Shown: positions 1 to 64,000 of the stretch, in pieces
How the letters are laid out: the number at the start of each line of letters is the position of its first letter
Position numbering within the stretch: the first letter of the stretch is position 1
Assembly: GCA_963971535.1 (NCBI GenBank)
Contig: OZ020593.1
Span: 15,040,904-15,104,903 of the forward strand
Length of the DNA: 64,000 bases
Reading direction: 5' to 3'
From: Notolepis coatsorum
Lineage: Eukaryota; Chordata; Actinopteri; Aulopiformes; Paralepididae
The notes under the pieces: model-generated
The model's database searches: none
Told to the model about the DNA's origin: nothing
The model's input: only the letters and a program-made list of their open reading frames with translations
Position numbers and translations under genes: made by a program

Positions 1-411
1 CAATATACCTAATTCATTTTACATCGACTCGCAACACTGGTTCTGGCTCCGCTCGTTGCTCCGCCCTGTCATCGCTGGCAGCTTCCCCAGCAGCCGGCAG
101 TGTCTGATTGCACTGATGTCAGTGGGCTTGATTGCGAACAGCTGCGCACAGCGGTCATTATTGTTCCACAGAGATCCGTTATCGGGTAATATCGGACCTC
201 TGACGCGCGCTATTGACCAATCACAAGCAAGCATTTCGGCGAATGTGAAAACGGCATGTAATAAGTTATGTTAATTACCTGAAATTATTCCGTTTTTTGG
301 GGGGGGAAACCCTGCATATATCGGTATCGGTTGATATCGGTATCGGAAATTAAGAGTTGGACAATATCGGTATATCGGTATCGGTAAACAAGCCAATATC
401 GAGCATCCCTA
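1..411 (-). mobile_element. hAT-like non-autonomous element, partial
   Basis: The element runs off the left edge of the window and ends at 411 with CATCCCTA, the complement of a TAGGGATG hAT-type end. Its last 110 bases are built from GATATCGGTATCGG motifs, which also occur in the complete 322-bp element at 15560-15881. Bases 1-27 and about 165-260 match, in reverse complement, the palindromic element at 55.39-55.91 kb, so three copies of one family are present. No transposase is visible. It lies in a mast4 intron. Confidence 0.6.
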
Positions 412-412
412 T

Positions 413-632
413 AACCCTTTCACTACCACACTACAGAAGGTTAACCCTTTACTATCACACACTACAGACGATCAACCGTCTATAGTGTGTGATAGTAAAG
501 GGTTAACCCTTCTGTAGTGTGGTAAGTGAAAGGGTTAACCCTTTGTCGCACGGCAGTGAAATGGTTAACATTATATTATTGTCGCAGTGAAAGGGTTAAC
601 CGTTCGGTAGTGTGGCAGTGGAAGGGTTAAGG
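413..632. repeat. 30-bp satellite array with head-to-head inversion
   Basis: Repeats of a roughly 30-bp unit containing GGTTAACCCTTTCACT and CACACTAC. The first units read forward and the later ones reverse (AGTGAAAGGGTTAACC), with the switch near 478, so the block can fold into a hairpin. Related arrays are at 21421-21560, 57765-57880, 58361-58530 and 59455-59540. The TTAACCCTTTCACTGCCA part resembles the TTAA-flanked ends of the piggyBac-like MITEs in this window. Confidence 0.75.
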
Positions 633-1845
633 CAAAATTAGCTTATCGTCTTCTCCGGAGAGAGACGAGAAGATGGATACCGGTTTCCTTCCAGTTTACC
701 GACGTAAACACACATCCGCTACTCTTCTTCTGCAGCGTCTGCTCGCACTATTCTCGAAGTCAACTTCCTGTCTGTTGTTGCTACGCAACTGCAGCGTAGG
801 GGGAAACTGCCCCGCCTGGTACATTGTGTACACTTCATTTAGTGGAGAAACGGATCGTTAAAGCGGCAAATTAAAGACTATCAAGCGGAATTTTCTTCAG
901 TCCTTCACAATGCCAAAGAGCTGCTGTGTTACGCGTTGTACTAATGACAAAAACAGAAATCCAAATCGCAAGTTTTATACCATCACGGAGGAAAAAGTGG
1001 CTGGTGGCTAACGTTCGGCTAACTCGCTCTGGTGTTGTGGTCGTGGTAATCAGGGGGAGCTTCTTTGACCCATATCTCGCCTTAGAATCACCAGAAAGGC
1101 TTTCGAAATAGTGAAATGCCATGTTGGCCTCAATATTTTCAAAACAAATCGTATGAAAATGTTATGAAATGAACAAGAATGTGATAAAACATGTAATAAA
1201 AACGGAGCTCAACGCATGGATTTGATGGTAGGAATCCGTATGGTCCCCCTATACCAAGATGGCGGCGGTCTCGTGACATCAGAGTGTCTTCGAGATAGGG
1301 AGCTAATGTTACGTCCACCTGCTATAATCGACCCTAAGGTGATGATTCAACTGCATCGATTGGAAAATGTTAGAATCGATTAGAATCGCAATTTTTATGT
1401 GTGCCGTAAGCAGTTTGGCCAAAAATAAAATATCGTCGCTGTCTGATGAATACCTCTTATCTCCAAAAAGTTAACTTTTGAATTCAGGATAAACAGCCTA
1501 ATTTTCAGATTTGACATCCATAAATGTTTATTAAAGCCATACATTGGGTTTTCAATGTGTTTCATATTATGTCCTAGGGTCATGAAACTGGCTCACATGA
1601 TTGAAAACCATGTAAACATTCCTTACCAGTAAAGACAATTTAAATAATGGAAATTACCAAATGACCGGAGATAAGTAGTTTTCATACGGCAGCGACGATA
1701 TGTTTCTCTCCAGTATGCATGCAGTCCGCTTCCATTAATTGTGCTAAGCTAGGCTAACGTGCAGCCAGATAGCTTTCTACTTCTAGGAAACTGGTATCTA
1801 TCTTCTTGTCTCTTTCTCTGGAGAAGACGGTAGGCTAATTTCCCA
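631..1845 (+). mobile_element. P-element-like (THAP) DNA transposon remnant
   Basis: The outer 50-60 bases form imperfect inverted repeats. The left end reads AAATTAGCTTATCGTCTTCT and the right end, in reverse complement, reads AAATTAGCCTACCGTCTTCT; both continue into a GATACC(G/A)GTTTCC stretch. Between them is a THAP-domain remnant at 910-1040. P-element transposases begin with a THAP zinc finger, so a P-like origin is inferred. No clear target duplication was found. A separate piece of the same end lies at 2985-3135. Confidence 0.45.
910..1040 (+). pseudogene. THAP zinc-finger domain remnant
   Basis: An ATG at 910 opens MPKSCCVTRCTNDKNRNPNR, followed by KFYTI. This is the start of a THAP (C2CH) domain: the first two zinc ligands sit in a CxxxxC pattern after MP, and the aromatic strand follows. 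The next conserved part, RRKKWLVANVR, follows at once in another frame (about 985-1017), so there is one frameshift near 982-986. The second half of the domain, with its C and H ligands, is not clear. THAP domains bind DNA and occur in P-element transposases and host THAP genes. Its position inside inverted repeats favours a transposon origin. Not functional as it stands. Confidence 0.6.
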
Positions 1846-1990
1846 AAATGTTAGCGTGTTCCTTTTAAGTCGTGCTGGTTTTAGGCAAAAAAGGACTCTT
1901 GTTGGCTTATTGTACATGTAACGGCCATGCGCCAACGACCGAATTCAGTCAGGACCTCGGTTTAACATCTCATCCGAAGGAATGTTGAAG

Positions 1991-2499
1991 CTTAAATACA
2001 TAATTTTTTTTTATCCACTTTTTCTCCCATTTTCTATATTTTTCTCCCATCCCAATTTCGTATCATCCAATTCAACCCTCCCCTGTCACGAACGCTGTTT
2101 CTTGCCTCCCACAAGCCGGCTGCAATGTGGACTAAGTCATACATAGCACAAGTCCCCTCCGGTACTTGAGGTAACAGCAGTCGCATCTTTTCACCTGCGC
2201 AGCTCGATCTCTCAGTGGTGAGGAGTAACGCGTGGGAGGCTCACGCTGCCCCCGACACTTCCTGATTCTACTGCGCAGGCGCACCAACCGACCTGTAGGA
2301 GTCGCTTGTCCACAACGCCCGATCCCCACCCATCAGTTTCCCACCCCCTAATACGCCCAATGTGTATTAGTACGGACGACTAGCTAAACTGAAAGCAATG
2401 TGGAGCGCTGGGCTCGAACAGGCGAGCCCAGCGTCTCTGCATTTGTGGCGAGCGCATTGCCCAATACGCCACGTAGCCGCCCCTTAAATACATAATTTT
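1991..2499 (-). mobile_element. tRNA-derived SINE with 17-bp target duplication (copy 1)
   Basis: The SINE body is 2008-2482. It is flanked by a perfect duplication, CTTAAATACATAATTTT, at 1991-2007 and 2483-2499. On the minus strand it starts with a tRNA-like head (GGGGCGGCTACGTGGCGTAT, A-box-like; GTTCGAGCCC, B-box-like), continues through an unrelated body and ends in a GGGAGAAAAAGTGGAT tail plus an A run. Two other copies lie at 53899-54334 and 62055-62521, also on the minus strand. The right edge is 35 bases from the 3' splice site of the next mast4 exon. Confidence 0.85.
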
Positions 2500-2534
2500 G
2501 ATGGCATCGCGTGACCTTTGCATCTCCTCCACAG

Positions 2535-2671
2535 AGCGGCAATAAGGTGGCTATCTCTACGACTCCCTTTGAGAACACCTCCATCAAGACGGGTCCCGCC
2601 AGGAGGAACAGCTACAGGAGCAAGATGGTGCGACGCACCAAGAAGCCCAAGAAGGAGAAGACTCAAGAAAA
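2535..2671 (+). CDS. mast4: mast4 internal coding exon (third from last)
   Basis: This exon encodes [20 protein letters not shown] followed by [17 protein letters not shown] and a Lys-rich end. It matches the segment of MAST kinases just before the Ser-rich tail ([24 protein letters not shown] are family signatures). The 3' splice site is CTCCTCCACAG ending at 2534, and the donor is AAAA/GTAGGA after 2671. The exon holds 45 codons plus two bases (AA); the first base of the 4714 exon completes a Lys codon, so the phases agree. MAST proteins are microtubule-associated Ser/Thr kinases with a PDZ domain. The kinase and PDZ exons are outside the window to the left. The start at 2535 rather than two bases later is chosen from the AG position and reading frame. 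Confidence 0.88.
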
Positions 2672-2984
2672 GTAGGAGTTTATTTATTTAATTAACCTTT
2701 TTTATTTTTACATTTATTTAACCATGCAGGTCAATTAAGAACAAATGTGTAATTACAACGACGGTCTGGTGAGAGGACAAAAGGGCCTCTCGAAGGGTAA
2801 CAGGGAAAGGGGATTGATTGAATTGATTGATTGATTGACCGTCTTTGTGTTTGTTTGTTTTAGGACTGGGCGATATGATCATATCATGATTATGTCTCTT
2901 AGTTTTATGATATTTTTCTTAGGTCTATTTTCGTTTTTAGGTCTATTTTCAGCATGGAACATTTTGTTCTGATTAACTTAAAGG

Positions 2985-3135
2985 AACATTATGGGAAATG
3001 CGCTTATCGTCTTCTCCAGAGTCAGACAAGGAGATGCCGATTTCCTCTCTGTGTTCAGTAGAAAGCTATCCGGCTGCAAGCTAACCTAGCTTAGCACAAA
3101 TTAATGGAAGCGGATAAGGAACATTAGCCTAGCTT
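2985..3135. mobile_element. End fragment of the P-like element family
   Basis: The stretch with CTTATCGTCTTCTCCAGAG, then GAAAGCTATCCGGCTGCA and AATTAATGGAAGCGGA, matches in reverse complement the right end of the 631-1845 element (about 1715-1845). It is a solo, truncated end in the intron after the 2535 exon. Confidence 0.5.
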
Positions 3136-3149
3136 AAGACTCCGGCGAG

Positions 3150-3716
3150 TGAATGAATGAATGAAAACTTTATTAACAGATTGCAGAATGGGTACAGTAC
3201 AGTACAGCTCAATACATACAATTCGCTGCTGTCGGGACAAAACCTCATAACTCCAAAAACCCAACTTTTCAGCAGATGAAAAAAACGAACACAGATTTGA
3301 GGGTGAATAGAGTTAGGAGGTTTAGACAGATGATCGGTTTAATGCTTTCCCATTGTTTAAACTTTGTAAAACCCACACACACATATGGAGGATGATCTAC
3401 GGAGTTGAGTTATATAAAAAAAAAATATTTAAAAAATGGAGTTATGAGGTTTTGTCCCGACAGCAGCGAATTGTTAAGGGGATGCAGACCAGAGAAAGAC
3501 TTTCGTCTTGTTTACATCAGGGTCCCCCATTTTCAATTCATCATAACATATATGACATACACGACATACAGATAGACAGTACTGCTATATCTATACATTT
3601 ATGACATACCAGATTTGCAAATACAGTACTGTTTGTGATACAAAAAGTTTCCAGAAAAAGAGTGTATATACATTTGATGTAGAAACTGTACATTGGAGGA
3701 GGTTGTGTAGGTGGGG
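3150..3716 (-). mobile_element. LINE 3'-end fragment, split by a MITE
   Basis: On the minus strand this is the 3' untranslated end and (CATT)n tail of the non-LTR element whose reverse transcriptase is at 40972-42159. Shared landmarks are ACAGATTGCAGAATGGGTAC, GGGGATGCAGACCAGAGAAA and AGGGTCCCCCATTTTCAATT. It is 5'-truncated and interrupted at 3224-3468. Other copies are at 34565-34905 (plus strand) and 52103-52585. Confidence 0.75.
3220..3472. mobile_element. 245-bp MITE with perfect 32-bp terminal inverted repeats
   Basis: The element is 3224-3468. Its ends (3224-3255 and 3437-3468) are perfect inverted repeats beginning CGCTGCTGTCGGGACAAAAC. It is flanked by AATT at 3220-3223 and 3469-3472. 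The intact LINE copy at 40.59 kb reads ACAATTGTTAAGG at this point, so AATT is a 4-bp target duplication. The interior is AT-rich and non-coding. The superfamily is uncertain: 4-bp duplications occur in Chapaev and Sola elements, among others. Confidence 0.85.
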
Positions 3717-4010
3717 GGGGGGACACTGTACACTGTACATTATAAAATAAAATAGAAAAGAGACATGCATACATCACAGAGGTTAGGGAAATAATTTAAA
3801 CACACAACATCAAACAAACAACCAAATAAAATGACATGGTATGGTATGTAATACATATAGCAGAACAGACAAAGTACAGGCTGGTGTTTTTATCCTAGTA
3901 GCTTGTTGTTGTTGCAGAGTATGACCACAAGGTGTAGCTGTGGCTCCTGTGTCTTGAACACGTTGTCCTCTCTGTATTTTCATACAGTAATGTTTGTAAA
4001 GTATAATAGC

Positions 4011-4532
4011 GTCTCTCTTTCTCCCTCTCTTTCTGTCTCTTTCTCTATTTCTGTTTCTTTCTCTGTCTCTCTCTCTCTCTTTCTGTTTCGTTCTCTGTCT
4101 CATTATCTCTTTCTCCCTATCTCTCGCTCACTCTCTCTTTCTGTCTCTGTCTCTCTTTCTCTGCCTCTCTCTCTCCCTGTTTCTCTCTCACTTTCTCTTT
4201 CTCCCTATTTTCCTCTCCCCCTCTCTATCTCTCACTCTCCCTCTCTCTCTGTATCTCTATCTCCTCTCTCCCCATCTCTCTCTGTCTCTCTCTCCATCTC
4301 TCTCTCTGTCTCTCTCTCTGTATCTCTCTCCCCCCCTCCATCTCTCTGTATCTCTCTCTTCGTCTCTCTCTCTGTATCTCTCTCCCCCCCTCCATCTCTC
4401 TGTATCTCTCCCCTCCCTCTCCCCCCCCTCTCTCCCTCTCTCCCTTCCTTTCTCTCTCTCTGTCTCTCTCTCCCCCTCCCTCTCCCCCCCCTCTCTCCCC
4501 CCCCCCCTCTCTCTCCCCCCATCCCTCTCACT

Positions 4533-4572
<40 letters not shown>

Positions 4573-4657
4573 TCTCCCCCTCTCTCTCTCCCCCATCCCT
4601 CTCTTTCCCCCCATCCCTCTCACTCCCCCCCCCCATCTCTCTCCCCCATCCCTCTCA

Positions 4658-4688
<31 letters not shown>

Positions 4689-4713
4689 CCCCCCCCCCCT
4701 CTCTCTCTCTCAG
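4011..4713 (+). repeat. Polypyrimidine (CT)n tract ending in a splice acceptor
   Basis: About 700 bases consist almost only of C and T, mostly CTCTCT with CCCC runs. The tract ends in CTCTCTCTCAG, the 3' splice site of the mast4 exon at 4714. It supplies a greatly oversized polypyrimidine tract. Apparent long open frames across it are low-complexity artefacts. Confidence 0.95.
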
Positions 4714-4919
4714 GAGGCGTTCTGTGTTCAAGCGGTTCGCCATGCAGCCGTCTCCTCTGCTCCACACCAGTCGTAGCTTCTCGTCCCTGAACCGCTCCCT
4801 GTCGTCCGGTGAGAGTCTCCCAGGTTCCCCCACTCACAGCCTGTCCCCCCGCTCCCCCACCGCACTCTTCCGCCCGGCGCATCCCGGCGTCTTCAACCAA
4901 TCAGAATTCAACCAATCAG
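4714..4919 (+). CDS. mast4: mast4 coding exon (second from last)
   Basis: The first base finishes the Lys codon carried over from 2671, and translation continues [20 protein letters not shown], then [20 protein letters not shown] and HSLSPRSP. This is the conserved Ser-rich segment of MAST kinases. The exon ends CCAATCAG before donor GTGGGG at 4920, leaving one base (G) that joins GT at 5467 to make Gly. The last codons read [10 protein letters not shown], a small tandem duplication next to the donor that is not part of the usual family sequence. The acceptor lies at the end of a 700-base pyrimidine tract. Confidence 0.9.
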
Positions 4920-5072
4920 GTGGGGAATATTTCCTCCGTTCCTCCTCGATGAAGAGTTTTAACAGGGTATCTGCGGGGTGGTGTTAAAAAGTCTTAAATT
5001 CATCATTCTCAATTTATAAGGCCTTAAAACGTATTAAAAAGTCTTACATTTCATTTGAACAGGTATTGAATT

Positions 5073-5075
<3 letters not shown>

Positions 5076-5103
<28 letters not shown>

Positions 5104-5111
5104 TGGGGGGG
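5076..5111 (+). repeat. Poly-G run in mast4 intron
   Basis: An unbroken run of about 28 G (5076-5103) is followed by T and another G run. It is capable of G-quadruplex formation. Exact length in an assembly is unreliable. A (TCC)n stretch at about 5425-5453 precedes the next splice acceptor. Confidence 0.9.
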
Positions 5112-5466
5112 TAGCCTGGTTCTCAGGAGCTTAAATAATATTAAATATATTAAATGTTTTTGTATTCAAGTCGTTGTTTCTTCACAAAGCTACCGGGAGG
5201 CTTTGTGTGCGTCTGGCGAGAGCTTGTATGGAACACGCAAACAATTTAATTGGCACAAGTGCAGCCGCCAGTTCAGTGTCTCTTGTGTTTTGTTATTTTT
5301 TTGCTAGTATAATCATGAAATTGGTTAAAAAGGTCTTACAAAGTCTTCAATTTAACTCGTTGAAAGTGTCTCTTATTATTAAACAGTTGATTGTCTGCGT
5401 TGTAAAACATTTCTCTCCCCTGTTCCTCCTCCTCCTCCTCCTCCTCCTCCTCCCTGTGTTCCTCAG

Positions 5467-8400
5467 GTGGAAACTCCTCCCAGAGCTCCTCCCCCAGCTC
5501 CAGCGCCCCCAACTCCCCCGCCGGCTCCGGCCACATCCGCCCCAGCACCCTCCACGGCCTCGGCCCCAAGCTTACTGGCCAGAGGCTGCGCCAGGGGCGC
5601 CGCAAGTCCGCCGGCAGCATCCCCCTCTCCCCGCTGGTCCGCACGCCCTCGCCCACCCCCCCCCAGCCCACCTCCCCCCAGCGCTCCCCCTCCCCCCTGC
5701 TCAGCTGCGGCCACCCGCTGAGCACCATCTCCAACAAGGCCTCCTCCCAGGCCTTCCCCGCCGGCGGCGGCGCCAAGATGCACTCGCCCCCCACCATCGT
5801 CCGCCACATGGTACGCCCCAAGAGCGCAGAGCCGCCGCGCTCTCCCCTGCTGAAGCGCGTCCAGTCCGAGGAGAAGCTGTCCCCCTCCTACACCGCCTCC
5901 TCCGCGGGGGACAAGAAGCACCTGTGTCCCAGGAAGCATAGCCTGGAGGTGACCCAGGAGGAGGCCCAGCAGGGGGGGGACCGGGACTACCAGGCCCTGC
6001 GCGGTGTGGAGGAGACGCTGTGCTGCGAACCCCTGGCCGTCGTCGCGCGCGTCAGACCCGCCGAGCAGGGCTGCTTGAAGAGGCCGGACAAGGAGAAGCT
6101 GAAGGTGGCGGCGGTGGTGGTCAAGAGGCCGGACTGGTCCGACAGGAGGGAGGCCCTGCAGAAGCAAGATGCCCTGCACGAGTCGTCCGACGCCTCCTCG
6201 TCCTTCCTCCTGTGCGGAGACGACCGAGACAACAAGGCCTTTCTGGGCCGAGGTGGCCCCGCCGGCAGATCCCAGAACAGCCCGGAGCCTTCTGGGACCA
6301 GCTGCTGTGACGGCGGCGAGGGAGGACTCCGGTCACCCCTGTGTTCCACTCAACTCCCCGACTGGCCGCTGTCCAGGCAGGGCGGCAACAAAGAGGGGTT
6401 GAAACCGGACAGGCTGGACTTCAAAGCCGCCAACGTGGAGTTCGGCAGGAAGCGGCAGTCGTTCGAGGAGCGGGAGGAGTGCATGTGCCGGCTGTCTCCC
6501 GGCATCATCCACGAGAGCCTCCACTTTGGCTCCAGTACCACCCGGTCCAAGAGTCTCCAGCTCCAGGACTCCTCCGCCCTGTCTCACGAGCACATGATGA
6601 AGGGAGGCCTCCTCCTGGGCAGCGCGCACTCCAGCCCCGAAGGTCTGCTGTCCCCCAACAAGATGTACTCCGGGAGGGGGGGGGAGAGTGCCGTGGAGAA
6701 GCTCCAGCTCATCTCCGCGGCCGAGAGTCCCAGTCTCAGGAAGACGACCTCGGAGTACAAGCTGGAGGCGCGCCTCGTCTCCTCCCTCAAACCCCTGGAG
6801 GGCACCCTGGACATCGGCCTGCTCTCCGGACCCAGGGTCTCCTCCTCCAAGACGACGGACACATGCGTTTCCTCGGTGGGGCCGCCGGTTTGGCTCCCAC
6901 GGAGTCCCACGGAAAAGCAAACACCCGGCAGCCCCCAGTTCATCAAACCCGCAGAGAAACCCAAGAGCCCCCTGGCACGTTCGCCGAGCCCCGTGCCCGT
7001 GTGGTCTCTGAGCAGCGTGGCGCCCTCCAGAGAGCAGCAGCCGAGTAGTTCTACCGCAGAGTTGTTCAAATGCAGTAGCGGCGGTGAGAGGTCACCGGAT
7101 AGACCCACCGGTCCCTGTGAGCCACAGAGGAGCCCTACTACGTCCAAGGCGGAGGCTTTTACCTTTAGCGGTAAACAGGAGAGCAGGACCGGCGGTGTGA
7201 AGGTCAACAACGCGTCCCTGGTTCACGAACACAGGAGTTCCCGCCACGCCTCCTCCTCCCACTTCTCCTGCGGGAAGACGCCCTCCATACGGGAGGTGAG
7301 CAACGAGGATCAGGAGGACGAGGCGGAGCAGGAGGACTATCCGCCGTCCCCTACACAGCGGAACGCCGCGGATAGTGGCCCCAAAATGGCGGACTTTCTC
7401 ATTTCTCCGACTAAGCCGGAGCCGGACAAAAAGACTGAAGATTCTGCACCGGCGGATAGTGGCCCCAAAATGGCGGACTTTCTCATTTCTCCGACTAAGC
7501 CGGAGCCGGACAAAAAGACTGAAGATTCTGCACCGGCGGATAGTGGCCCCAAAATGGAGTCCCGGACGACCGCAGCTGCCGCTCAGGTACCGCGGCTAAA
7601 ACAAAGCAGTCCGTTTTTTCAGAGCGACGAGAAACCAGCCACTGCAGCACAGAGCTCCGGAGTGACCTCTGTTTCACCAGGGAATGCCCAAAATAACACT
7701 GTATCTGTGCACTACATCCTGGAGGATCCTCAACACCTTTCAAAACTGTCTTTCCACACTTTCCCTTCACATAGCACAGCGCGGGCCTCTGTCCCAGCAT
7801 CGGCCTCTGTCCCAACACCGGCCTCTATCTCTGTAGAGGCGAGGAGGGTAAGCGATCCAAAACCACAGGGACAACAGCAATGCGCGGACAAATCCCCGAC
7901 CGCGGACGAGGAACAACCGAACATTGCCGTCTTCGTCAATGCGGCCGGTCGTGGTACAAGCAGCTTATGCTCCAAGAAGGAAGCCGACATGTGTAACACG
8001 GACACGGTCGGAAGTAGTAGCGTGTCCGGGAGGGCAGAACCGAGCCCAAAGACGCAGCAGGTCTTTGGCTGTTTTTCTAGAGGAACCGCGAACGCGACAG
8101 CCTCGCCATCGACTGACGGCACCACGCAGGTCCCTCCGAGGGCGAATCAACAGGGGCTGGTCGGCAGGGTAGCGAGCGGCGGCGGCGTAGGAACGCAGAG
8201 CAGGGAGGGTTCCACGTCGCCAAAAACAAAGAACAATAGCGGCGTGAAGAACACGGAGCCCAAACAGCCGCCGCTGTCAACAACGTGCCACCCCGAGGTC
8301 GAGAAAGCGGCGCTCAAAGCTCCCGAGGCAGAACGTCTAATCTCCAAAAAGCAGATAGCCGACGCCGGCGCCGTCAAAGAGACTAGCGTTGTTCCCGCGA

Positions 8401-9458
8401 CGAAACAGACGACGCCGCCGGCCTCGGGGGGGAGCAGCGCGAACCCACAAGCCGTCGGGGAGACGAAGAGGTCCGAAGGGAAGGTTCCTCCTGATAGCGT
8501 GACTCTCGTTATTGTCCCCGTCGTCAAAGGAGGTCCGGATTCGAGGCAGAGGGGGGAGATCTCTAAAGACACTCCACTAGTCTCGGCTCCGGCCGTTAAA
8601 GACTCTCAGTTCGCACTAGGCCACGGCTCGGACTCTAAACAGCAGACCCCTCCTCCGGCCCCCGTCGGCGGCAGGCAACGCTCGGACGCGAAACAAAGAG
8701 ACCCCGTGCCCAAAAATATCACTACAATCGCCCCGGTCAATATAATTAGAGAAAACCCGGACTCGAGACAAAGGTCTCCCCCTACCAAAACTGTAACCTC
8801 ATCTTCCGCTACTACGAAAGCCTCTCCGACCCTGAAACCAAGTCTGGTGGAGGCGAGACACAAAGACTCCTCCTCCTCGCCCCGAACCCTCTCTTCTTCG
8901 ACCGCAGCTCCGCTTATTATCAAAGACTCCAGTCCGCCGGACTCCAAATCAAAGGACGCCATCGCTGCGCCCCAGCAGCAGCCCCCCCAGAGGGAGCCTC
9001 TCGCCCGGTCGGACATGCCGCCCCGGCCCTCCCCTCCTTTGCCCCCGGTGCCGCCGTCCGTTCCCCCGGCGGCGAGACGAGAAGCCCATCAGCCGCCTAC
9101 GGGTAGGACGATCGCCGCCGGCGGTGGTGCGGCTCATCAGGAGCCGGCGATCCACGCCGTGTCCAAGGAAAGCCCGAGGTCGGACACTCACAACAAGGGT
9201 CCCGGCGGCGCACCCGACTCCAGAGGCTCGGCCTCCGACAAACAACAGTCGTCGTCGTCCTCCGGCCGCAGGGACCCGGCCGAGAGGAAGCGGAGAGAAG
9301 CGGCGGCTCAAGAGGCAGCGTCCGCGCAGAGGAGCGCGAGGAGAGAGGCGTCCAAAGCCGCCGCGGCTTCTTCTTCCGCGGCGGCAAAGGACGGCGGCGC
9401 GGCAGACAAAGGCAAGCAGCCGAAGGAGTCGCCGCGCAGCTGTGCCAATAAGAGGTAA
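5467..9458 (+). CDS. mast4: mast4 last coding exon, long C-terminal tail
   Basis: After acceptor CCTCAG (5461-5466) the frame reads [43 protein letters not shown], then [37 protein letters not shown] and [12 protein letters not shown]. All are MAST signatures. EYKLEAR...[17 protein letters not shown] and VEQGCLKRP-like (AEQGCLKRP) further on point to MAST4 rather than MAST1-3, as does the long last exon: 1329 residues here, ending at TAA 9456-9458. The tail is disordered: Ser/Pro-rich, with a perfect 28-residue tandem repeat near 7368-7556, recurring DSRQR/DSKQ motifs between about 8530 and 8960, a proline run near 9020-9070 and a basic Ala-rich C-terminus. No catalytic domain is encoded here. 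Codons are strongly GC-rich compared with the flanking DNA. Confidence 0.9.
7368..7556 (+). repeat. In-frame 84-bp tandem repeat inside mast4
   Basis: Two identical 84-bp units (7368-7451 and 7452-7535) and a third partial unit (7536-7556) encode 28-residue repeats beginning [20 protein letters not shown]. The frame is kept. The units look identical at the DNA level, so the duplication is recent or homogenised. Confidence 0.95.
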
Positions 9459-12400
9459 AAAGAGGGAATTTAGAAAACGCGGAGGCCGACGATAATTGAT
9501 TTAGAAGAGATCCCGGGGGGCAGTTAAGAGACAGCGAGGCAGAAATGTTTTGTGTTCAAGCGTCATCATGCCTTCTTTTTTTTTTTCATTTGAGAACCGG
9601 CGAAGCTGTTACAGTGTTTATTAGAGCGGTAGAGAGGTGTGCTTGTGTGTGTGTGTGTGTGTGCGTGCGTGTTCGAGTGGGTGAGCGTGTGCGTGTGTGC
9701 ACACTTATCGAGAATACTTATGTCAATATCGTAAAATGTCTAAAAAGGACTGAATGTAGACAATAAATCGCTGATCATCGGTTGTCTTTTTGAAGTTCTC
9801 TTTTGAGTGTCAAAAACCTACGTGTAGTGAATGTTTTTGAGTTTTTCTTTTTTTTCCTTTCTGTTTTGACGGCAGAATGCATTGTGCAATCATCACGTCA
9901 GGGACGATAGGGAGGAGCCTCGCAAAAGGCCGTACTGTACTGTACTGTACTGTACTGTATAGCCAGGTGCCATTAATGATGTTGCATTGCACTCTTGGTC
10001 GTGTAGGCCGGCGTAGAGCGTCTGGGGTTGAAAAACGGACAGACTTCCAACTGCAGTAGACTTAAAAAAACCACGTTGATGATTCCCCCGCCCCCTCCCC
10101 TCGCAAAACGGCTGTCCAATGAGAATCCTTGTAGTCATGGCACATGGTCCAGTCGACCAATCAGTAGTCATCGGTGTCCCATAATGTACTAGCACTCTTT
10201 AACTAAAGCAGAAGTGAATAGTCACTTTTTTTTTTGTCAAGGGTCATTTTATTTTAATTTTTTTTATGTAGAGGTGGAGTGTGATTTTTGTTTTTGTTTT
10301 GGGTAGTGGTACACATACTAAAGGAATGCACTATGTCCTGTGCTTCACAACCTAGAACTTTTAAAGGAAATATATCATGGAATCATCGTATTGGTTCTGG
10401 AGTCGTACTTAGCTGACGGGGGCCTTAGATTAATAAAAACCATAAAACTTGCTGTTCTTAGCAAGGATCGCAGGTGTTAACTCACATTCCTCTCGCATGC
10501 ATCTCTACATTTCTAAACCTTTTGATTTTTTTTATGCAATATGTTTGTAAATATGACAATACTGTAAAAAAAGAAGAAAAAAAAACGATAATAATAATTG
10601 GGATACATGGGGCTGAGTGTTGTTTGTTTTATATGTATATATTTTGCAACGTCATGTTTGTATACTTGATGATGATACTTGGGAGTCCCGTTCTGCTTGA
10701 TAACCCTGGTCTAGAATAAGCTAAAACGTCACGTCTATCTTTACCTGTTTTCGAAAGACGTCCTCTCTCTCTCTGTGACTTTTAACACATTATGACGAAT
10801 TTCAGAATTTTACTTGAAGAGAGAGAAAAACGGCGCGAGGGGGACAACTGTGCTATTTCTTATAAATGTAGCGTGATATAATAAAAAAAATAAAAAACTG
10901 AGGGTGGTCAGTGTTTCCCCCCGAGAATGTGTTCACTGTCAATTATGCCATGATTATATATTACTCGCTTACTATGTTTTGGGAGGAAATGACGCGTGAG
11001 ATATTCAGACTTTGCGGAGCTTCGCCGTGTTTCGCCGGAAGTCGCGTTTTAGAGCGAGCTTCGCCGCGGAAGTGGTCTTTATTGTTAAAGGGAGCTTATC
11101 TTCGGCCGCCGTCGTCCTCTGTTCTGTTTCGTCGCGAACCGGAGGGATATATGCGAGATGACGTGCGGTTTGGTTATCCAAAAAGGGTTTAGTTTCCACG
11201 TACATACGGCTAGCGTTAAATACCGGTGGTGGGACGTACCGGGTTGCGGGGGGGGGGGATACCGGTTGACGTCAAAAAAAACGTCCGGGTCCTGAAGTCG
11301 TGCCGCCGGTCATGTGGCTAATAATATTTGTATAAAAAAAAATCCAAATAATCTCAATAAAATTAAGATAAGGATCATAATCAACTCATCTTTTTTCTGT
11401 GAGAAATCCAGCACTTGGGCTTAAAAGCTGAACATTAGGGTAACGATTTTCTAGGAGAAACCATGAAGGATGACATGGTGTAGTTCACGTCCACGTCGCA
11501 CTAGACCATACAAATTGATGTTGAAGTGAGATTATTTGATACTATACTATATGTAGATGTCAGAATCACTTCCCTCTACACACACACACACAGTACTCTT
11601 AAAAGCTTGCACATATATGTCTCTAATACTGTAGATGCCTTTTAAAATCGCAAACCCTAAATGTCGACCAGAACGTAGGCCTAGATTTCTTTAAATATGT
11701 TATGCAGTATTTGCGCTGTATCATGTCGGCTGTATCAAAACGATAACCCCATCTTGCCGTATAGCGAAAGAGGACGAAACTGAATATACTTTATCTAAAC
11801 CGGTCACAACAATGTAATGTATATAAATGGCATACTGTACCCCACGAATGCAAACTCAAACACACAAGAAATGAGATTGATTGTAGACATTTTTTAATGT
11901 TGTCAAAGGATCTGCCATTTTTACTATTCTCAGTTTATTGTGAATGTAACGCTGATGTTTCGGGAGAGAGAGAGAGAGAGAGAGGAGAAATGCACCTTAA
12001 TGTTGGACAACATTCCCATTCAGTTGGAGGTAAAAAGAGAGGATTGTTGACGGCTGATGGGTCCGATTACGTCCTCCTGCAACACTGAATGCAGATTGAA
12101 ATTAATTAAAAAAAGATTAAAAAAAATAAACGTATTTGAATGATTAAGAATCTATTTTTTTTCCGCCCCTGAAGATTGACATTTAAATCAAAAAAAAAAG
12201 AAAAAAAAAAAGAAAGCACATTCGACATTTGTTTACAAATGCTTCATGGATGTATATTTTGTATATGGTGTTGATTTGCCAAATCTGTGTGCTATGTCAC
12301 AAACGTAATGTGTGTTGGTAGTAATGTGACTTCCGTCCTCCTCAGCCAGCCATTTGTGGTGTTTTTAATAAGAACATCTGTCTGTGTGGTAAATCAATAT

Positions 12401-12740
12401 GTCTGCTCAGCATCCATCACTCTTCACCCCACCTGTCTCCTCTGTGTCTCCTCTGTGTCTCCTCTGTGTCTCCTCTGTGTCTCCTCTGTGTTCTTCTGTG
12501 TCTCCTCTGTGTTCTCTGTTCTTTTTTTCTTTTTTTTCTCTCCTCCGTGTGAAACTAGTATTAGATGAACTTGCTTACTATGGTTTGTCTTTTAGGATCT
12601 GTGCAATAAAACAATGTGTTTGAGTTTTGTATTTTGCCCAAGGAAAATCTCTATGGATGTCATAGATGTTGTATATTAAAACAGATATTTATACTTCTAA
12701 TGTTGCATAATACTGAAAATAAAATGGCATGATAAAATCG
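9459..12740 (+). other. mast4: Probable mast4 3' untranslated region
   Basis: An AT-rich stretch without coding potential follows the mast4 stop. AATAAA signals occur at 9762, 10432, 10880, 11356, 12605 and 12718. The last two are followed by GT- or T-rich sequence, so cleavage near 12630 or 12740 is likely. It contains a (TG)n tract (about 9643-9665) and a (GTACT)n tract (about 9932-9958). It contains fewer recognisable mobile elements than the DNA beyond it, in keeping with a transcribed UTR. The end is inferred, not shown by transcript data. Confidence 0.6.
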
Positions 12741-12844
12741 ACGTTTGATTCTTTATTTCTTTCTTTCTAGACGTGTTGTGAGCAAAAAGAAAGAGTACGG
12801 TACTCTATTGTCCAAATCGGCATTTCATTTTTTATCGTATACTA

Positions 12845-13062
12845 TTCTTGAGTATACGCAAAAAGGCATGAGAGGCCGGCCATTAACCGAAAAGTCACTG
12901 GTTAACTGACAGGAGGGCGTATTCCAGCTGTGAGCTGGTGGTATTACATCTACGGTGCCCACCATCCTGCCTAAGTGCCCTTGAGCAAGGCACTGCAGGC
13001 GACCTTTGCTCTCTGACCTCTCTGATGAAATACATATGTGTGGAGAACTGTGTGTATGTACT
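12845..13062. repeat. Possible SINE-like fragment
   Basis: It contains CCTTGAGCAAGGCACTGCAG, a motif common in teleost SINE or LINE tails, just before the minisatellite. A related CTTGCTCAAGGGCACTTCAG piece is at about 56770. No target duplication or complete head was found. Confidence 0.3.
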
Positions 13063-13814
13063 GTAACTAGGAGGGATATGAGGACTAACTAGGAATATAG
13101 GAATATGAGGACTGTGTATGTAACTAGGAGGGATATGAGGACTATGTGTAACTAGGGGGGATATGAGGACTGTGTGTAACTAGGAGGGATATGAGGACTG
13201 TGTGTAACTAGGGGGGATATGAGGACTGTGTGTAACTAGGAGGGATATGAGGACTGTGTGTAACTAGGAGGGATATGAGGACTGTAACTAGGAGGGATAT
13301 GAGGACTGTGTGTAACTAGGAGGGATATGAGGACTGTGTGTAACTAGGAGGGATATGAGGACTGTGTGTAACTAGGAGGGATATGAGGACTGTGTGTAAC
13401 TAGGGGGGATATGAGGACTGTGTGTAACTAGGAGGGATATGAGGACTGTGTGTAACTAGGAGGGATATGAGGACTGTGTGTAACTAGGAGGGATATGAGG
13501 ACTGTGTGTAACTAGGGGGGATATGAGGACTGTGTGTAACTAGGGGGGATATGAGGACTGTGTGTAACTAGGGGGGATATGAGGACTGTGTGTAACTAGG
13601 AGGGATATGAGGACTGTGTGTAACTAGGGGGGATATGAGGACTGTGTGTAACTAGGGGGGATATGAGGACTGTGTGTAACTAGGAGGGATATGAGGACTG
13701 TATGTGTAACTAGGAGGGATATGAGGACTGTGTGTAACTAGGAGGGATATGAGGACTGTGTGTAACTAGGAGGGATATGAGGACTGTGTGTGTAACTAGG
13801 AGGGATATGAGAAC
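13063..13814 (+). repeat. 28-bp minisatellite
   Basis: About 26 copies of a unit reading AACTAGGAGGGATATGAGGA plus CTGTGTGT. The main variant changes AGGAGGG to AGGGGGG, and variant types are interspersed. There are no unique spacers. Confidence 0.95.
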
Positions 13815-14765
13815 TGTACAGATCCAGCTCTTAAAAATCGAACATAACAAAAATAATTGCATAATCCACCGTTGATGGCTTCAGCGCTGTTCCCCTCTCC
13901 TCGAGCGAAAATGCAGCTTTCCCAGACACATTGGGAACTTTTCAAAAGCTCTCCCTTTGCTATTTTATCTGTTAGCTTATCCATCTAGACTCAGACACGA
14001 GGCTCCCACTCTCTGATCTGATGACAGCACTACGTTACGGTGCTAAAAAGAAAGTGAAAGCAGCCATTTGTTTTGGCAAATTCTTCTGCTCTGTGCGACA
14101 ATAAATAAATGAATGATGATGATGTGTTATTTAAAACCAAAACTAAGGCATCAGTATGAGTTTAAGACCTGAACATGGTCATGTTTGTTGAATAATAATT
14201 AAAAAAAATTATATTAAAAAATATATTGTTTTCCCGATCTTCTGAAAATCATGTGATCGGCCGGGACATCCCTAGTTGCTATGGTGACGAAATAGGGGCC
14301 TAGCAGCCAAGGTCAGCCTTCGCTTAGTAGCGCATCTCAGGGAGGAACAAGCCAACATTCCTTTAAGAGATAGCAGGAGACAGTCTTCACGTTCAGTAGA
14401 CAAAAGTGAGAGCCGTTGCCTAAAGGTAATGAAAGCGAGATAACAAATCTATCAGTTAGACAGTGGTAGATCGCTCTAGTGGGACAGAATAGTTTGGAAA
14501 GTGAGCGAGCGAGACGGACCGACATCGAGCAGAGAGCTCCAGCCTCTTCTGAGACGACGACGACTCCAGTACATTTTTGCCCGGATGCATTAATAACGGG
14601 GAACGAGATCAGTGTTTCAGTCAGTCAGTCCGGGGGAGGACAGAATTCCACCGAACGAGGGCCTCAACAATAAATAAATAAAACACAACACAGACTTCAC
14701 AGAAGGGCAGATGAAGGCTGATACCAATCAACAAAAGGCTGATGAACACGACAATCTAACAAGGG
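13815..14765. other. Non-coding segment between two blocks of one minisatellite
   Basis: AT-rich DNA without a convincing gene. It includes GGCCGGGACATCCCTAG near 14260-14276, which resembles a hAT-type end (CATCCCTA), suggesting that part of it is an inserted element that split the array. No matching left end or target duplication was identified. Confidence 0.4.
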
Positions 14766-15245
14766 ATTAGATATGTGTAACTAGGAGGGTTATGAGGACT
14801 TTGTATGTGTAACTAGGAGGGATATGAGGACTGTGTGTATGTGTAACTAGGAGGGATATGAGGACTTTGTATGTATAACTAGAAGAGATATGAGGACTGT
14901 GTGTATGTGTAACTAGGAGGGATATGAGGACTTTGTATGTGTAACTAGGAGGGATATGAGGACTTTGTATGTGTAACTAGGAGGGATATGAGGACTTTGT
15001 ATGTGTAACTAGGAGGGATATGAGGACTTTGTATGTGTAACTAGGAGGGATATGAGGACTTTGTATGTGTAACTAGGAGGGATATGAGGACTTTGTATGT
15101 GTAACTAGGAGGGATATGAGGACTTTGTATGTGTAACTAGGAGGGATATGAGGACTTTGTATGTGTAACTAGAAGGGATATGAGGACTTTGTGCAACTAG
15201 GAGGGATATGACAATTGTGTGTGTGTAATTAGGAGGGATATGCAA
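14766..15245 (+). repeat. 32-bp minisatellite, variant of the 28-bp array
   Basis: About 14 copies of GTAACTAGGAGGGATATGAG plus GACTTTGTATGT. It differs from the first block by CTTTGTATGT in place of CTGTGTGT. It is the same locus, separated by 951 bases. Confidence 0.95.
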
Positions 15246-15399
15246 AAAGACTCATTTGAATAGCCTTTTTGGAGTTGTAAATCAGAATATTTCTATATAT
15301 ATAATGTTATAATAATTTATAATATATTTTACTTAACTAGATATTTCAATTTAAAGTTCCTATTTCCTTCTCACCAAATCATGTCAGTTGGTGGAGTCC

Positions 15400-16200
15400 T
15401 TCGGCACATGCTGTTCATATGCTTATATTCAGAGTTAATTCTATTGTTTTTTACACTGCTTATTTTACATTTTCTACTACACTATAATTGTATTGCCTGT
15501 ATTTATGTCTTCTACTATTACCCTGCCCATACCTAATAATAATAATAATTCATTACATTTAGGGATGTTCGATATTGGCTTTTTTACCGATACCGATATA
15601 CTGATAATATTGTCCAACTCTTAATTTCCGATACCGATATCAACCGATACCGATATATGCAGGGCTCCCCCCCCCCCAAATTGTGGAATTAACACAACAT
15701 TATGCATACTTTTGACAATAAATAAAATCAGAATTTGTTCTTACTTGCTTACCTGGGTAAATAAAGGTTAAATAAATGTTTAAAAAAATTATAATAAAAT
15801 AAATTGAAAATTGATACCGATCATTTCCGATATCACATTTTAATGCCAATATCGGTAGGCCGATAATATCGGACATCCCTAATTACATTTATATAGCGCT
15901 TTTCTCAGACTCAGACTCAGACAGCTGGAAATGGCCTCCTCCACCACCACCACCACTGGTAGCACCCAACCTTGGGCTACGCAAGTATGCAGGCTCAATG
16001 GCTGCCATACACTGGCACACATCACACTACACACAATGGCTGAACGGCTCAGGAAACGGATTGATATAATCCAATTAAGGGGAAGGGATGATTAGGTGGC
16101 CTTGATGTCAGAGACCTGATTGGGAATTTGGCCATACCTGTACCTCCCCTCCCCCATGCCGCTATGATGCCTGTATTTCCCCAAGGTAAATACCAGGTCC
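15400..16200 (+). mobile_element. Old LINE 3'-end fragment, interrupted
   Basis: The pieces CTGTATTTATGTCTTCTAC and CCTGTACCTCCCCTCCCCCA...GCTATGATGCCTGTATTTCC also occur in the same order at 55.3-56.1 kb and in reverse at about 63.65 kb. That is the 3' end of a non-LTR element with a CCCCAAGGGGATCAATAAA-type terminus. It is interrupted by the 322-bp MITE and other insertions and has no coding capacity. Confidence 0.5.
15552..15889 (+). mobile_element. 322-bp hAT-type MITE with perfect 8-bp duplication
   Basis: The element is 15560-15881. Its ends are TAGGGATG and CATCCCTA, flanked by ATTACATT at 15552-15559 and 15882-15889. The interior carries CCGATACCGATAT repeats and a poly-C stretch and is shared in part with the element at 1-411. 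The 8-bp duplication and end sequence are typical of hAT. Confidence 0.9.
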
Positions 16201-16398
16201 GGCTAGTTAGCCGCAATGCTAATGCTAATCAATGGGACCACACGCCAATCTGTATGTGAAACCTACAGCGTCTATTTCAGGGATTGTAGACTGGTGCGTG
16301 TCAAGCGTCGTCTTTGCATTCATTTTGTGGCTAATTGGACGTATGAAGAACAGCATGGATTGTGCTAAGACTCTTACCTTGTTGTCATGGGAGCATGT

Positions 16399-16554
16399 CT
16401 ATGTTCCCCGATTGATTGATTCCAAACTCTTGATTCCAAACTCTAACCTTAACCAACTTCGAAAGAGGGCCTAAGCTTAACCAGTTTGAAACAAGGCGGA
16501 CATTAATAATTAATAAAATAATAAAAAATTTAATCAATCAATCGGGGAACATAG
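16399..16554. repeat. 23-bp perfect inverted repeat (MITE-like hairpin)
   Basis: CTATGTTCCCCGATTGATTG plus ATT at 16399-16421 is repeated in reverse complement at 16532-16554, with an AT-rich 110-base spacer. A related GGGAACATAGG follows. Probably a short inverted-repeat element. Confidence 0.65.
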
Positions 16555-16588
16555 GACCCAGGGAACATAGGGATGACCCCGTCTACAC

Positions 16589-17109
16589 CAGTGTTGTAGT
16601 CGAGTCACTAAATCTCGAGTCCGAGTCAAGTCTAGAGTCCCCTGCAGTGTTCGAGTCCAAGTCCGAGTCACCAAAGAAGAACCCGAGTCTGAGTCAAGTC
16701 CCCATTACCACGAGTCCGAGACATCAAGGTTGAGTCACCTCCACTCTGGCAGTCAAAGAGCTGGCGTACAAATAACAAAAGGTCTACATTAAACATAAAT
16801 GACACAGTGGTCACCATTTCAAAAGGGAGATCATTTACTTTGTGACACAATAGCCAAACAAATGCACTAGCCATCAATACCTTATGCCAAATGATTAGGG
16901 CTTATTACAAATAAATATGTATAATAATAACTGTATTTATCAATTAACACATCAGAGTCCTCGTCTGCACCTCCAGAGTCCGAATGCAGTCAATACTCGG
17001 GAGTCCAAGTCCGAGTCATCAGTGCTCAAATCCAAGTCGAGTCACGAGTCCTGAAAATCAGTCCAGGACTCGAGTCAGGGTCCTGGACTCGTGTACTGTC
17101 TACAACACC
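16589..17109. mobile_element. GAGTC-rich inverted-repeat element
   Basis: The ends are CAGTGTTGTAG and CTACAACACCG. Much of the interior is built of GAGTCCGAGTC-like repeats around an AT-rich core. A second copy in the opposite orientation is at 52876-53894. It is non-coding and of uncertain superfamily. Confidence 0.7.
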
Positions 17110-17339
17110 GGTTGGCAATATCATTGGTAAGTTGGACATGCGGCTAGGGGTCCAAAACTCAGAACATGGACCGCTGCCAGCAGCTGGAGAACTAACGGCT
17201 GCAGAACACGAGAACCGTTAGGAACGTCTGACCACTAAGTGTGTCGTCTGACTCCTAACCACCAAAACCTGCACGGACCACAACATATGACGTATCAAGA
17301 ATCGAGAGGTTTATTTGTCACATACATACCAGGGCATAC

Positions 17340-18548
17340 AGTGAAATCAGGGGCGTAACTTGCGGGGGGGTCCCCGGAAAATGTCCCCCGCATGATTTCA
17401 GAATGCAGTATTTGTCCCCCCATGTTTTCCAAACCGCTGCAACTGCGCAGCCTGGCGGCCAGCACTGTGACTCGCTACTACACAGTTCATTGCCAGTTCC
17501 TCAAAGTCATACATAGGGAGCGCTGTCTCGATAATGCAGTGTTATTAAAGCAGCGTGTAGCTGACGCATGAACCAGTTGGAACTGGAAATCCGTTGGTAA
17601 AGAAATAGCGGCCTGGAATCATTTTTGGGACGCTCTCGTCTCAATTCGCAGTAAAGGAATATATCTGCGGTTTCCCTGGCGGATGGCGAACAAGCCAGCC
17701 GATTCTACTATGAGTCATGACATTTGACATAGTCTATGACATCATACTTAACTTAAACTTGAACATGGAGGCAGTTACAAGAACTATCATAATCCGAGCC
17801 CCTGGAGGGTGGTCGAAATCGAATACCTTTTGCGATGTATGCAGGGAACGAATTGAGCTGCCTGTCGCCCATTCTAACGCAGGAGTCCTGGACCCCCGAC
17901 AGGTAAGGTAAGCGATTTTAGATGTATCACTTTAAGTGTGCGGCTGTTGTCCGAATACTAGTGAATATTGAAAAATAAAGGCATGACATTTAGAGACGTC
18001 CCCGTCGTAGCATTCTGGTGCGGGATATGGGTCTCTGTGCGGGGGCGCAACAGCAACAGGTGGGGTAGGCTGGGCAGAGATGTATGCATCAAAACGATTA
18101 CATTGTTTGTCTCGCATACATTCGATTTATAATGCGAGCACCTGCATTACAATCAAATGACTGATCTGTTATGTGTTATGGACCAGAGTCTCGAGAGGCA
18201 CTTTATAATAGAAAAAAGACAGTGCAAACATGTATATGTCGCTTACAGTTTATTATGCCTATGCAGCTCGTTTATTTTGACAGAGTTAAAAAAATATCAC
18301 TAGTATCATTATATTAAATTAGCGGACGTGCAGCTGGACAAGCCCTGGCTCCACGATGACCACTTCTTACAAGAGGCGCCACCGCCTGGGAAAATGCGTA
18401 TTGCACACCTGGTATTAGAAAAAAAAAATGGGAAGGGGGGGCGCCCCCCCCTGCCCCCCCCCCCCCCCCCCCCCTGCGACGTCACTGACCACGCCCCCTA
18501 ATATGTCCCCCCCACCGCTGGGACCAAAGTTCCGCCACTGAGTGAAAT
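17340..18548 (+). mobile_element. 1.19-kb hAT element with 8-bp duplication
   Basis: The element is 17348-18540, with ends CAGGGGCGTAACTT and AAGTTCCGCCACTG (its reverse complement starts CAGTGGCGGAACTT). AGTGAAAT at 17340-17347 and 18541-18548 is a perfect 8-bp duplication. Inside, 17765-17908 encodes MEAVTRTIIIRAPGGWSKSN, then TFCDVCRERIELPV, followed by CAG/GTAAGG. This looks like a first exon with a CxxC zinc-finger start, perhaps BED-like. No transposase core is present, so it is an internally deleted copy. Confidence 0.85.
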
Positions 18549-19132
18549 GCGGGTGGTCATGCCCGCATTGATTGTGCAATAATACAATAATAAAATAGAC
18601 AGAAAAAACAAAAACAGGTAAGACACAAGATGTGCATGATAAAAAATAGACATGCTAAGTTCCTGAGAAACTGGTTCACTATATACAATATACAATTTTA
18701 ACTGTCATTATTATACTTAATGTATCTAAACTATACTATGCAATACCTCATTCCTTTAAAGTGACTTTTCCATTATTTAAAGTGACATTTTGTTTTTTTA
18801 AATAATATATCATGCCAGTTTAGGGTACCTTATGTATACTGTTTACTTTTACTCTTACTCAAGGCGACGTCCACAATTGCCACATCGTTCCTCGCGAAAT
18901 TTTGCAGGATCTTTTTCAGCGAAGGAAAAGCCTTCGTATTGACCACCACCAGCTTGTTGCCACTAAGGTCTGCGTAGATGAGTTTGCCGAGATGGACAAA
19001 CGTGCCGTCAGCGATCGCTGTAATACCGCAGTCGGACAAAACTAGGCTCTGTAGAAGAGGGACATGCGCGAACATCTCTGCGTCGGGATGGGAATCACCC
19101 CGTCCTTGAAGTGGCTTCCGGTCAAGCTCATG

Positions 19133-19457
19133 TACTTGTGGAATAATATATTGATTCCCCAACTCTCATGTAAAGACACCCCCCCTCCCCTCCCCTTTGT
19201 CCCCTATCCTGTGTCCCCCCCCCACCCATTTGACCTATCAAATGGGACCCCCCCCCCCCCCCCCTTTAACTATATAGGGCTTCTCCCAACAGCATTCGGG
19301 GTCTCTACTGGGTCAATTTCAGCTGATCACCTGGGCGAGAACCTCTGCCATTCTCTCTAAATACTAAATGTATCTGTCTGGTTAATAAACCTTGTTATTA
19401 ACTGAACCTCGGTTGACTGAGAACGTTCTTCAGGATATCCACAATATCCCACATACT
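19133..19457 (+). mobile_element. Solo BEL/Pao-type LTR inside cd180
   Basis: The LTR is 19137-19453, starting TGTGGAATAA and ending ATATCCCACA, flanked by TACT at 19133-19136 and 19454-19457. It is a diverged relative of the 356-bp LTRs at 29442 and 36576, sharing TCAGCTGATCACCTGGGCGA and AACCTTGTTATTA. No internal sequence remains, so it is a solo LTR. Without it the cd180 frame runs directly LEY-MSLTGSHF. Confidence 0.85.
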
Positions 19458-20119
19458 CCAGATTCTTCAGACCCGTGAGGAAGTTGCGTGAGTAGGCGGC
19501 GAGGTCACGAAACCGCCACGGGATCATCGTCAGCCACCGCAGGTCGTGCAAGTTCTCGAAAGGTCCTCCCCTCTGTGCATTCGCTATCGTCACGCGTGAC
19601 GTTCGCGTCCTGCAATCGAGACACTTGAGGCTTGGCACACCTTTTGAACGGCAGCGCACTCCACCTCATGTGGCTGTGGCTGCATGAGGTTCAGACTTTG
19701 CAGATGACTCAGGCCCGTCAGCTGGAGCTCACAGCACTGCGGCCCTTTCGCTAACTTACTCCAGCTGCTCCAGCTTGGAGAGAGAGAGCGTTCAGGCAGC
19801 TGTCGTTGAACTGCAACGCGACACGGAAGTTACTCTAGTTCACGGACAGGACGCGTGGTCAGAGAGGGCAGGGCGTTGACGTTTGCGTGGCACAGCTTTT
19901 CAAATCTGTTCTCGTTCATGGACGAGTTTGGACAGAGAGGTCATCCGGCCGACGGGGACGGTGTCCGGAAGAGAGGCCAAGTGAGATCTAGTGGTGAGGT
20001 CAAGCGTCTTCAGGCCAGACGGGCGGTGGAACGGAATGTCCCCAACGTCACCGAAGGGGTGCAACTGGATTCTCAGTTCCTTGACAGTAATGTCACAGAA
20101 GGCTTGTAGAGACTGGGCC

Positions 20120-20625
20120 TTAACACTTTACCCGCCAATCACGTCGTACGACGGGTTTCAAGTTCATGCGAATTCTGCCAATAACGGCGTACGACGTGTT
20201 TCAAGTTCATATTTCATATTTTCGTCATGGTATTCATATTTCACTCGTTTATCGTCGCGGGACTCAATACACACACCGTGGATATGGATCCGTTGCCATA
20301 ACTCAATAATCCACATGATTTGGGCGTATGTTAGTATTATACAAACCGGAACTGGATCGCATCGATCCACATCACATAACTGGGATCTGTTTGCTCCACT
20401 CTCATCGCCCAACGGTACGAGGAGACTGACGTGAGTTTCAGCGTTTTTCTTTATCATTTTCGATACAAACTGCTCTGATCTATATATCACCCATACTACA
20501 TAAATCATTTAACGTCGGTCACGGAATTATAAACACCCTGCAAAGAAGGTGAACATCTCCATAGACTTACAGTACTGGCAGAGAATGGTTTAGGATGATC
20601 AAAGTGGTGGCAGAGAATGTGTTAA
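20120..20625. mobile_element. piggyBac-like MITE inside cd180
   Basis: The element is 20124-20621, flanked by TTAA at 20120-20123 and 20622-20625. The ends match as imperfect inverted repeats: TTAACACTTTACCCGCCA on the left and, in reverse complement, TTAACACATTCTCTGCCA on the right. With one TTAA removed, the cd180 codons on the minus strand read ACC ATT AAG GCC CAG (TIKAQ), joining two CD180-like halves. TTAA targeting is characteristic of piggyBac. The interior is non-coding. Confidence 0.88.
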
Positions 20626-21075
20626 TGGTGGAGGGTTTGCTCTCCTCAAATAGTCCCATCAAGAGGATATTGGTCTGTACCCCCGACAGTCCCGCTATAA
20701 GACCACGGAGACGTCGACTTTCGTCGAAGCAGCCAGTGAAGTCCAGACTGTGGAAGCGGCACGACTCGAACGCCTTCGGTTCGACGTCGACGAGGCCGTT
20801 GCCTCTGAAGCTGACGCTAAGCCCGCTGACGTTCTTCAGCACTAGTGCCACCTCCTCTGCCGATATCAGCCGGAGATCATTGAACTGTAGGTTGAGAGGG
20901 TGGTCATTGTTTTCCAGTTGAACCGCGTCAGACCGCGCAAGGTGTAAATGTCGTTGTCCCCGAGCTTCAGGGTCTCCAGAGACATTCGGGTTCAGGTGAG
21001 GGATGAATTTGAAGTCGTCCATTGACGTCTGAGCCATGCGGAGGTGCTTGAGGGCCAGGGGCCCGGTGAAAAATG

Positions 21076-21420
21076 CTCCACAGCAATAATGTAGACATCA
21101 AATAGACAAAGGCATAAAATGAATGAATTGTCATAAATATAGGCAGGCATAAAATGAGGAGGGAATTGACAGCATAAAAGCAGTGCATAAAGTGACTCCC
21201 ATTTACAGTGCAATAATCATACAAATAGATGTAGAATTAGCTTAAAATAGACAGAATAAAATAGTGCAGTGCAATAAAAATAGCTCATTTGCAGTACAAT
21301 AATCATAGTGTGGATGTAATGAGTCTTCAGTGGCAGGGTGTATTAAAAGGCTAAGTTGGAGGAGGTACGTTTGCTTACTTTGAAGATATTTAGTGATCTA
21401 GCCTCCTTAACCCTGCGACA
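21076..21420. other. Intron-like or inserted AT-rich DNA upstream of cd180 exon 3
   Basis: AT-rich sequence with repeated ACAGTGCAATAATCATA-type motifs resembling LINE 3' ends. It begins exactly where the cd180 exon loses homology, so an insertion or deletion here probably removed the exon's 5' 100 bases. No gene is seen. Confidence 0.4.
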
Positions 21421-21560
21421 ATACACAGACAGAAGGTTAACCCTTTCACTGCCACACAACAGCAGGTTAACCCTTTCACTGCCACACTACAGAAGGTTAA
21501 CCCTTTACTATCACACTACCGATGGTAACCTTCGGTAGTGCGGCAGTGAAAGGGCTAATG
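21421..21560. repeat. 30-bp satellite array with inversion (cd180 intron)
   Basis: Three forward units (GGTTAACCCTTTCACTGCCA with ACACTACAGAA) are followed by an inverted unit (TAACCTTCGGTAGTGCGGCA), switching near 21527. It belongs to the same family as 413-632. Confidence 0.8.
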
Positions 21561-21672
21561 AGAAATAGATGTTTTGTTTTTTAGAACACAAATCGGGCAT
21601 TGACCATATTTACTATCTCTAATGATAGACTCCTCCTAGACTCTTGTTTTTTGTGCATTTTCTTCTACTTAC

Positions 21673-21848
21673 CGTGTTCGATCTAAGGAGACGAGCTGAG
21701 TCAGTCTGCCAAAGGTTGTGTTAACTTGTACAGCACTGCATGGCAGGTGGTTGGAGCTGAAGTCGAGGATCTTAGCCGCGCCGGGGAGATCAACCGCGTC
21801 TGGGACCGTTTGTAAGTCTTGTTCTGAACAATCGTACCCTCCAGCTGT
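21673..21848 (-). pseudogene. cd180: cd180 exon 2
   Basis: Minus-strand exon with acceptor TTTTCCAG (AG at 21850-21849) and donor CACG/GTAAGT (GT at 21672-21671). It encodes GGYDCSEQDLQTVPDAVDLP, AKILDFSSNHLPCSAVQVNT and TFGRLTQLVSLDRTR. This matches the CD180 N-terminal region (YNCENLGLSEIPDTLPNTTE...LTFLDLTRC in human) and ends at the same conserved exon boundary. This exon itself looks intact, but it belongs to a gene broken downstream. The signal-peptide exon was not recognised in 21.9-23.3 kb. Confidence 0.85.
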
Positions 21849-21959
21849 CTGGAAAACAGTGGTGAGCACTTTCTTTTTTTATTGCTGCTCCTTTTTGTTA
21901 TTTTCAGTTCCAGCTCTAACCAATATAGTCTAATTTAGTTGTTTGTGCCAGATTTAGCC

Positions 21960-23313
21960 AAGAAGGCCAGTTTCCATCCCTAGTCCCGGACAACAAGTAC
22001 ATATAAAGGAACAGGCATTAGACATAAAAGCAGATTCATAGAATAACAGTTCAAGTAACAAGTCAATATATACTATGTAGACATACATTGGTTCATAGAA
22101 TAGAAGGAAGTTATAGTAACAATGTCAATATACCACTGTATGTAGACATACATTGATTCATAGAGTAAAAGGAAATTATACTAACAATGTCAATATACGT
22201 CGTAGACATAACTTGGTTAATAGACCATAGATAAAAATAGAGTTACAGCATCAATGTCGATACATATAAATTATATATACATTAACACACAAGTCAAATA
22301 AATCAGTATCTTACCAGCACAAAGGCAATGAATATACCCTTGATAGAAGGCAAAACAAATACAAATTTTAATTAAAATGATACAAATACAACTCACCATC
22401 TTACAAAGTGTCTTGGAAAGTGGAGCGACCACCACATGCAGAGGAGCAGTGACACATAAAACGCCCACAGCGCACGTTGTGCACCTTGATCCCGTCACGG
22501 TGACTTGAATCTCGAAGCAAAACAAGCTTATTCTGGACTTTTATATGTGAACGTTGAGATGTGCGGAACGTTGAAGTTGGAATTGAAAAACCAGAAGTGA
22601 ACTAATGTCGGCTTCGACCACCACCGCTTCTCTCTGTATAACATCGAGCCTTTGTTGTCGGAACGCTGCGTCTCAGTGTCCGGGTCGGGTTGCTCTCTTG
22701 GTACTTTCTAAGTAAACCTGCCAACACTGACTTCTCAAAATAATGGAACGTTCCCTCTCGTTGTTTCTTATTATGTGTTTTCGAGACCAACAACACGGCG
22801 TACCAGATTCAGTGGTGGAAGAAGTACACACAGTTCCTTCTTTACTTAAGTAAAAGTAGAAATACTCAAGATAAATGAGTACGCTGGTAAAAGTCCTCTG
22901 TTCAAATTCTACTTAAAGGGGAACTATCTTATAAATGGCCTTTTTCAGTGTTTAGCATTGTTTCCTAGCTATGTGGACTTATATTAATATGATCTATGTT
23001 TCTAATTCTCATATTGGCGCATTCTTCCAATTCTCCTCTCACAATATTCACCCTCACTGAACTGAGTCATTTGAAAATGTGCTGATTTGTGATGTCAGAG
23101 AGACTCAGCTGCATGATAATGTGGCAGATGCCACCAGGCCACACAGTGGTTTAGGAGCCCAGCCTCAAAACGTCTCGAGATCTTCAGGTAGAAAAATGCT
23201 GTTTTTGAGGACTTGATTAGAAATACAAAACAATGAATTAAAAAAATAAAAAAATTACAGAGGTGTTCCATAAACTCACAGGAATTGTGTAAAAGTGCCC
23301 AAATAGTGAAAGA
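21960..23313. other. Repeat-rich non-coding stretch
   Basis: Between 22000 and 22270 there are about four degenerate repeats with ACATACATTGGTTCATAGAA-like motifs. At 22813-22920 is half of a MITE (CAGTGGTGGAAGAAGTAC and AAGTAAAAGTAGAAATACTC). No gene is supported, and no cd180 first exon was found. Confidence 0.5.
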
Positions 23314-23513
23314 NNNNNNNNNNNNNNNNNNNNNNNNNNNNNNNNNNNNNNNNNNNNNNNNNNNNNNNNNNNNNNNNNNNNNNNNNNNNNNNNNNNNNNN
23401 NNNNNNNNNNNNNNNNNNNNNNNNNNNNNNNNNNNNNNNNNNNNNNNNNNNNNNNNNNNNNNNNNNNNNNNNNNNNNNNNNNNNNNNNNNNNNNNNNNNN
23501 NNNNNNNNNNNNN
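23314..23513. other. Assembly gap (200 N)
   Basis: Exactly 200 undetermined bases. Apparent open frames across it are meaningless. Confidence 1.
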
Positions 23514-23695
23514 CTCCCCTCCAATCCAATACCTGAGCCATTCTATCCAGAATCCCTTTCTCTCCACTATAAAGACCTACGTCTCACTGGATTCTGAAAG
23601 CTCTTGGGAGGGATACTGGGCCATGTCACTCCTGGAGTCATCCAGCAATAACTCTCACTCTATTTTTGTATTGATACTTTGACTGAGTCAATTAA

Positions 23696-23987
23696 CGTTA
23701 GGTTATGACTATAACCAAGTTCTGTTAGTTAGGGGCGATGCTTGGCATCACACTGCACTATCTCGCGTACGTGCACGCGTACTGAATAAACCACAAATGT
23801 ACCTCTAATACCAGTATTAGTCTGACCACACCCCTCATCAGCTTACCTTCATAAGCAGGTGTGTGGTCACCTGCGCTCTCCTCCTTCCCAAGCTTTCACC
23901 ACAAGGTGAGGACAAGGGCTGCAGCGGCCGTCTGATGCCAAGCATCGCCCCTAACTAACAGAACTTGGTTATAGTCATAACCTAACG
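23696..23987. repeat. Fold-back with perfect 55-bp arms
   Basis: Bases 23696-23750 (CGTTAGGTTATGACTATAAC onward) are repeated exactly in reverse complement at 23933-23987, with a 182-base spacer. The spacer (23751-23903) is nearly identical, in reverse, to 28908-29060 at the far end of the 5.1-kb element. It is probably a short derivative of the same transposon placed against its left end. Confidence 0.9.
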
Positions 23988-24515
23988 TTCTGTATCGTTA
24001 GTGGCTTAGCTTGGCATCACACTGCACAAGGGAGGCCAAGCGGAGCCACTTGGCTGACAAATACACCCCGCTGACAGCCCCCCAAAACCATCAGAACAGG
24101 GAGGGCCGAGCCCCCCCGACCCCCCCTAATGGAGGGTATCCCCCCTATTAGAGGTTTCACGGGAAGGCGACGGACCCGACCGTGCGAAGAGGCACTCAAG
24201 CAACTTAACGCACAGGGTGAGCAGACCGTGGCTTGACCCCACGACTACACACACGCACAACCCGCATGCCACCCGGGAACGAACGGAGGAACAACCTCGT
24301 TACTGCCCCCAGAATCACGGGGTCAAGGGCAAACCCAACCCCGTGGCAAGGCCGTAGCAGCGGAGCGCGAAGGAAGACCCAGACCCACCAAAAGGACTGG
24401 ACTCCCTGGAATGGGGGCCCGGAGAAGTCCATGATGCCAGCATCAAGACCCCACCAGGTGGGCACGTAGTGCCCCGCCCCCCACATCGCCAGCGTATTCG
24501 GACAAAGGCCCCCCA

Positions 24516-24627
24516 GTTACTGCACCCGGTAATCCCAGGCGGTATCCCAAGTACTAACCAGGCCAGAACCTGCTTAGCTTCCGAGATCGGACGAGATCGG
24601 GCGTGTTCAGGTCGGTATGGCCGTAAA
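24516..24627 (-). pseudogene. 5S rRNA-like sequence 1
   Basis: Read on the minus strand: TTACGGCCATACCGACCTGA, CGCCCGATCTCGTCCGATCT, CGGAAGCTAAGCAGGTTCTG and CCTGGTTAGTACTTGGGA, ending in CGCCTGGGATTACCGGGTGC. This follows vertebrate 5S rRNA along its whole length but lacks a few bases around the C-box (TGGGATACCGCC for TGGATGGGAGACCGCC). A retained internal Pol III promoter is possible. Function as rRNA is unlikely. Confidence 0.85.
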
Positions 24628-25286
24628 CCGAGCGGGCCCCGTCCCCCCAATAGTACACCGCCTGGCACACTGACCCTGCAGAACAGGCAGTCAGCATGGC
24701 CGTAAGCACACAAAAAAGGTTAACCAACGGAAGCAGGCAGCGCACCGGGGAAAAACCAGGCAACAGGCTGTTAACCCCAGCCTGGAGACTGCGGACGAGA
24801 CAGGCGCCAGAGGGGACAGCTGAACACAGCCGCCCCGGCGGAAGGAGCGTAAGCTGGCGGTGTTGCATGACCAAGCCTCCATTTAACAACCCCCACCCAG
24901 AGGGGTCGAGGCAGAGAAGGCTGACACGATTGGCAGACGTCATGAACGTGCAGGGGCACCCTCAAACGGTGAACCCGGGAGTTGACACTGCTCCAACACA
25001 CCAGGGAATCAACCACCTCGGTGTTACCCAATGCGGTGGTTGTTCCTATAACCCCTCAAGAAAAAACTCAAACACACCTGCGGGTATACACCGGCTATAC
25101 CGCAGTACAAGCGTTTCAGTTTCCAAAAAAGGGTTAACCCAGGCCTACGGGTCGCAAACATCACTTCGGACCGGGCCTGGCGGTACGGGAAGCACAGGGT
25201 CACCAGAGGAGGTCAAAAAACCACCCCCACAGGCCCCTCTTCGCCATGCGTGAGAGAGGAGCGAAAAATAATGGAGAACCAGCCCC

Positions 25287-25408
25287 TAAGCACACCGTAC
25301 CTGGTATTCCCCGGCGGTCTCCCAACCAAGTACTAACCAGGACCAACCTGTGTAGCGGCCGAGATCCGACGAGATCGAGCGCGGTACAGAATGGCATGGC
25401 TGTAAGCC
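25287..25408 (-). pseudogene. 5S rRNA-like sequence 2
   Basis: Minus strand: GGCTTACAGCCATGCCATTC, then GATCTCGTCGGATCTCGGCC, CCTGGTTAGTACTTGG and TTGGGAGACCGCCGGGGAAT, ending ACCAGGTACGGTGTGC. It is full length with an intact C-box-like segment but with many changes in helices I and III. Same orientation as copy 1 and 771 bases from it, as if a short piece of tandem 5S DNA had been captured. Confidence 0.85.
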
Positions 25409-28400
25409 ATGACGACAGTGCTGAGTAAAAACATACCCAACCAGGGTCTCCATAGCGCTTAACCCTGTGACACCCAGACCGACCTGGCATTTTTCCCCCT
25501 GAAAAAAGCCCAAGTCCCTCAGGGTACCAGAACAGCAGATCTGCATCCCCGGCGGACAACGGGTTCAACTGATCTGGACCAGCGTGACCAGAACCAGTCC
25601 CGTGCCCTAACCACGCCGACATGCCTACTCCAGGAGAAGGGCAGATATGCGTGTTGATCTTAACATGAAAAGAAGGCGCCACCCAGACGTTCGGACGAAC
25701 CGCGCCTGGTGGCCCACCCCAAGGGCGTGAGACCCCACTACATATGTTCAGATCCATCCCGTTATCATCCCCCAGACATGAACGAGAATCCGTCGACAAC
25801 CCACCCAGGTCATGGGATGTGGTCGTCGGAAGAGGAAAAACCCCCATCTCAGTTGCTTTATAAAAACGCTGTTTCAACCACAAGCAACCAAGGCGTGCCA
25901 GTCAATCGCCTGTTTACAGCGAGCTAGCACTATACGTGCGTCGGGACACACCCCCATCAATGAACAGGCTATTTAGACCTGTCATTGAATCCCCAAGGCG
26001 CCCAGGGGAACGACAAGAGGGGTGTGACACTCCCTAACTCCAACACTTCTGGAATAGAAAGAAGGAAGCATCAACAGTATGTATCCCAGTCTACACAGCC
26101 GGGGTAAAAAATGTTCACATTTTTACATCCCACCACCCTCCCATAGGAAAGAGACGGGGATCCCCAGAGAGACTTCCCACGCGAGCTGTACAGATTGAAA
26201 AGAATATATTGCACCTTGAGCCATGTAAAAAACTGGTTTTAGGGCCTCCGGGGAAGAGGCACTGAACCCATACACACTCAATAAACGAATTGAATCGAAT
26301 ATACATACAATAGAAAAGGACCCTTCTAGAGGGTCCACTCACTTTGACAATCTGAGGAGGAAGGCTCTGTACTCTGATGGAGGCTTCCTCACATGGAAGA
26401 AGGAGTCCAAACTCACAGAAGGCCTGAATAGGCGCTTGGTGAGGAGGAGCCCTGACCACCCCCCCTGAAAACAGATCCATCACATGGACCTGAACAGCAC
26501 ACGGAAGTCCTACCAACAGAGACGCGCACGGTGACGTACTCTATGGCGGGGGAATTCCTGCGGTGCACACGCCCAATATACCAGGCCGTGGGACCAGGAA
26601 CTCCCTCCCCCCCCCCCCCCCCCCCCCCCCCCGTAACGTGCCGAACCGCCACGTGACGGGAACCTTGAAGGACAGGGGGTGTACCCCTGACCGACAGAAC
26701 AATGGGGAGAGGAAAGGTTACCAGTTCACCCCTTTACGACCCCACACCCATGATACGACGTAACGACAAAAAGAGAATATGACACAGTCATAGTCAGCTC
26801 TATGAAGCGTTTCACAGCTCCACACAGCGCATGAGCTAACCTGCTATCTGATTTTTACTAAGGAAAAACACAGAATAGAGAGGGCTCTAAGAACCCCGGT
26901 CCAACATACACATGTGCTTCTGTGGCCAGTACAACCCAGTTGTAGGTCACATGACACACACAACCCATCATCACCTACAAAAAATGGCAAAAACACTCAA
27001 CAGAGGAACGCCGTTTTTTTCACAATGAGAGAATACATCATTCTTGATTAGTATCGACCACAGGCCTTGCTAAGCACACATGACAGCAACCAAACCAATT
27101 TCCCTTTAGGAAATAAGTTTCTCCAGCAGATTTAGCACAACCTCAGCAATCAAGCTAAGAGTTACATCGTATCCCTACCACACAAAAGACACAATTAATG
27201 CACAACATGTCTGATAGGAGGTGATAAAGTCCCCAGGGAACCGGGGGGGAAAACACAATCCTCCTATTTTACCCTCAATACGGCCAGTTAAAACAGGAAA
27301 ACCTGTTAATGTGTGAACACACTGTTCATTGTCATTACAGTCTGAGAAAGAACATTCTTTTACTCACTTGTCACCAAGCATAGCTTCATAGGTTAGTTGC
27401 CTTAGTAGTGAGTACACGGTACACATAAACACCATGATGTTTCTCACACAACAACCAGATCAATACATCACGATCTGCACGGAGAAGCTAACTGCCAGTG
27501 ACAAAAACAGCTCACACATAACCCGCAACGTATCCTAAATGCATTGCAACAACACACGTTTTGGGAAAAAACACCGTTATTCACAATACATTTAGCAAAG
27601 TAAAACCAGAAGACGTGTTATGAGGCCTGGTCAACCCCGTTCCTACCCGGAACGCAGATCAGCGAAGTGCAGTCACAAGACACCGTAGAACACAGCCGTC
27701 CTGTGTTGTTCGATCCGGGCAGCGTCGCCGCTCCAACCAGTCGCTACAGTCCTCTTAGTTGACGCAATCCCCGTCCAGGCTCAGGGCAGGGTCGACGAAA
27801 CATCCCCTGTCAAGGATGACGTCGCGGTCAAGAGTGTAAAACATGTTAAAATCAAAGCACGTTCAACAGAATAGCATCAAGCTAACGGCGATCAGAAGCG
27901 AGCTCCCGGCGGCGCGCGAGAAGCTAAGCTACCCCGCGCCAGCCATGGCCATAGCAGCAAGCTAACGTTACCTAGCGACCACGACATGCTAGCCCCGCAG
28001 CTAACAGCTGACTGGCTAATAGTAGGCCTTAAGCAGGCCATGCAGCGATCCAGCAGGCTAACGCAGCAGTTAACAGCTGACTGGCTAACCGTAAGCTATG
28101 AACATGTAAACAATGACATAACACTCACCCAGACAGGCCGCCGTTCTGAACCTCTCCTCACTTTTTAAGAGAAAAGAGAAAACAAGACGTCAACACCGCT
28201 TCACAACGGTGACTTTACCACATCCGGCGGAATCAGCACAGTACCAACTGGCCTGTATAGCTGACTTTGAACATGAATCTGCCGCTATCGCACATTACAT
28301 GCACATATCCCCTCGTGAAGGAATACTCTCATTTGGATATGAAAGATGGGGCCTTAACACGGTGACAGAGAGAATCCACTCGTCCAGAACACACAGGGAT

Positions 28401-29157
28401 CACCAGTGTCAATGGTCGCGGCCCACTAGTTAAAACTATAATGGTCTCCAGACCAAGGCCTTCTGTCGCCTAGGCGGCTAAACAAAGGACCCTAGCCTGG
28501 GGCCGGTTTCCATAAACTTTGTCAAGTAGCCCCCATAGCACTAACAGACAAGTGGAGCCCGCCAGCAAACACTACTCACCCAACCTGGAACGCACCGCTT
28601 CTCACAACAGCGGCATGTCCGACAGTTCAGCTGTGGCCTGACAGGTTTCACCCCAACAAACACAGCAAGGAACTGCAGTTGAGAAGCATGCAGCGGCGTG
28701 CTCCCAATACGAAAACCGGTGGAGGGTTTTTAGAATGATCATCATCTTCTAGACACTCCAGTACGAAGACAATATCGCCGTATTTTCTCGAAAATAGTGA
28801 GAGAGAAAATAAAGATATGATGTCAACGTATCCTTGTTTCCCAAGCTGTTCCTAATCCAATTTCTTCCATCATGGTGTCAAGTGTGGGGATCTACCGAGG
28901 CACTTCTTCCTTGTGGTGAAAGCGAGAAGGAGGAGAGCAGGTGACCACACACCTGCTTATGAAGGTAAGCTGATGAGGGGTGTGGTCAGACTAATACTGG
29001 TATTAGAGGTACATTTGTGGTTTATTCAGTACGCGTGCACGTACGCGAGATAGTGCAGTGTGATGCCAAGCTAAGCCACTAACGATACAGAACTGTATTA
29101 ACCAGGTCTCTTTTGACTGAGTAAGTGTTTATTATTATGTTTATCTTTTGACTAAGA

Positions 29158-29441
29158 AGTGTTAAGAGTCAGATAGTCCTAACAGTGTTTATTATCAAGA
29201 GTCAGATAGTCCTAACAGTGTTTATTATTAAGAGTCAGATAGTCCTAACAGTGTTTATTATCAAGAGTCAGATAGTCCTAACAGTGTTTACTATTAAGAG
29301 TCAGATAGTCCTAACAGTGTTTATTATCAAGAGTCAGATAGTCCTAACAGTGTTTACTATTAAGAGTCAGATAGTCCTAACAGTGTTTACTATTAAGAGT
29401 CAGATAGTCCTAACAGTGTTTATTATCAAGAGTCAGATAGT
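29158..29441 (+). repeat. 33-bp minisatellite, left part
   Basis: About 8 copies of GAGTCAGATAGTCCTAACAG plus TGTTTATTATCAA. The array continues at 36933-37382 and 38504-38650 and is split by a BEL element and a piggyBac-like element. Because 33 is a multiple of 3 it gives a spurious repetitive open frame. Confidence 0.95.
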
Positions 29442-29797
29442 TGTGGGATATTTGTGGATATCCTGATGAAGAATGTGCTCAGTCAACCGAGGATTGGATA
29501 ATAACAAGGTTTATTAACCAAACAGATAGAATACATAGAGAGAATGGCTGAGGCTCTCGCCCCAGGTGATCAGCTGAAATTACCCAGGTAAGAAGCCTGG
29601 ATAGATCTCAAGAGGAGATCTATATAGTTAACAGGAGGGGGTGTGGTCCCATTTGATAGGTCAGATGGGGGGGGGGGTACAGGTAATGGGGACACAGGGG
29701 AGGGGAGTGTCTTATTCCACAGAGGGGGGGGGGGGGCACAGGTAAAGGGAACACAGGGGAGGGGGATATATTTACATGAGGACATAATTATACCACA
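29442..29797 (-). repeat. BEL/Pao LTR (3' LTR in element sense)
   Basis: Starts TGTGGGATATTTGTGGATAT and ends ATTATACCACA as read on the plus strand. Direct copy of 36576-36932 and relative of the solo LTR in cd180. Confidence 0.88.
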
Positions 29798-30699
29798 ATA
29801 CTCACTTTTCTTTCTTATAATGTGGGTGAGATTAATGTATAATATACCAGGATTGTTTGGAACAGGTAAAAGTGGGGATAATAGTTTAAAATAGAATTAT
29901 TTACATACATGATTAATAGAATTATTTACATACATGATTCATGACATGATCGACTGGACTGCGGTCTGTGTTATTTTGATATCAGAGATGTGGGAATAGA
30001 TATCACCCTTTTCTTTTATTAATCGCTCAAAATACCTATATCAATGAGTGGTCCTCATCTCTGATATCAAACAACAATTAACATAATCATTTGAAGCTAT
30101 CGCTGTGCAAATATCTTGGCATACCTTCAGTCGTTCATGTCGTGACTCTGGGGAGCTAATGTGATCGTTGTGCATACAGGCATCGTAATAAACCAATTAA
30201 ATACATGCACTGTCTGTGTGGTCAGATTGCACAGGGTGAAAAAACAAAATTGTGTGCATAATTAGGCTAATGTGTACAAAAACATTTTAACAACCGTTAA
30301 CCTGGTGGTTAATAAAACTAACATGATTGATTATGGGAAACTGTTCAAAAATATATATATATATTTTTGCACGTTTTATGATGATTCTTGATGAAATTAC
30401 TTAGGATCCAGTTGTATTTACCCTGAGTTTGAGTGTCACTTTCATCTGTGATTGCCTCAGTTTTGTTGGTCTTTACTTAGAATCAGGCAATTTTCTCCAT
30501 TTCTTCTCTATAAATGAGGAGATAAAACGTCTTATGCATCGCTTCTGTATGTAATTCTAGTGCATATACTATCAATGGTTCACCATATAGGTGCAAAACA
30601 ACGTTACATGTCCTCTTCTATGAGAGAATAAAACAACTGATTCTTTCTTGTCTGACAATACAATTTTGTAACCTAAGTAATTCAAATGTGATGTAATGT

Positions 30700-31345
30700 G
30701 ATCATGTGGTCACTTCTTCCTTCAGCAATACATTTTAGCTCATTATTACTAACCATTGTTAATGCTTTCTCATTGATTTCTTTTCATCACATCCCTAGTT
30801 CATCGTTTTGCAGATACATACAATTGTGTGAAAAGTTTCCTTCTTGTGAAGGTGTTAATCTGAATGATGTTGCGTCGTTGTTGACAAGGTGTTCTCTGTC
30901 GGTCGTGTGGCAGGGCCAAACAGTAACACATAAAAATTAAATAAATACATACAATAGACATTACCTTAGTGGCTAATGTGTCAAAATAAAATTGAAAACC
31001 GTTAACCTAGTGGTTAATATAAAAGGTGATTATGATAATCGTTATGCATTGTTCTGTGGTGCATACTATCAATGTTGAACACAAACTTGGTGTCTTGGAA
31101 CAATCCAACTGGTTCTGCCCTGTTTAACAATACCATTTTGGAAAGGGACTCTGTGATCATTTCTCATTGTCATTATAAAATTGGTTAATGCAATCTTACT
31201 GATTGTATTTCATCATATTCCTAGTCAATAATTTTCCAGATACATATGAACTCTGTGAAACAGTTCTTGTTTGTGAATCTGACAGTTGCTGTGAAGTGTT
31301 GATCATCTGTTCTCGGTCTGTCGTGTGGCAGGGCCAATACATACA
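30700..31345. repeat. Diverged direct duplication inside the BEL element
   Basis: The block ending GTCGTGTGGCAGGGCC at about 30915 is repeated, diverged, ending at about 31335, with shared CATCACATCCCTAGT / CATCATATTCCTAGT and CAGATACATA motifs. A tandem segmental duplication about 420 bp apart. Confidence 0.55.
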
Positions 31346-31949
31346 TAACAATGTGGACAATGTGTGTTCAGAAGTATCTTGTTCTACAGGTCTCTGATGA
31401 TGTCTCTTCTTGACGATGCAGTCGGGAACATTCACTGGTCGTCGTTCATTCAGAGGGGGCCTACAGGAGGTCGCCGTCCGCTCCCTGTGTACCTTGTCAA
31501 GGGTCACCGGTAGCAGTCAACTATAGTGGTCTTTTCCTGCAGCCTATGTTGTTCTCCATCACCACCACACATCCGCCACTGTGCTCACGCTTGGCTCCCA
31601 TCAGGCCCAGAGACATGGTGGTCAGGGCGTTTTTGAATGTGTTGTGCTGGTTTCGCTGTCCTCTCCTCGTCATTGCGGTACCACTTGATGGAGGGCGAGG
31701 GCCCGCCGGTGTAGTGGCTAGTCAGTAGGACGCTCTTTTTCACACGGATGACAATCTTGTCATGGGAATCCACCTTGATGGTCGGGGACTTGGTTCCCAT
31801 CTGCAGGTGATGGGTTTGGTCTGCAGTGCCGGGGTGGAGGCTGTCAAAAGGTTGATCTCCTCTTCGTCAGTGTCTCCTTGGTCAGTCTCCTTCGTGGTCC
31901 CCTGCTCCACTTTCTTGGGGATGTCTGTGGGCTGGGTTGGATGGTTCTC

Positions 31950-32717
31950 TCACGGTTGTTGTCGTCGCCTCTGGTTGTCAATTTTCTTTATGTGTCCCGC
32001 TGTGATTAGCTTGTTAATCTCAGCGCGGTACACAGTCTCTTGAGCGGGGTCTCTGGCTAGGCGCCGCTCTGTGTTCAATAGATACCGCTCCGTCGCTTCT
32101 TTTGGGGCGTGGAAGGTGGGCATACCCTCTCGCCTCAAGAGTGGAGTTGCGTATCTCATCACTCCATTGACTTTGACTCTCTTTGTCCCTTGCTCGAGGA
32201 GTGCTATGGCGTAAATGTCTTCCTTGGAACGAATGTCTTTCTTTTCGTTCTTAAAGGGCATTGTCTCTAGTGTCCATAGCCTCTCGACATGCTGTAGGAG
32301 GGTGGTGTCTTCTTCTGTCACTCTGGAGTGGAGGCAGCTAGTGGCTGCTGTTCGGTTAAGAGACTTAGCGAGAGGGCCTTGTAATGTCCATCCTAGGCGG
32401 GTCTCGACTGCTGCAGGACAGCCTCTGGGCCCTGTGTGGACCCGGTCTATCGGGACTATGAGGTCTGCATGGTCGGAGCCTATCAGCAGGGTCGGGGTGG
32501 CACCGTCTATGAGCGGGATAGGTAGTTGACGCAGGTGCACATATTTATCCATCAGCTTGGCGATGGGGTAGGTGTACTGCGACAGGCCTATTTCTTGGCT
32601 GGTGAAAGCATTAGTAATCCTATACCGTCTCTCTGGCTGCCCGCTTGCTGCGATAGTGAAGGAGACATTCTCGCCCTTTATCGTCTTTAGATCTCTTCTT
32701 ATTGTCCGAATCGTCAT
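31950..32717 (-). pseudogene. Pao-type pol fragment of the BEL element
   Basis: A 255-residue open stretch reads PIPLIDGATPTLLIGSDHAD, LIVPIDRVHTGPRGCPAAVE and TRLGWTLQGPLAKS. This is the conserved region between the protease and reverse transcriptase of BEL/Pao polyproteins. It is a fossil fragment, not a complete enzyme. Confidence 0.8.
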
Positions 32718-33349
32718 TGGTTGTGTCCGCAGCTTCGTGGTTCAGGTCGCGCATCGTCTCACTCGTCCTGTCCTCTCACCAATTCGTGATCTGAGGGTGA
32801 TAAACACTGCCTTAGAAAACTCCTCACATAAATGATTCAACGCCTTTCTGCTAAAGTGGAAAATCATTTTGGGATTAATTCATTTCATTTTAAATACAAT
32901 CACTTAATTGACAATAGGAAATGCAAGCCAATTGCATTAGCAGTGATTCCTTACGTCAAGAAGGTCACATTCACTACAATTTTATCAGATCTTGTATCTA
33001 ACTAGATCTTCCAGCATTACACTTTAAATAAAATTTGTAAATGAATGGCCAAAGTCTTGAATCAGATAAAATAGCTCCTTGTCTTCATATTCTGATGGTC
33101 TTAAATTGAAGTTGATCTTACCTCAGGCCGCGTACGATGGTGTGCTTCTTCAAGATACTTACCTCGCCATGACTTCTCGGTTGTTCTTCACATCTCAGTA
33201 TGGCTCATCATAGCATAGCATGGGGAAAAAACATAAAATCTAGGTAGCCAGTTAATTTTTGCATGAAAAACAATCATTTGTTTTGTCATCTACGTTTTAA
33301 CTAACCTTACTGTCATGCATTTGTCCTAATAAACTAATCTACACTGTAG

Positions 33350-33460
33350 CACTCAACACTTTGATGACCATTGTTACTCAGCTGATAGAGGTGTGCCTTG
33401 CCTGATGTCCTGTCGTACAGAACCTGTGAGTCGCTTTGGATAAAAGTGTCAGCTAAATGA
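33350..33460 (+). mobile_element. SINE-type tail fragment
   Basis: GTGAGTCGCTTTGGATAAAA plus GTGTCAGCTAAATG is the widespread tail of fish tRNA-derived SINEs. A second copy is at about 59270-59430 (AAGTCGCTTTGGATAAAAGC). It lies within the BEL element. Confidence 0.6.
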
Positions 33461-34564
33461 TCAATGTTGTTGATATCTTGTACATTTAGATAATTGTGCT
33501 GCAATTTTGGTGGTTGATAATTTTGCAATCATGGAAAGTATTAGTTGTTAAAAGAATAGTCTAAGGAAAGTCATGCATGTTATTGGTTATAAACAGAGAA
33601 TAGAAGGAGGGGATTGTAAGTAGTTGTTTTCATCATTAATCTTTCATCTCGGGCACTTCTCTAATTCATGTGTCTTTTGAAAAGAGATGATGAAAACGAC
33701 TGGTTAGTTATTGTTAGTATGGGAGTTAGGTAGATTTTCATAACTGCAAATTCATCACCGGTGTCTAATTCATGTTAATTAAGTGGTTCTCTGTTGCCAT
33801 CCACCGCTAGGTGAGTTCATCAAGTCTGTGGTCACGAGTGCAGGCATTTGCATTGCTTTGTCTCCCAAGTGCCCACTCTGAAGAAATTTACATGTGGGTG
33901 TTTTGGATGTAGATTTGTTCCAAATGGTCAATCGATTGTCTCTCAGCTCTGCACTGTCTCTCGGTTGACATGCAAATTGTTGGATTTTCTGTCTTTTGTG
34001 ATACAATTTGGGTGTAGTCATTCACTGTTTTGCATCTCGCCTCAGAGCCAGATCTGTAAATACAAACACATGTTAATTTTCCACTCTTTTCTAAAACCTG
34101 GGTTTGACTGTCTGTGTGCTCAACAAACATTAGTTAGATCTCATCCATCCCGTTCTTGGATGTAATGATAGTGTTATCATTTATCAATCATATCGCATAT
34201 GTACACAAGCATCATATGAATTTTGAACCACACATTTTGAATCATGTTTAAAAATGTCTTACAATGGAAAGGGCTAGTTATCTTTCATTGGTTCTTTAGA
34301 TAAACACATTAACTCAAGTGAATATAACCTAAACATCTTACTTTTAAACATAATCTATGTTGTTTGTGCCCAAGTTTTTTTAACATTGAAAGCTTATAAA
34401 GTCTAATCTAACGCTGTTTATGTGGACTACAAGGTTGAAGGTACGCCCACAGATGTATTATAATTCTGAAACAGACATTGTAATTAGCTTTATGTGACTT
34501 ATAATGTGTAAATTAAAGCACATAAACACTCAAGTGATCTGAGATAGTTGTAATTTGCTTTAAC

Positions 34565-34905
34565 TGATAGTTGTGTATATGTACAGTTTCTACGTCAAAT
34601 GACTCCCTTTTCTTGACTCCTTTTGTATCACAAAAAGTACTGAATTTGCAAATCTGGTATGTCATAAATGTACAGATGTAGCAGTACTGACTATCTGTCT
34701 GTCATGTATGTCATAATATGTTCTGATAAATTGAAAATGGGGGACCCTGATGTAAACAAATCTGGTATTGAAAATGGGGGACCCTGATGTAAACAAGACT
34801 AAAGTCTCTCTCTGGTCTGCATCCCCTTAACAATTGTGTATTGAGCTGTGCTGTATTGTACCCATTCTGCAATCTGTTAATAAAGTTTTCAATCAATCAA
34901 TGCAT
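34565..34905 (+). mobile_element. LINE 3'-end fragment inside the BEL element
   Basis: Plus-strand 3' end of the same family as 40514-42248, ending CTGTTAATAAAGTTTTCAAT and a CAATCAATCAATG tail. It contains a short internal duplication of the AATGGGGGACCCTGATGTAA segment. Confidence 0.75.
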
Positions 34906-36575
34906 CTATATTTATGATTGTCATACTCACCGGGGACAGCTGTTGTGTTGGGTTGGATCCGTTACGTGTCGTCAGCAACCCGCATCTCGCCACCTCAACT
35001 CAACATTTTCCAATAGCAGCGCGCACATACATATACAAATAAAACATATACTACACGTGGATTTCACGCACCCTTGGCCTTGGGTACATTACACTTTACG
35101 TTCGCTTATGGATAGTTTAATATAAAATAATAACTTCACGGCGCGCATAGCGTCACGTCATTGCTCCATGCGACGTTCGTGTGTTCTCATTCGCCTCGGA
35201 AATAACGCTTTGTAATTCATACAGTATTTTTCCCACGAGCTCTCAATAGCCTGGAATTCCTATACCAGCGTTTTGTTACCGAATGAACGCGCCTGTGCAT
35301 ATGTGAAACGTAAACAAACTGAAACGATAAAACTATACTTCCCCAAATGGCCGTTCCCGCGGGCCGGTGTTCTGCGGAATCCGGAAATTACTATCCTAGT
35401 TTGTTCCCGTGAACTGCACTTCAATGTTATTCTTTGTATAACGGTAACTCGTTTCTCAATGCTCGTCGCGCTATCCGCAGCCGGTTCTTGACTCAATAAA
35501 GCAACGCGACGGGTCCTATAATACTTGTGCACATACAAACGAGACTTAAACAGACAAACAAACAATAATACATATAAGTTAACGTGTGTGTATATCTGAC
35601 TGTATTGGATCGCTGTACGTTTAGTCGTCCAACATCTGTTGCGACAAGGCATTTATACCCTTGATATATAACTACACATCGTTATTAAAATCATAACGAC
35701 CGAACCTGACTTCGAAATTTACCAGCGATATATTAGATTATATATACCTTTTAATCATACTCTCGGTCTCTTTTACTCGCGACTAATGTCCTGTTTAATG
35801 TACTTTCCGCGACTGATGTCCCGTTTAATGTACATTTACGTACTCCCGGGACATCGCGTAATCATGTACTAACTAGGACATCGCGTGATCATCTTCCCGC
35901 TATCTGTATTGATCAATTGGTTAATTTAATCCAAAATACATCGTTTTCAGGAATGAGATTGTGGGCTTAGTTTGAGGTTGAAACAATGAATATTATGACG
36001 CTACTCTGGTAATTTCTAATTATGATTCCATCAGCTTCTCGGTCCTAACTTCCCGCCTCTTTGCAAAGGAATCACAGAACGTTTTTAACAGAGTAGCGTT
36101 TTCCAAGGATATCACATCATAATAAGCTCACGTATCTATTTTGTTGCCTATATTTTTAGTCTGCATCAGCTAGACTAGGGGTAGCAATCCAACAACCTGT
36201 GTGTGCCTTAGCTTTCGGTCGGCTCCGACTCGACCAGGAATAGCACCTCAACCTTTGTGCCTAAACTTTTGGGAATAGCACTATAACCCATCCTCTCAGA
36301 ACCGCCTGATAAAGGACCCAGGTGCACGCGCGCCCTGGTAACGATTCTCAATACAGATCAGATATATTAATGCACATTATTCTACTCAGCCATGATCTCA
36401 ATATTGGACAACATTCTGTAATATTCACCTGGCACAGAGAAAAGCGGGAAGATTTTAATTCCTTCCATACATTTTTGGTCGACCATCCTATTATACTCAC
36501 TTTTCTCTGTATAGTTGAATGATACAGCACGCCGGGAGGACGCAAAAAGTCCGTCACAAGTTCGTAGACGCCAAT

Positions 36576-36932
36576 TGTGGGATATTTGTGGATATCCTGA
36601 TGAAGAATGTGCTCAGTCAACCGAGGATTGGATAATAACAAGGTTTATTAACCAAACAGATAGAATACATAGAGAGAATGGCTGAGGCTCTCGCCCCAGG
36701 TGATCAGCTGAAATTACCCAGGTAAGAAGCCTGGATAGATCTCAAGAGGAGATCTATATAGTTAACAGGAGGGGGTGTGGTCCCATTTGATAGGTCAGAT
36801 GGGGGGGGGGGTACAGGTAATGGGGACACAGGGGAGGGGAGTGTCTTATTCCACAGAGGGGGGGGGGGGGGCACAGGTAAAGGGAACACAGGGGAGGGGG
36901 ATATATTTACATGAGGACATAATTATACCACA
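36576..36932 (-). repeat. BEL/Pao LTR (5' LTR in element sense)
   Basis: Direct copy of 29442-29797. In element sense the LTR is followed by TTGGCGTCTACGAACTTG, a possible primer-binding region. Confidence 0.88.
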
Positions 36933-37382
36933 TAGTCCTAACAGTGTTTACTATTAAGAGCCAGATAGTCCTAACAGTGTTTATTATTAAGTCAGATAGT
37001 CCTAACAGTGTTTATTATCAAGAGTCATATAGTCCTAACAGTGTTTATTATCAAGAGTCAGATAGTCCTAACAGTGTTTATTATTAAGAGTCAGATAGTC
37101 CTAACAGTGTTTATTATTAAGAGTCAGACAGTCCTAACAGTGTTTATTATTAAGAGCCAGATAGTCCTAACAGTGTTTATTATTAAGAGTCAGACAGTCC
37201 TAACAGTGTTTATTATTAAGAGTCAGATAGTCCTAACAATGTTTATTATCAAAAGTCAGATAGTCCTAACAGTGTTTACTATTAAGAGTCAGATAGTCCT
37301 AACAGTGTTTATTATTAAGTCAGATAGTCCTAACAGTGTTTACTATTAAGAGTCAGATAGTCCTAACAGTGTTTACTATTAA
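36933..37382 (+). repeat. 33-bp minisatellite, middle part
   Basis: About 13-14 units of the same array as 29158-29441, resuming exactly at the TAGT duplication of the BEL element and ending at the TTAA before the next insertion. Some units are 30 bp (TTATTAAGTCAG). Confidence 0.95.
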
Positions 37383-38503
37383 CCTGTTCCACCCGTGGAA
37401 TATTTTCGCCTAAAATATATACCTAGGTAAATGGAATATTGCTCCACTTCTACAAGGTCCATTTGCATATTCTTGGTATCTAGGAACATCTATGGACCTC
37501 AGGGAATGTATTCACAGTGTCAGAAATATTGTGTCTATTACTAGGCTTGCTTAAATTGTGATGAAACAAAGGAGAATATGAATTATGATTTTTCTTTGCA
37601 TCTTTGACAGTGAATAACACCATGATAATAATTACCAAACTTAAAGAACTGCCACTGATCTCGTTCAGTACCCTCTTGAGATCATGTGTAAAAGAAATCT
37701 AAGGAAATTAATAAAGGGAAGATGATTAAACCGAAGGTTCTGTAGATACAGTACTGAATTCTCCCATCCGGACCAATGCAATTTGAAATATTATTATAGA
37801 ATATAGAATATGATGCGTATAAATTACCTTATTATAGCCAATTCGCACATTTATATATATATACATGTATTATATTTCAAATGCCCGAGTTCAATTTGGA
37901 TTCAGTATCACCAGGCATGCATAAGAAGAACAGATAATGAAATCTACTGTAATCTACTGTACTTTTTAATTTTCCCCACAGTGCAACCGTTTTGAAACTA
38001 ATTTCAGATCTAATTGTTCCTACATGTTAACAATAGGGAAGAGAAACTAACTGCGTTTTAAAATTGGTCAAAAACATTACCTTTTGTGGCTTATTATCCG
38101 GAACAATAACAGTTATTGAAATAATTCATACAGATCTCTGAAACTTGAACCCCATTATAATCTTCCAGGAAGTGTAGTTCGGAAAAAATTCCAACGCTGG
38201 TCGACAGCAAAAAGACTACAATTCCCATGGTTCAAAATGTCCAAAATGGTCGCCGTCTTGCAATAGACTTCAGAAAATCGAAAACTTAAAACTATCTAAT
38301 GGCACTTTTAAGTTAACCTATTGCTAAACTAACATATTGATGATAATATACATTCTACATGCTTTTGTGACATGTTAGTGATGTTAATACTTGAAAACGT
38401 TTGATTAAAAAAATCGCAACTTATATGCAACACTCTGAAAAATATTGATTTATGACCAGATGTAATTTTTGGGGTCGGTACCGACCCCGTCGGGTGGAAC
38501 AGG
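37379..38503. mobile_element. 1.12-kb piggyBac-like element in the minisatellite
   Basis: Inverted ends CCTGTTCCACCCG (37383 onward) and CGGGTGGAACAGG (to 38503), with TTAA at 37379-37382 on the left. The right flank goes straight into GAGTCATAG of the minisatellite without a TTAA. It is the same length and partly the same sequence, in reverse, as the element at 61366-62967 without its SINE. No transposase frame is present. Confidence 0.75.
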
Positions 38504-38650
38504 GAGTCATAGTCCTAACAGTGTTTACTATTAAGAGCCAGACAGTCCTAACAGTGTTTATTATTATGAGTCAGATAGTCCTAACAGTGTTTACTATTAA
38601 GAGTCAGATAGTCCTAACAGTGTTTATTATTAAGAGTCAGATCATCAGTC
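38504..38650 (+). repeat. 33-bp minisatellite, right part
   Basis: About four more units resume after the piggyBac-like element and end near 38650. Confidence 0.9.
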
Positions 38651-38659
38651 CTAACAGTT

Positions 38660-39292
38660 CTCAAGTTCTCCAGCCGTTAGTTCTCCAGATATTGGCAGCA
38701 GTCTGTGCCCACGGTTGTGGAGCCTGATTGCTACTGGCACGAAGGACTGGCCAAGGTGGTTTGTGGTGTGTCGTGGGGGGGGATAAATCTATGCTCCTCA
38801 TCCTGGCTAGCTCCTCATAGAGTGGGTGGGGAGGGGTTTTCCAGTATAGTCCAGTATTGACTTTGCAAGTCAACAAAGTTGATTGACAAGCACGTTAGCA
38901 AGTAACAAGTGAATGACAACAACGTCTTAGGTCTAATGATGTTAATCTCAAAACGATTCCGGGAATATAAACAAACTGCATCAAAATAGACTAAACATTT
39001 TATTTGTAATCTGAAACCCCCTGGAGGGCCAACATAATGTCACGGAGGGTCGATGGGGCCTGTGGGCTTTTGGGCCTCTATTCAGTAACCCTCTCTTCCT
39101 GAACGAGTGCAGTGATGACGGTGCAGATGGACTGGTATCCACACTCATTAGACTAGATTCGATTAGATTAAAATGTATTGTCATCATGCACTCTCTCATA
39201 CACCTACACACATCCAGGCATACACTCACCAGTACATATTACTCACAGACATCTGAAGGACCGCAGTGGAAATAAGCTGCGTTTTTTTATCC
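38660..39292 (-). mobile_element. LINE 3'-end pieces
   Basis: Minus-strand stretch 38740-38840 encodes PPHPLYEELARMRSIDL, paralogous to PPHRLYDELVKMRSTFSHRL at about 54.90 kb, the C-terminal end of a LINE polyprotein. 39128-39180 matches the 3' end TTAGATTAGATTAAAATGTATTGT seen at 54.54 kb (sequence shortened where variable). Old and broken. Confidence 0.45.
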
Positions 39293-39540
<248 letters not shown>

Positions 39541-39852
39541 CAGCACAAGTACAGTACAACAAAAATAAGTTTGGCATCCAACCAGAGTGCAAATGTAACG
39601 GTAAAGTGCAATAGTATATATACAATGTACAGGTGATTAAACTGGGTGTAAAATATATAAATGAGTACTACTGAGTAATAGTGCTAATCAGATGTATGTA
39701 TAGAGTTGTAGTATTAATATGTACAGTGATACAGGTATAAAGTCGTACTGGCCAGCAGCTTAACTAGTAAGAGTAGGTACACATATAGATATAGTATCTA
39801 CAGATATGTAAAAAGGATTATATGCAGGTATGTACAGACAGACGTGGATAGA

Positions 39853-40025
39853 TATATATGTAACGGTTGTGACAACGTCACCTCAAACTTCGATGCCCCG
39901 AGTGGGAGTCGAACCCTGGTCTTTATGCGTCTTTTGAGGATGTGAGAGTGAGTTTAACCCATAGCACCGCTACTCACCCCAGCCCTTCTTGACTGCGCTT
40001 CACGATACCATCCGTTACATATATA
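39853..40025 (-). mobile_element. 161-bp inverted-repeat element with tRNA-like sequence
   Basis: Element 39859-40019 begins TGTAACGG and ends CCGTTACA, flanked by TATATA at 39853-39858 and 40020-40025. On the minus strand it contains GGTTCGACTCCCACTCGGGG, a tRNA B-box-like motif, preceded by GTGAGTAGCGGTGCTATGGG. It could be a MITE that took in a tRNA-like sequence, or a SINE with chance inverted ends. Confidence 0.55.
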
Positions 40026-40513
40026 CGGTAAGAATAAATATATATATGGTATGTACAGCACTATTGTACATACTGTCATACAGAGTTATATGGGTAGACT
40101 ATAGTATAAGGTAGGTAGTTGTGATTATTATGATTACTATGATTACAGTGGAGGGCAGTTGTACACAGTGAAAGCAGTAGGTGGGTACAGTATTGTCAGG
40201 ATCCGCTTCTCCAGCCTGGTCCCCTCTGTTGCCCAGGCTGGCCACGCGCCCCCTCCACTTCAGAAAGCCTGCCCTGCAGCCCCCTCTAGTGGACTCCTTA
40301 CGTTACTCCCTCTGTTGGTCGGTATTCATATGTGTAGTACTAGTCTCCTTATGTCCTTAATGTTTACCTTAATGTTCAATGTGTTCGCTGTTGTCGTGTT
40401 GTCTTTGTTACCCACTCTGTTCCCTGGTCTGGTCTAGTGTGTTGTCGTTTGTATTTGTATAGATTGATTTTCAGTCCTGTCATGTTATATATTGTTGTCA
40501 TTGTTTGTCTGTC

Positions 40514-42248
40514 TGATTGATTGATTGATTGAAAAGTTTATTAACAGATTGCAGAATGGGTACAGTACAGTACATCTCAATACATACAATTGTTAAGGGG
40601 ATGCAGACCAGAGAAAGACTTTCGTCTTGTTTCCACCAGGGTCCCCCATTTTCAATTCATCATAACATATATGACATACATGACATACAGATAGACAGTA
40701 CTGCTACATCTATACATTTATGACATATCAGATTTGCAAATACAGTACTGTTTGTGATACAAAAGTGTCCAGAAAAGGAGTGTATATACATTTGGCGTAG
40801 AAACTGTACATTGGAGGAGGTTGGTGGGGTGGGGTTGGGTGGGTTGGGTGAGGGCTGTACATTGGAGGTGGGGGGGGGGGGGGGGGGGTTGGGTAGGGGA
40901 CACACACACATTTTACACTGTACATTGGAATGTTGACAAAGCCTTACTTGGTCATTTACTGTACAACTAGGTTAGGACATTTGTAGGGGCCAGTTTCGAA
41001 TTGCAGTCTCACGTAGGTGTTTTTTGAGAGTGTTTTTGAAGGTGGGTAGTGATTCACATTCCTTTACAGCTTTAGGCAGGGCGTTCCACATTGATGTGGC
41101 ATAATTGCGAAACGTGTTTAGTCCCTTGTTTGACCCGAATCTGGGTTTTACATGATTTGTGGAGCTCCCTCTGGTGTTGTGATCGTGGTATTCACTGACC
41201 TTTGGGAAGTATTTTGACATGTACATGGGTACCTTGGTCGCGTAGTGTATCTTGTAGACCAGGCCCATTGCAAGTTGCTGTACTCTGTCGTCTACTCTAA
41301 GCCATCCTAGGTTGTCAAAGTGGGCAGGGGTGAGGTGGGTTCTAGGAGTCAGGTCAAGTAGTAGTCTGACTAGCTTGTTTTGAGATGTTTGTAATTTGTT
41401 TTTTAGTGCCTTTGAGGTGCTTTGGTACCATGAGGTGCAAGCATAGTCGTAGTACCCTTGAATGAGTGCTCCTGCTAGAGTCTTCAGGGTATTCTTGTTT
41501 ACCAGAGAGGAGATCCGGTACAAGAATCGCGTTCGTTGGTTGACTTTTTTTATTACATTGGATGCCATTTTGTCACAGGAAAGATTAGCCTCTAGGATGG
41601 AACCCAGGTAGGTAATTTCATCTTTCCTTGTGACAATATTGTCACCCACTGTAACCGAGAAGTCGTCAGTCTTGCTGAGTTTGTTATTTGAACCGAAGAG
41701 AATGGACTCTGTTTTGCCCATGTGTAATGATAGTTTGTTGTCGGCGAGCCATATGCAGATTTTGCCTAGTTCCGAGCTGAGGGCTTTTTCAACCTGTAAC
41801 TTGTTCTTGTCAGAGACCAGCAGGGCTGAGTCGTCCGCAAACAGGAACAAGTTGCAGTCACAAGCTGACGACATGTCATTTGCATAAATTAGGAATAGTA
41901 GCGGTCCTAGTATGCTTCCTTGTGGAACACCACAGCTCACTGTGAGGGGGGGGGATAGGGTACCGTTTACTTCCACCATCTGTTCCCTCCCCTCCAGGTA
42001 GGATTGTATCCAGCTCACTGATAAACTATCAAAACCAATTGCTTTTAGCTTGTCAATCAGAATGGTGTGATTGACAGTGTCGAAGGCCTTTTGTAGGTCC
42101 AGCATGACCATGCCGCAGTATTTGCCCGCGTCCACCTCTTGTTTGATGTGGTCGTTCAAGTAGAGAAGGCATGTGTCAGTGGAGTGGGATGTTCTGAAGC
42201 CAGATTGGAATTCGTAGATTAGATTTTTTTCCGCGAGGTATTTTTCGA
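40514..42248 (-). mobile_element. 5'-truncated LINE with reverse transcriptase
   Basis: A non-LTR retrotransposon copy on the minus strand. Its 3' end is at 40514 with a (CAAT)n tail after CTGTTAATAAACTTTTCAAT, and its 5' end is cut at about 42248. TCTGTC at 40508-40513 and 42249-42254 is a plausible target duplication. It sits inside an LTR of another element. Confidence 0.82.
40972..42159 (-). CDS. LINE reverse transcriptase, C-terminal 395 residues
   Basis: The frame is open and continues upstream to the truncation at about 42248 (IEKYLAEKNLIYEFQSGFRT, SHSTDTCLLYL), so no true start exists here. Palm motifs are present: MLDLQKAFDTVNH (A), CGVPQGSILGPLLFLIYAND (B) and LFLFADDSALL (C, with FADD). 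A C-terminal WNALPKAVKECESLPTFKNT is typical of CR1/L2/Rex1-group LINEs. Endonuclease and ORF1 are absent. The open frame over 395 residues suggests a fairly young copy. It cannot retrotranspose alone because of the 5' loss. Confidence 0.88.
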   Translation of the reverse strand: MNDHIKQEVDAGKYCGMVMLDLQKAFDTVNHTILIDKLKAIGFDSLSVSWIQSYLEGREQMVEVNGTLSPPLTVSCGVPQGSILGPLLFLIYANDMSSACDCNLFLFADDSALLVSDKNKLQVEKALSSELGKICIWLADNKLSLHMGKTESILFGSNNKLSKTDDFSVTVGDNIVTRKDEITYLGSILEANLSCDKMASNVIKKVNQRTRFLYRISSLVNKNTLKTLAGALIQGYYDYACTSWYQSTSKALKNKLQTSQNKLVRLLLDLTPRTHLTPAHFDNLGWLRVDDRVQQLAMGLVYKIHYATKVPMYMSKYFPKVSEYHDHNTRGSSTNHVKPRFGSNKGLNTFRNYATSMWNALPKAVKECESLPTFKNTLKKHLRETAIRNWPLQMS

Positions 42249-42839
42249 TCTGTCCAGGTGTGTCTTGTTAGTAATTAGTCTCCCTATATATTCTGTCTGT
42301 TCCTGTCACTCCCCTGTCGGTTCGTTTACCTATCCTGTCACATTCATTGTAATCTGCCAGCTTATGCTGAGGTACTGATTATTGTTTTGTTGTTGTAGTT
42401 AAAGCCTTGTGAAGAACAAGTAAAGCCTTTTTTCAACTACACCCCGTTGTGTCCTGCCTGTCTCTCTCTCTTTCGTTCCTGTTATTGCTATTGGGTCCAC
42501 ACCAACAACGAATCCTTACAGAACGAACCGACCAGAATTGGACCCAGCAAGCAGGACGAGGGAGACCTGGCACAGCCTCTACCACCAGCCTCACTGCCAG
42601 CACGACCGCCGCGGCCAGCACCGCCTCCTCCGCGGACATGGAGCTCCTACACACAACTACACCCCGTTGTGTCCTGCCTGTCTCTCTCTCTCTCTCTCGT
42701 TCCTGTTATTGCTAACAAGTATAAATTGAGTATAGGCAACAGAGTTCAAAGTTCAAATTGGAGAGAGGGGGTGAAATAGAAGGAATAAACGGTGTCGTTT
42801 GGGTGTCGAGGACGACTGGGGCGACCGTCATCATGGCAA

Positions 42840-43692
42840 CCGTGTGTTATGTTGAAGTGGTGTGTGGTCCAGTTACGCTGCTTTGATTAAAGGTTATGTT
42901 AAAGTGGTATGTGGTCCTGTTATGCTGCTTTGATTAAAGGTTCTGTTAAAGTGGTATTTGGTCGTTATGCTGCTCTGATTAAAGGTTATGTTAAAGTGGT
43001 ATGTGGTCCAGTTATGCTGCTCTGATTAAAGGTTATGTTAAAGTGGTATTTGGTCCAGTTATGCTGCTCTGATTAAAGGTTATGTTAAAGTGGTGTGTGG
43101 TCCAGTTATGCTGCTCTGATTAAAGGTCATGTTAAAGTGGTATGTGGTCCAGTTATGCTGCTTTGATTAAAGGTTATGTTAAAGTGGTATGTGGTCCAGT
43201 TATGCTGCTCTGATTAAAGGTTATGTTAAAGTGGTATGTGGTCCAGTTATGCTGCTTTGATTAAAGGTTATGTTAAAGTGGTATGTGGTCCAGTTATGCT
43301 GCTCTGATTAAAGGTTATGTTAAAGTGGTATGTGGTCCAGTTATGCTGCTCTGATTAAAGGTTCTGTTAAAGTGATATGTGGTCCAGTTATGCTGCTCTG
43401 ATTAAAGGTCATGGTAAAGTGGTATGTGGTCCAGTTATGCTGCTCTGATTAAAGGCTCTGTTAAAGTGGTGTGTGGTCCAGTTATGCTGCTCTGATTAAA
43501 GGTTATTTTAAAGTGGTATGTGGTCCAGTTATGCTGCTCTGATTAAAGGTTCTGTTAAAGTGATATGTGGTGCAGTTATGCTGCTCTGATTAAAGGCTCT
43601 GTTAAAGTGGTGTGTGGTCCAGTTATGCTGCTCTGATTAAAGGTTATGTTAAAGTGGTATGTGGTCCAGTTACGCTGGTCTGATTATGTTAA
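42840..43692 (+). repeat. 47-bp minisatellite, left part
   Basis: About 17-18 units reading GGTTATGTTAAAGTGGTATG, TGGTCCAGTTATGCTGCT and CTGATTAAA. It is broken at a TTAA by a MITE and resumes at 50458-50500. Confidence 0.95.
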
Positions 43693-43821
43693 CTCATTGG
43701 GCGCCAAAAACGAGTATACTCGTGTTTCGTCGCCAATACTTTTCAAATTGTAATGACGATCGAATCCATCCAGGTGGCAGTATCGCCTACCTTTTGAACT
43801 GGGATAGTTTAGTGTGGAGAG

Positions 43822-44883
43822 TGTGAGGTTTTTGTCCTTTGCTCACTTACTCGCTCTGTTCCTTTAAGCCTACTCGCTCTTTTCCATTTGTTTTCTGTTA
43901 ATCATTTCATTCCCCTATTCACACGCTTCTTCCCTGAGACGTCGTTGATTGGTTCTCCCCCGTCCACACGCTTATCAATCACATCCCTCAGCTGTCACTG
44001 CTTGTCAATTAAGCATTCCCGTATTATTTATACCCCGTTTCCCCATTCAAGTTTTGTTGGATCGTTTTGATATTTCTGTTGCATTCGCCGTTCCTGCTGC
44101 CTGCTGTTGTTTCCCTGTGCTTTGCCTCCAGGATATTCAAGAAGCATTCCTCTTGGACACCCTTTCCCCGAGGCGACGCGCTCGCTCCATTCTGTTCCAC
44201 CGCTCTTTACGCACAACACCTGGGTGAGTTTTTTATGACTGTCTTTGATCCAATTCCGTTTTTCGTGTGTTTATATAACACTGAAGATTTCCAGCTTTTT
44301 ATCAGACAGTCACTCACCCAGCGTTTAGCCTTTTTTGGATTGTTTCATTGGGATAATATTTTGGCCTAACATCTCCCACTGTGTGTTTACACACCGAAGA
44401 TATTATCACATTGGATTTGTATTTTGGGACTTCGCTCACAGTGTTTATTTTGCACCGAAGATATCTATCACTTGGGATTGTGTTTGGAACGTTACTCACA
44501 GTGTGTATTTACACCGAAGATTCAGTCACTTGGATAACTCTGTTTTCGGGTACAAGTCACCTCTCCTGTTCACCTGCTCTGTTCCACCTGCACTCTGAGT
44601 TAACTCGCTCCCTCTCTCTCTCTCGGTCCCGCAACCACCTCGGAGATTCTGCCGAGAGAAGTCTGCAGAGCGGCTCTGACGTCAGCGTCTGCTTCCCCTG
44701 ACTACCATCCCGGGAGAAGCTGCAGAGCAGCAACATTCATCCTTGCTTGTATTCCAGTCTTTGTTTGAACTCTTCCCAGTCTGTGCTGTTTATTTAGTCT
44801 TAATAAACAAGCCCTTGTTTTTGGCAACTCTGAATCCTACTCTCTTGTGTCGTTGCGTTTGGGGTCGGTGTCAAACCATAACA
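43822..44883 (+). repeat. Gypsy 5' LTR
   Basis: 1062 bp, TGTGAGGTTTTTGTCC to AACCATAACA. Contains tandem-like segments with CACAGTGT...ACACCGAAGAT. TTAATAAACAAG near 44800-44811 holds an AATAAA polyadenylation signal. Confidence 0.95.
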
Positions 44884-44899
44884 TTACGATCCAACCAAA

Positions 44900-45640
44900 A
44901 TGACGACCCCAGCCGACACAGAGAGGGTCAGAACCGCACTTGCTATTCAAGTCGAGTTGACCAAGGATCACAGCCACCAACTAGAGAGGGCTGCGGCTGC
45001 GGTGCAGGATCTCAGGGAACAGGTCCTGCCTATTCAAGGGTCACTGGCCGCTCTGGCGGGACAACAATCTGGTATTCTCGTTCAGCTTCACTCGCTGAGC
45101 GACACCGTTAATGCTTTACTTCCCTCACATCCTTCAGGAGCATTCCCCGCAGCCCCAGCAGATCCCGCACCTCGGGAACCCCGTCTCTCCGTCCCACGGC
45201 TGATCGACGGCAATCCCGAGGAGTGTGCCACATTCATCATGCAATGTGAGTTGGTTTTCCGTCATCAACCAAGCCGTTTTACTGCTAGAGGGTCCCAAGT
45301 GGCCTATATGACGAACTTGCTTTCAGGCCATGCTGCCCAGTGGGTCACTTCCTCCTGGGCAATGGATGCAGATTTTGTTTTCTCCTATCCAGACTTCGTG
45401 GCGGAACTCCGCAGAGTGTTCCACCATCCAGCCCGAGGTCTGGACCCTGGAGCCCGGTTGGGGACCTTCCGACAGGGGAGCGGCAGGGTAATTGACTACG
45501 TCCTGGAGTTTCGACTGGCGGCGGTGGAGAGGCTCAGGTCCGGTCTCTGCCTCTACTGCGGAGGGGAGGGACACCGAATCGCCGACTGCCCCACCCGGCC
45601 AAAAGATCAGGCTCGCCGAGACCCCGGGAAATCCTGGTGA
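44900..45640 (+). CDS. gag: Gypsy gag
   Basis: 246 residues from [21 protein letters not shown] predicted coiled N-terminal part ([15 protein letters not shown]) is followed by a Ty3-type capsid segment ([27 protein letters not shown]) and a CCHC zinc knuckle [14 protein letters not shown] near the end. Gag builds the particle and binds RNA. It overlaps the pol frame by four bases, as expected for an element using frameshifting or re-initiation. Function is not tested here. Confidence 0.9.
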
Positions 45641-48600
45641 GCCGTTTTTCCCATTCCCAGAACCGCGCACCACCTGACCATCTGATGAGCGTCACCCTGG
45701 CCTGGGGGGACCAACGAGCCACGGTGGAGGCCCTCATCGACTCTGGGGCAGACGAGAATTTCCTCGACTTCGAGTTTGCTACCCGAGCCAACATTCCACT
45801 TGAGGACCTTGTGAGGCCCTTGGAGATCTTTTCGTTGGACCAACACCGCCTGGCCGACATCTCTCAACGCACCGGCCCAGTCGTGCTGACCATCGCTGGG
45901 AACCACATCGAGAGAATCCAGTTCCTCATCACCCAATCCCCCCTTGTCCCGGTGGTCCTGGGTAGGCCCTGGCTCGCGCTGCACGAGCCCCACATCGCCT
46001 GGTCCTCCGGTACCATCAAGGGCTGGAGCTCCTCCTGTCACGCCCTGTGTCTGCAGGCGGCGTCCTGTCCCCCGCCCCGGAGGCCCGCTGGTGAGTCGCC
46101 TCCGGACCTCTCGTCCATACCTCCCGAGTACCACGACCTCTTGGAGGTTTTCAGTAAATCCAGGGCTCAGGCCCTTCCACCTCACCGCCCCTATGACTGC
46201 GCCATCGACCTCCGCCAAGGGGCTCCCCTTCCCGGCAGCCGCCTCTACAGTCTGACCGTTCCGGAGAAGAAGGCGATGGATCTCTACATCTCTGAGTCAT
46301 TGGAAGCAGGACTCATTCGGCCTTCCTCCTCCCCGGTGGCGGCCGGTTTCTTCTTTGTTGGTAAGAAGGATGGGGACCTGCGACCCTGCATCGACTATCG
46401 CCAGCTCAACGAGATCACCATCAAGAACAAGTACCCTCTACCTCTCATGAACTCCACCTTCGAGCCACTGACCCAGGCCTCCGTCTTCACCAAGCTGGAC
46501 CTCCGGAGTGCCTACCATCTTGTCCGTATCCGTGAGGGCGATGAATGGAAGACCGCCTTCAAGACCCCCAGGGGCCACTACGAGTACCTAGTGATGCCGT
46601 TCGGCCTCACCAACGCCCCGGCGGTATTCCAGGCACTCATGAATGACGTCCTTCGTGACATGCTGGAGGTGTTCGTGGTGGTGTACCTGGACGACATCCT
46701 CATCTTCTCCAGGACCCTCGAGGAACACATCCAGCATGTCCGCCGTGTGCTGGAGCGCCTCCTCCACAATCGGCTCTTCGTCAAGGCGGAGAAGTGCCGT
46801 TTCCACTCCGACTCCGTCGACTACCTGGGCTTCATCGTTGAGAAGGGCTTGACCCGAGCGGATCCTCGCAAGATCCAAGCTGTGGAGGATTGGCCTGAAC
46901 CCACCACTCGGAAGGAGTTACAGAGTTTCCTCGGGTTCGCCAACTTCTACCGAAGGTTCATCCGGAACTACAGTCAAGTGGCGGAGCCACTTACCAACCT
47001 GACCTCCCCCGCTCTGCCGTTCGACTGGTCCCCAGCGGCATGTGCTGCATTCCGCTCCCTCAAGAAGAGGTTCACTTCCGCCCCTATCCTGCTCCACCCT
47101 GACCCCAAGAGACAGTTCATTGTGGAGGTGGACGCCTCGGATACAGGACTGGGCGCTGTCCTATCCCAACGTTCTCTTTCGGACCAGAAGGTACATCCTT
47201 GCGCCTTCTACTCGCGTCGTTTCCTTCCTGCCGAGAGGAACTACGACACCGGCAATCGGGAGCTGCTGGCGGTCGTGGCTGCGTTGGAGGAGTGGCGTCA
47301 TTGGCTAGAGGGGGCCGAGGAGCCTTTTACCATCTGGACGGACCACAAGAACCTGACGTTCATCCGCGCTTCCAGGCGCCTCAACGGTCGGCAGGCGAGA
47401 TGGGCCAGTTTCCTCAGTCGGTTCGACTTCTCGCTGACCTTCCGCCCCGGTTCCCGCAACACGAAGGCCGACTCCCTGTCCCGGTTACACTCCAAGGGGG
47501 CTCCACCCTCTGAGGACCCTACTCCCATCCTCCCGGAGGCCCGAGTGGTTGGAGCCATCACCTTGGGCATCGAGGGTGTGGTTAGACGTGCCCTACGCTT
47601 CCAGCGTGCTCCAAGCAACGTTCCGATTCATCGTCTCTTCGTCCCCGACTCTGTCCGGTCCCGGGTGCTGCTTTGGGGCCATACCAGCCGGTTCGCCTGC
47701 CACCCTGGCGTCCATCGCACGTTCTCCTTCCTGGCTCGTCGTTTCTGGTGGCCCACCATGCGGAACGACGTCAAGGAGTTCGTATTGGCCTGCGCAGTCT
47801 GTGCCCGCAGCAAGGCCTCACACCAGGCACCCTCCGGGCTCTTACAGCCACTTCCCGTTCCAAGCCGTCCCTGGTCACATGTGGCGCTAGACTTCGTCAC
47901 AGGTCTTCCCTCCTCCCAGGGGAACACTTGCCTTCTGACCGTGGTGGATCGATTCAGCAAGGGGGTTCACCTCGTGGCCCTTTCCAAGCTTCCCTCGGCG
48001 GCCGAGACGGCGGACCTCCTGACTCACCACGTGTTCCGCCTTCATGGGTTTCCCCAGGACATCGTCTCTGACCGGGGGCCCCAGTTCACCTCCCAGGTAT
48101 GGCGGGCCTTTTGCAAGGGATTGGGGGCGACGGTCAGTCTTTCCTCTGGTTATCATCCCCAGACTAACGGACAGACGGAGAGGATGAACCAGAGCGTGGA
48201 GTCTGCTCTTCGGTGTGTGGCAGCCGAGAGACCGGCATCCTGGAGCCGTTTCCTTCCCTGGGTTGAATACTCCATCAATTCAATGGTCAGTTCCGCCACC
48301 GGCCTCTCACCATTTGAGGTTTCCCTGGGCTACCAACCCCCTCTTTTCCCCGCACAGGAGGCGGAAGTGGCAGTTCCCTCCGTGCAGGACCACCTCGACC
48401 GCTGCCGACGAGTTTGGGAGATCACCAGGACCGCGCTGCTCCGGACATCTGAGCGTGCCTGTCGTGGTGCCGACCGGCGCCGGGTTCCTGCGCCGACTTA
48501 CCTCCCTGGGCAGAGGGTGTGGCTCTCCGCAAAGGACCTCCCGCTTCGGTCCTCGGCCAAGAAGCTCAACCCCCGTTTCGTCGGACCTTTCGAGGTCCTG

Positions 48601-48972
48601 AAGGTACTCAGTCCGGCGGCCCTGCGCCTGAAACTTCCTGCGTCCATGCACATTCACCCTGTGTTCCATGTCTCCCGGGTTAAGCCCGTCTCCCTCAGTC
48701 CCCTTATGCCTCCAGCTCCTGATCCTCCGCCTCCCGTGTTGGTGGATGGTCACCCCCAGTGGCAGGTCCGCCGGTTGATGGGAGTTCGTCGGCGGGGCCG
48801 GGGGTTCCAATACCTGGTGGACTGGGAGGGTTACGGCCCTGAGGAGCGTAGCTGGGTCTCCCGGCAGCTCATCGTGGATCCCGGCTTGATCACTGACTTC
48901 CATCGTGCCCATCCTGGCGAGCCGGGTCGGCCTGGTCGCCGGGTGGCTCCCGTGGAGGGGGGGGTACTGTGA
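45637..48972 (+). CDS. pol: Gypsy pol polyprotein with chromodomain
   Basis: 1111 residues in one frame. In order: aspartic protease with [11 protein letters not shown] (about residue 30-45); reverse transcriptase with [12 protein letters not shown] and YLDDILIF (about 200-420); RNase H with [13 protein letters not shown] (about 500-610); integrase with an HHCC zinc-binding region HPGVHRTF...CAVCARSK (about 685-730) and a DDE core including [11 protein letters not shown] and SDRGPQF; and a C-terminal chromodomain [18 protein letters not shown] (about 1057-1074). The chromodomain places it among chromoviruses, which target chromatin. Domain order (integrase last) identifies Ty3/Gypsy. The start is taken where the frame opens next to the gag stop and is not a proven initiation site. 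Confidence 0.93.
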
Positions 48973-50029
48973 GGTTTTTGTCCTTTGCTCACTTACTCGC
49001 TCTGTTCCTTTAAGCCTACTCGCTCTTTTCCATTTGTTTTCTGTTAATCATTTCATTCCCCTATTCACACGCTTCTTCCCTGAGACGTCGTTGATTGGTT
49101 CTCCCCCGTCCACACGCTTATCAATCACATCCCTCAGCTGTCACTGCTTGTCAATTAAGCATTCCCGTATTATTTATACCCCGTTTCCCCATTCAAGTTT
49201 TGTTGGATCGTTTTGATATTTCTGTTGCATTCGCCGTTCCTGCTGCCTGCTGTTGTTTCCCTGTGCTTTGCCTCCAGGATATTCAAGAAGCATTCCTCTT
49301 GGACACCCTTTCCCCGAGGCGACGCGCTCGCTCCATTCTGTTCCAACGCTCTTTACGCACAACACCTGGGTGAGTTTTTTATGACTGTCTTTGATCCAAT
49401 TCCGTTTTTCGTGTGTTTATATAACACTGAAGATTTCCAGCTTTTTATCAGACAGTCACTCACCCAGCGTTTAGCCTTTTTTGGATTGTTTCATTGGGAT
49501 AATATTTTGGCCTAACATCTCCCACTGTGTGTTTACACACCGAAGATATTATCACATTGGATTTGTATTTTGGGACTTCGCTCACAGTGTTTATTTTGCA
49601 CCGAAGATATCTATCACTTGGGATTGTGTTTGGAACGTTACTCACAGTGTGTATTTACACCGAAGATTCAGTCACTTGGATAACTCTGTTTTCGGGTACA
49701 AGTCACCTCTCCTGTTCACCTGCTCTGTTCCACCTGCACTCTGAGTTAACTCGCTCCCTCTCTCTCTCTCGGTCCCGCAACCACCTCGGAGATTCTGCCG
49801 AGAGAAGTCTGCAGAGCGGCTCTGACGTCAGCGTCTGCTTCCCCTGACTACCATCCCGGGAGAAGCTGCAGAGCAGCAACATTCATCCTTGCTTGTATTC
49901 CAGTCTTTGTTTGAACTCTTCCCAGTCTGTGCTGTTTATTTAGTCTTAATAAACAAGCCCTTGTTTTTGGCAACTCTGAATCCTACTCTCTTGTGTCGTT
50001 GCGTTTGGGGTCGGTGTCAAACCATAACA
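48968..50029 (+). repeat. Gypsy 3' LTR
   Basis: 1062 bp, direct copy of the 5' LTR with about one visible mismatch. Confidence 0.95.
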
Positions 50030-50187
50030 GAGAGTGTCTGCAGGAACTCCTCCCCCTCAGAGGGAATCAGGACAGAGCAATCGCTCTGAGATTTTATCGC
50101 CTCAAACCTATTGTTTCTTGTATGATAGCCATGCCCAATATACACGAGTAATTGCGATGGGATCACTGGGATCATTCTTTTTGGATA

Positions 50188-50360
50188 AATAATTTACCAT
50201 AGAACATACCACACACCATAGAACATACCATAGAACATATCACATACCATAGAACATACCACACACCATAGAACATACCATAGAACATATCACATACCAT
50301 AGAACAAACCACACACCATAGAACATACCATAGAACATACCACAGAATATACCACATACC
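50188..50360 (+). repeat. Short tandem repeats inside the MITE
   Basis: Repeats of ACCATAGAACATACCACACA and ACCATAGAACATATCACAT in alternating order. Translates as a spurious repetitive frame. Confidence 0.9.
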
Positions 50361-50461
50361 ATGCTCAACACACGATGGGTCTGCAAAAATTGCGAAAAGG
50401 GTCAATAACGCTGGCACCATTGAGTAAAGATGGGAAAACAGCGTGGCAGTCAATGAGTTAA

Positions 50462-51100
50462 AGTGGTATGTGGTCCAGTTACGCTGCTCTGATTACGTCC
50501 TCTTGAAGTCGACAGGCTCAACTTAAGTACAGTACTTGAGTAAAAATACTCAGTGGTTACTTTCCACCATTGCTGAGCTGGCGGGGTCAAAGGTCAGTGA
50601 TGGCCCGGGTTTTTAGCACAAAGCGCTGACAGGCTGCGTGGCTCTTCTGACCTAGATTGCTTCAATTAAATTCAATGAGTCGGCCGAGTGTGGAACAGCC
50701 AGCCACCGGGGCCAGTTTAAATCCCTCCCAAACTTCAATAATCTTCACAGCTTCCCCTGAAACAGTGAAGGAGAGCGAGGAAGGAAGGGGAGGTTCTGGG
50801 GGGCGGGGCCAAGGTGTGAGCGCAGCGCTGCTGTCGGGGTGAAAACCTTGTATCTCCAAATTGTAATTGTGGTTGATTTTCGTGTCTATTGCTTGGAATC
50901 GAACGTCAACGTTGTTCTCTGTGTTATGAGCAGAGGTTCCATGACCATAAGGACCGTGAAACTTGTTCAAAACCCCCAACGTAAAAACTCGTTTTTTTTT
51001 TCTTAATTCCTGAAAGGTTTACTTTGATGGAGATGCACGGTTTTCATGTGACAGCAGCTAAAAAACTAGTGGGTTTTCTCTTTTCTTTTACTTTTACAAA
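50462..51100. other. Minisatellite end and non-coding DNA
   Basis: The last partial 47-bp unit ends near 50500. At 50520-50575 is a piece of a hAT-type MITE (AAGTACAGTACTTGAGTAAA). From 50580 to 51100 I see no gene or clear repeat. Confidence 0.5.
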
Positions 51101-51104
51101 TAAG

Positions 51105-51770
51105 GCCCTTACTGGTAAGCTACCTCCCTTACTGGTAAGCTACATCCTTATACTACATCATTATTAATTAGGCCTGTGATTATAAATAATGTACCATGAT
51201 GTGACCCCATGAAGCCAGTTAGCTGTTAATAAGGCTTTACTATAGCGAACACATGGTGATTGATATCCTAATCTAATCTTTAAGGCCCTTACTACCTCCT
51301 TATACTACATCATTTATTTATTTATTTTACTACACCTCTCTATTGTATTATCTGTCTGTTAATGTCTGTCCGCTAATGTCGCACCGATAACGTCCAAAGC
51401 ATATTCCTTGTATGTGAAAACTACTTGGCAATAAAGACCTTTCTGATTCTGATTCTGATCATTATTGGTAAGCTACCTCCTTATACTACATCATTATTGG
51501 TAAGCTACCTCCTTATACTACGTCATTATTGGTAAGCTACCTCCTTATACTACATCATTATTGGTAAGCTACTGTACCTCCTTATACTACATCATTATTG
51601 GTAAGCTACCTTCTTATACTACATCATTATTGGTAAGCTACCTCCTTATACCTAATCACTATTGGTAAGCTACCACCTTATACTACATCATTATTGGTAC
51701 TGTAAGCTACCTCCTTAGACTACATCATTATTGGTAAGCTACCTCCTTATACTACATCATTATTGGAATG
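51105..51770 (+). repeat. 32-bp minisatellite around a LINE tail
   Basis: Units of TAAGCTACCTCCTTATACTA plus CATCATTATTGG, about 10 at 51462-51770 and degenerate ones from 51105. Between them, 51300-51460 holds a LINE 3' end with ATAAAGACCTTTCTGATTCT and (TTCTGA)n. Confidence 0.85.
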
Positions 51771-52102
51771 GAATGTTGAAACCTATAGAACCTGTTCTAG
51801 TGACTGGCTGGTCCTTAAGGTCCAGTTTGCTCAGAACAGGGTAAATCAGCATTTTGCTATGATGCCTCTAGCTCATGTAATGAACTCCAACAGTCCTTAA
51901 AGTTTCAGATTCTCCCCTCTGTTGCAGAGTTTACAACCTTGATCTCCAACCTTTGTCAATGAAGTTGTATCTGTTTTAGTTGATTTGTTATCCTTGCTTT
52001 TTGCCTCGCCTTGTTGTCTTATTGTTATGATTTCATATGCTTTTCTTTTTTGCTCATTTCTGTATGTCCACTCGACGTGACTGTAAACGAGGGAAACCTC
52101 AG
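51771..52102. other. Non-coding DNA
   Basis: No supported gene or recognisable repeat between the minisatellite and the next LINE fragment. Confidence 0.4.
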
Positions 52103-52585
52103 TTGACCAGAGAAAGACTTTCGTCTTGTTTACATCAGGGTCCCCCATTTTCAATTCATCATGACATTTATGACATACATAACATACAGATAGACAGTAC
52201 TGCTACCTCTATACATTTATGACATACAAGATATACAAATATACAGTACTGTTTAAGAGACAGAGATCATAAAAGAAAATATATACATTTGAGGAGGAAG
52301 AAACTGTACATTGGAGGGGATTGGGTCGGGGGGTTTGGACGTTTACCGGGGCCAGTTTCGAATTGCAGCCTCCCGTAGGTGCTCTTTGACAGCGGCTTTG
52401 AATGTGGGTAGGGATTCACATTCTTTTACAGCTGTGGGTAGGGCGTTCCACATTGTTGTGGCATAATTGCGAGACGTGTTTAGTCCCTTGTTTGAGCCGA
52501 ATCTGGGTTGAACATGATTTGTGGAACTCCCTCTGGTGTTGTGCGGTCGTGGGATTCACTGACCTTTGGGAAGTATTTCGAAGTT
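52103..52585 (-). mobile_element. LINE 3' fragment
   Basis: Matches 40.60-41.21 kb on the minus strand, including the C-terminal coding end (GTTCCACATTGTTGTGGCAT, CTGACCTTTGGGAAGTATTT). It is 5'-truncated and more diverged than the 40.5-kb copy. Confidence 0.8.
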
Positions 52586-52875
52586 AGTCATCGAGTTCAG
52601 CTGCTACCAGCTTTTTTCCGGGGCAGATCGGTTTGTGGTAAACGGAGAATATTACGATGGCTACTTGACTCGTTTGCCAGGATAGAACATTTCCCACACT
52701 CCCGGAAAAATCTGTTTAGGTGTTTGCCGTCGTCACGGTTACTGTGGTTGCTGTTCTGTTGACTTGTTCCGTTGGATATTTTACTGTGCCGAGTCTGTCT
52801 GTCCCGGGGGGGGTCCCTCCCTCTCAGCGGTGGATTCTGCTGCCTCAGTTAGTGCTCCTGTTCCCGTAGCACTAG

Positions 52876-53894
52876 CAGTGTTGTAGTACTCAAGTTAGGG
52901 CTGGGCGATTCATCGATATTATCGATTAATTCGAATGAATGATTTAGGACGATTTAGAACAATTAAAATCGATTAAAAAAAATTAAAAAATTTTGTCACC
53001 TTTTATTTTACAAAAAGTGATGTTTGGTGAAAGTTCGATTTGCACTTTATTAATCCCAATAGGGACATTCATTCTTGTTTGATGATCAAGAGGCACCTTT
53101 TATTTGTTTTAAGTGAAGTATGGTGAAAAAGCTAGTTATTGCACTATTAATCCCAAATAGGGACATTCATCTTTGTTTGATCAAGAGTAACCTTATATAT
53201 ATTATACTTTTTTTTTTAAGTGAAGATTGGTGAAAGTTAGGTTTGCACTTCAATCCCAATAGGGACATTCATCTTGGTTTGAACGTTTTTTTTTTTTTTT
53301 TTTTTTTTTTTTAGCTCTCAAGAGAAAACAAGCTATTAAAAATCGTAAATCGGATCGGAAAAAAAATAATCAGGGATTTAATTTTTAGGCCATATCGCCC
53401 AGCGCTAACGTCCAGGACTCGTAACTCGACTTGGACTCGAGCACTGAGGACTCGGACTTGGACTTGGACTACTAGAGCATTCGGACTGCATTCGGACTCG
53501 GAAAGGTGCAGACTTGGACTTGGACTTGTTAATTGATGAATACATTATTTAATTTTTTTTGTAATAGGCCCTAATCATTTGGCATAAGATATTGATGGGT
53601 GGTAGTGCATTTTTTTGTAAATACATTTAAAGTAAATAAACTCCCTTTGAAATGGTGACCGCTGTGTCATTTATGTTTAATGTAGACCTTTTTTTAATTG
53701 TATGTCAGCTCTTTAACTACGAGAGTGGACTCAACCTTGATGACTTGGACTCGGACTCTGACTCAGACTAGGGTAATGGGGACTCGACTCGGACTCGACT
53801 CGGGCTCTTCTTTGGTGACTCAGACTTGGACCCGAACACTGGGGACTCGAGACTCGACTGGGACTCGAGATTTAGTGACTCGACTACAACACTG
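52876..53894. mobile_element. GAGTC-rich element with a nested MITE
   Basis: Ends CAGTGTTGTAG and CTACAACACTG. Inverse-orientation relative of 16589-17109; both have the core TTTAATGTAGACC / GGTCTACATTAAA and CAATACCTTATGCCA / TGGCATAAGATATTG. Interrupted at 52896-53407. Confidence 0.75.
52896..53407. mobile_element. hAT-like MITE (TAGGGCTGGGCGAT family)
   Basis: 512 bp between TAGGGCTGGGCGAT and ATCGCCCAGCGCTA. Internal tandem repeats contain AATAGGGACATTCATCTT, and there is a T run near 53287-53312. The target duplication is not clear. A related end is at about 2863-2900 (GGACTGGGCGATATGATCAT). Confidence 0.7.
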
Positions 53895-54350
53895 TCCTTT
53901 TTTTTTAAATCCACTTTTTCTCCTTTTTTTCTATTTTTCTCCCATCCCAATTCCGTTTTATGCCAATTCTCCCCTCCCCTGTCTTGAACGTTGTTCGCAT
54001 ATGCCCCCCACTGGCCGGTTGTAGGGAGGATAGAAGCCTTGCATCACGTGTCCCCTCCGATACACGAGGAGGCAGCCTGTCACATCTTTTCACCTGCCAG
54101 CGCGGACTCTCATTGGCGAGGTGTAACGTGTCTCTGCTGTGCAGGCGTCCCCCAACCGACCTGTAGGAGTCGCTGTCCACAACGTCCAGATTACCACTTC
54201 CACCCGCTAACTCTGCCAATTGAGTTAGTATGACGGCCGGCCCCAAGCCGGAGGCAACGCAGACAGCCGGAGTCGAACCCGGTGTCTCTTGCGTTGGTGA
54301 CGAGCGCAATGTCCGCTGCGCCACCCAGCCGCCCACTACAACACTGTCCT
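53883..54350 (-). mobile_element. tRNA-derived SINE (copy 2) with 16-bp duplication
   Basis: SINE 53899-54334 flanked by ACTACAACACTGTCCT at 53883-53898 and 54335-54350. On the minus strand the head reads GGGCGGCTGGGTGGCGCAGC with B box GGGTTCGACTCC; same tail as copy 1. The target is the very end of the GAGTC-rich element, so it inserted after that element. Confidence 0.88.
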
Positions 54351-54539
54351 GTATTATTGACATTTGCATGTGGACTCATATCTCTTCTGGGTCCTTTGTC
54401 TTGTGGAGCAGATCAGATTTCTGCTGAACCTTTGCAGAGGGGGTGGATTACTGGTCGTACAACGTTTATACCGTTTATACAACGTACAGGTTTTGTGGTC
54501 TGTGTGAGTGTTCCATTTCCACGGGTTATACACCTGCCA

Positions 54540-55395
54540 TTTTAGATTAGATTCAAATGTATTGTCATCATAATGCAGCACAAGTACAGTACAAGGGAAA
54601 GAAGTTTGGCATCTAACCAGAGTGCAAATGTAACAGTAAAGTACAGTAGTAATATACAATGTACAGGTGATTAAACCTGGGTACAAAATATACAAATTAG
54701 TACTACTGAGTAATTGTGCTAAATCAGATGTATGTACACTGCTGCAGGGGGGGGGGGGTGCTACATCAACTCGAGGGACACCAACAAACTGAACAAGCTG
54801 AAGCTGGTGAGGAAAGCTTATAGCTCCGTGGTGGGAGTCGAGCTGGTCAGACTAGAGGTGGTGGCAGAGAGGGGGATGAGAAGGAAGCTGGCTGCTATCC
54901 TGGATAATCCCCCCCACCGCCTCTACGATGAGCTAGTCAAGATGAGAAGCACGTTCAGTCACAGACTCCTACCCCCCCCGACACTCAACTAACTGCCTTG
55001 GCCATCAGGCTCCACAACAGTGGGCAGGGACCGCTGCCAGACATTCAACTACTACTAGGAACCTCCATCACCGGGTGTGTCTGACTCCCACCTAAACGGA
55101 CAATGTATAACGTATGAAGTATACCACGGCTTACATACCGTATGCATACTGCACCTTATGTGTATATACTGTATACTTACTCAATCAGAGCATATATTTA
55201 GCATTTTTAGATTATATATATATTAGATTAGATATTGGATATTAGATTATTGGATTATATATATACTGTAACTATATTTATTGTAAGGCAAATATAACTG
55301 AGAGGGCATACATACCCTCACCTACTGTACACCTTGACCTATTTACACTGCCTACTTGCCCATATGCACATACTCAGAGTTAATTATATTGTTTT
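54540..55395 (+). mobile_element. LINE C-terminal and 3' pieces
   Basis: 54540-54730 is a LINE 3' region shared with 39.13-39.73 kb and 56.1-56.4 kb. 54740-54990 encodes NKLNKLKLVRKAYSSVVGVE and RLYDELVKMRSTFSHRLLPP, a LINE polyprotein C-terminus followed by IRLHN-like frames, then an AT-rich 3' end. Broken. Confidence 0.6.
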
Positions 55396-55908
55396 ATTAC
55401 ATGGCGTTTTAACATTCGCCAAAATGCTTGATTGTGATTGGTCAATAGCGCTCTGTTACCCCTAGCACCGGTCAATTATTTCTCGATAATTGGCCGCTGC
55501 TATGGGTAACGCGCAATAATGCCCGTTGTTAGGGGCAACAGAGCGCTATTAACCAATCACAATCAAGCATTTTCATCGCAGTCACGAAAGCTATAACCTC
55601 GTTCCCAGCTTTATCTCGCACAGCTGCACTACATCAGGTGCAATCAGACCACACCTGCCGATGACAGAGGAGCCACAGAACAACTGCGTCTGCATTTGAT
55701 CTCGTCTTGTCGATGGTGTAAAATGAATTAGGTATATTGTTAGTAAGTTAGCCATGTAATAAGCGGGATAATGTATAGCTATACTCGGTCATTGTCGCAA
55801 AATAATTGACCGACACTGCGTTCTGGAACACCGAGGCTGCGAGGCTGTCGGTCAATTATTTTGAGACAATGACCTCGTAGCTATACATTATCCTTTACAT
55901 ATTGTTTA
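55393..55908. mobile_element. Palindromic hAT-family element in a LINE 3' end
   Basis: Two nested palindromes: 55411-55576 (GATTGTGATTGGTCAATAGC near the left, its near-complement near the right) and 55769-55891 (ATAATGTATAGCTATAC...GTAGCTATACATTAT). The part to 55740 matches 1-260 in reverse. The LINE sequence ATTGTTT...TTACACTGCC continues on either side. Confidence 0.65.
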
Positions 55909-56470
55909 CACTGCCTATTTTTATTTGTACTTCTCCACTCTACTCTCATTTTATGACCTGTATCATGTCTTCTACTATCACATGTACCTGTACCTCCCCT
56001 CCCCACTCCCCCACCATGTATCTGTACCCCCCCCCCCCCCATGCTGCTATGATGCCTGGATTTCCCCAAGGGGATCGATAAAGAATTTCTTATCTTATCT
56101 TATAGTTGTAGTATAGTATGTACAGTGATACAGGTCTAAAGACATTATGGTAGTAGTCATACTGGCCAGCAGCGTAAGTCGTAAGAGAAGGATATGTACA
56201 TACATATATATAATATAGATAATAGTATCTACAGATATGTAAAAGGATTATATGCAGGTATGTACAGACAGATGTGGATAGATATATATATACGGTGATA
56301 ATAAATATATACAGTATATACAGCATTATTGTACATGCTACATCATACAGATCTATGGGTTATTTTCAGGTGTATATAGAGGGGTTATATGCAGGTATAT
56401 TCAGGCAAATATGGATATATAAATATGTAACTCACCTGTGCAGAATGCATTATAATAAACCTTATTCTGT
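55909..56470 (+). mobile_element. LINE 3' end and related tail repeats
   Basis: TGCTGCTATGATGCCTGGAT then CCCCAAGGGGATCGATAAAG and a (TCTTA)n tail to about 56102 form a LINE 3' terminus. 56105-56345 repeats the tail seen at 39.7-40.1 kb. No coding sequence. Confidence 0.6.
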
Positions 56471-56859
56471 AAGACCTTGATGTTGTGCATGTAAACATCT
56501 CAACGCGCGGAGCGACTCGACCAGCTGCCTCGTCAAACGGAACGCTGACATTTCTTAAAGCTCAGCGATGCGTGTCTTGTTATATACAGTGTATATCTAA
56601 CCTTTACCAGGGTAGGTTCTCCGAGCACGAATGTTCTTTCTCAGCCTGCTTCACACTCGCACGGTTCCATTCGCACCCGAGAGAGCTGTCCGGTAACAAC
56701 CACAGTACGACTCCGTTGGCCACTGAGCAACTCCTCTGGAGCAGTTGGGGGGGGGGGATTAAGCGCCTTGCTCAAGGGCACTTCAGTGGTCTGTATATCG
56801 AAGGACTGGAGAGAGTTATTCACTCGCATATCCCCGCCCAGAGCATAGTGGTATAGACA
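56471..56859. other. Non-coding DNA with short repeat pieces
   Basis: No gene seen. GCGCCTTGCTCAAGGGCACT at about 56763 is a SINE-type motif. Confidence 0.4.
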
Positions 56860-57639
56860 TATTAGCATGATAGGTAGTAGTATAAGTATAGTAGCATAGA
56901 CATATTAGCATGATAGGTAGTAGTATAAGTATAGTAGTATAGTAGTATAGACATATTATCATGATAGGTAGTAGTATAAGTATAGTAGCATAGTAGTATA
57001 GACATATTAGCATGATAGGTAGTAGTATAAGTATAGTAGTATAGTAGTATAGACATATTATCATGATAGGTAGTAGTATAAGTACAGTAGCATAGTAGTA
57101 TAGACATATTAGCATGATATGTAGTAGTATAAGTATAGTAGCATAGACATATTAGCATGATAGGTAGTAGTATAAGTATAGTAGCATAGTAGTATAGACA
57201 TATTAGCATGATGGGTAGTAGTATAAGTATAGTAGCATAGACATATTAGCATGATAGGTACTAGTAGTATAAGTATAGTAGCATAGTAGTATAGACATAT
57301 TAGCATGATAGGTAGTAGTATAAGTATAGTAGCATAGTAGTATAGACATATTAGCATGATAGGTAATAGTATAAGTATAGTAGCATAGTAATATAGACAT
57401 ATTAGCATGATAGGTAGTAGTATAAGTATAGTAGTTTAGTATTTTCTTTAACTTTAAAAAAATTTCAGATATTGTTTGAAAAAGGTGTGTTTTTAATCTG
57501 CAGAAAATTGGCCGGGATTCAGCTTGTCCTGACTGTGGTGGGAAGTCCGTTCCACGTTTGTGGAGCGAGGACAGAGAATAGCCTGCTTTGTTTTGATGAC
57601 CCCCCAGGAGCTCAGATAGGAATGGGTCTGATGCCGGTC

Positions 57640-57715
57640 TGGGGGATCGAACCGACAACCTTTCCGAGTCACAAACCCGCTTCTCTAACCTTTAGGCCTC
57701 GGCTGCACTAATGCT
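57640..57715 (-). mobile_element. tRNA-like SINE head
   Basis: Minus strand CCTAAAGGTTAGAGAAGCGG, TTTGTGACTCGGAAAGGTTG, TCGGTTCGATCCCCC: a tRNA-derived A/B-box head typical of fish SINEs. The matching tail type is found at about 59270-59430. Confidence 0.7.
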
Positions 57716-57889
57716 CACTGTGTGCTGCAGGAGATTCAATCTGAAGGTTTCTGAGTCTTAACCACACTTAACCCTTTCACTACCACACTACCGAAGGTTA
57801 ACCCTTTCACTAGCACACTACCGAAGGTTAACCCTTTCACTACCACACTACCGAAGGCTAATCCTTCCACTACTGTTTTTACTGCAACA

Positions 57890-58355
57890 CTACTATCACC
57901 GACATCTAAGAAGGGAGATCAAGTTTCAAGTTTCTTTAATAGTTGTCATACAGAAGTACAGAATACTTTTATACAAAATGCTTCTTACTGTTACGCTCCA
58001 GAGACTGTGCTAGACAAGATAAGTATCAAATAACATAGTATCCCCCCTTGAATGGCCCTTCTAAGGTTTCTCTCCTCCACATTGCCTGTGGTGCATTTTT
58101 TCCTATTGCTAGGTTTTAGTGAGTTTTTCCTTACCTTCGCGTGGGGTATGTCTGGGAGTGTTGTATTTATTTATTTTGCATTTATTTAAAAAAAATATAT
58201 TGGACCTTATGGTGTTCTTGTTTTGTTCTTGAATTATTGTGATGTTTCTTCTTGACTTGTTTAAAGAAGACGTGTCCGGCCCATGGGGACATTAACGTGT
58301 GTTGTCGGGCCTTACAAATACATTTGATTTGATTTGATTTACAAAATAAATTAGA
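57890..58355. other. LINE-tail-like DNA at the palindrome centre
   Basis: Contains TTTCTCTCCTCCACATTGCC...GAGTTTTTCCTTACCTTCGC, a common fish LINE 3' region, ending in TTTGATTTGATTT repeats. No gene. Confidence 0.4.
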
Positions 58356-58360
58356 TTTTG

Positions 58361-58530
58361 ATTTACCACACTACCGAAGGTTAACCCTTTCACTACCACA
58401 CTACAGACGGTTAACCCTTTGTAGTGTGGTGGTGAAAGGGTTAACCTTCGGTAGTGTGGTAGTGAACCGTCTGTAGTGTGGTGGTGAAAGGGTTAACCTT
58501 CGGTAGTGTGGTAGTGAAAGGGTTAAACCG
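58361..58530. repeat. 30-bp satellite, head-to-head
   Basis: Forward units (CCACACTACCGAAGGTTAAC) change to reverse units (GTTAACCTTCGGTAGTGTGG) near 58416. Confidence 0.85.
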
Positions 58531-59269
58531 CTTCCCATCGCCGCACAAATCCGCTTCGAGGTCCTTGACCTGGCAACACCGTGCAGCGAGGGGGAACGGT
58601 CTCCCGCCTACGTCCTCCGGTCAATGGTCTCTTAACTACACACCCTCAAGACCCCTACGCTCTGCATCTTCTGGCCGCCTCAGACCCATTCCTATCTGAG
58701 CTCCTGGGGGGTCATCAACACGAAGCAGGCTATTCTGTGTCCTCGCTCGACACGAAAACGTGGAACGGACTTCCCACCACAGTCAGGACAAGCTGAAACC
58801 CGGCCAATTTTCTGCAGATCAAAAACACACCTCTTTCAAACAATATCTGACATTTTAAAAAAGTTAAAAAGAAATACTAACTTTCTTAGTGTTTTTTACT
58901 ATTATGTACCTTAGTACTATGCTACTATACTTATACTACTACATATCATGCTAATATGTCTATACTACTATGCTACTATACTTATACTACTACCTATCAT
59001 GCTAATAGTCTAGAATAATATGCTACTATACTTATACTACTACCTATCATGCTAATAGTCTAGAATAATATGCTACTATACTTATACTACTACCTATCAT
59101 GCTAATATGTCTATACTACTATGCTACTATACTTATACTACTACCTATCATGCTAATAGTCTAGAATAATATGCTACTATACTTATACTACTACCTATCA
59201 TGCTAATATGTCTATACTACTATACTACTATACTTATACTACTACCTATCATGCTAGTATGTCTATACT

Positions 59270-59540
59270 ACTTGAGTGTAGCACTCAAGTTCAACACTAT
59301 TTGATGAACAATCCCACTGACCCTTATAGCTGCCAGAGTTGGACCCTTCCCTTCCTGCTGACTTGTCGTTCACAATTTGTAAGTCGCTTTGGATAAAAGC
59401 GTTCAGCTAAATGACTGAATGTAAACATGTCAAATGTAAATGTCAAATTGTTAACATTTTCACTGCCGCACTACCAGAACGGTTAACCCTTTCACTGCCA
59501 CAATACACAGAAGGTGAACCCTTTCACTGCCACACGACAG
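59270..59540 (+). repeat. SINE tail and 30-bp satellite units
   Basis: AAGTCGCTTTGGATAAAAGC at about 59381 is a SINE tail. 59455-59540 has three diverged satellite units (GGTTAACCCTTTCACTGCCA). Confidence 0.65.
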
Positions 59541-60254
59541 CCATTTTCACAATTCGATGATGTCTTTTCAAGCGGCCATCAGGACCACCGTCTCCCCCAT
59601 CTCCCCCCGTCTCCCCCGTCTCCCCCCGTCTCCCCCCATCTCCCCCTGTCTCCCCCGTCTCCCCCTTCACTGCTGCCTTCCATTACCGTGAATCAACACC
59701 GCCACGTCTCCAGCCTCACGTGTGCATCTTACGGCGTTCACCTTACCACCCCCCCCACCTCACCCCACCATCCACCGCCGGCATTTCACTTCTAAAACCG
59801 AAAGCCCTTATGAATAATACATCGCAGGGTTAATAAGACAAGGGCAAACAATCTGAGGAGGCAGACGGAGATATGGAACGGCAGAGTCTGGTCGGTGAAT
59901 CATAGAGATAGAGAGGCCTATCTTGATGGGCTATCTAAATGATGTCACTCACCCTGCTCCTGGGGGGGGGGGGGGGGGGGAGAGAAAACCCCCACCATAT
60001 AATCCATTTAACAGGGATCAATACTAACCATTCGACCAATGCTGTGCCTCGCTATCAATAGGGTGTGGATTAAAAAGGAGACAAGGAGTACAAACTGTCC
60101 GTAGGATCGAGAGGGGGATCGATTTTTCCAGCGAGAGTTGAAGCTCGTTCCACGAAAACCGGGGCATTGAAAACAAAAGACTTGACTTTCAAAAAAAGCT
60201 CGGCCTGCACTCTGGGGACCTCGAGCGTCAAGCCGGTTGGTTTGGAACGTGTCC
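59541..60254. other. Non-coding DNA with C-rich repeats
   Basis: 59580-59670 is a GTCTCCCCC tandem tract and 59964-59980 a G run. No gene seen. Confidence 0.5.
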
Positions 60255-60846
60255 GATACAGCCAGGGGTGTAAAAAGTACCCAGAAAGTATACTTAAGTG
60301 AAAGTATGGGTATACCGTCTGAAAATCGTACTCAAGTAAAAGTCAGAGTATCTGGCTAAAAACACACTTGAGTTAAAGTGAAAAAGTTTCTACTTTTAAA
60401 TGTACTTAAAACTTCTTTTCTGACTGTATTCTTCTGATAGCAGGTGTTTAATAGAAGATCCCCGCTTTCTAGTCTTGCACAAGGACCAATCAGCATGGGT
60501 ATGGGGGTGGGTTAATTTTCCATTGTTGGGGATTTGATTGGCTGTCTTTAAATAAAGCGCGGCCGCAGGATTAATAGCGCTAGCGTTAGTTCGGCCAGAG
60601 AAACAAATATACGAATTAAAATAGTTGGACCTGCGACATTTGTACTTTGTACTTTGTAGGCCTATAGGTCTGCATTTTAAATGTAAGGAGTAAAAAGTAT
60701 GTTTTTTTTCTCTGAAATGTAATTGAGTAAAAGTACAAGTATACAAACCTAATAATACTCGAGTAAAGTACAAATTCCCAAAAAACAGTACCTAAGTATT
60801 GTAACGAAGTACAATTACTCAAGTACTTTACACCCCTGGATCCAGC
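60255..60846. mobile_element. 576-bp hAT-like MITE
   Basis: Element 60263-60838 with ends CAGGGGTGTAAA and TTTACACCCCTG. GATACAGC (60255-60262) and GATCCAGC (60839-60846) are an 8-bp duplication with one mismatch. Subterminal AAGTAAAAGTA motifs are typical of a common fish hAT group. Confidence 0.85.
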
Positions 60847-61361
60847 CCCCTGGTTCCAATCCAGCGACATAAGGATATAAAGTGGTAATTGCCTGGCAAA
60901 TGTGCCTTAAAGATAAACGGATTCTGATGTTTGATTTCATCGCTCTCTCTCTCTCTCTCTCTCTCTGCCAGAGAAGACCAACGCACTTTATCATGCGGCA
61001 CGCAGTGGTGAGTACCATGTCTATCAGCAGTCATAAATCTGAGGGCAGAATGATGGGCCACGTCTAGAGATTTCAGAGCGGAAAGAGCGGCACGTCTATA
61101 AATCACATCTCCGTAATCCAAAACACATCCATCCTCTTTCTGCTAATCATTGGGAAGCTGGTTCCGTTCCTGTAGAAGGGGCCAATTTTCATTAAGCCCT
61201 ATACCAAGATATTTGTATTCTGTAACTCATTCGACGTCAGACCCATTCAAAGTGGATCCAAATCAATGTAATGTATCTAGCCGTAGAGGACATCGTGTAT
61301 TTTTTTTTGGCTTGCATTATTAAGTACAAGCTTGAAGCCAATAAGCATCTCTTGCATATCA

Positions 61362-62971
61362 TTAACCTCTTTAGCCCGAGCGGTCTGTCGGCGCCGGACC
61401 GCAGATGACATCACATCATAAATCCATGTCTACAGACTGTATGGATTAATGTTGTATTTTTTCTACAAATGTAGCCAATAGTAAATACCCTAATCCTGTC
61501 AAAACAGCAGTCATAGTCTATATTTTCAGCAATACGTTTGTTTACCAATAGGTTAAAGTGTTATTAGTGAAATATTCGTTTTTGAAATGCATTCATTTAC
61601 AAGCGATTATCTGCCAATTTGAATCTGCGTCGCAATTCTGTTTGTAGTCATATGAGGAGACGAGACCTTGAGCTTTGAATGAGCGTTGACATTTCGAAAA
61701 ATGATATTACCCAGCTCATGCCAGCTTCCTGTAAGCAAATTACTTGTGGATGATTTTTCTTTGTTTCTTTCTTATTTTTCGGGATTATCTACCACAAAAC
61801 TGAACGTTATTGCCATAGATTGGAGCGGAGTTAGTTTGTCTACCTTCTGTGAACGCTTAGCAAAAATCCGTGCTGCAAACCGATTCAGAATGGCGGAGCA
61901 GTTTCCATTATAAATAAATAACTGTATTTACAGTAGATTTCATTCACGGTTCATGCCAAATTAAACTCTGCCATTGGAAAGAGTAGATTTGGCCCGATCC
62001 ATAGATGTGCAACTTGGCTATAATAAGGTAATTTATAAGCCTGATATTCTATATATATATTTTTTTTTATCCACTTTTTCTCCCATTTTCTATATTTTCT
62101 CCCATCCCAATTTCGTATCATCCAATTCAACCCTCCCCTGTCACGAACGCTGTTTCTTGCCTCCCACAAGCCGGCTGCAATGTGGACTAAGTCATACATA
62201 GCACAAGTCCCCTCCGGTATACTTGAGGTAACAGCAGTCGCATCTTTTCACCTGCGCAGCTCGATCTCTCAGTGGCGAGGAGTAACGCGTGGGAGGCTCA
62301 CGCTGCCCCCGACACTTCCTGATTCTACTGCGCAGGCGCACCAACCGACCTGTAGGAGTCGCTGTCCACAACGCCCGATCCCCACCCATCAGTTTCCCAC
62401 CCCCTAATACGGCCAATGTGTATTAGTACGGACGACCAGCCAAACTGAAAGCAATGTGGAGCGCTGGGCGTCTCCAGTATTCGTGGCGAGCGCCTTGCCC
62501 ACTACGCCACGTAGCCGCCCTCTGATATTCTATATTCTATAATAATATTTCAAATTGCATGTGTCCGGATGACAGAATTCAGTACTGTATCTACAAAACC
62601 TTCTGTTTAATCATCTTCCCTTTATTCATTTGCTTGGATCGTTTGTACACATGATCTCAAGAAGGTGCTGGACGAGCTCAGAGGCAGTTTTTCATGTCTG
62701 GTCATTTTTAGTATGGTGTTATTCACCGTCAAAGATGCAAAGAAAATAATAATAATTTATATTCTCCTTTGTTTCATCACAATTTACTCAAGCCTAGTAA
62801 CAGACACAATATTTCTGACACTGGGAATACATTCCCTGAGATCCATAGATGTCCCTAGATACCAAGACCATGCAAATGGACCATGTAGAAGTGGAGCAAT
62901 CTTCCATTTACTTATGTATGTATTTTTACGCAGATTTTCAGAAAATAGGGCTATAGGGCTTAACAGGTTAA
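61362..62971. mobile_element. piggyBac-like element with nested SINE
   Basis: Element 61366-62967 flanked by TTAA at 61362-61365 and 62968-62971. Ends CCTCTTTAGCCC and, in reverse complement, CCTGTTAAGCCC. Without the SINE it is about 1.12 kb, the length of the related element at 37383-38503, which it matches in reverse complement (for example GGAATACATTCCCTGAGATC against its complement at 37.50 kb). Non-coding. Confidence 0.82.
62041..62535 (-). mobile_element. tRNA-derived SINE (copy 3) with 14-bp duplication
   Basis: SINE 62055-62521 flanked by CTGATATTCTATAT at 62041-62054 and 62522-62535. Very similar to copy 1 at 2008-2482, with a shorter tRNA-head region. Confidence 0.87.
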
Positions 62972-63604
62972 ATGCAAGTCGCAGGTTCTCAATGACTAGT
63001 TGTACAGAGTCAGCAATACAATAGACAATAGTGTCATCTGCATAAAGAGGAACTTGACATCCACTCAAAGAGGAGACAATATCATCAATACAGTATAACT
63101 GCTAAATAAGACAGGACCCAGGCATTGATCCCTGCGGGACGCCTTTTGCAAGAGTTCTGACGGGGCTTTCCCAGTTTTCACACACTGCACAATACTGTGC
63201 AGTCTATTTAACAGAAGAGACAGTTAACAGTTCAACTGTATCGAATGCTTTTGATAAATCTACAATTAATGCAGCACAATGTTTTCTTTTATCTAGAGTG
63301 GATACTGTATAGTTTTCAACTAAAGTAGTTGTTGAGATTGTGCCGTGGTTTGCTCTGAAACCAGATTGATGTAGTCTTTGAGTTGGTTATTTGTCAATGA
63401 TTCCCGGATTTTAGCCAGACAGGAGAGTTTGGAGATGGGTCTATAGTTATTTACATCTCTTCTATCTCCACCTTTGTGTAACAGAGATACATGAGCCGTT
63501 TCCCAAGTACAAATATAGAGCGAAAAGACAATTACACCTACATTCTCAGTCACAATAAACCAGATCCTACAATATGTAGTGCTATTACTGATTGTAATCA
63601 ATTA

Positions 63605-64000
63605 TTAAGATAAGATAAAATGTTCCTTTATTGATCCCCTTGGGGGAAATTCGGGCATCATAGCAGCATGGGGGAGGGGAGGTACAGGTATGAGCAGGGT
63701 AATAGTAGAAAGACATAAATATAGGCAATAGCATTTGATCTGAATATAAAAAGAATGAGAAAACGAAACAGTCTGTATGGCCTCATCTATCGGTTATCAA
63801 ATTTCTAGTAAGTATCTAGTATCTCATTTCAATTAGTGAGTTTTACAATCATATGCAGATAGGAGAGGAGAAAGCGCTCCTTTGATAATGGACTACATGA
63901 CCGCTGAACTATATAATATACAAATACTGTGTATATTGCTCATTGCACATTACATTACATACTTTTTTCTTGTTGGAACTGTACACATAGCCACATTTTG
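63605..64000 (-). mobile_element. LINE 3' terminus and AT-rich DNA
   Basis: TTCCTTTATTGATCCCCTTG plus GGGGAAATTCGGGCATCATA is the reverse complement of the LINE 3' terminus at 56.05 kb. Beyond about 63730 I see no gene or clear repeat. Confidence 0.55.

Follow-up and report, generated by a model that had tools for sequence, protein, structure and literature searches.

A 64-kb stretch of DNA, analysed at its full length and referred to here as the window, carries on its minus strand the decayed pieces of a cd180 gene, still in gene order, between 18.85 and 22.45 kb. CD180 (RP105) is an immune-cell receptor that resembles TLR4. A preliminary description, made from the letters of the sequence, had reported CD180-like LRR fragments on this strand, and PDB, tblastn and frameshift-aware matches all bear that reading out. 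It had also placed the relic correctly, but the span it gave, 18850..21848, is too narrow, as a candidate exon 1 remnant stretches the relic to about 22450. An open frame on the opposite strand at 5.4-9.5 kb, tail-to-tail with the relic, presumably belongs to MAST4, and it serves below as both a synteny anchor and a quality control.

The layout of the gene can be followed exon by exon. The candidate exon 1 remnant (22397..22450, minus strand) reads ...VVVAPLSKTLCKM and ends at a GTGAGT donor (22396-22391) whose phase 0 fits exon 2. Comparison by eye only suggests a resemblance to the N-terminus of Centroberyx CD180, MVTPLSKGVCKL, and no in-frame ATG was found upstream of the last codon of this candidate in the stretch read. 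Exon 2 (21673..21848, minus strand) is open and retains an AG acceptor (21850-21849) and a GTAAGT donor. Intron 2 and repeat-rich sequence then occupy 21077..21672, where neither the acceptor of exon 3 nor the ~35 codons expected to follow it can be recognised. A 30-bp repeat of the GTTAACCCTTTCACTGCCACACTACAGAAG type lies inside this intron (21423-21560) and recurs, in both orientations, at 412-632, 57768-58532 and 59450-59540. The rest of exon 3 survives on the minus strand as a first part (20626..21076) with 2 to 4 frameshifts, a middle part (19458..20119) with 3 to 8 frameshifts and the one stop, and a last part (18850..19132) with one frameshift, similarity ending near 18855-18866.

We put four pieces of the relic individually to solved structures, and CD180 ranked first for three of them: exon 2 (21673-21848; E 4.3e-05), 20622-21070 (E 1.3e-09) and 19903-20121 (E 1.9e-06). 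CD180 stands 13 to 20 bits over the best TLR4 chain in these three. The fourth piece, 18833-19093, is the exception to this closeness to CD180 over TLR4 and other LRR proteins: many other LRR proteins outrank CD180 there, whose best chain comes 18th (E 1e-07). In tblastn the same piece is 79% identical to a fish CD180, P0001, over 73 codons, and exon 2 matches residues 13-68 of P0002 at 68%. Pfam assigned no family to four of five relic pieces, LRR_8 rising above the cut-off in the last; 19453-19665, which was put to Pfam only, gave no family. A database search with the relic returned fish CD180 at 65% (P0001), 54% (Centroberyx) and 51% (Polymixia) identity. The best eight of its 11 matches span 84-99% of the relic (five named CD180, one hypothetical, two without a name), and no match among the 11 carries the name TLR4.

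After frame correction the identities are 74% (P0001), 62% (Centroberyx) and 59% (Polymixia) over 426-428 aligned residues, with 323 of 427 positions identical in the frameshift-aware alignment to P0001. That alignment scores 1465 with the inserts left out and falls to 1165 with them kept in. Since ten shuffled versions of P0001 score 43-59, a chance origin of the CD180 similarity is excluded. An earlier alignment to human CD180 scored 483 against 32-49 for six shuffles and contained 6 frameshifts and one stop.

Two mobile elements interrupt exon 3, both with the boundaries that the preliminary description had given. The first is a MITE of 498 bp (20124..20621), flanked by TTAA at 20120..20123 and 20622..20625; the second is a solo LTR of 317 bp (19137..19453, plus strand, antisense to cd180), flanked by TACT at 19133..19136 and 19454..19457. 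Once each insert and one copy of its duplication are removed, host codons rejoin as claimed (...STIKAQSLQ... and ...LEYMSLTGSHF...), the joined flanks reading ...EESKPSTIKAQSLQAF... and ...LKNLEYMSLTGSHFKDGVI... In related fishes, intact CD180 proteins read straight through both sites. P0001 reads ...EESQTSTIKAQSLQAM... and ...LQNLEYMSLTGSYFKDGVI... without intervening residues, and Centroberyx (...EQSQPSTIKAQSLQAL... and ...LQNLEHMSLSGSYFKDGVI...) and Polymixia (...EDSQSNTIEAQSIQAL... and ...LHSLEYMSLSHSYFKDGVI...) are likewise uninterrupted. Because intact relatives read across, the claim of base-exact insertion is right and uninterrupted sites exist at the protein level. Gaps within 5 residues of the MITE join do occur in 50 of 52 alignment rows; these are columns a few residues leftward that were opened by other rows, and the relic, P0001, P0002 and P0003 share an identical gap pattern near the join. 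The cd180 relic with its two inserts is confirmed as a real observation.

The MITE has imperfect 13-bp terminal inverted repeats that match at 9 of 13 positions, a level reached in 0.18% of 10,000 random draws. We take a TTAA target duplication together with such ends to mark the piggyBac kind, and the element would fit a piggyBac-type MITE. At 498 bp it is presumably too short for a transposase gene, and the 64-kb window contains no second copy. The other insert has the features of a solo LTR, namely a single LTR with TGTGG...CCCACA ends and a short TACT duplication, without an internal region, and an AATAAA is visible by eye on its plus strand. An element at 29.4-36.9 kb has two LTRs, and each of them shares 79% identity with it across 276 aligned columns. 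Because the MITE is single in the window and the LTR relatives are just 79% alike, neither insert can be given an age.

The window holds further repeats and elements. The LTR element just mentioned (29442-36933) has two LTRs that are 99.7% alike over 358 bases, and 33-bp tandem arrays adjoin it on either side (29164-29441 and 36932-37382); a Pfam search at E 0.1 assigned no family to its longest inner frame (31950-32741, minus strand). An LTR-retrotransposon-like element at 44377-49680, presumably of Gypsy type, contains a 1158-residue open frame with reverse transcriptase, RNase H, integrase and chromodomain matches, flanked by two tandem-repeat arrays with a common 60-bp consensus. A 431-residue open reverse-transcriptase frame (40972-42267, minus strand; RVT_1 E 3.1e-28) we take to be LINE-like. 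Two 5S rRNA-like copies on the minus strand (24514-24628 and 25289-25407; 81 and 60.8 bits) lie ~780 bases apart, both diverged from the consensus.

Decay of the cd180 relic extends beyond the insertions, as the preliminary description had held. Outside the inserts, ~1.3 kb of host codons contain 6 to 13 frameshifts and one stop. The frameshift count, taken on one assembly with the inserts left out, depends on the penalty: alignment to P0001 gave 13, 12, 12, 8 and 6 at penalties of 10, 15, 20, 30 and 40, with one stop every time. The same method applied to the MAST4 frame against P0126 found neither a frameshift nor a stop over 5808-9453 (3.6 kb; 787 of 1066 positions identical), and because the neighbouring MAST4 is free of frameshifts, poor base calling is argued against. 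Seven disruption sites in the relic that were checked by eye lie outside long homopolymers. We also compared branch lengths, which were 0.28 for the relic and 0.045 for its sister in a CD180 tree, and 0.34 for the window and 0.083 for its sister in a MAST4 tree; the relic branch is not clearly faster than that of the same line's intact MAST4.

In addition to what had been described before, the gene has suffered two larger losses, one where exon 3 begins and the other at the 3' end. A tblastn search of 11 proteins over the 64-kb window at E<0.01 found no match for Centroberyx CD180 residues ~69-104 (the exon 3 start, ~35 codons) or for anything after ~residue 551 of 647 (the last ~95 codons). 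Among the fish CD180 rows, Esox alone extends past 21070, and slightly so (to 21094). A targeted, lax search at E up to 10, using three exon 3 starts and four fish tails, found nothing for the starts at 21077-21672, their best match (E 0.084) being elsewhere and on the plus strand. For the tails, Polymixia gave a borderline match at 17839-17648 (E 0.011), correct in order and strand, and the three other tails match there too (E 2.1-2.6). We read this as a chance match, with three stops and another frame that looks gag-like by eye, although a far-decayed remnant of the cd180 tail is possible. A retroelement gag-like fragment, again recognized by eye, occupies ~17650-18050 on the minus strand, immediately past the missing 3' end of cd180.

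Judged by eye, the lost 3' part encodes in relatives an LRRCT-like end together with the membrane anchor and tail. The relic does not have the composition of an intact LRR ectodomain followed by LRRCT, a single membrane span and a short tail without TIR, and the window offers no convincing LRRCT or anchor. Because this 3' part is missing, no membrane-anchored receptor could come from the locus, even without the inserts and frameshifts.

The neighbourhood of the relic speaks to where the gene came from. The last-exon frame of MAST4 (5406..9458, plus strand) is open and convergent with cd180; its best named match, from Polymixia, is labelled kinase 4 and many others are labelled kinase 3 or unnumbered, so that the name MAST4 is one we assume, guided by these labels. 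Between MAST4 and the relic lie two large arrays, at 13062-13817 and 14772-15242, whose units of 28 and 32 bp have TGTAACTAGGAGGGATATGAGGACT in common. CD180 is linked to MAST4 in three other fishes as it is here: the two rows fall on contigs that are both 38460444 long in Polymixia lowei and both 32982632 long in Triplophysa tibetana, and the locus tags of the two genes are adjacent (00014730 and 00014740) in Albula goreensis. The human CD180-MAST4 order is, we assume, the same. Because the MAST4 neighbour is shared with relatives, this is likely the ancestral locus, and gene order and exon structure together suggest that we are most likely looking at the ancestral place of cd180, with the gene unprocessed.

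Both genes place the window similarly among fishes. In the MAST4 tree (28 rows, midpoint-drawn) the window pairs with P0126 (100/99), and the two lie outside a 19-row group with Lampris, Polymixia, Gadus, Myripristis and percomorphs (99/97). In the CD180 tree (31 rows), which took in CD180 rows only, the relic pairs with P0001 (100/100), outside Centroberyx and Polymixia (99/96). These positions would fit a neoteleost line that branches before the spiny-rayed fishes, such as the lanternfishes or lizardfishes. P0001 is open for 531 residues, starting at an internal methionine and running to the protein end, the N-terminal part being absent from the record. Because this nearest sampled relative is mostly open, the frameshifts of the relic fall on the branch of the window itself.

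Taking together the observed identity, boundaries, frameshifts and neighbour of the relic, we consider it very probable that this is the teleost's ancestral cd180, now a unitary-type pseudogene with inserts, frameshifts and losses. An ancestral cd180 would have kept its introns and its tail-to-tail place beside MAST4. A piggyBac-type MITE would have entered exon 3 with a clean TTAA duplication, and an LTR retrotransposon would have entered the same exon with a clean TACT duplication, later to be cut down to a solo LTR. The gene would also have accumulated the 6-13 small frameshifts, the one stop and the two larger losses. By this account cd180 would be dead in the living fish, with no other copy. 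The preliminary description is supported in part, for the relic, the two insertions exact to the base and the decay outside them; the loss in this lineage that it had inferred may have happened.

Other accounts of the same locus fare less well. A duplicate cd180 may have died here while a working copy persists elsewhere in the genome; we regard this as unlikely, since the relic sits at the MAST4-linked, likely ancestral place, and no second copy turned up within 64 kb at E<0.01. The gene might instead be functional, its frameshifts and gaps being assembly errors and its inserts spliced out. In favour of this, both exon 2 and the splice sites flanking it are intact, but the frame next door came through the same method without a frameshift in 3.6 kb, the seven sites inspected by eye are not in long homopolymers, and a convincing LRRCT or membrane anchor is missing from the window, which makes a working gene highly improbable. 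Least credible of all, to the point of being nearly negligible, is descent from another LRR receptor such as TLR4. The one piece in four that matches other LRR proteins better in PDB would favour such an origin, but it is outweighed by the three pieces that put CD180 well ahead of TLR4 and by the near full-length matches of the relic search, from which TLR4 is absent.

We also asked how widely CD180 is retained. Among the 120 of 148 matches listed from a CD180 search (7984 candidates scored; each row a cluster under one name), 49 rows score at least 443 bits, of which 42 are named and 7 unnamed; 26 are ray-finned fishes. Centroberyx and Polymixia are the only spiny-rayed fishes among those rows, and no percomorph CD180 is found among the matches listed that score at least 443 bits; the matches listed from a second search likewise include none. 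The search overlooks some rows, as even P0008, used as its query, is missing among the matches listed. Percomorph TLR rows in the same search and percomorph MAST4 rows show that the database includes percomorphs. The percomorph absence is thus a hint. On this basis it is conceivable, if somewhat short of an even bet, that cd180 was lost repeatedly and independently in neoteleosts, in the window's line, which seems to branch before the spiny-rayed fishes and has an open, partial gene in its closest sampled relative, and separately in percomorphs. If true, CD180 would be dispensable once TLR4 signalling is gone, and this locus would be one such loss with datable insertions.

Passages in three papers hold that most fishes lack TLR4 (PMC4850435, PMC12469797, PMC9533005), and one of these adds MD2 and CD14 to the absences. 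In zebrafish larvae, knockdown of Cd180 and Ly86 leads to higher susceptibility to a fish virus, according to part of another (PMC8138431). No paper evidently on cd180 loss in fishes was among the literature matches listed. With the relic it becomes testable whether the loss of CD180 comes after that of TLR4, and a securely placed, broken cd180 whose two inserts have uninterrupted sites in relatives would provide markers for the timing of receptor loss, so that this case could be dated.

Compared with known systems, the locus is most like the unitary pseudogenes, which a section of PMC2864566 describes as unprocessed pseudogenes without functioning counterparts. The relic is unprocessed (exon 2 with its splice sites), lies at what is likely the ancestral locus and is disabled by frameshifts; like unitary pseudogenes, it keeps introns and a neighbour while carrying frameshifts, a stop and lost pieces. 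It shares exon order and peptide with the intact CD180 of fishes (P0001, Centroberyx gerrardi, Polymixia lowei and Esox lucius), but the frames of those proteins are open and, by eye, finish with LRRCT-like and membrane-spanning parts, whereas the relic is broken. It further resembles the absence of TLR4 and its partners from most teleosts, as set out in passages of PMC4850435, PMC12469797 and PMC9533005, in that a receptor of the LPS-sensing branch would have been lost in fishes; those passages are silent on CD180, and cd180 has 0 occurrences in PMC12469797 and PMC9533005. The pseudogene is real and well preserved, and of an ordinary, already known kind.
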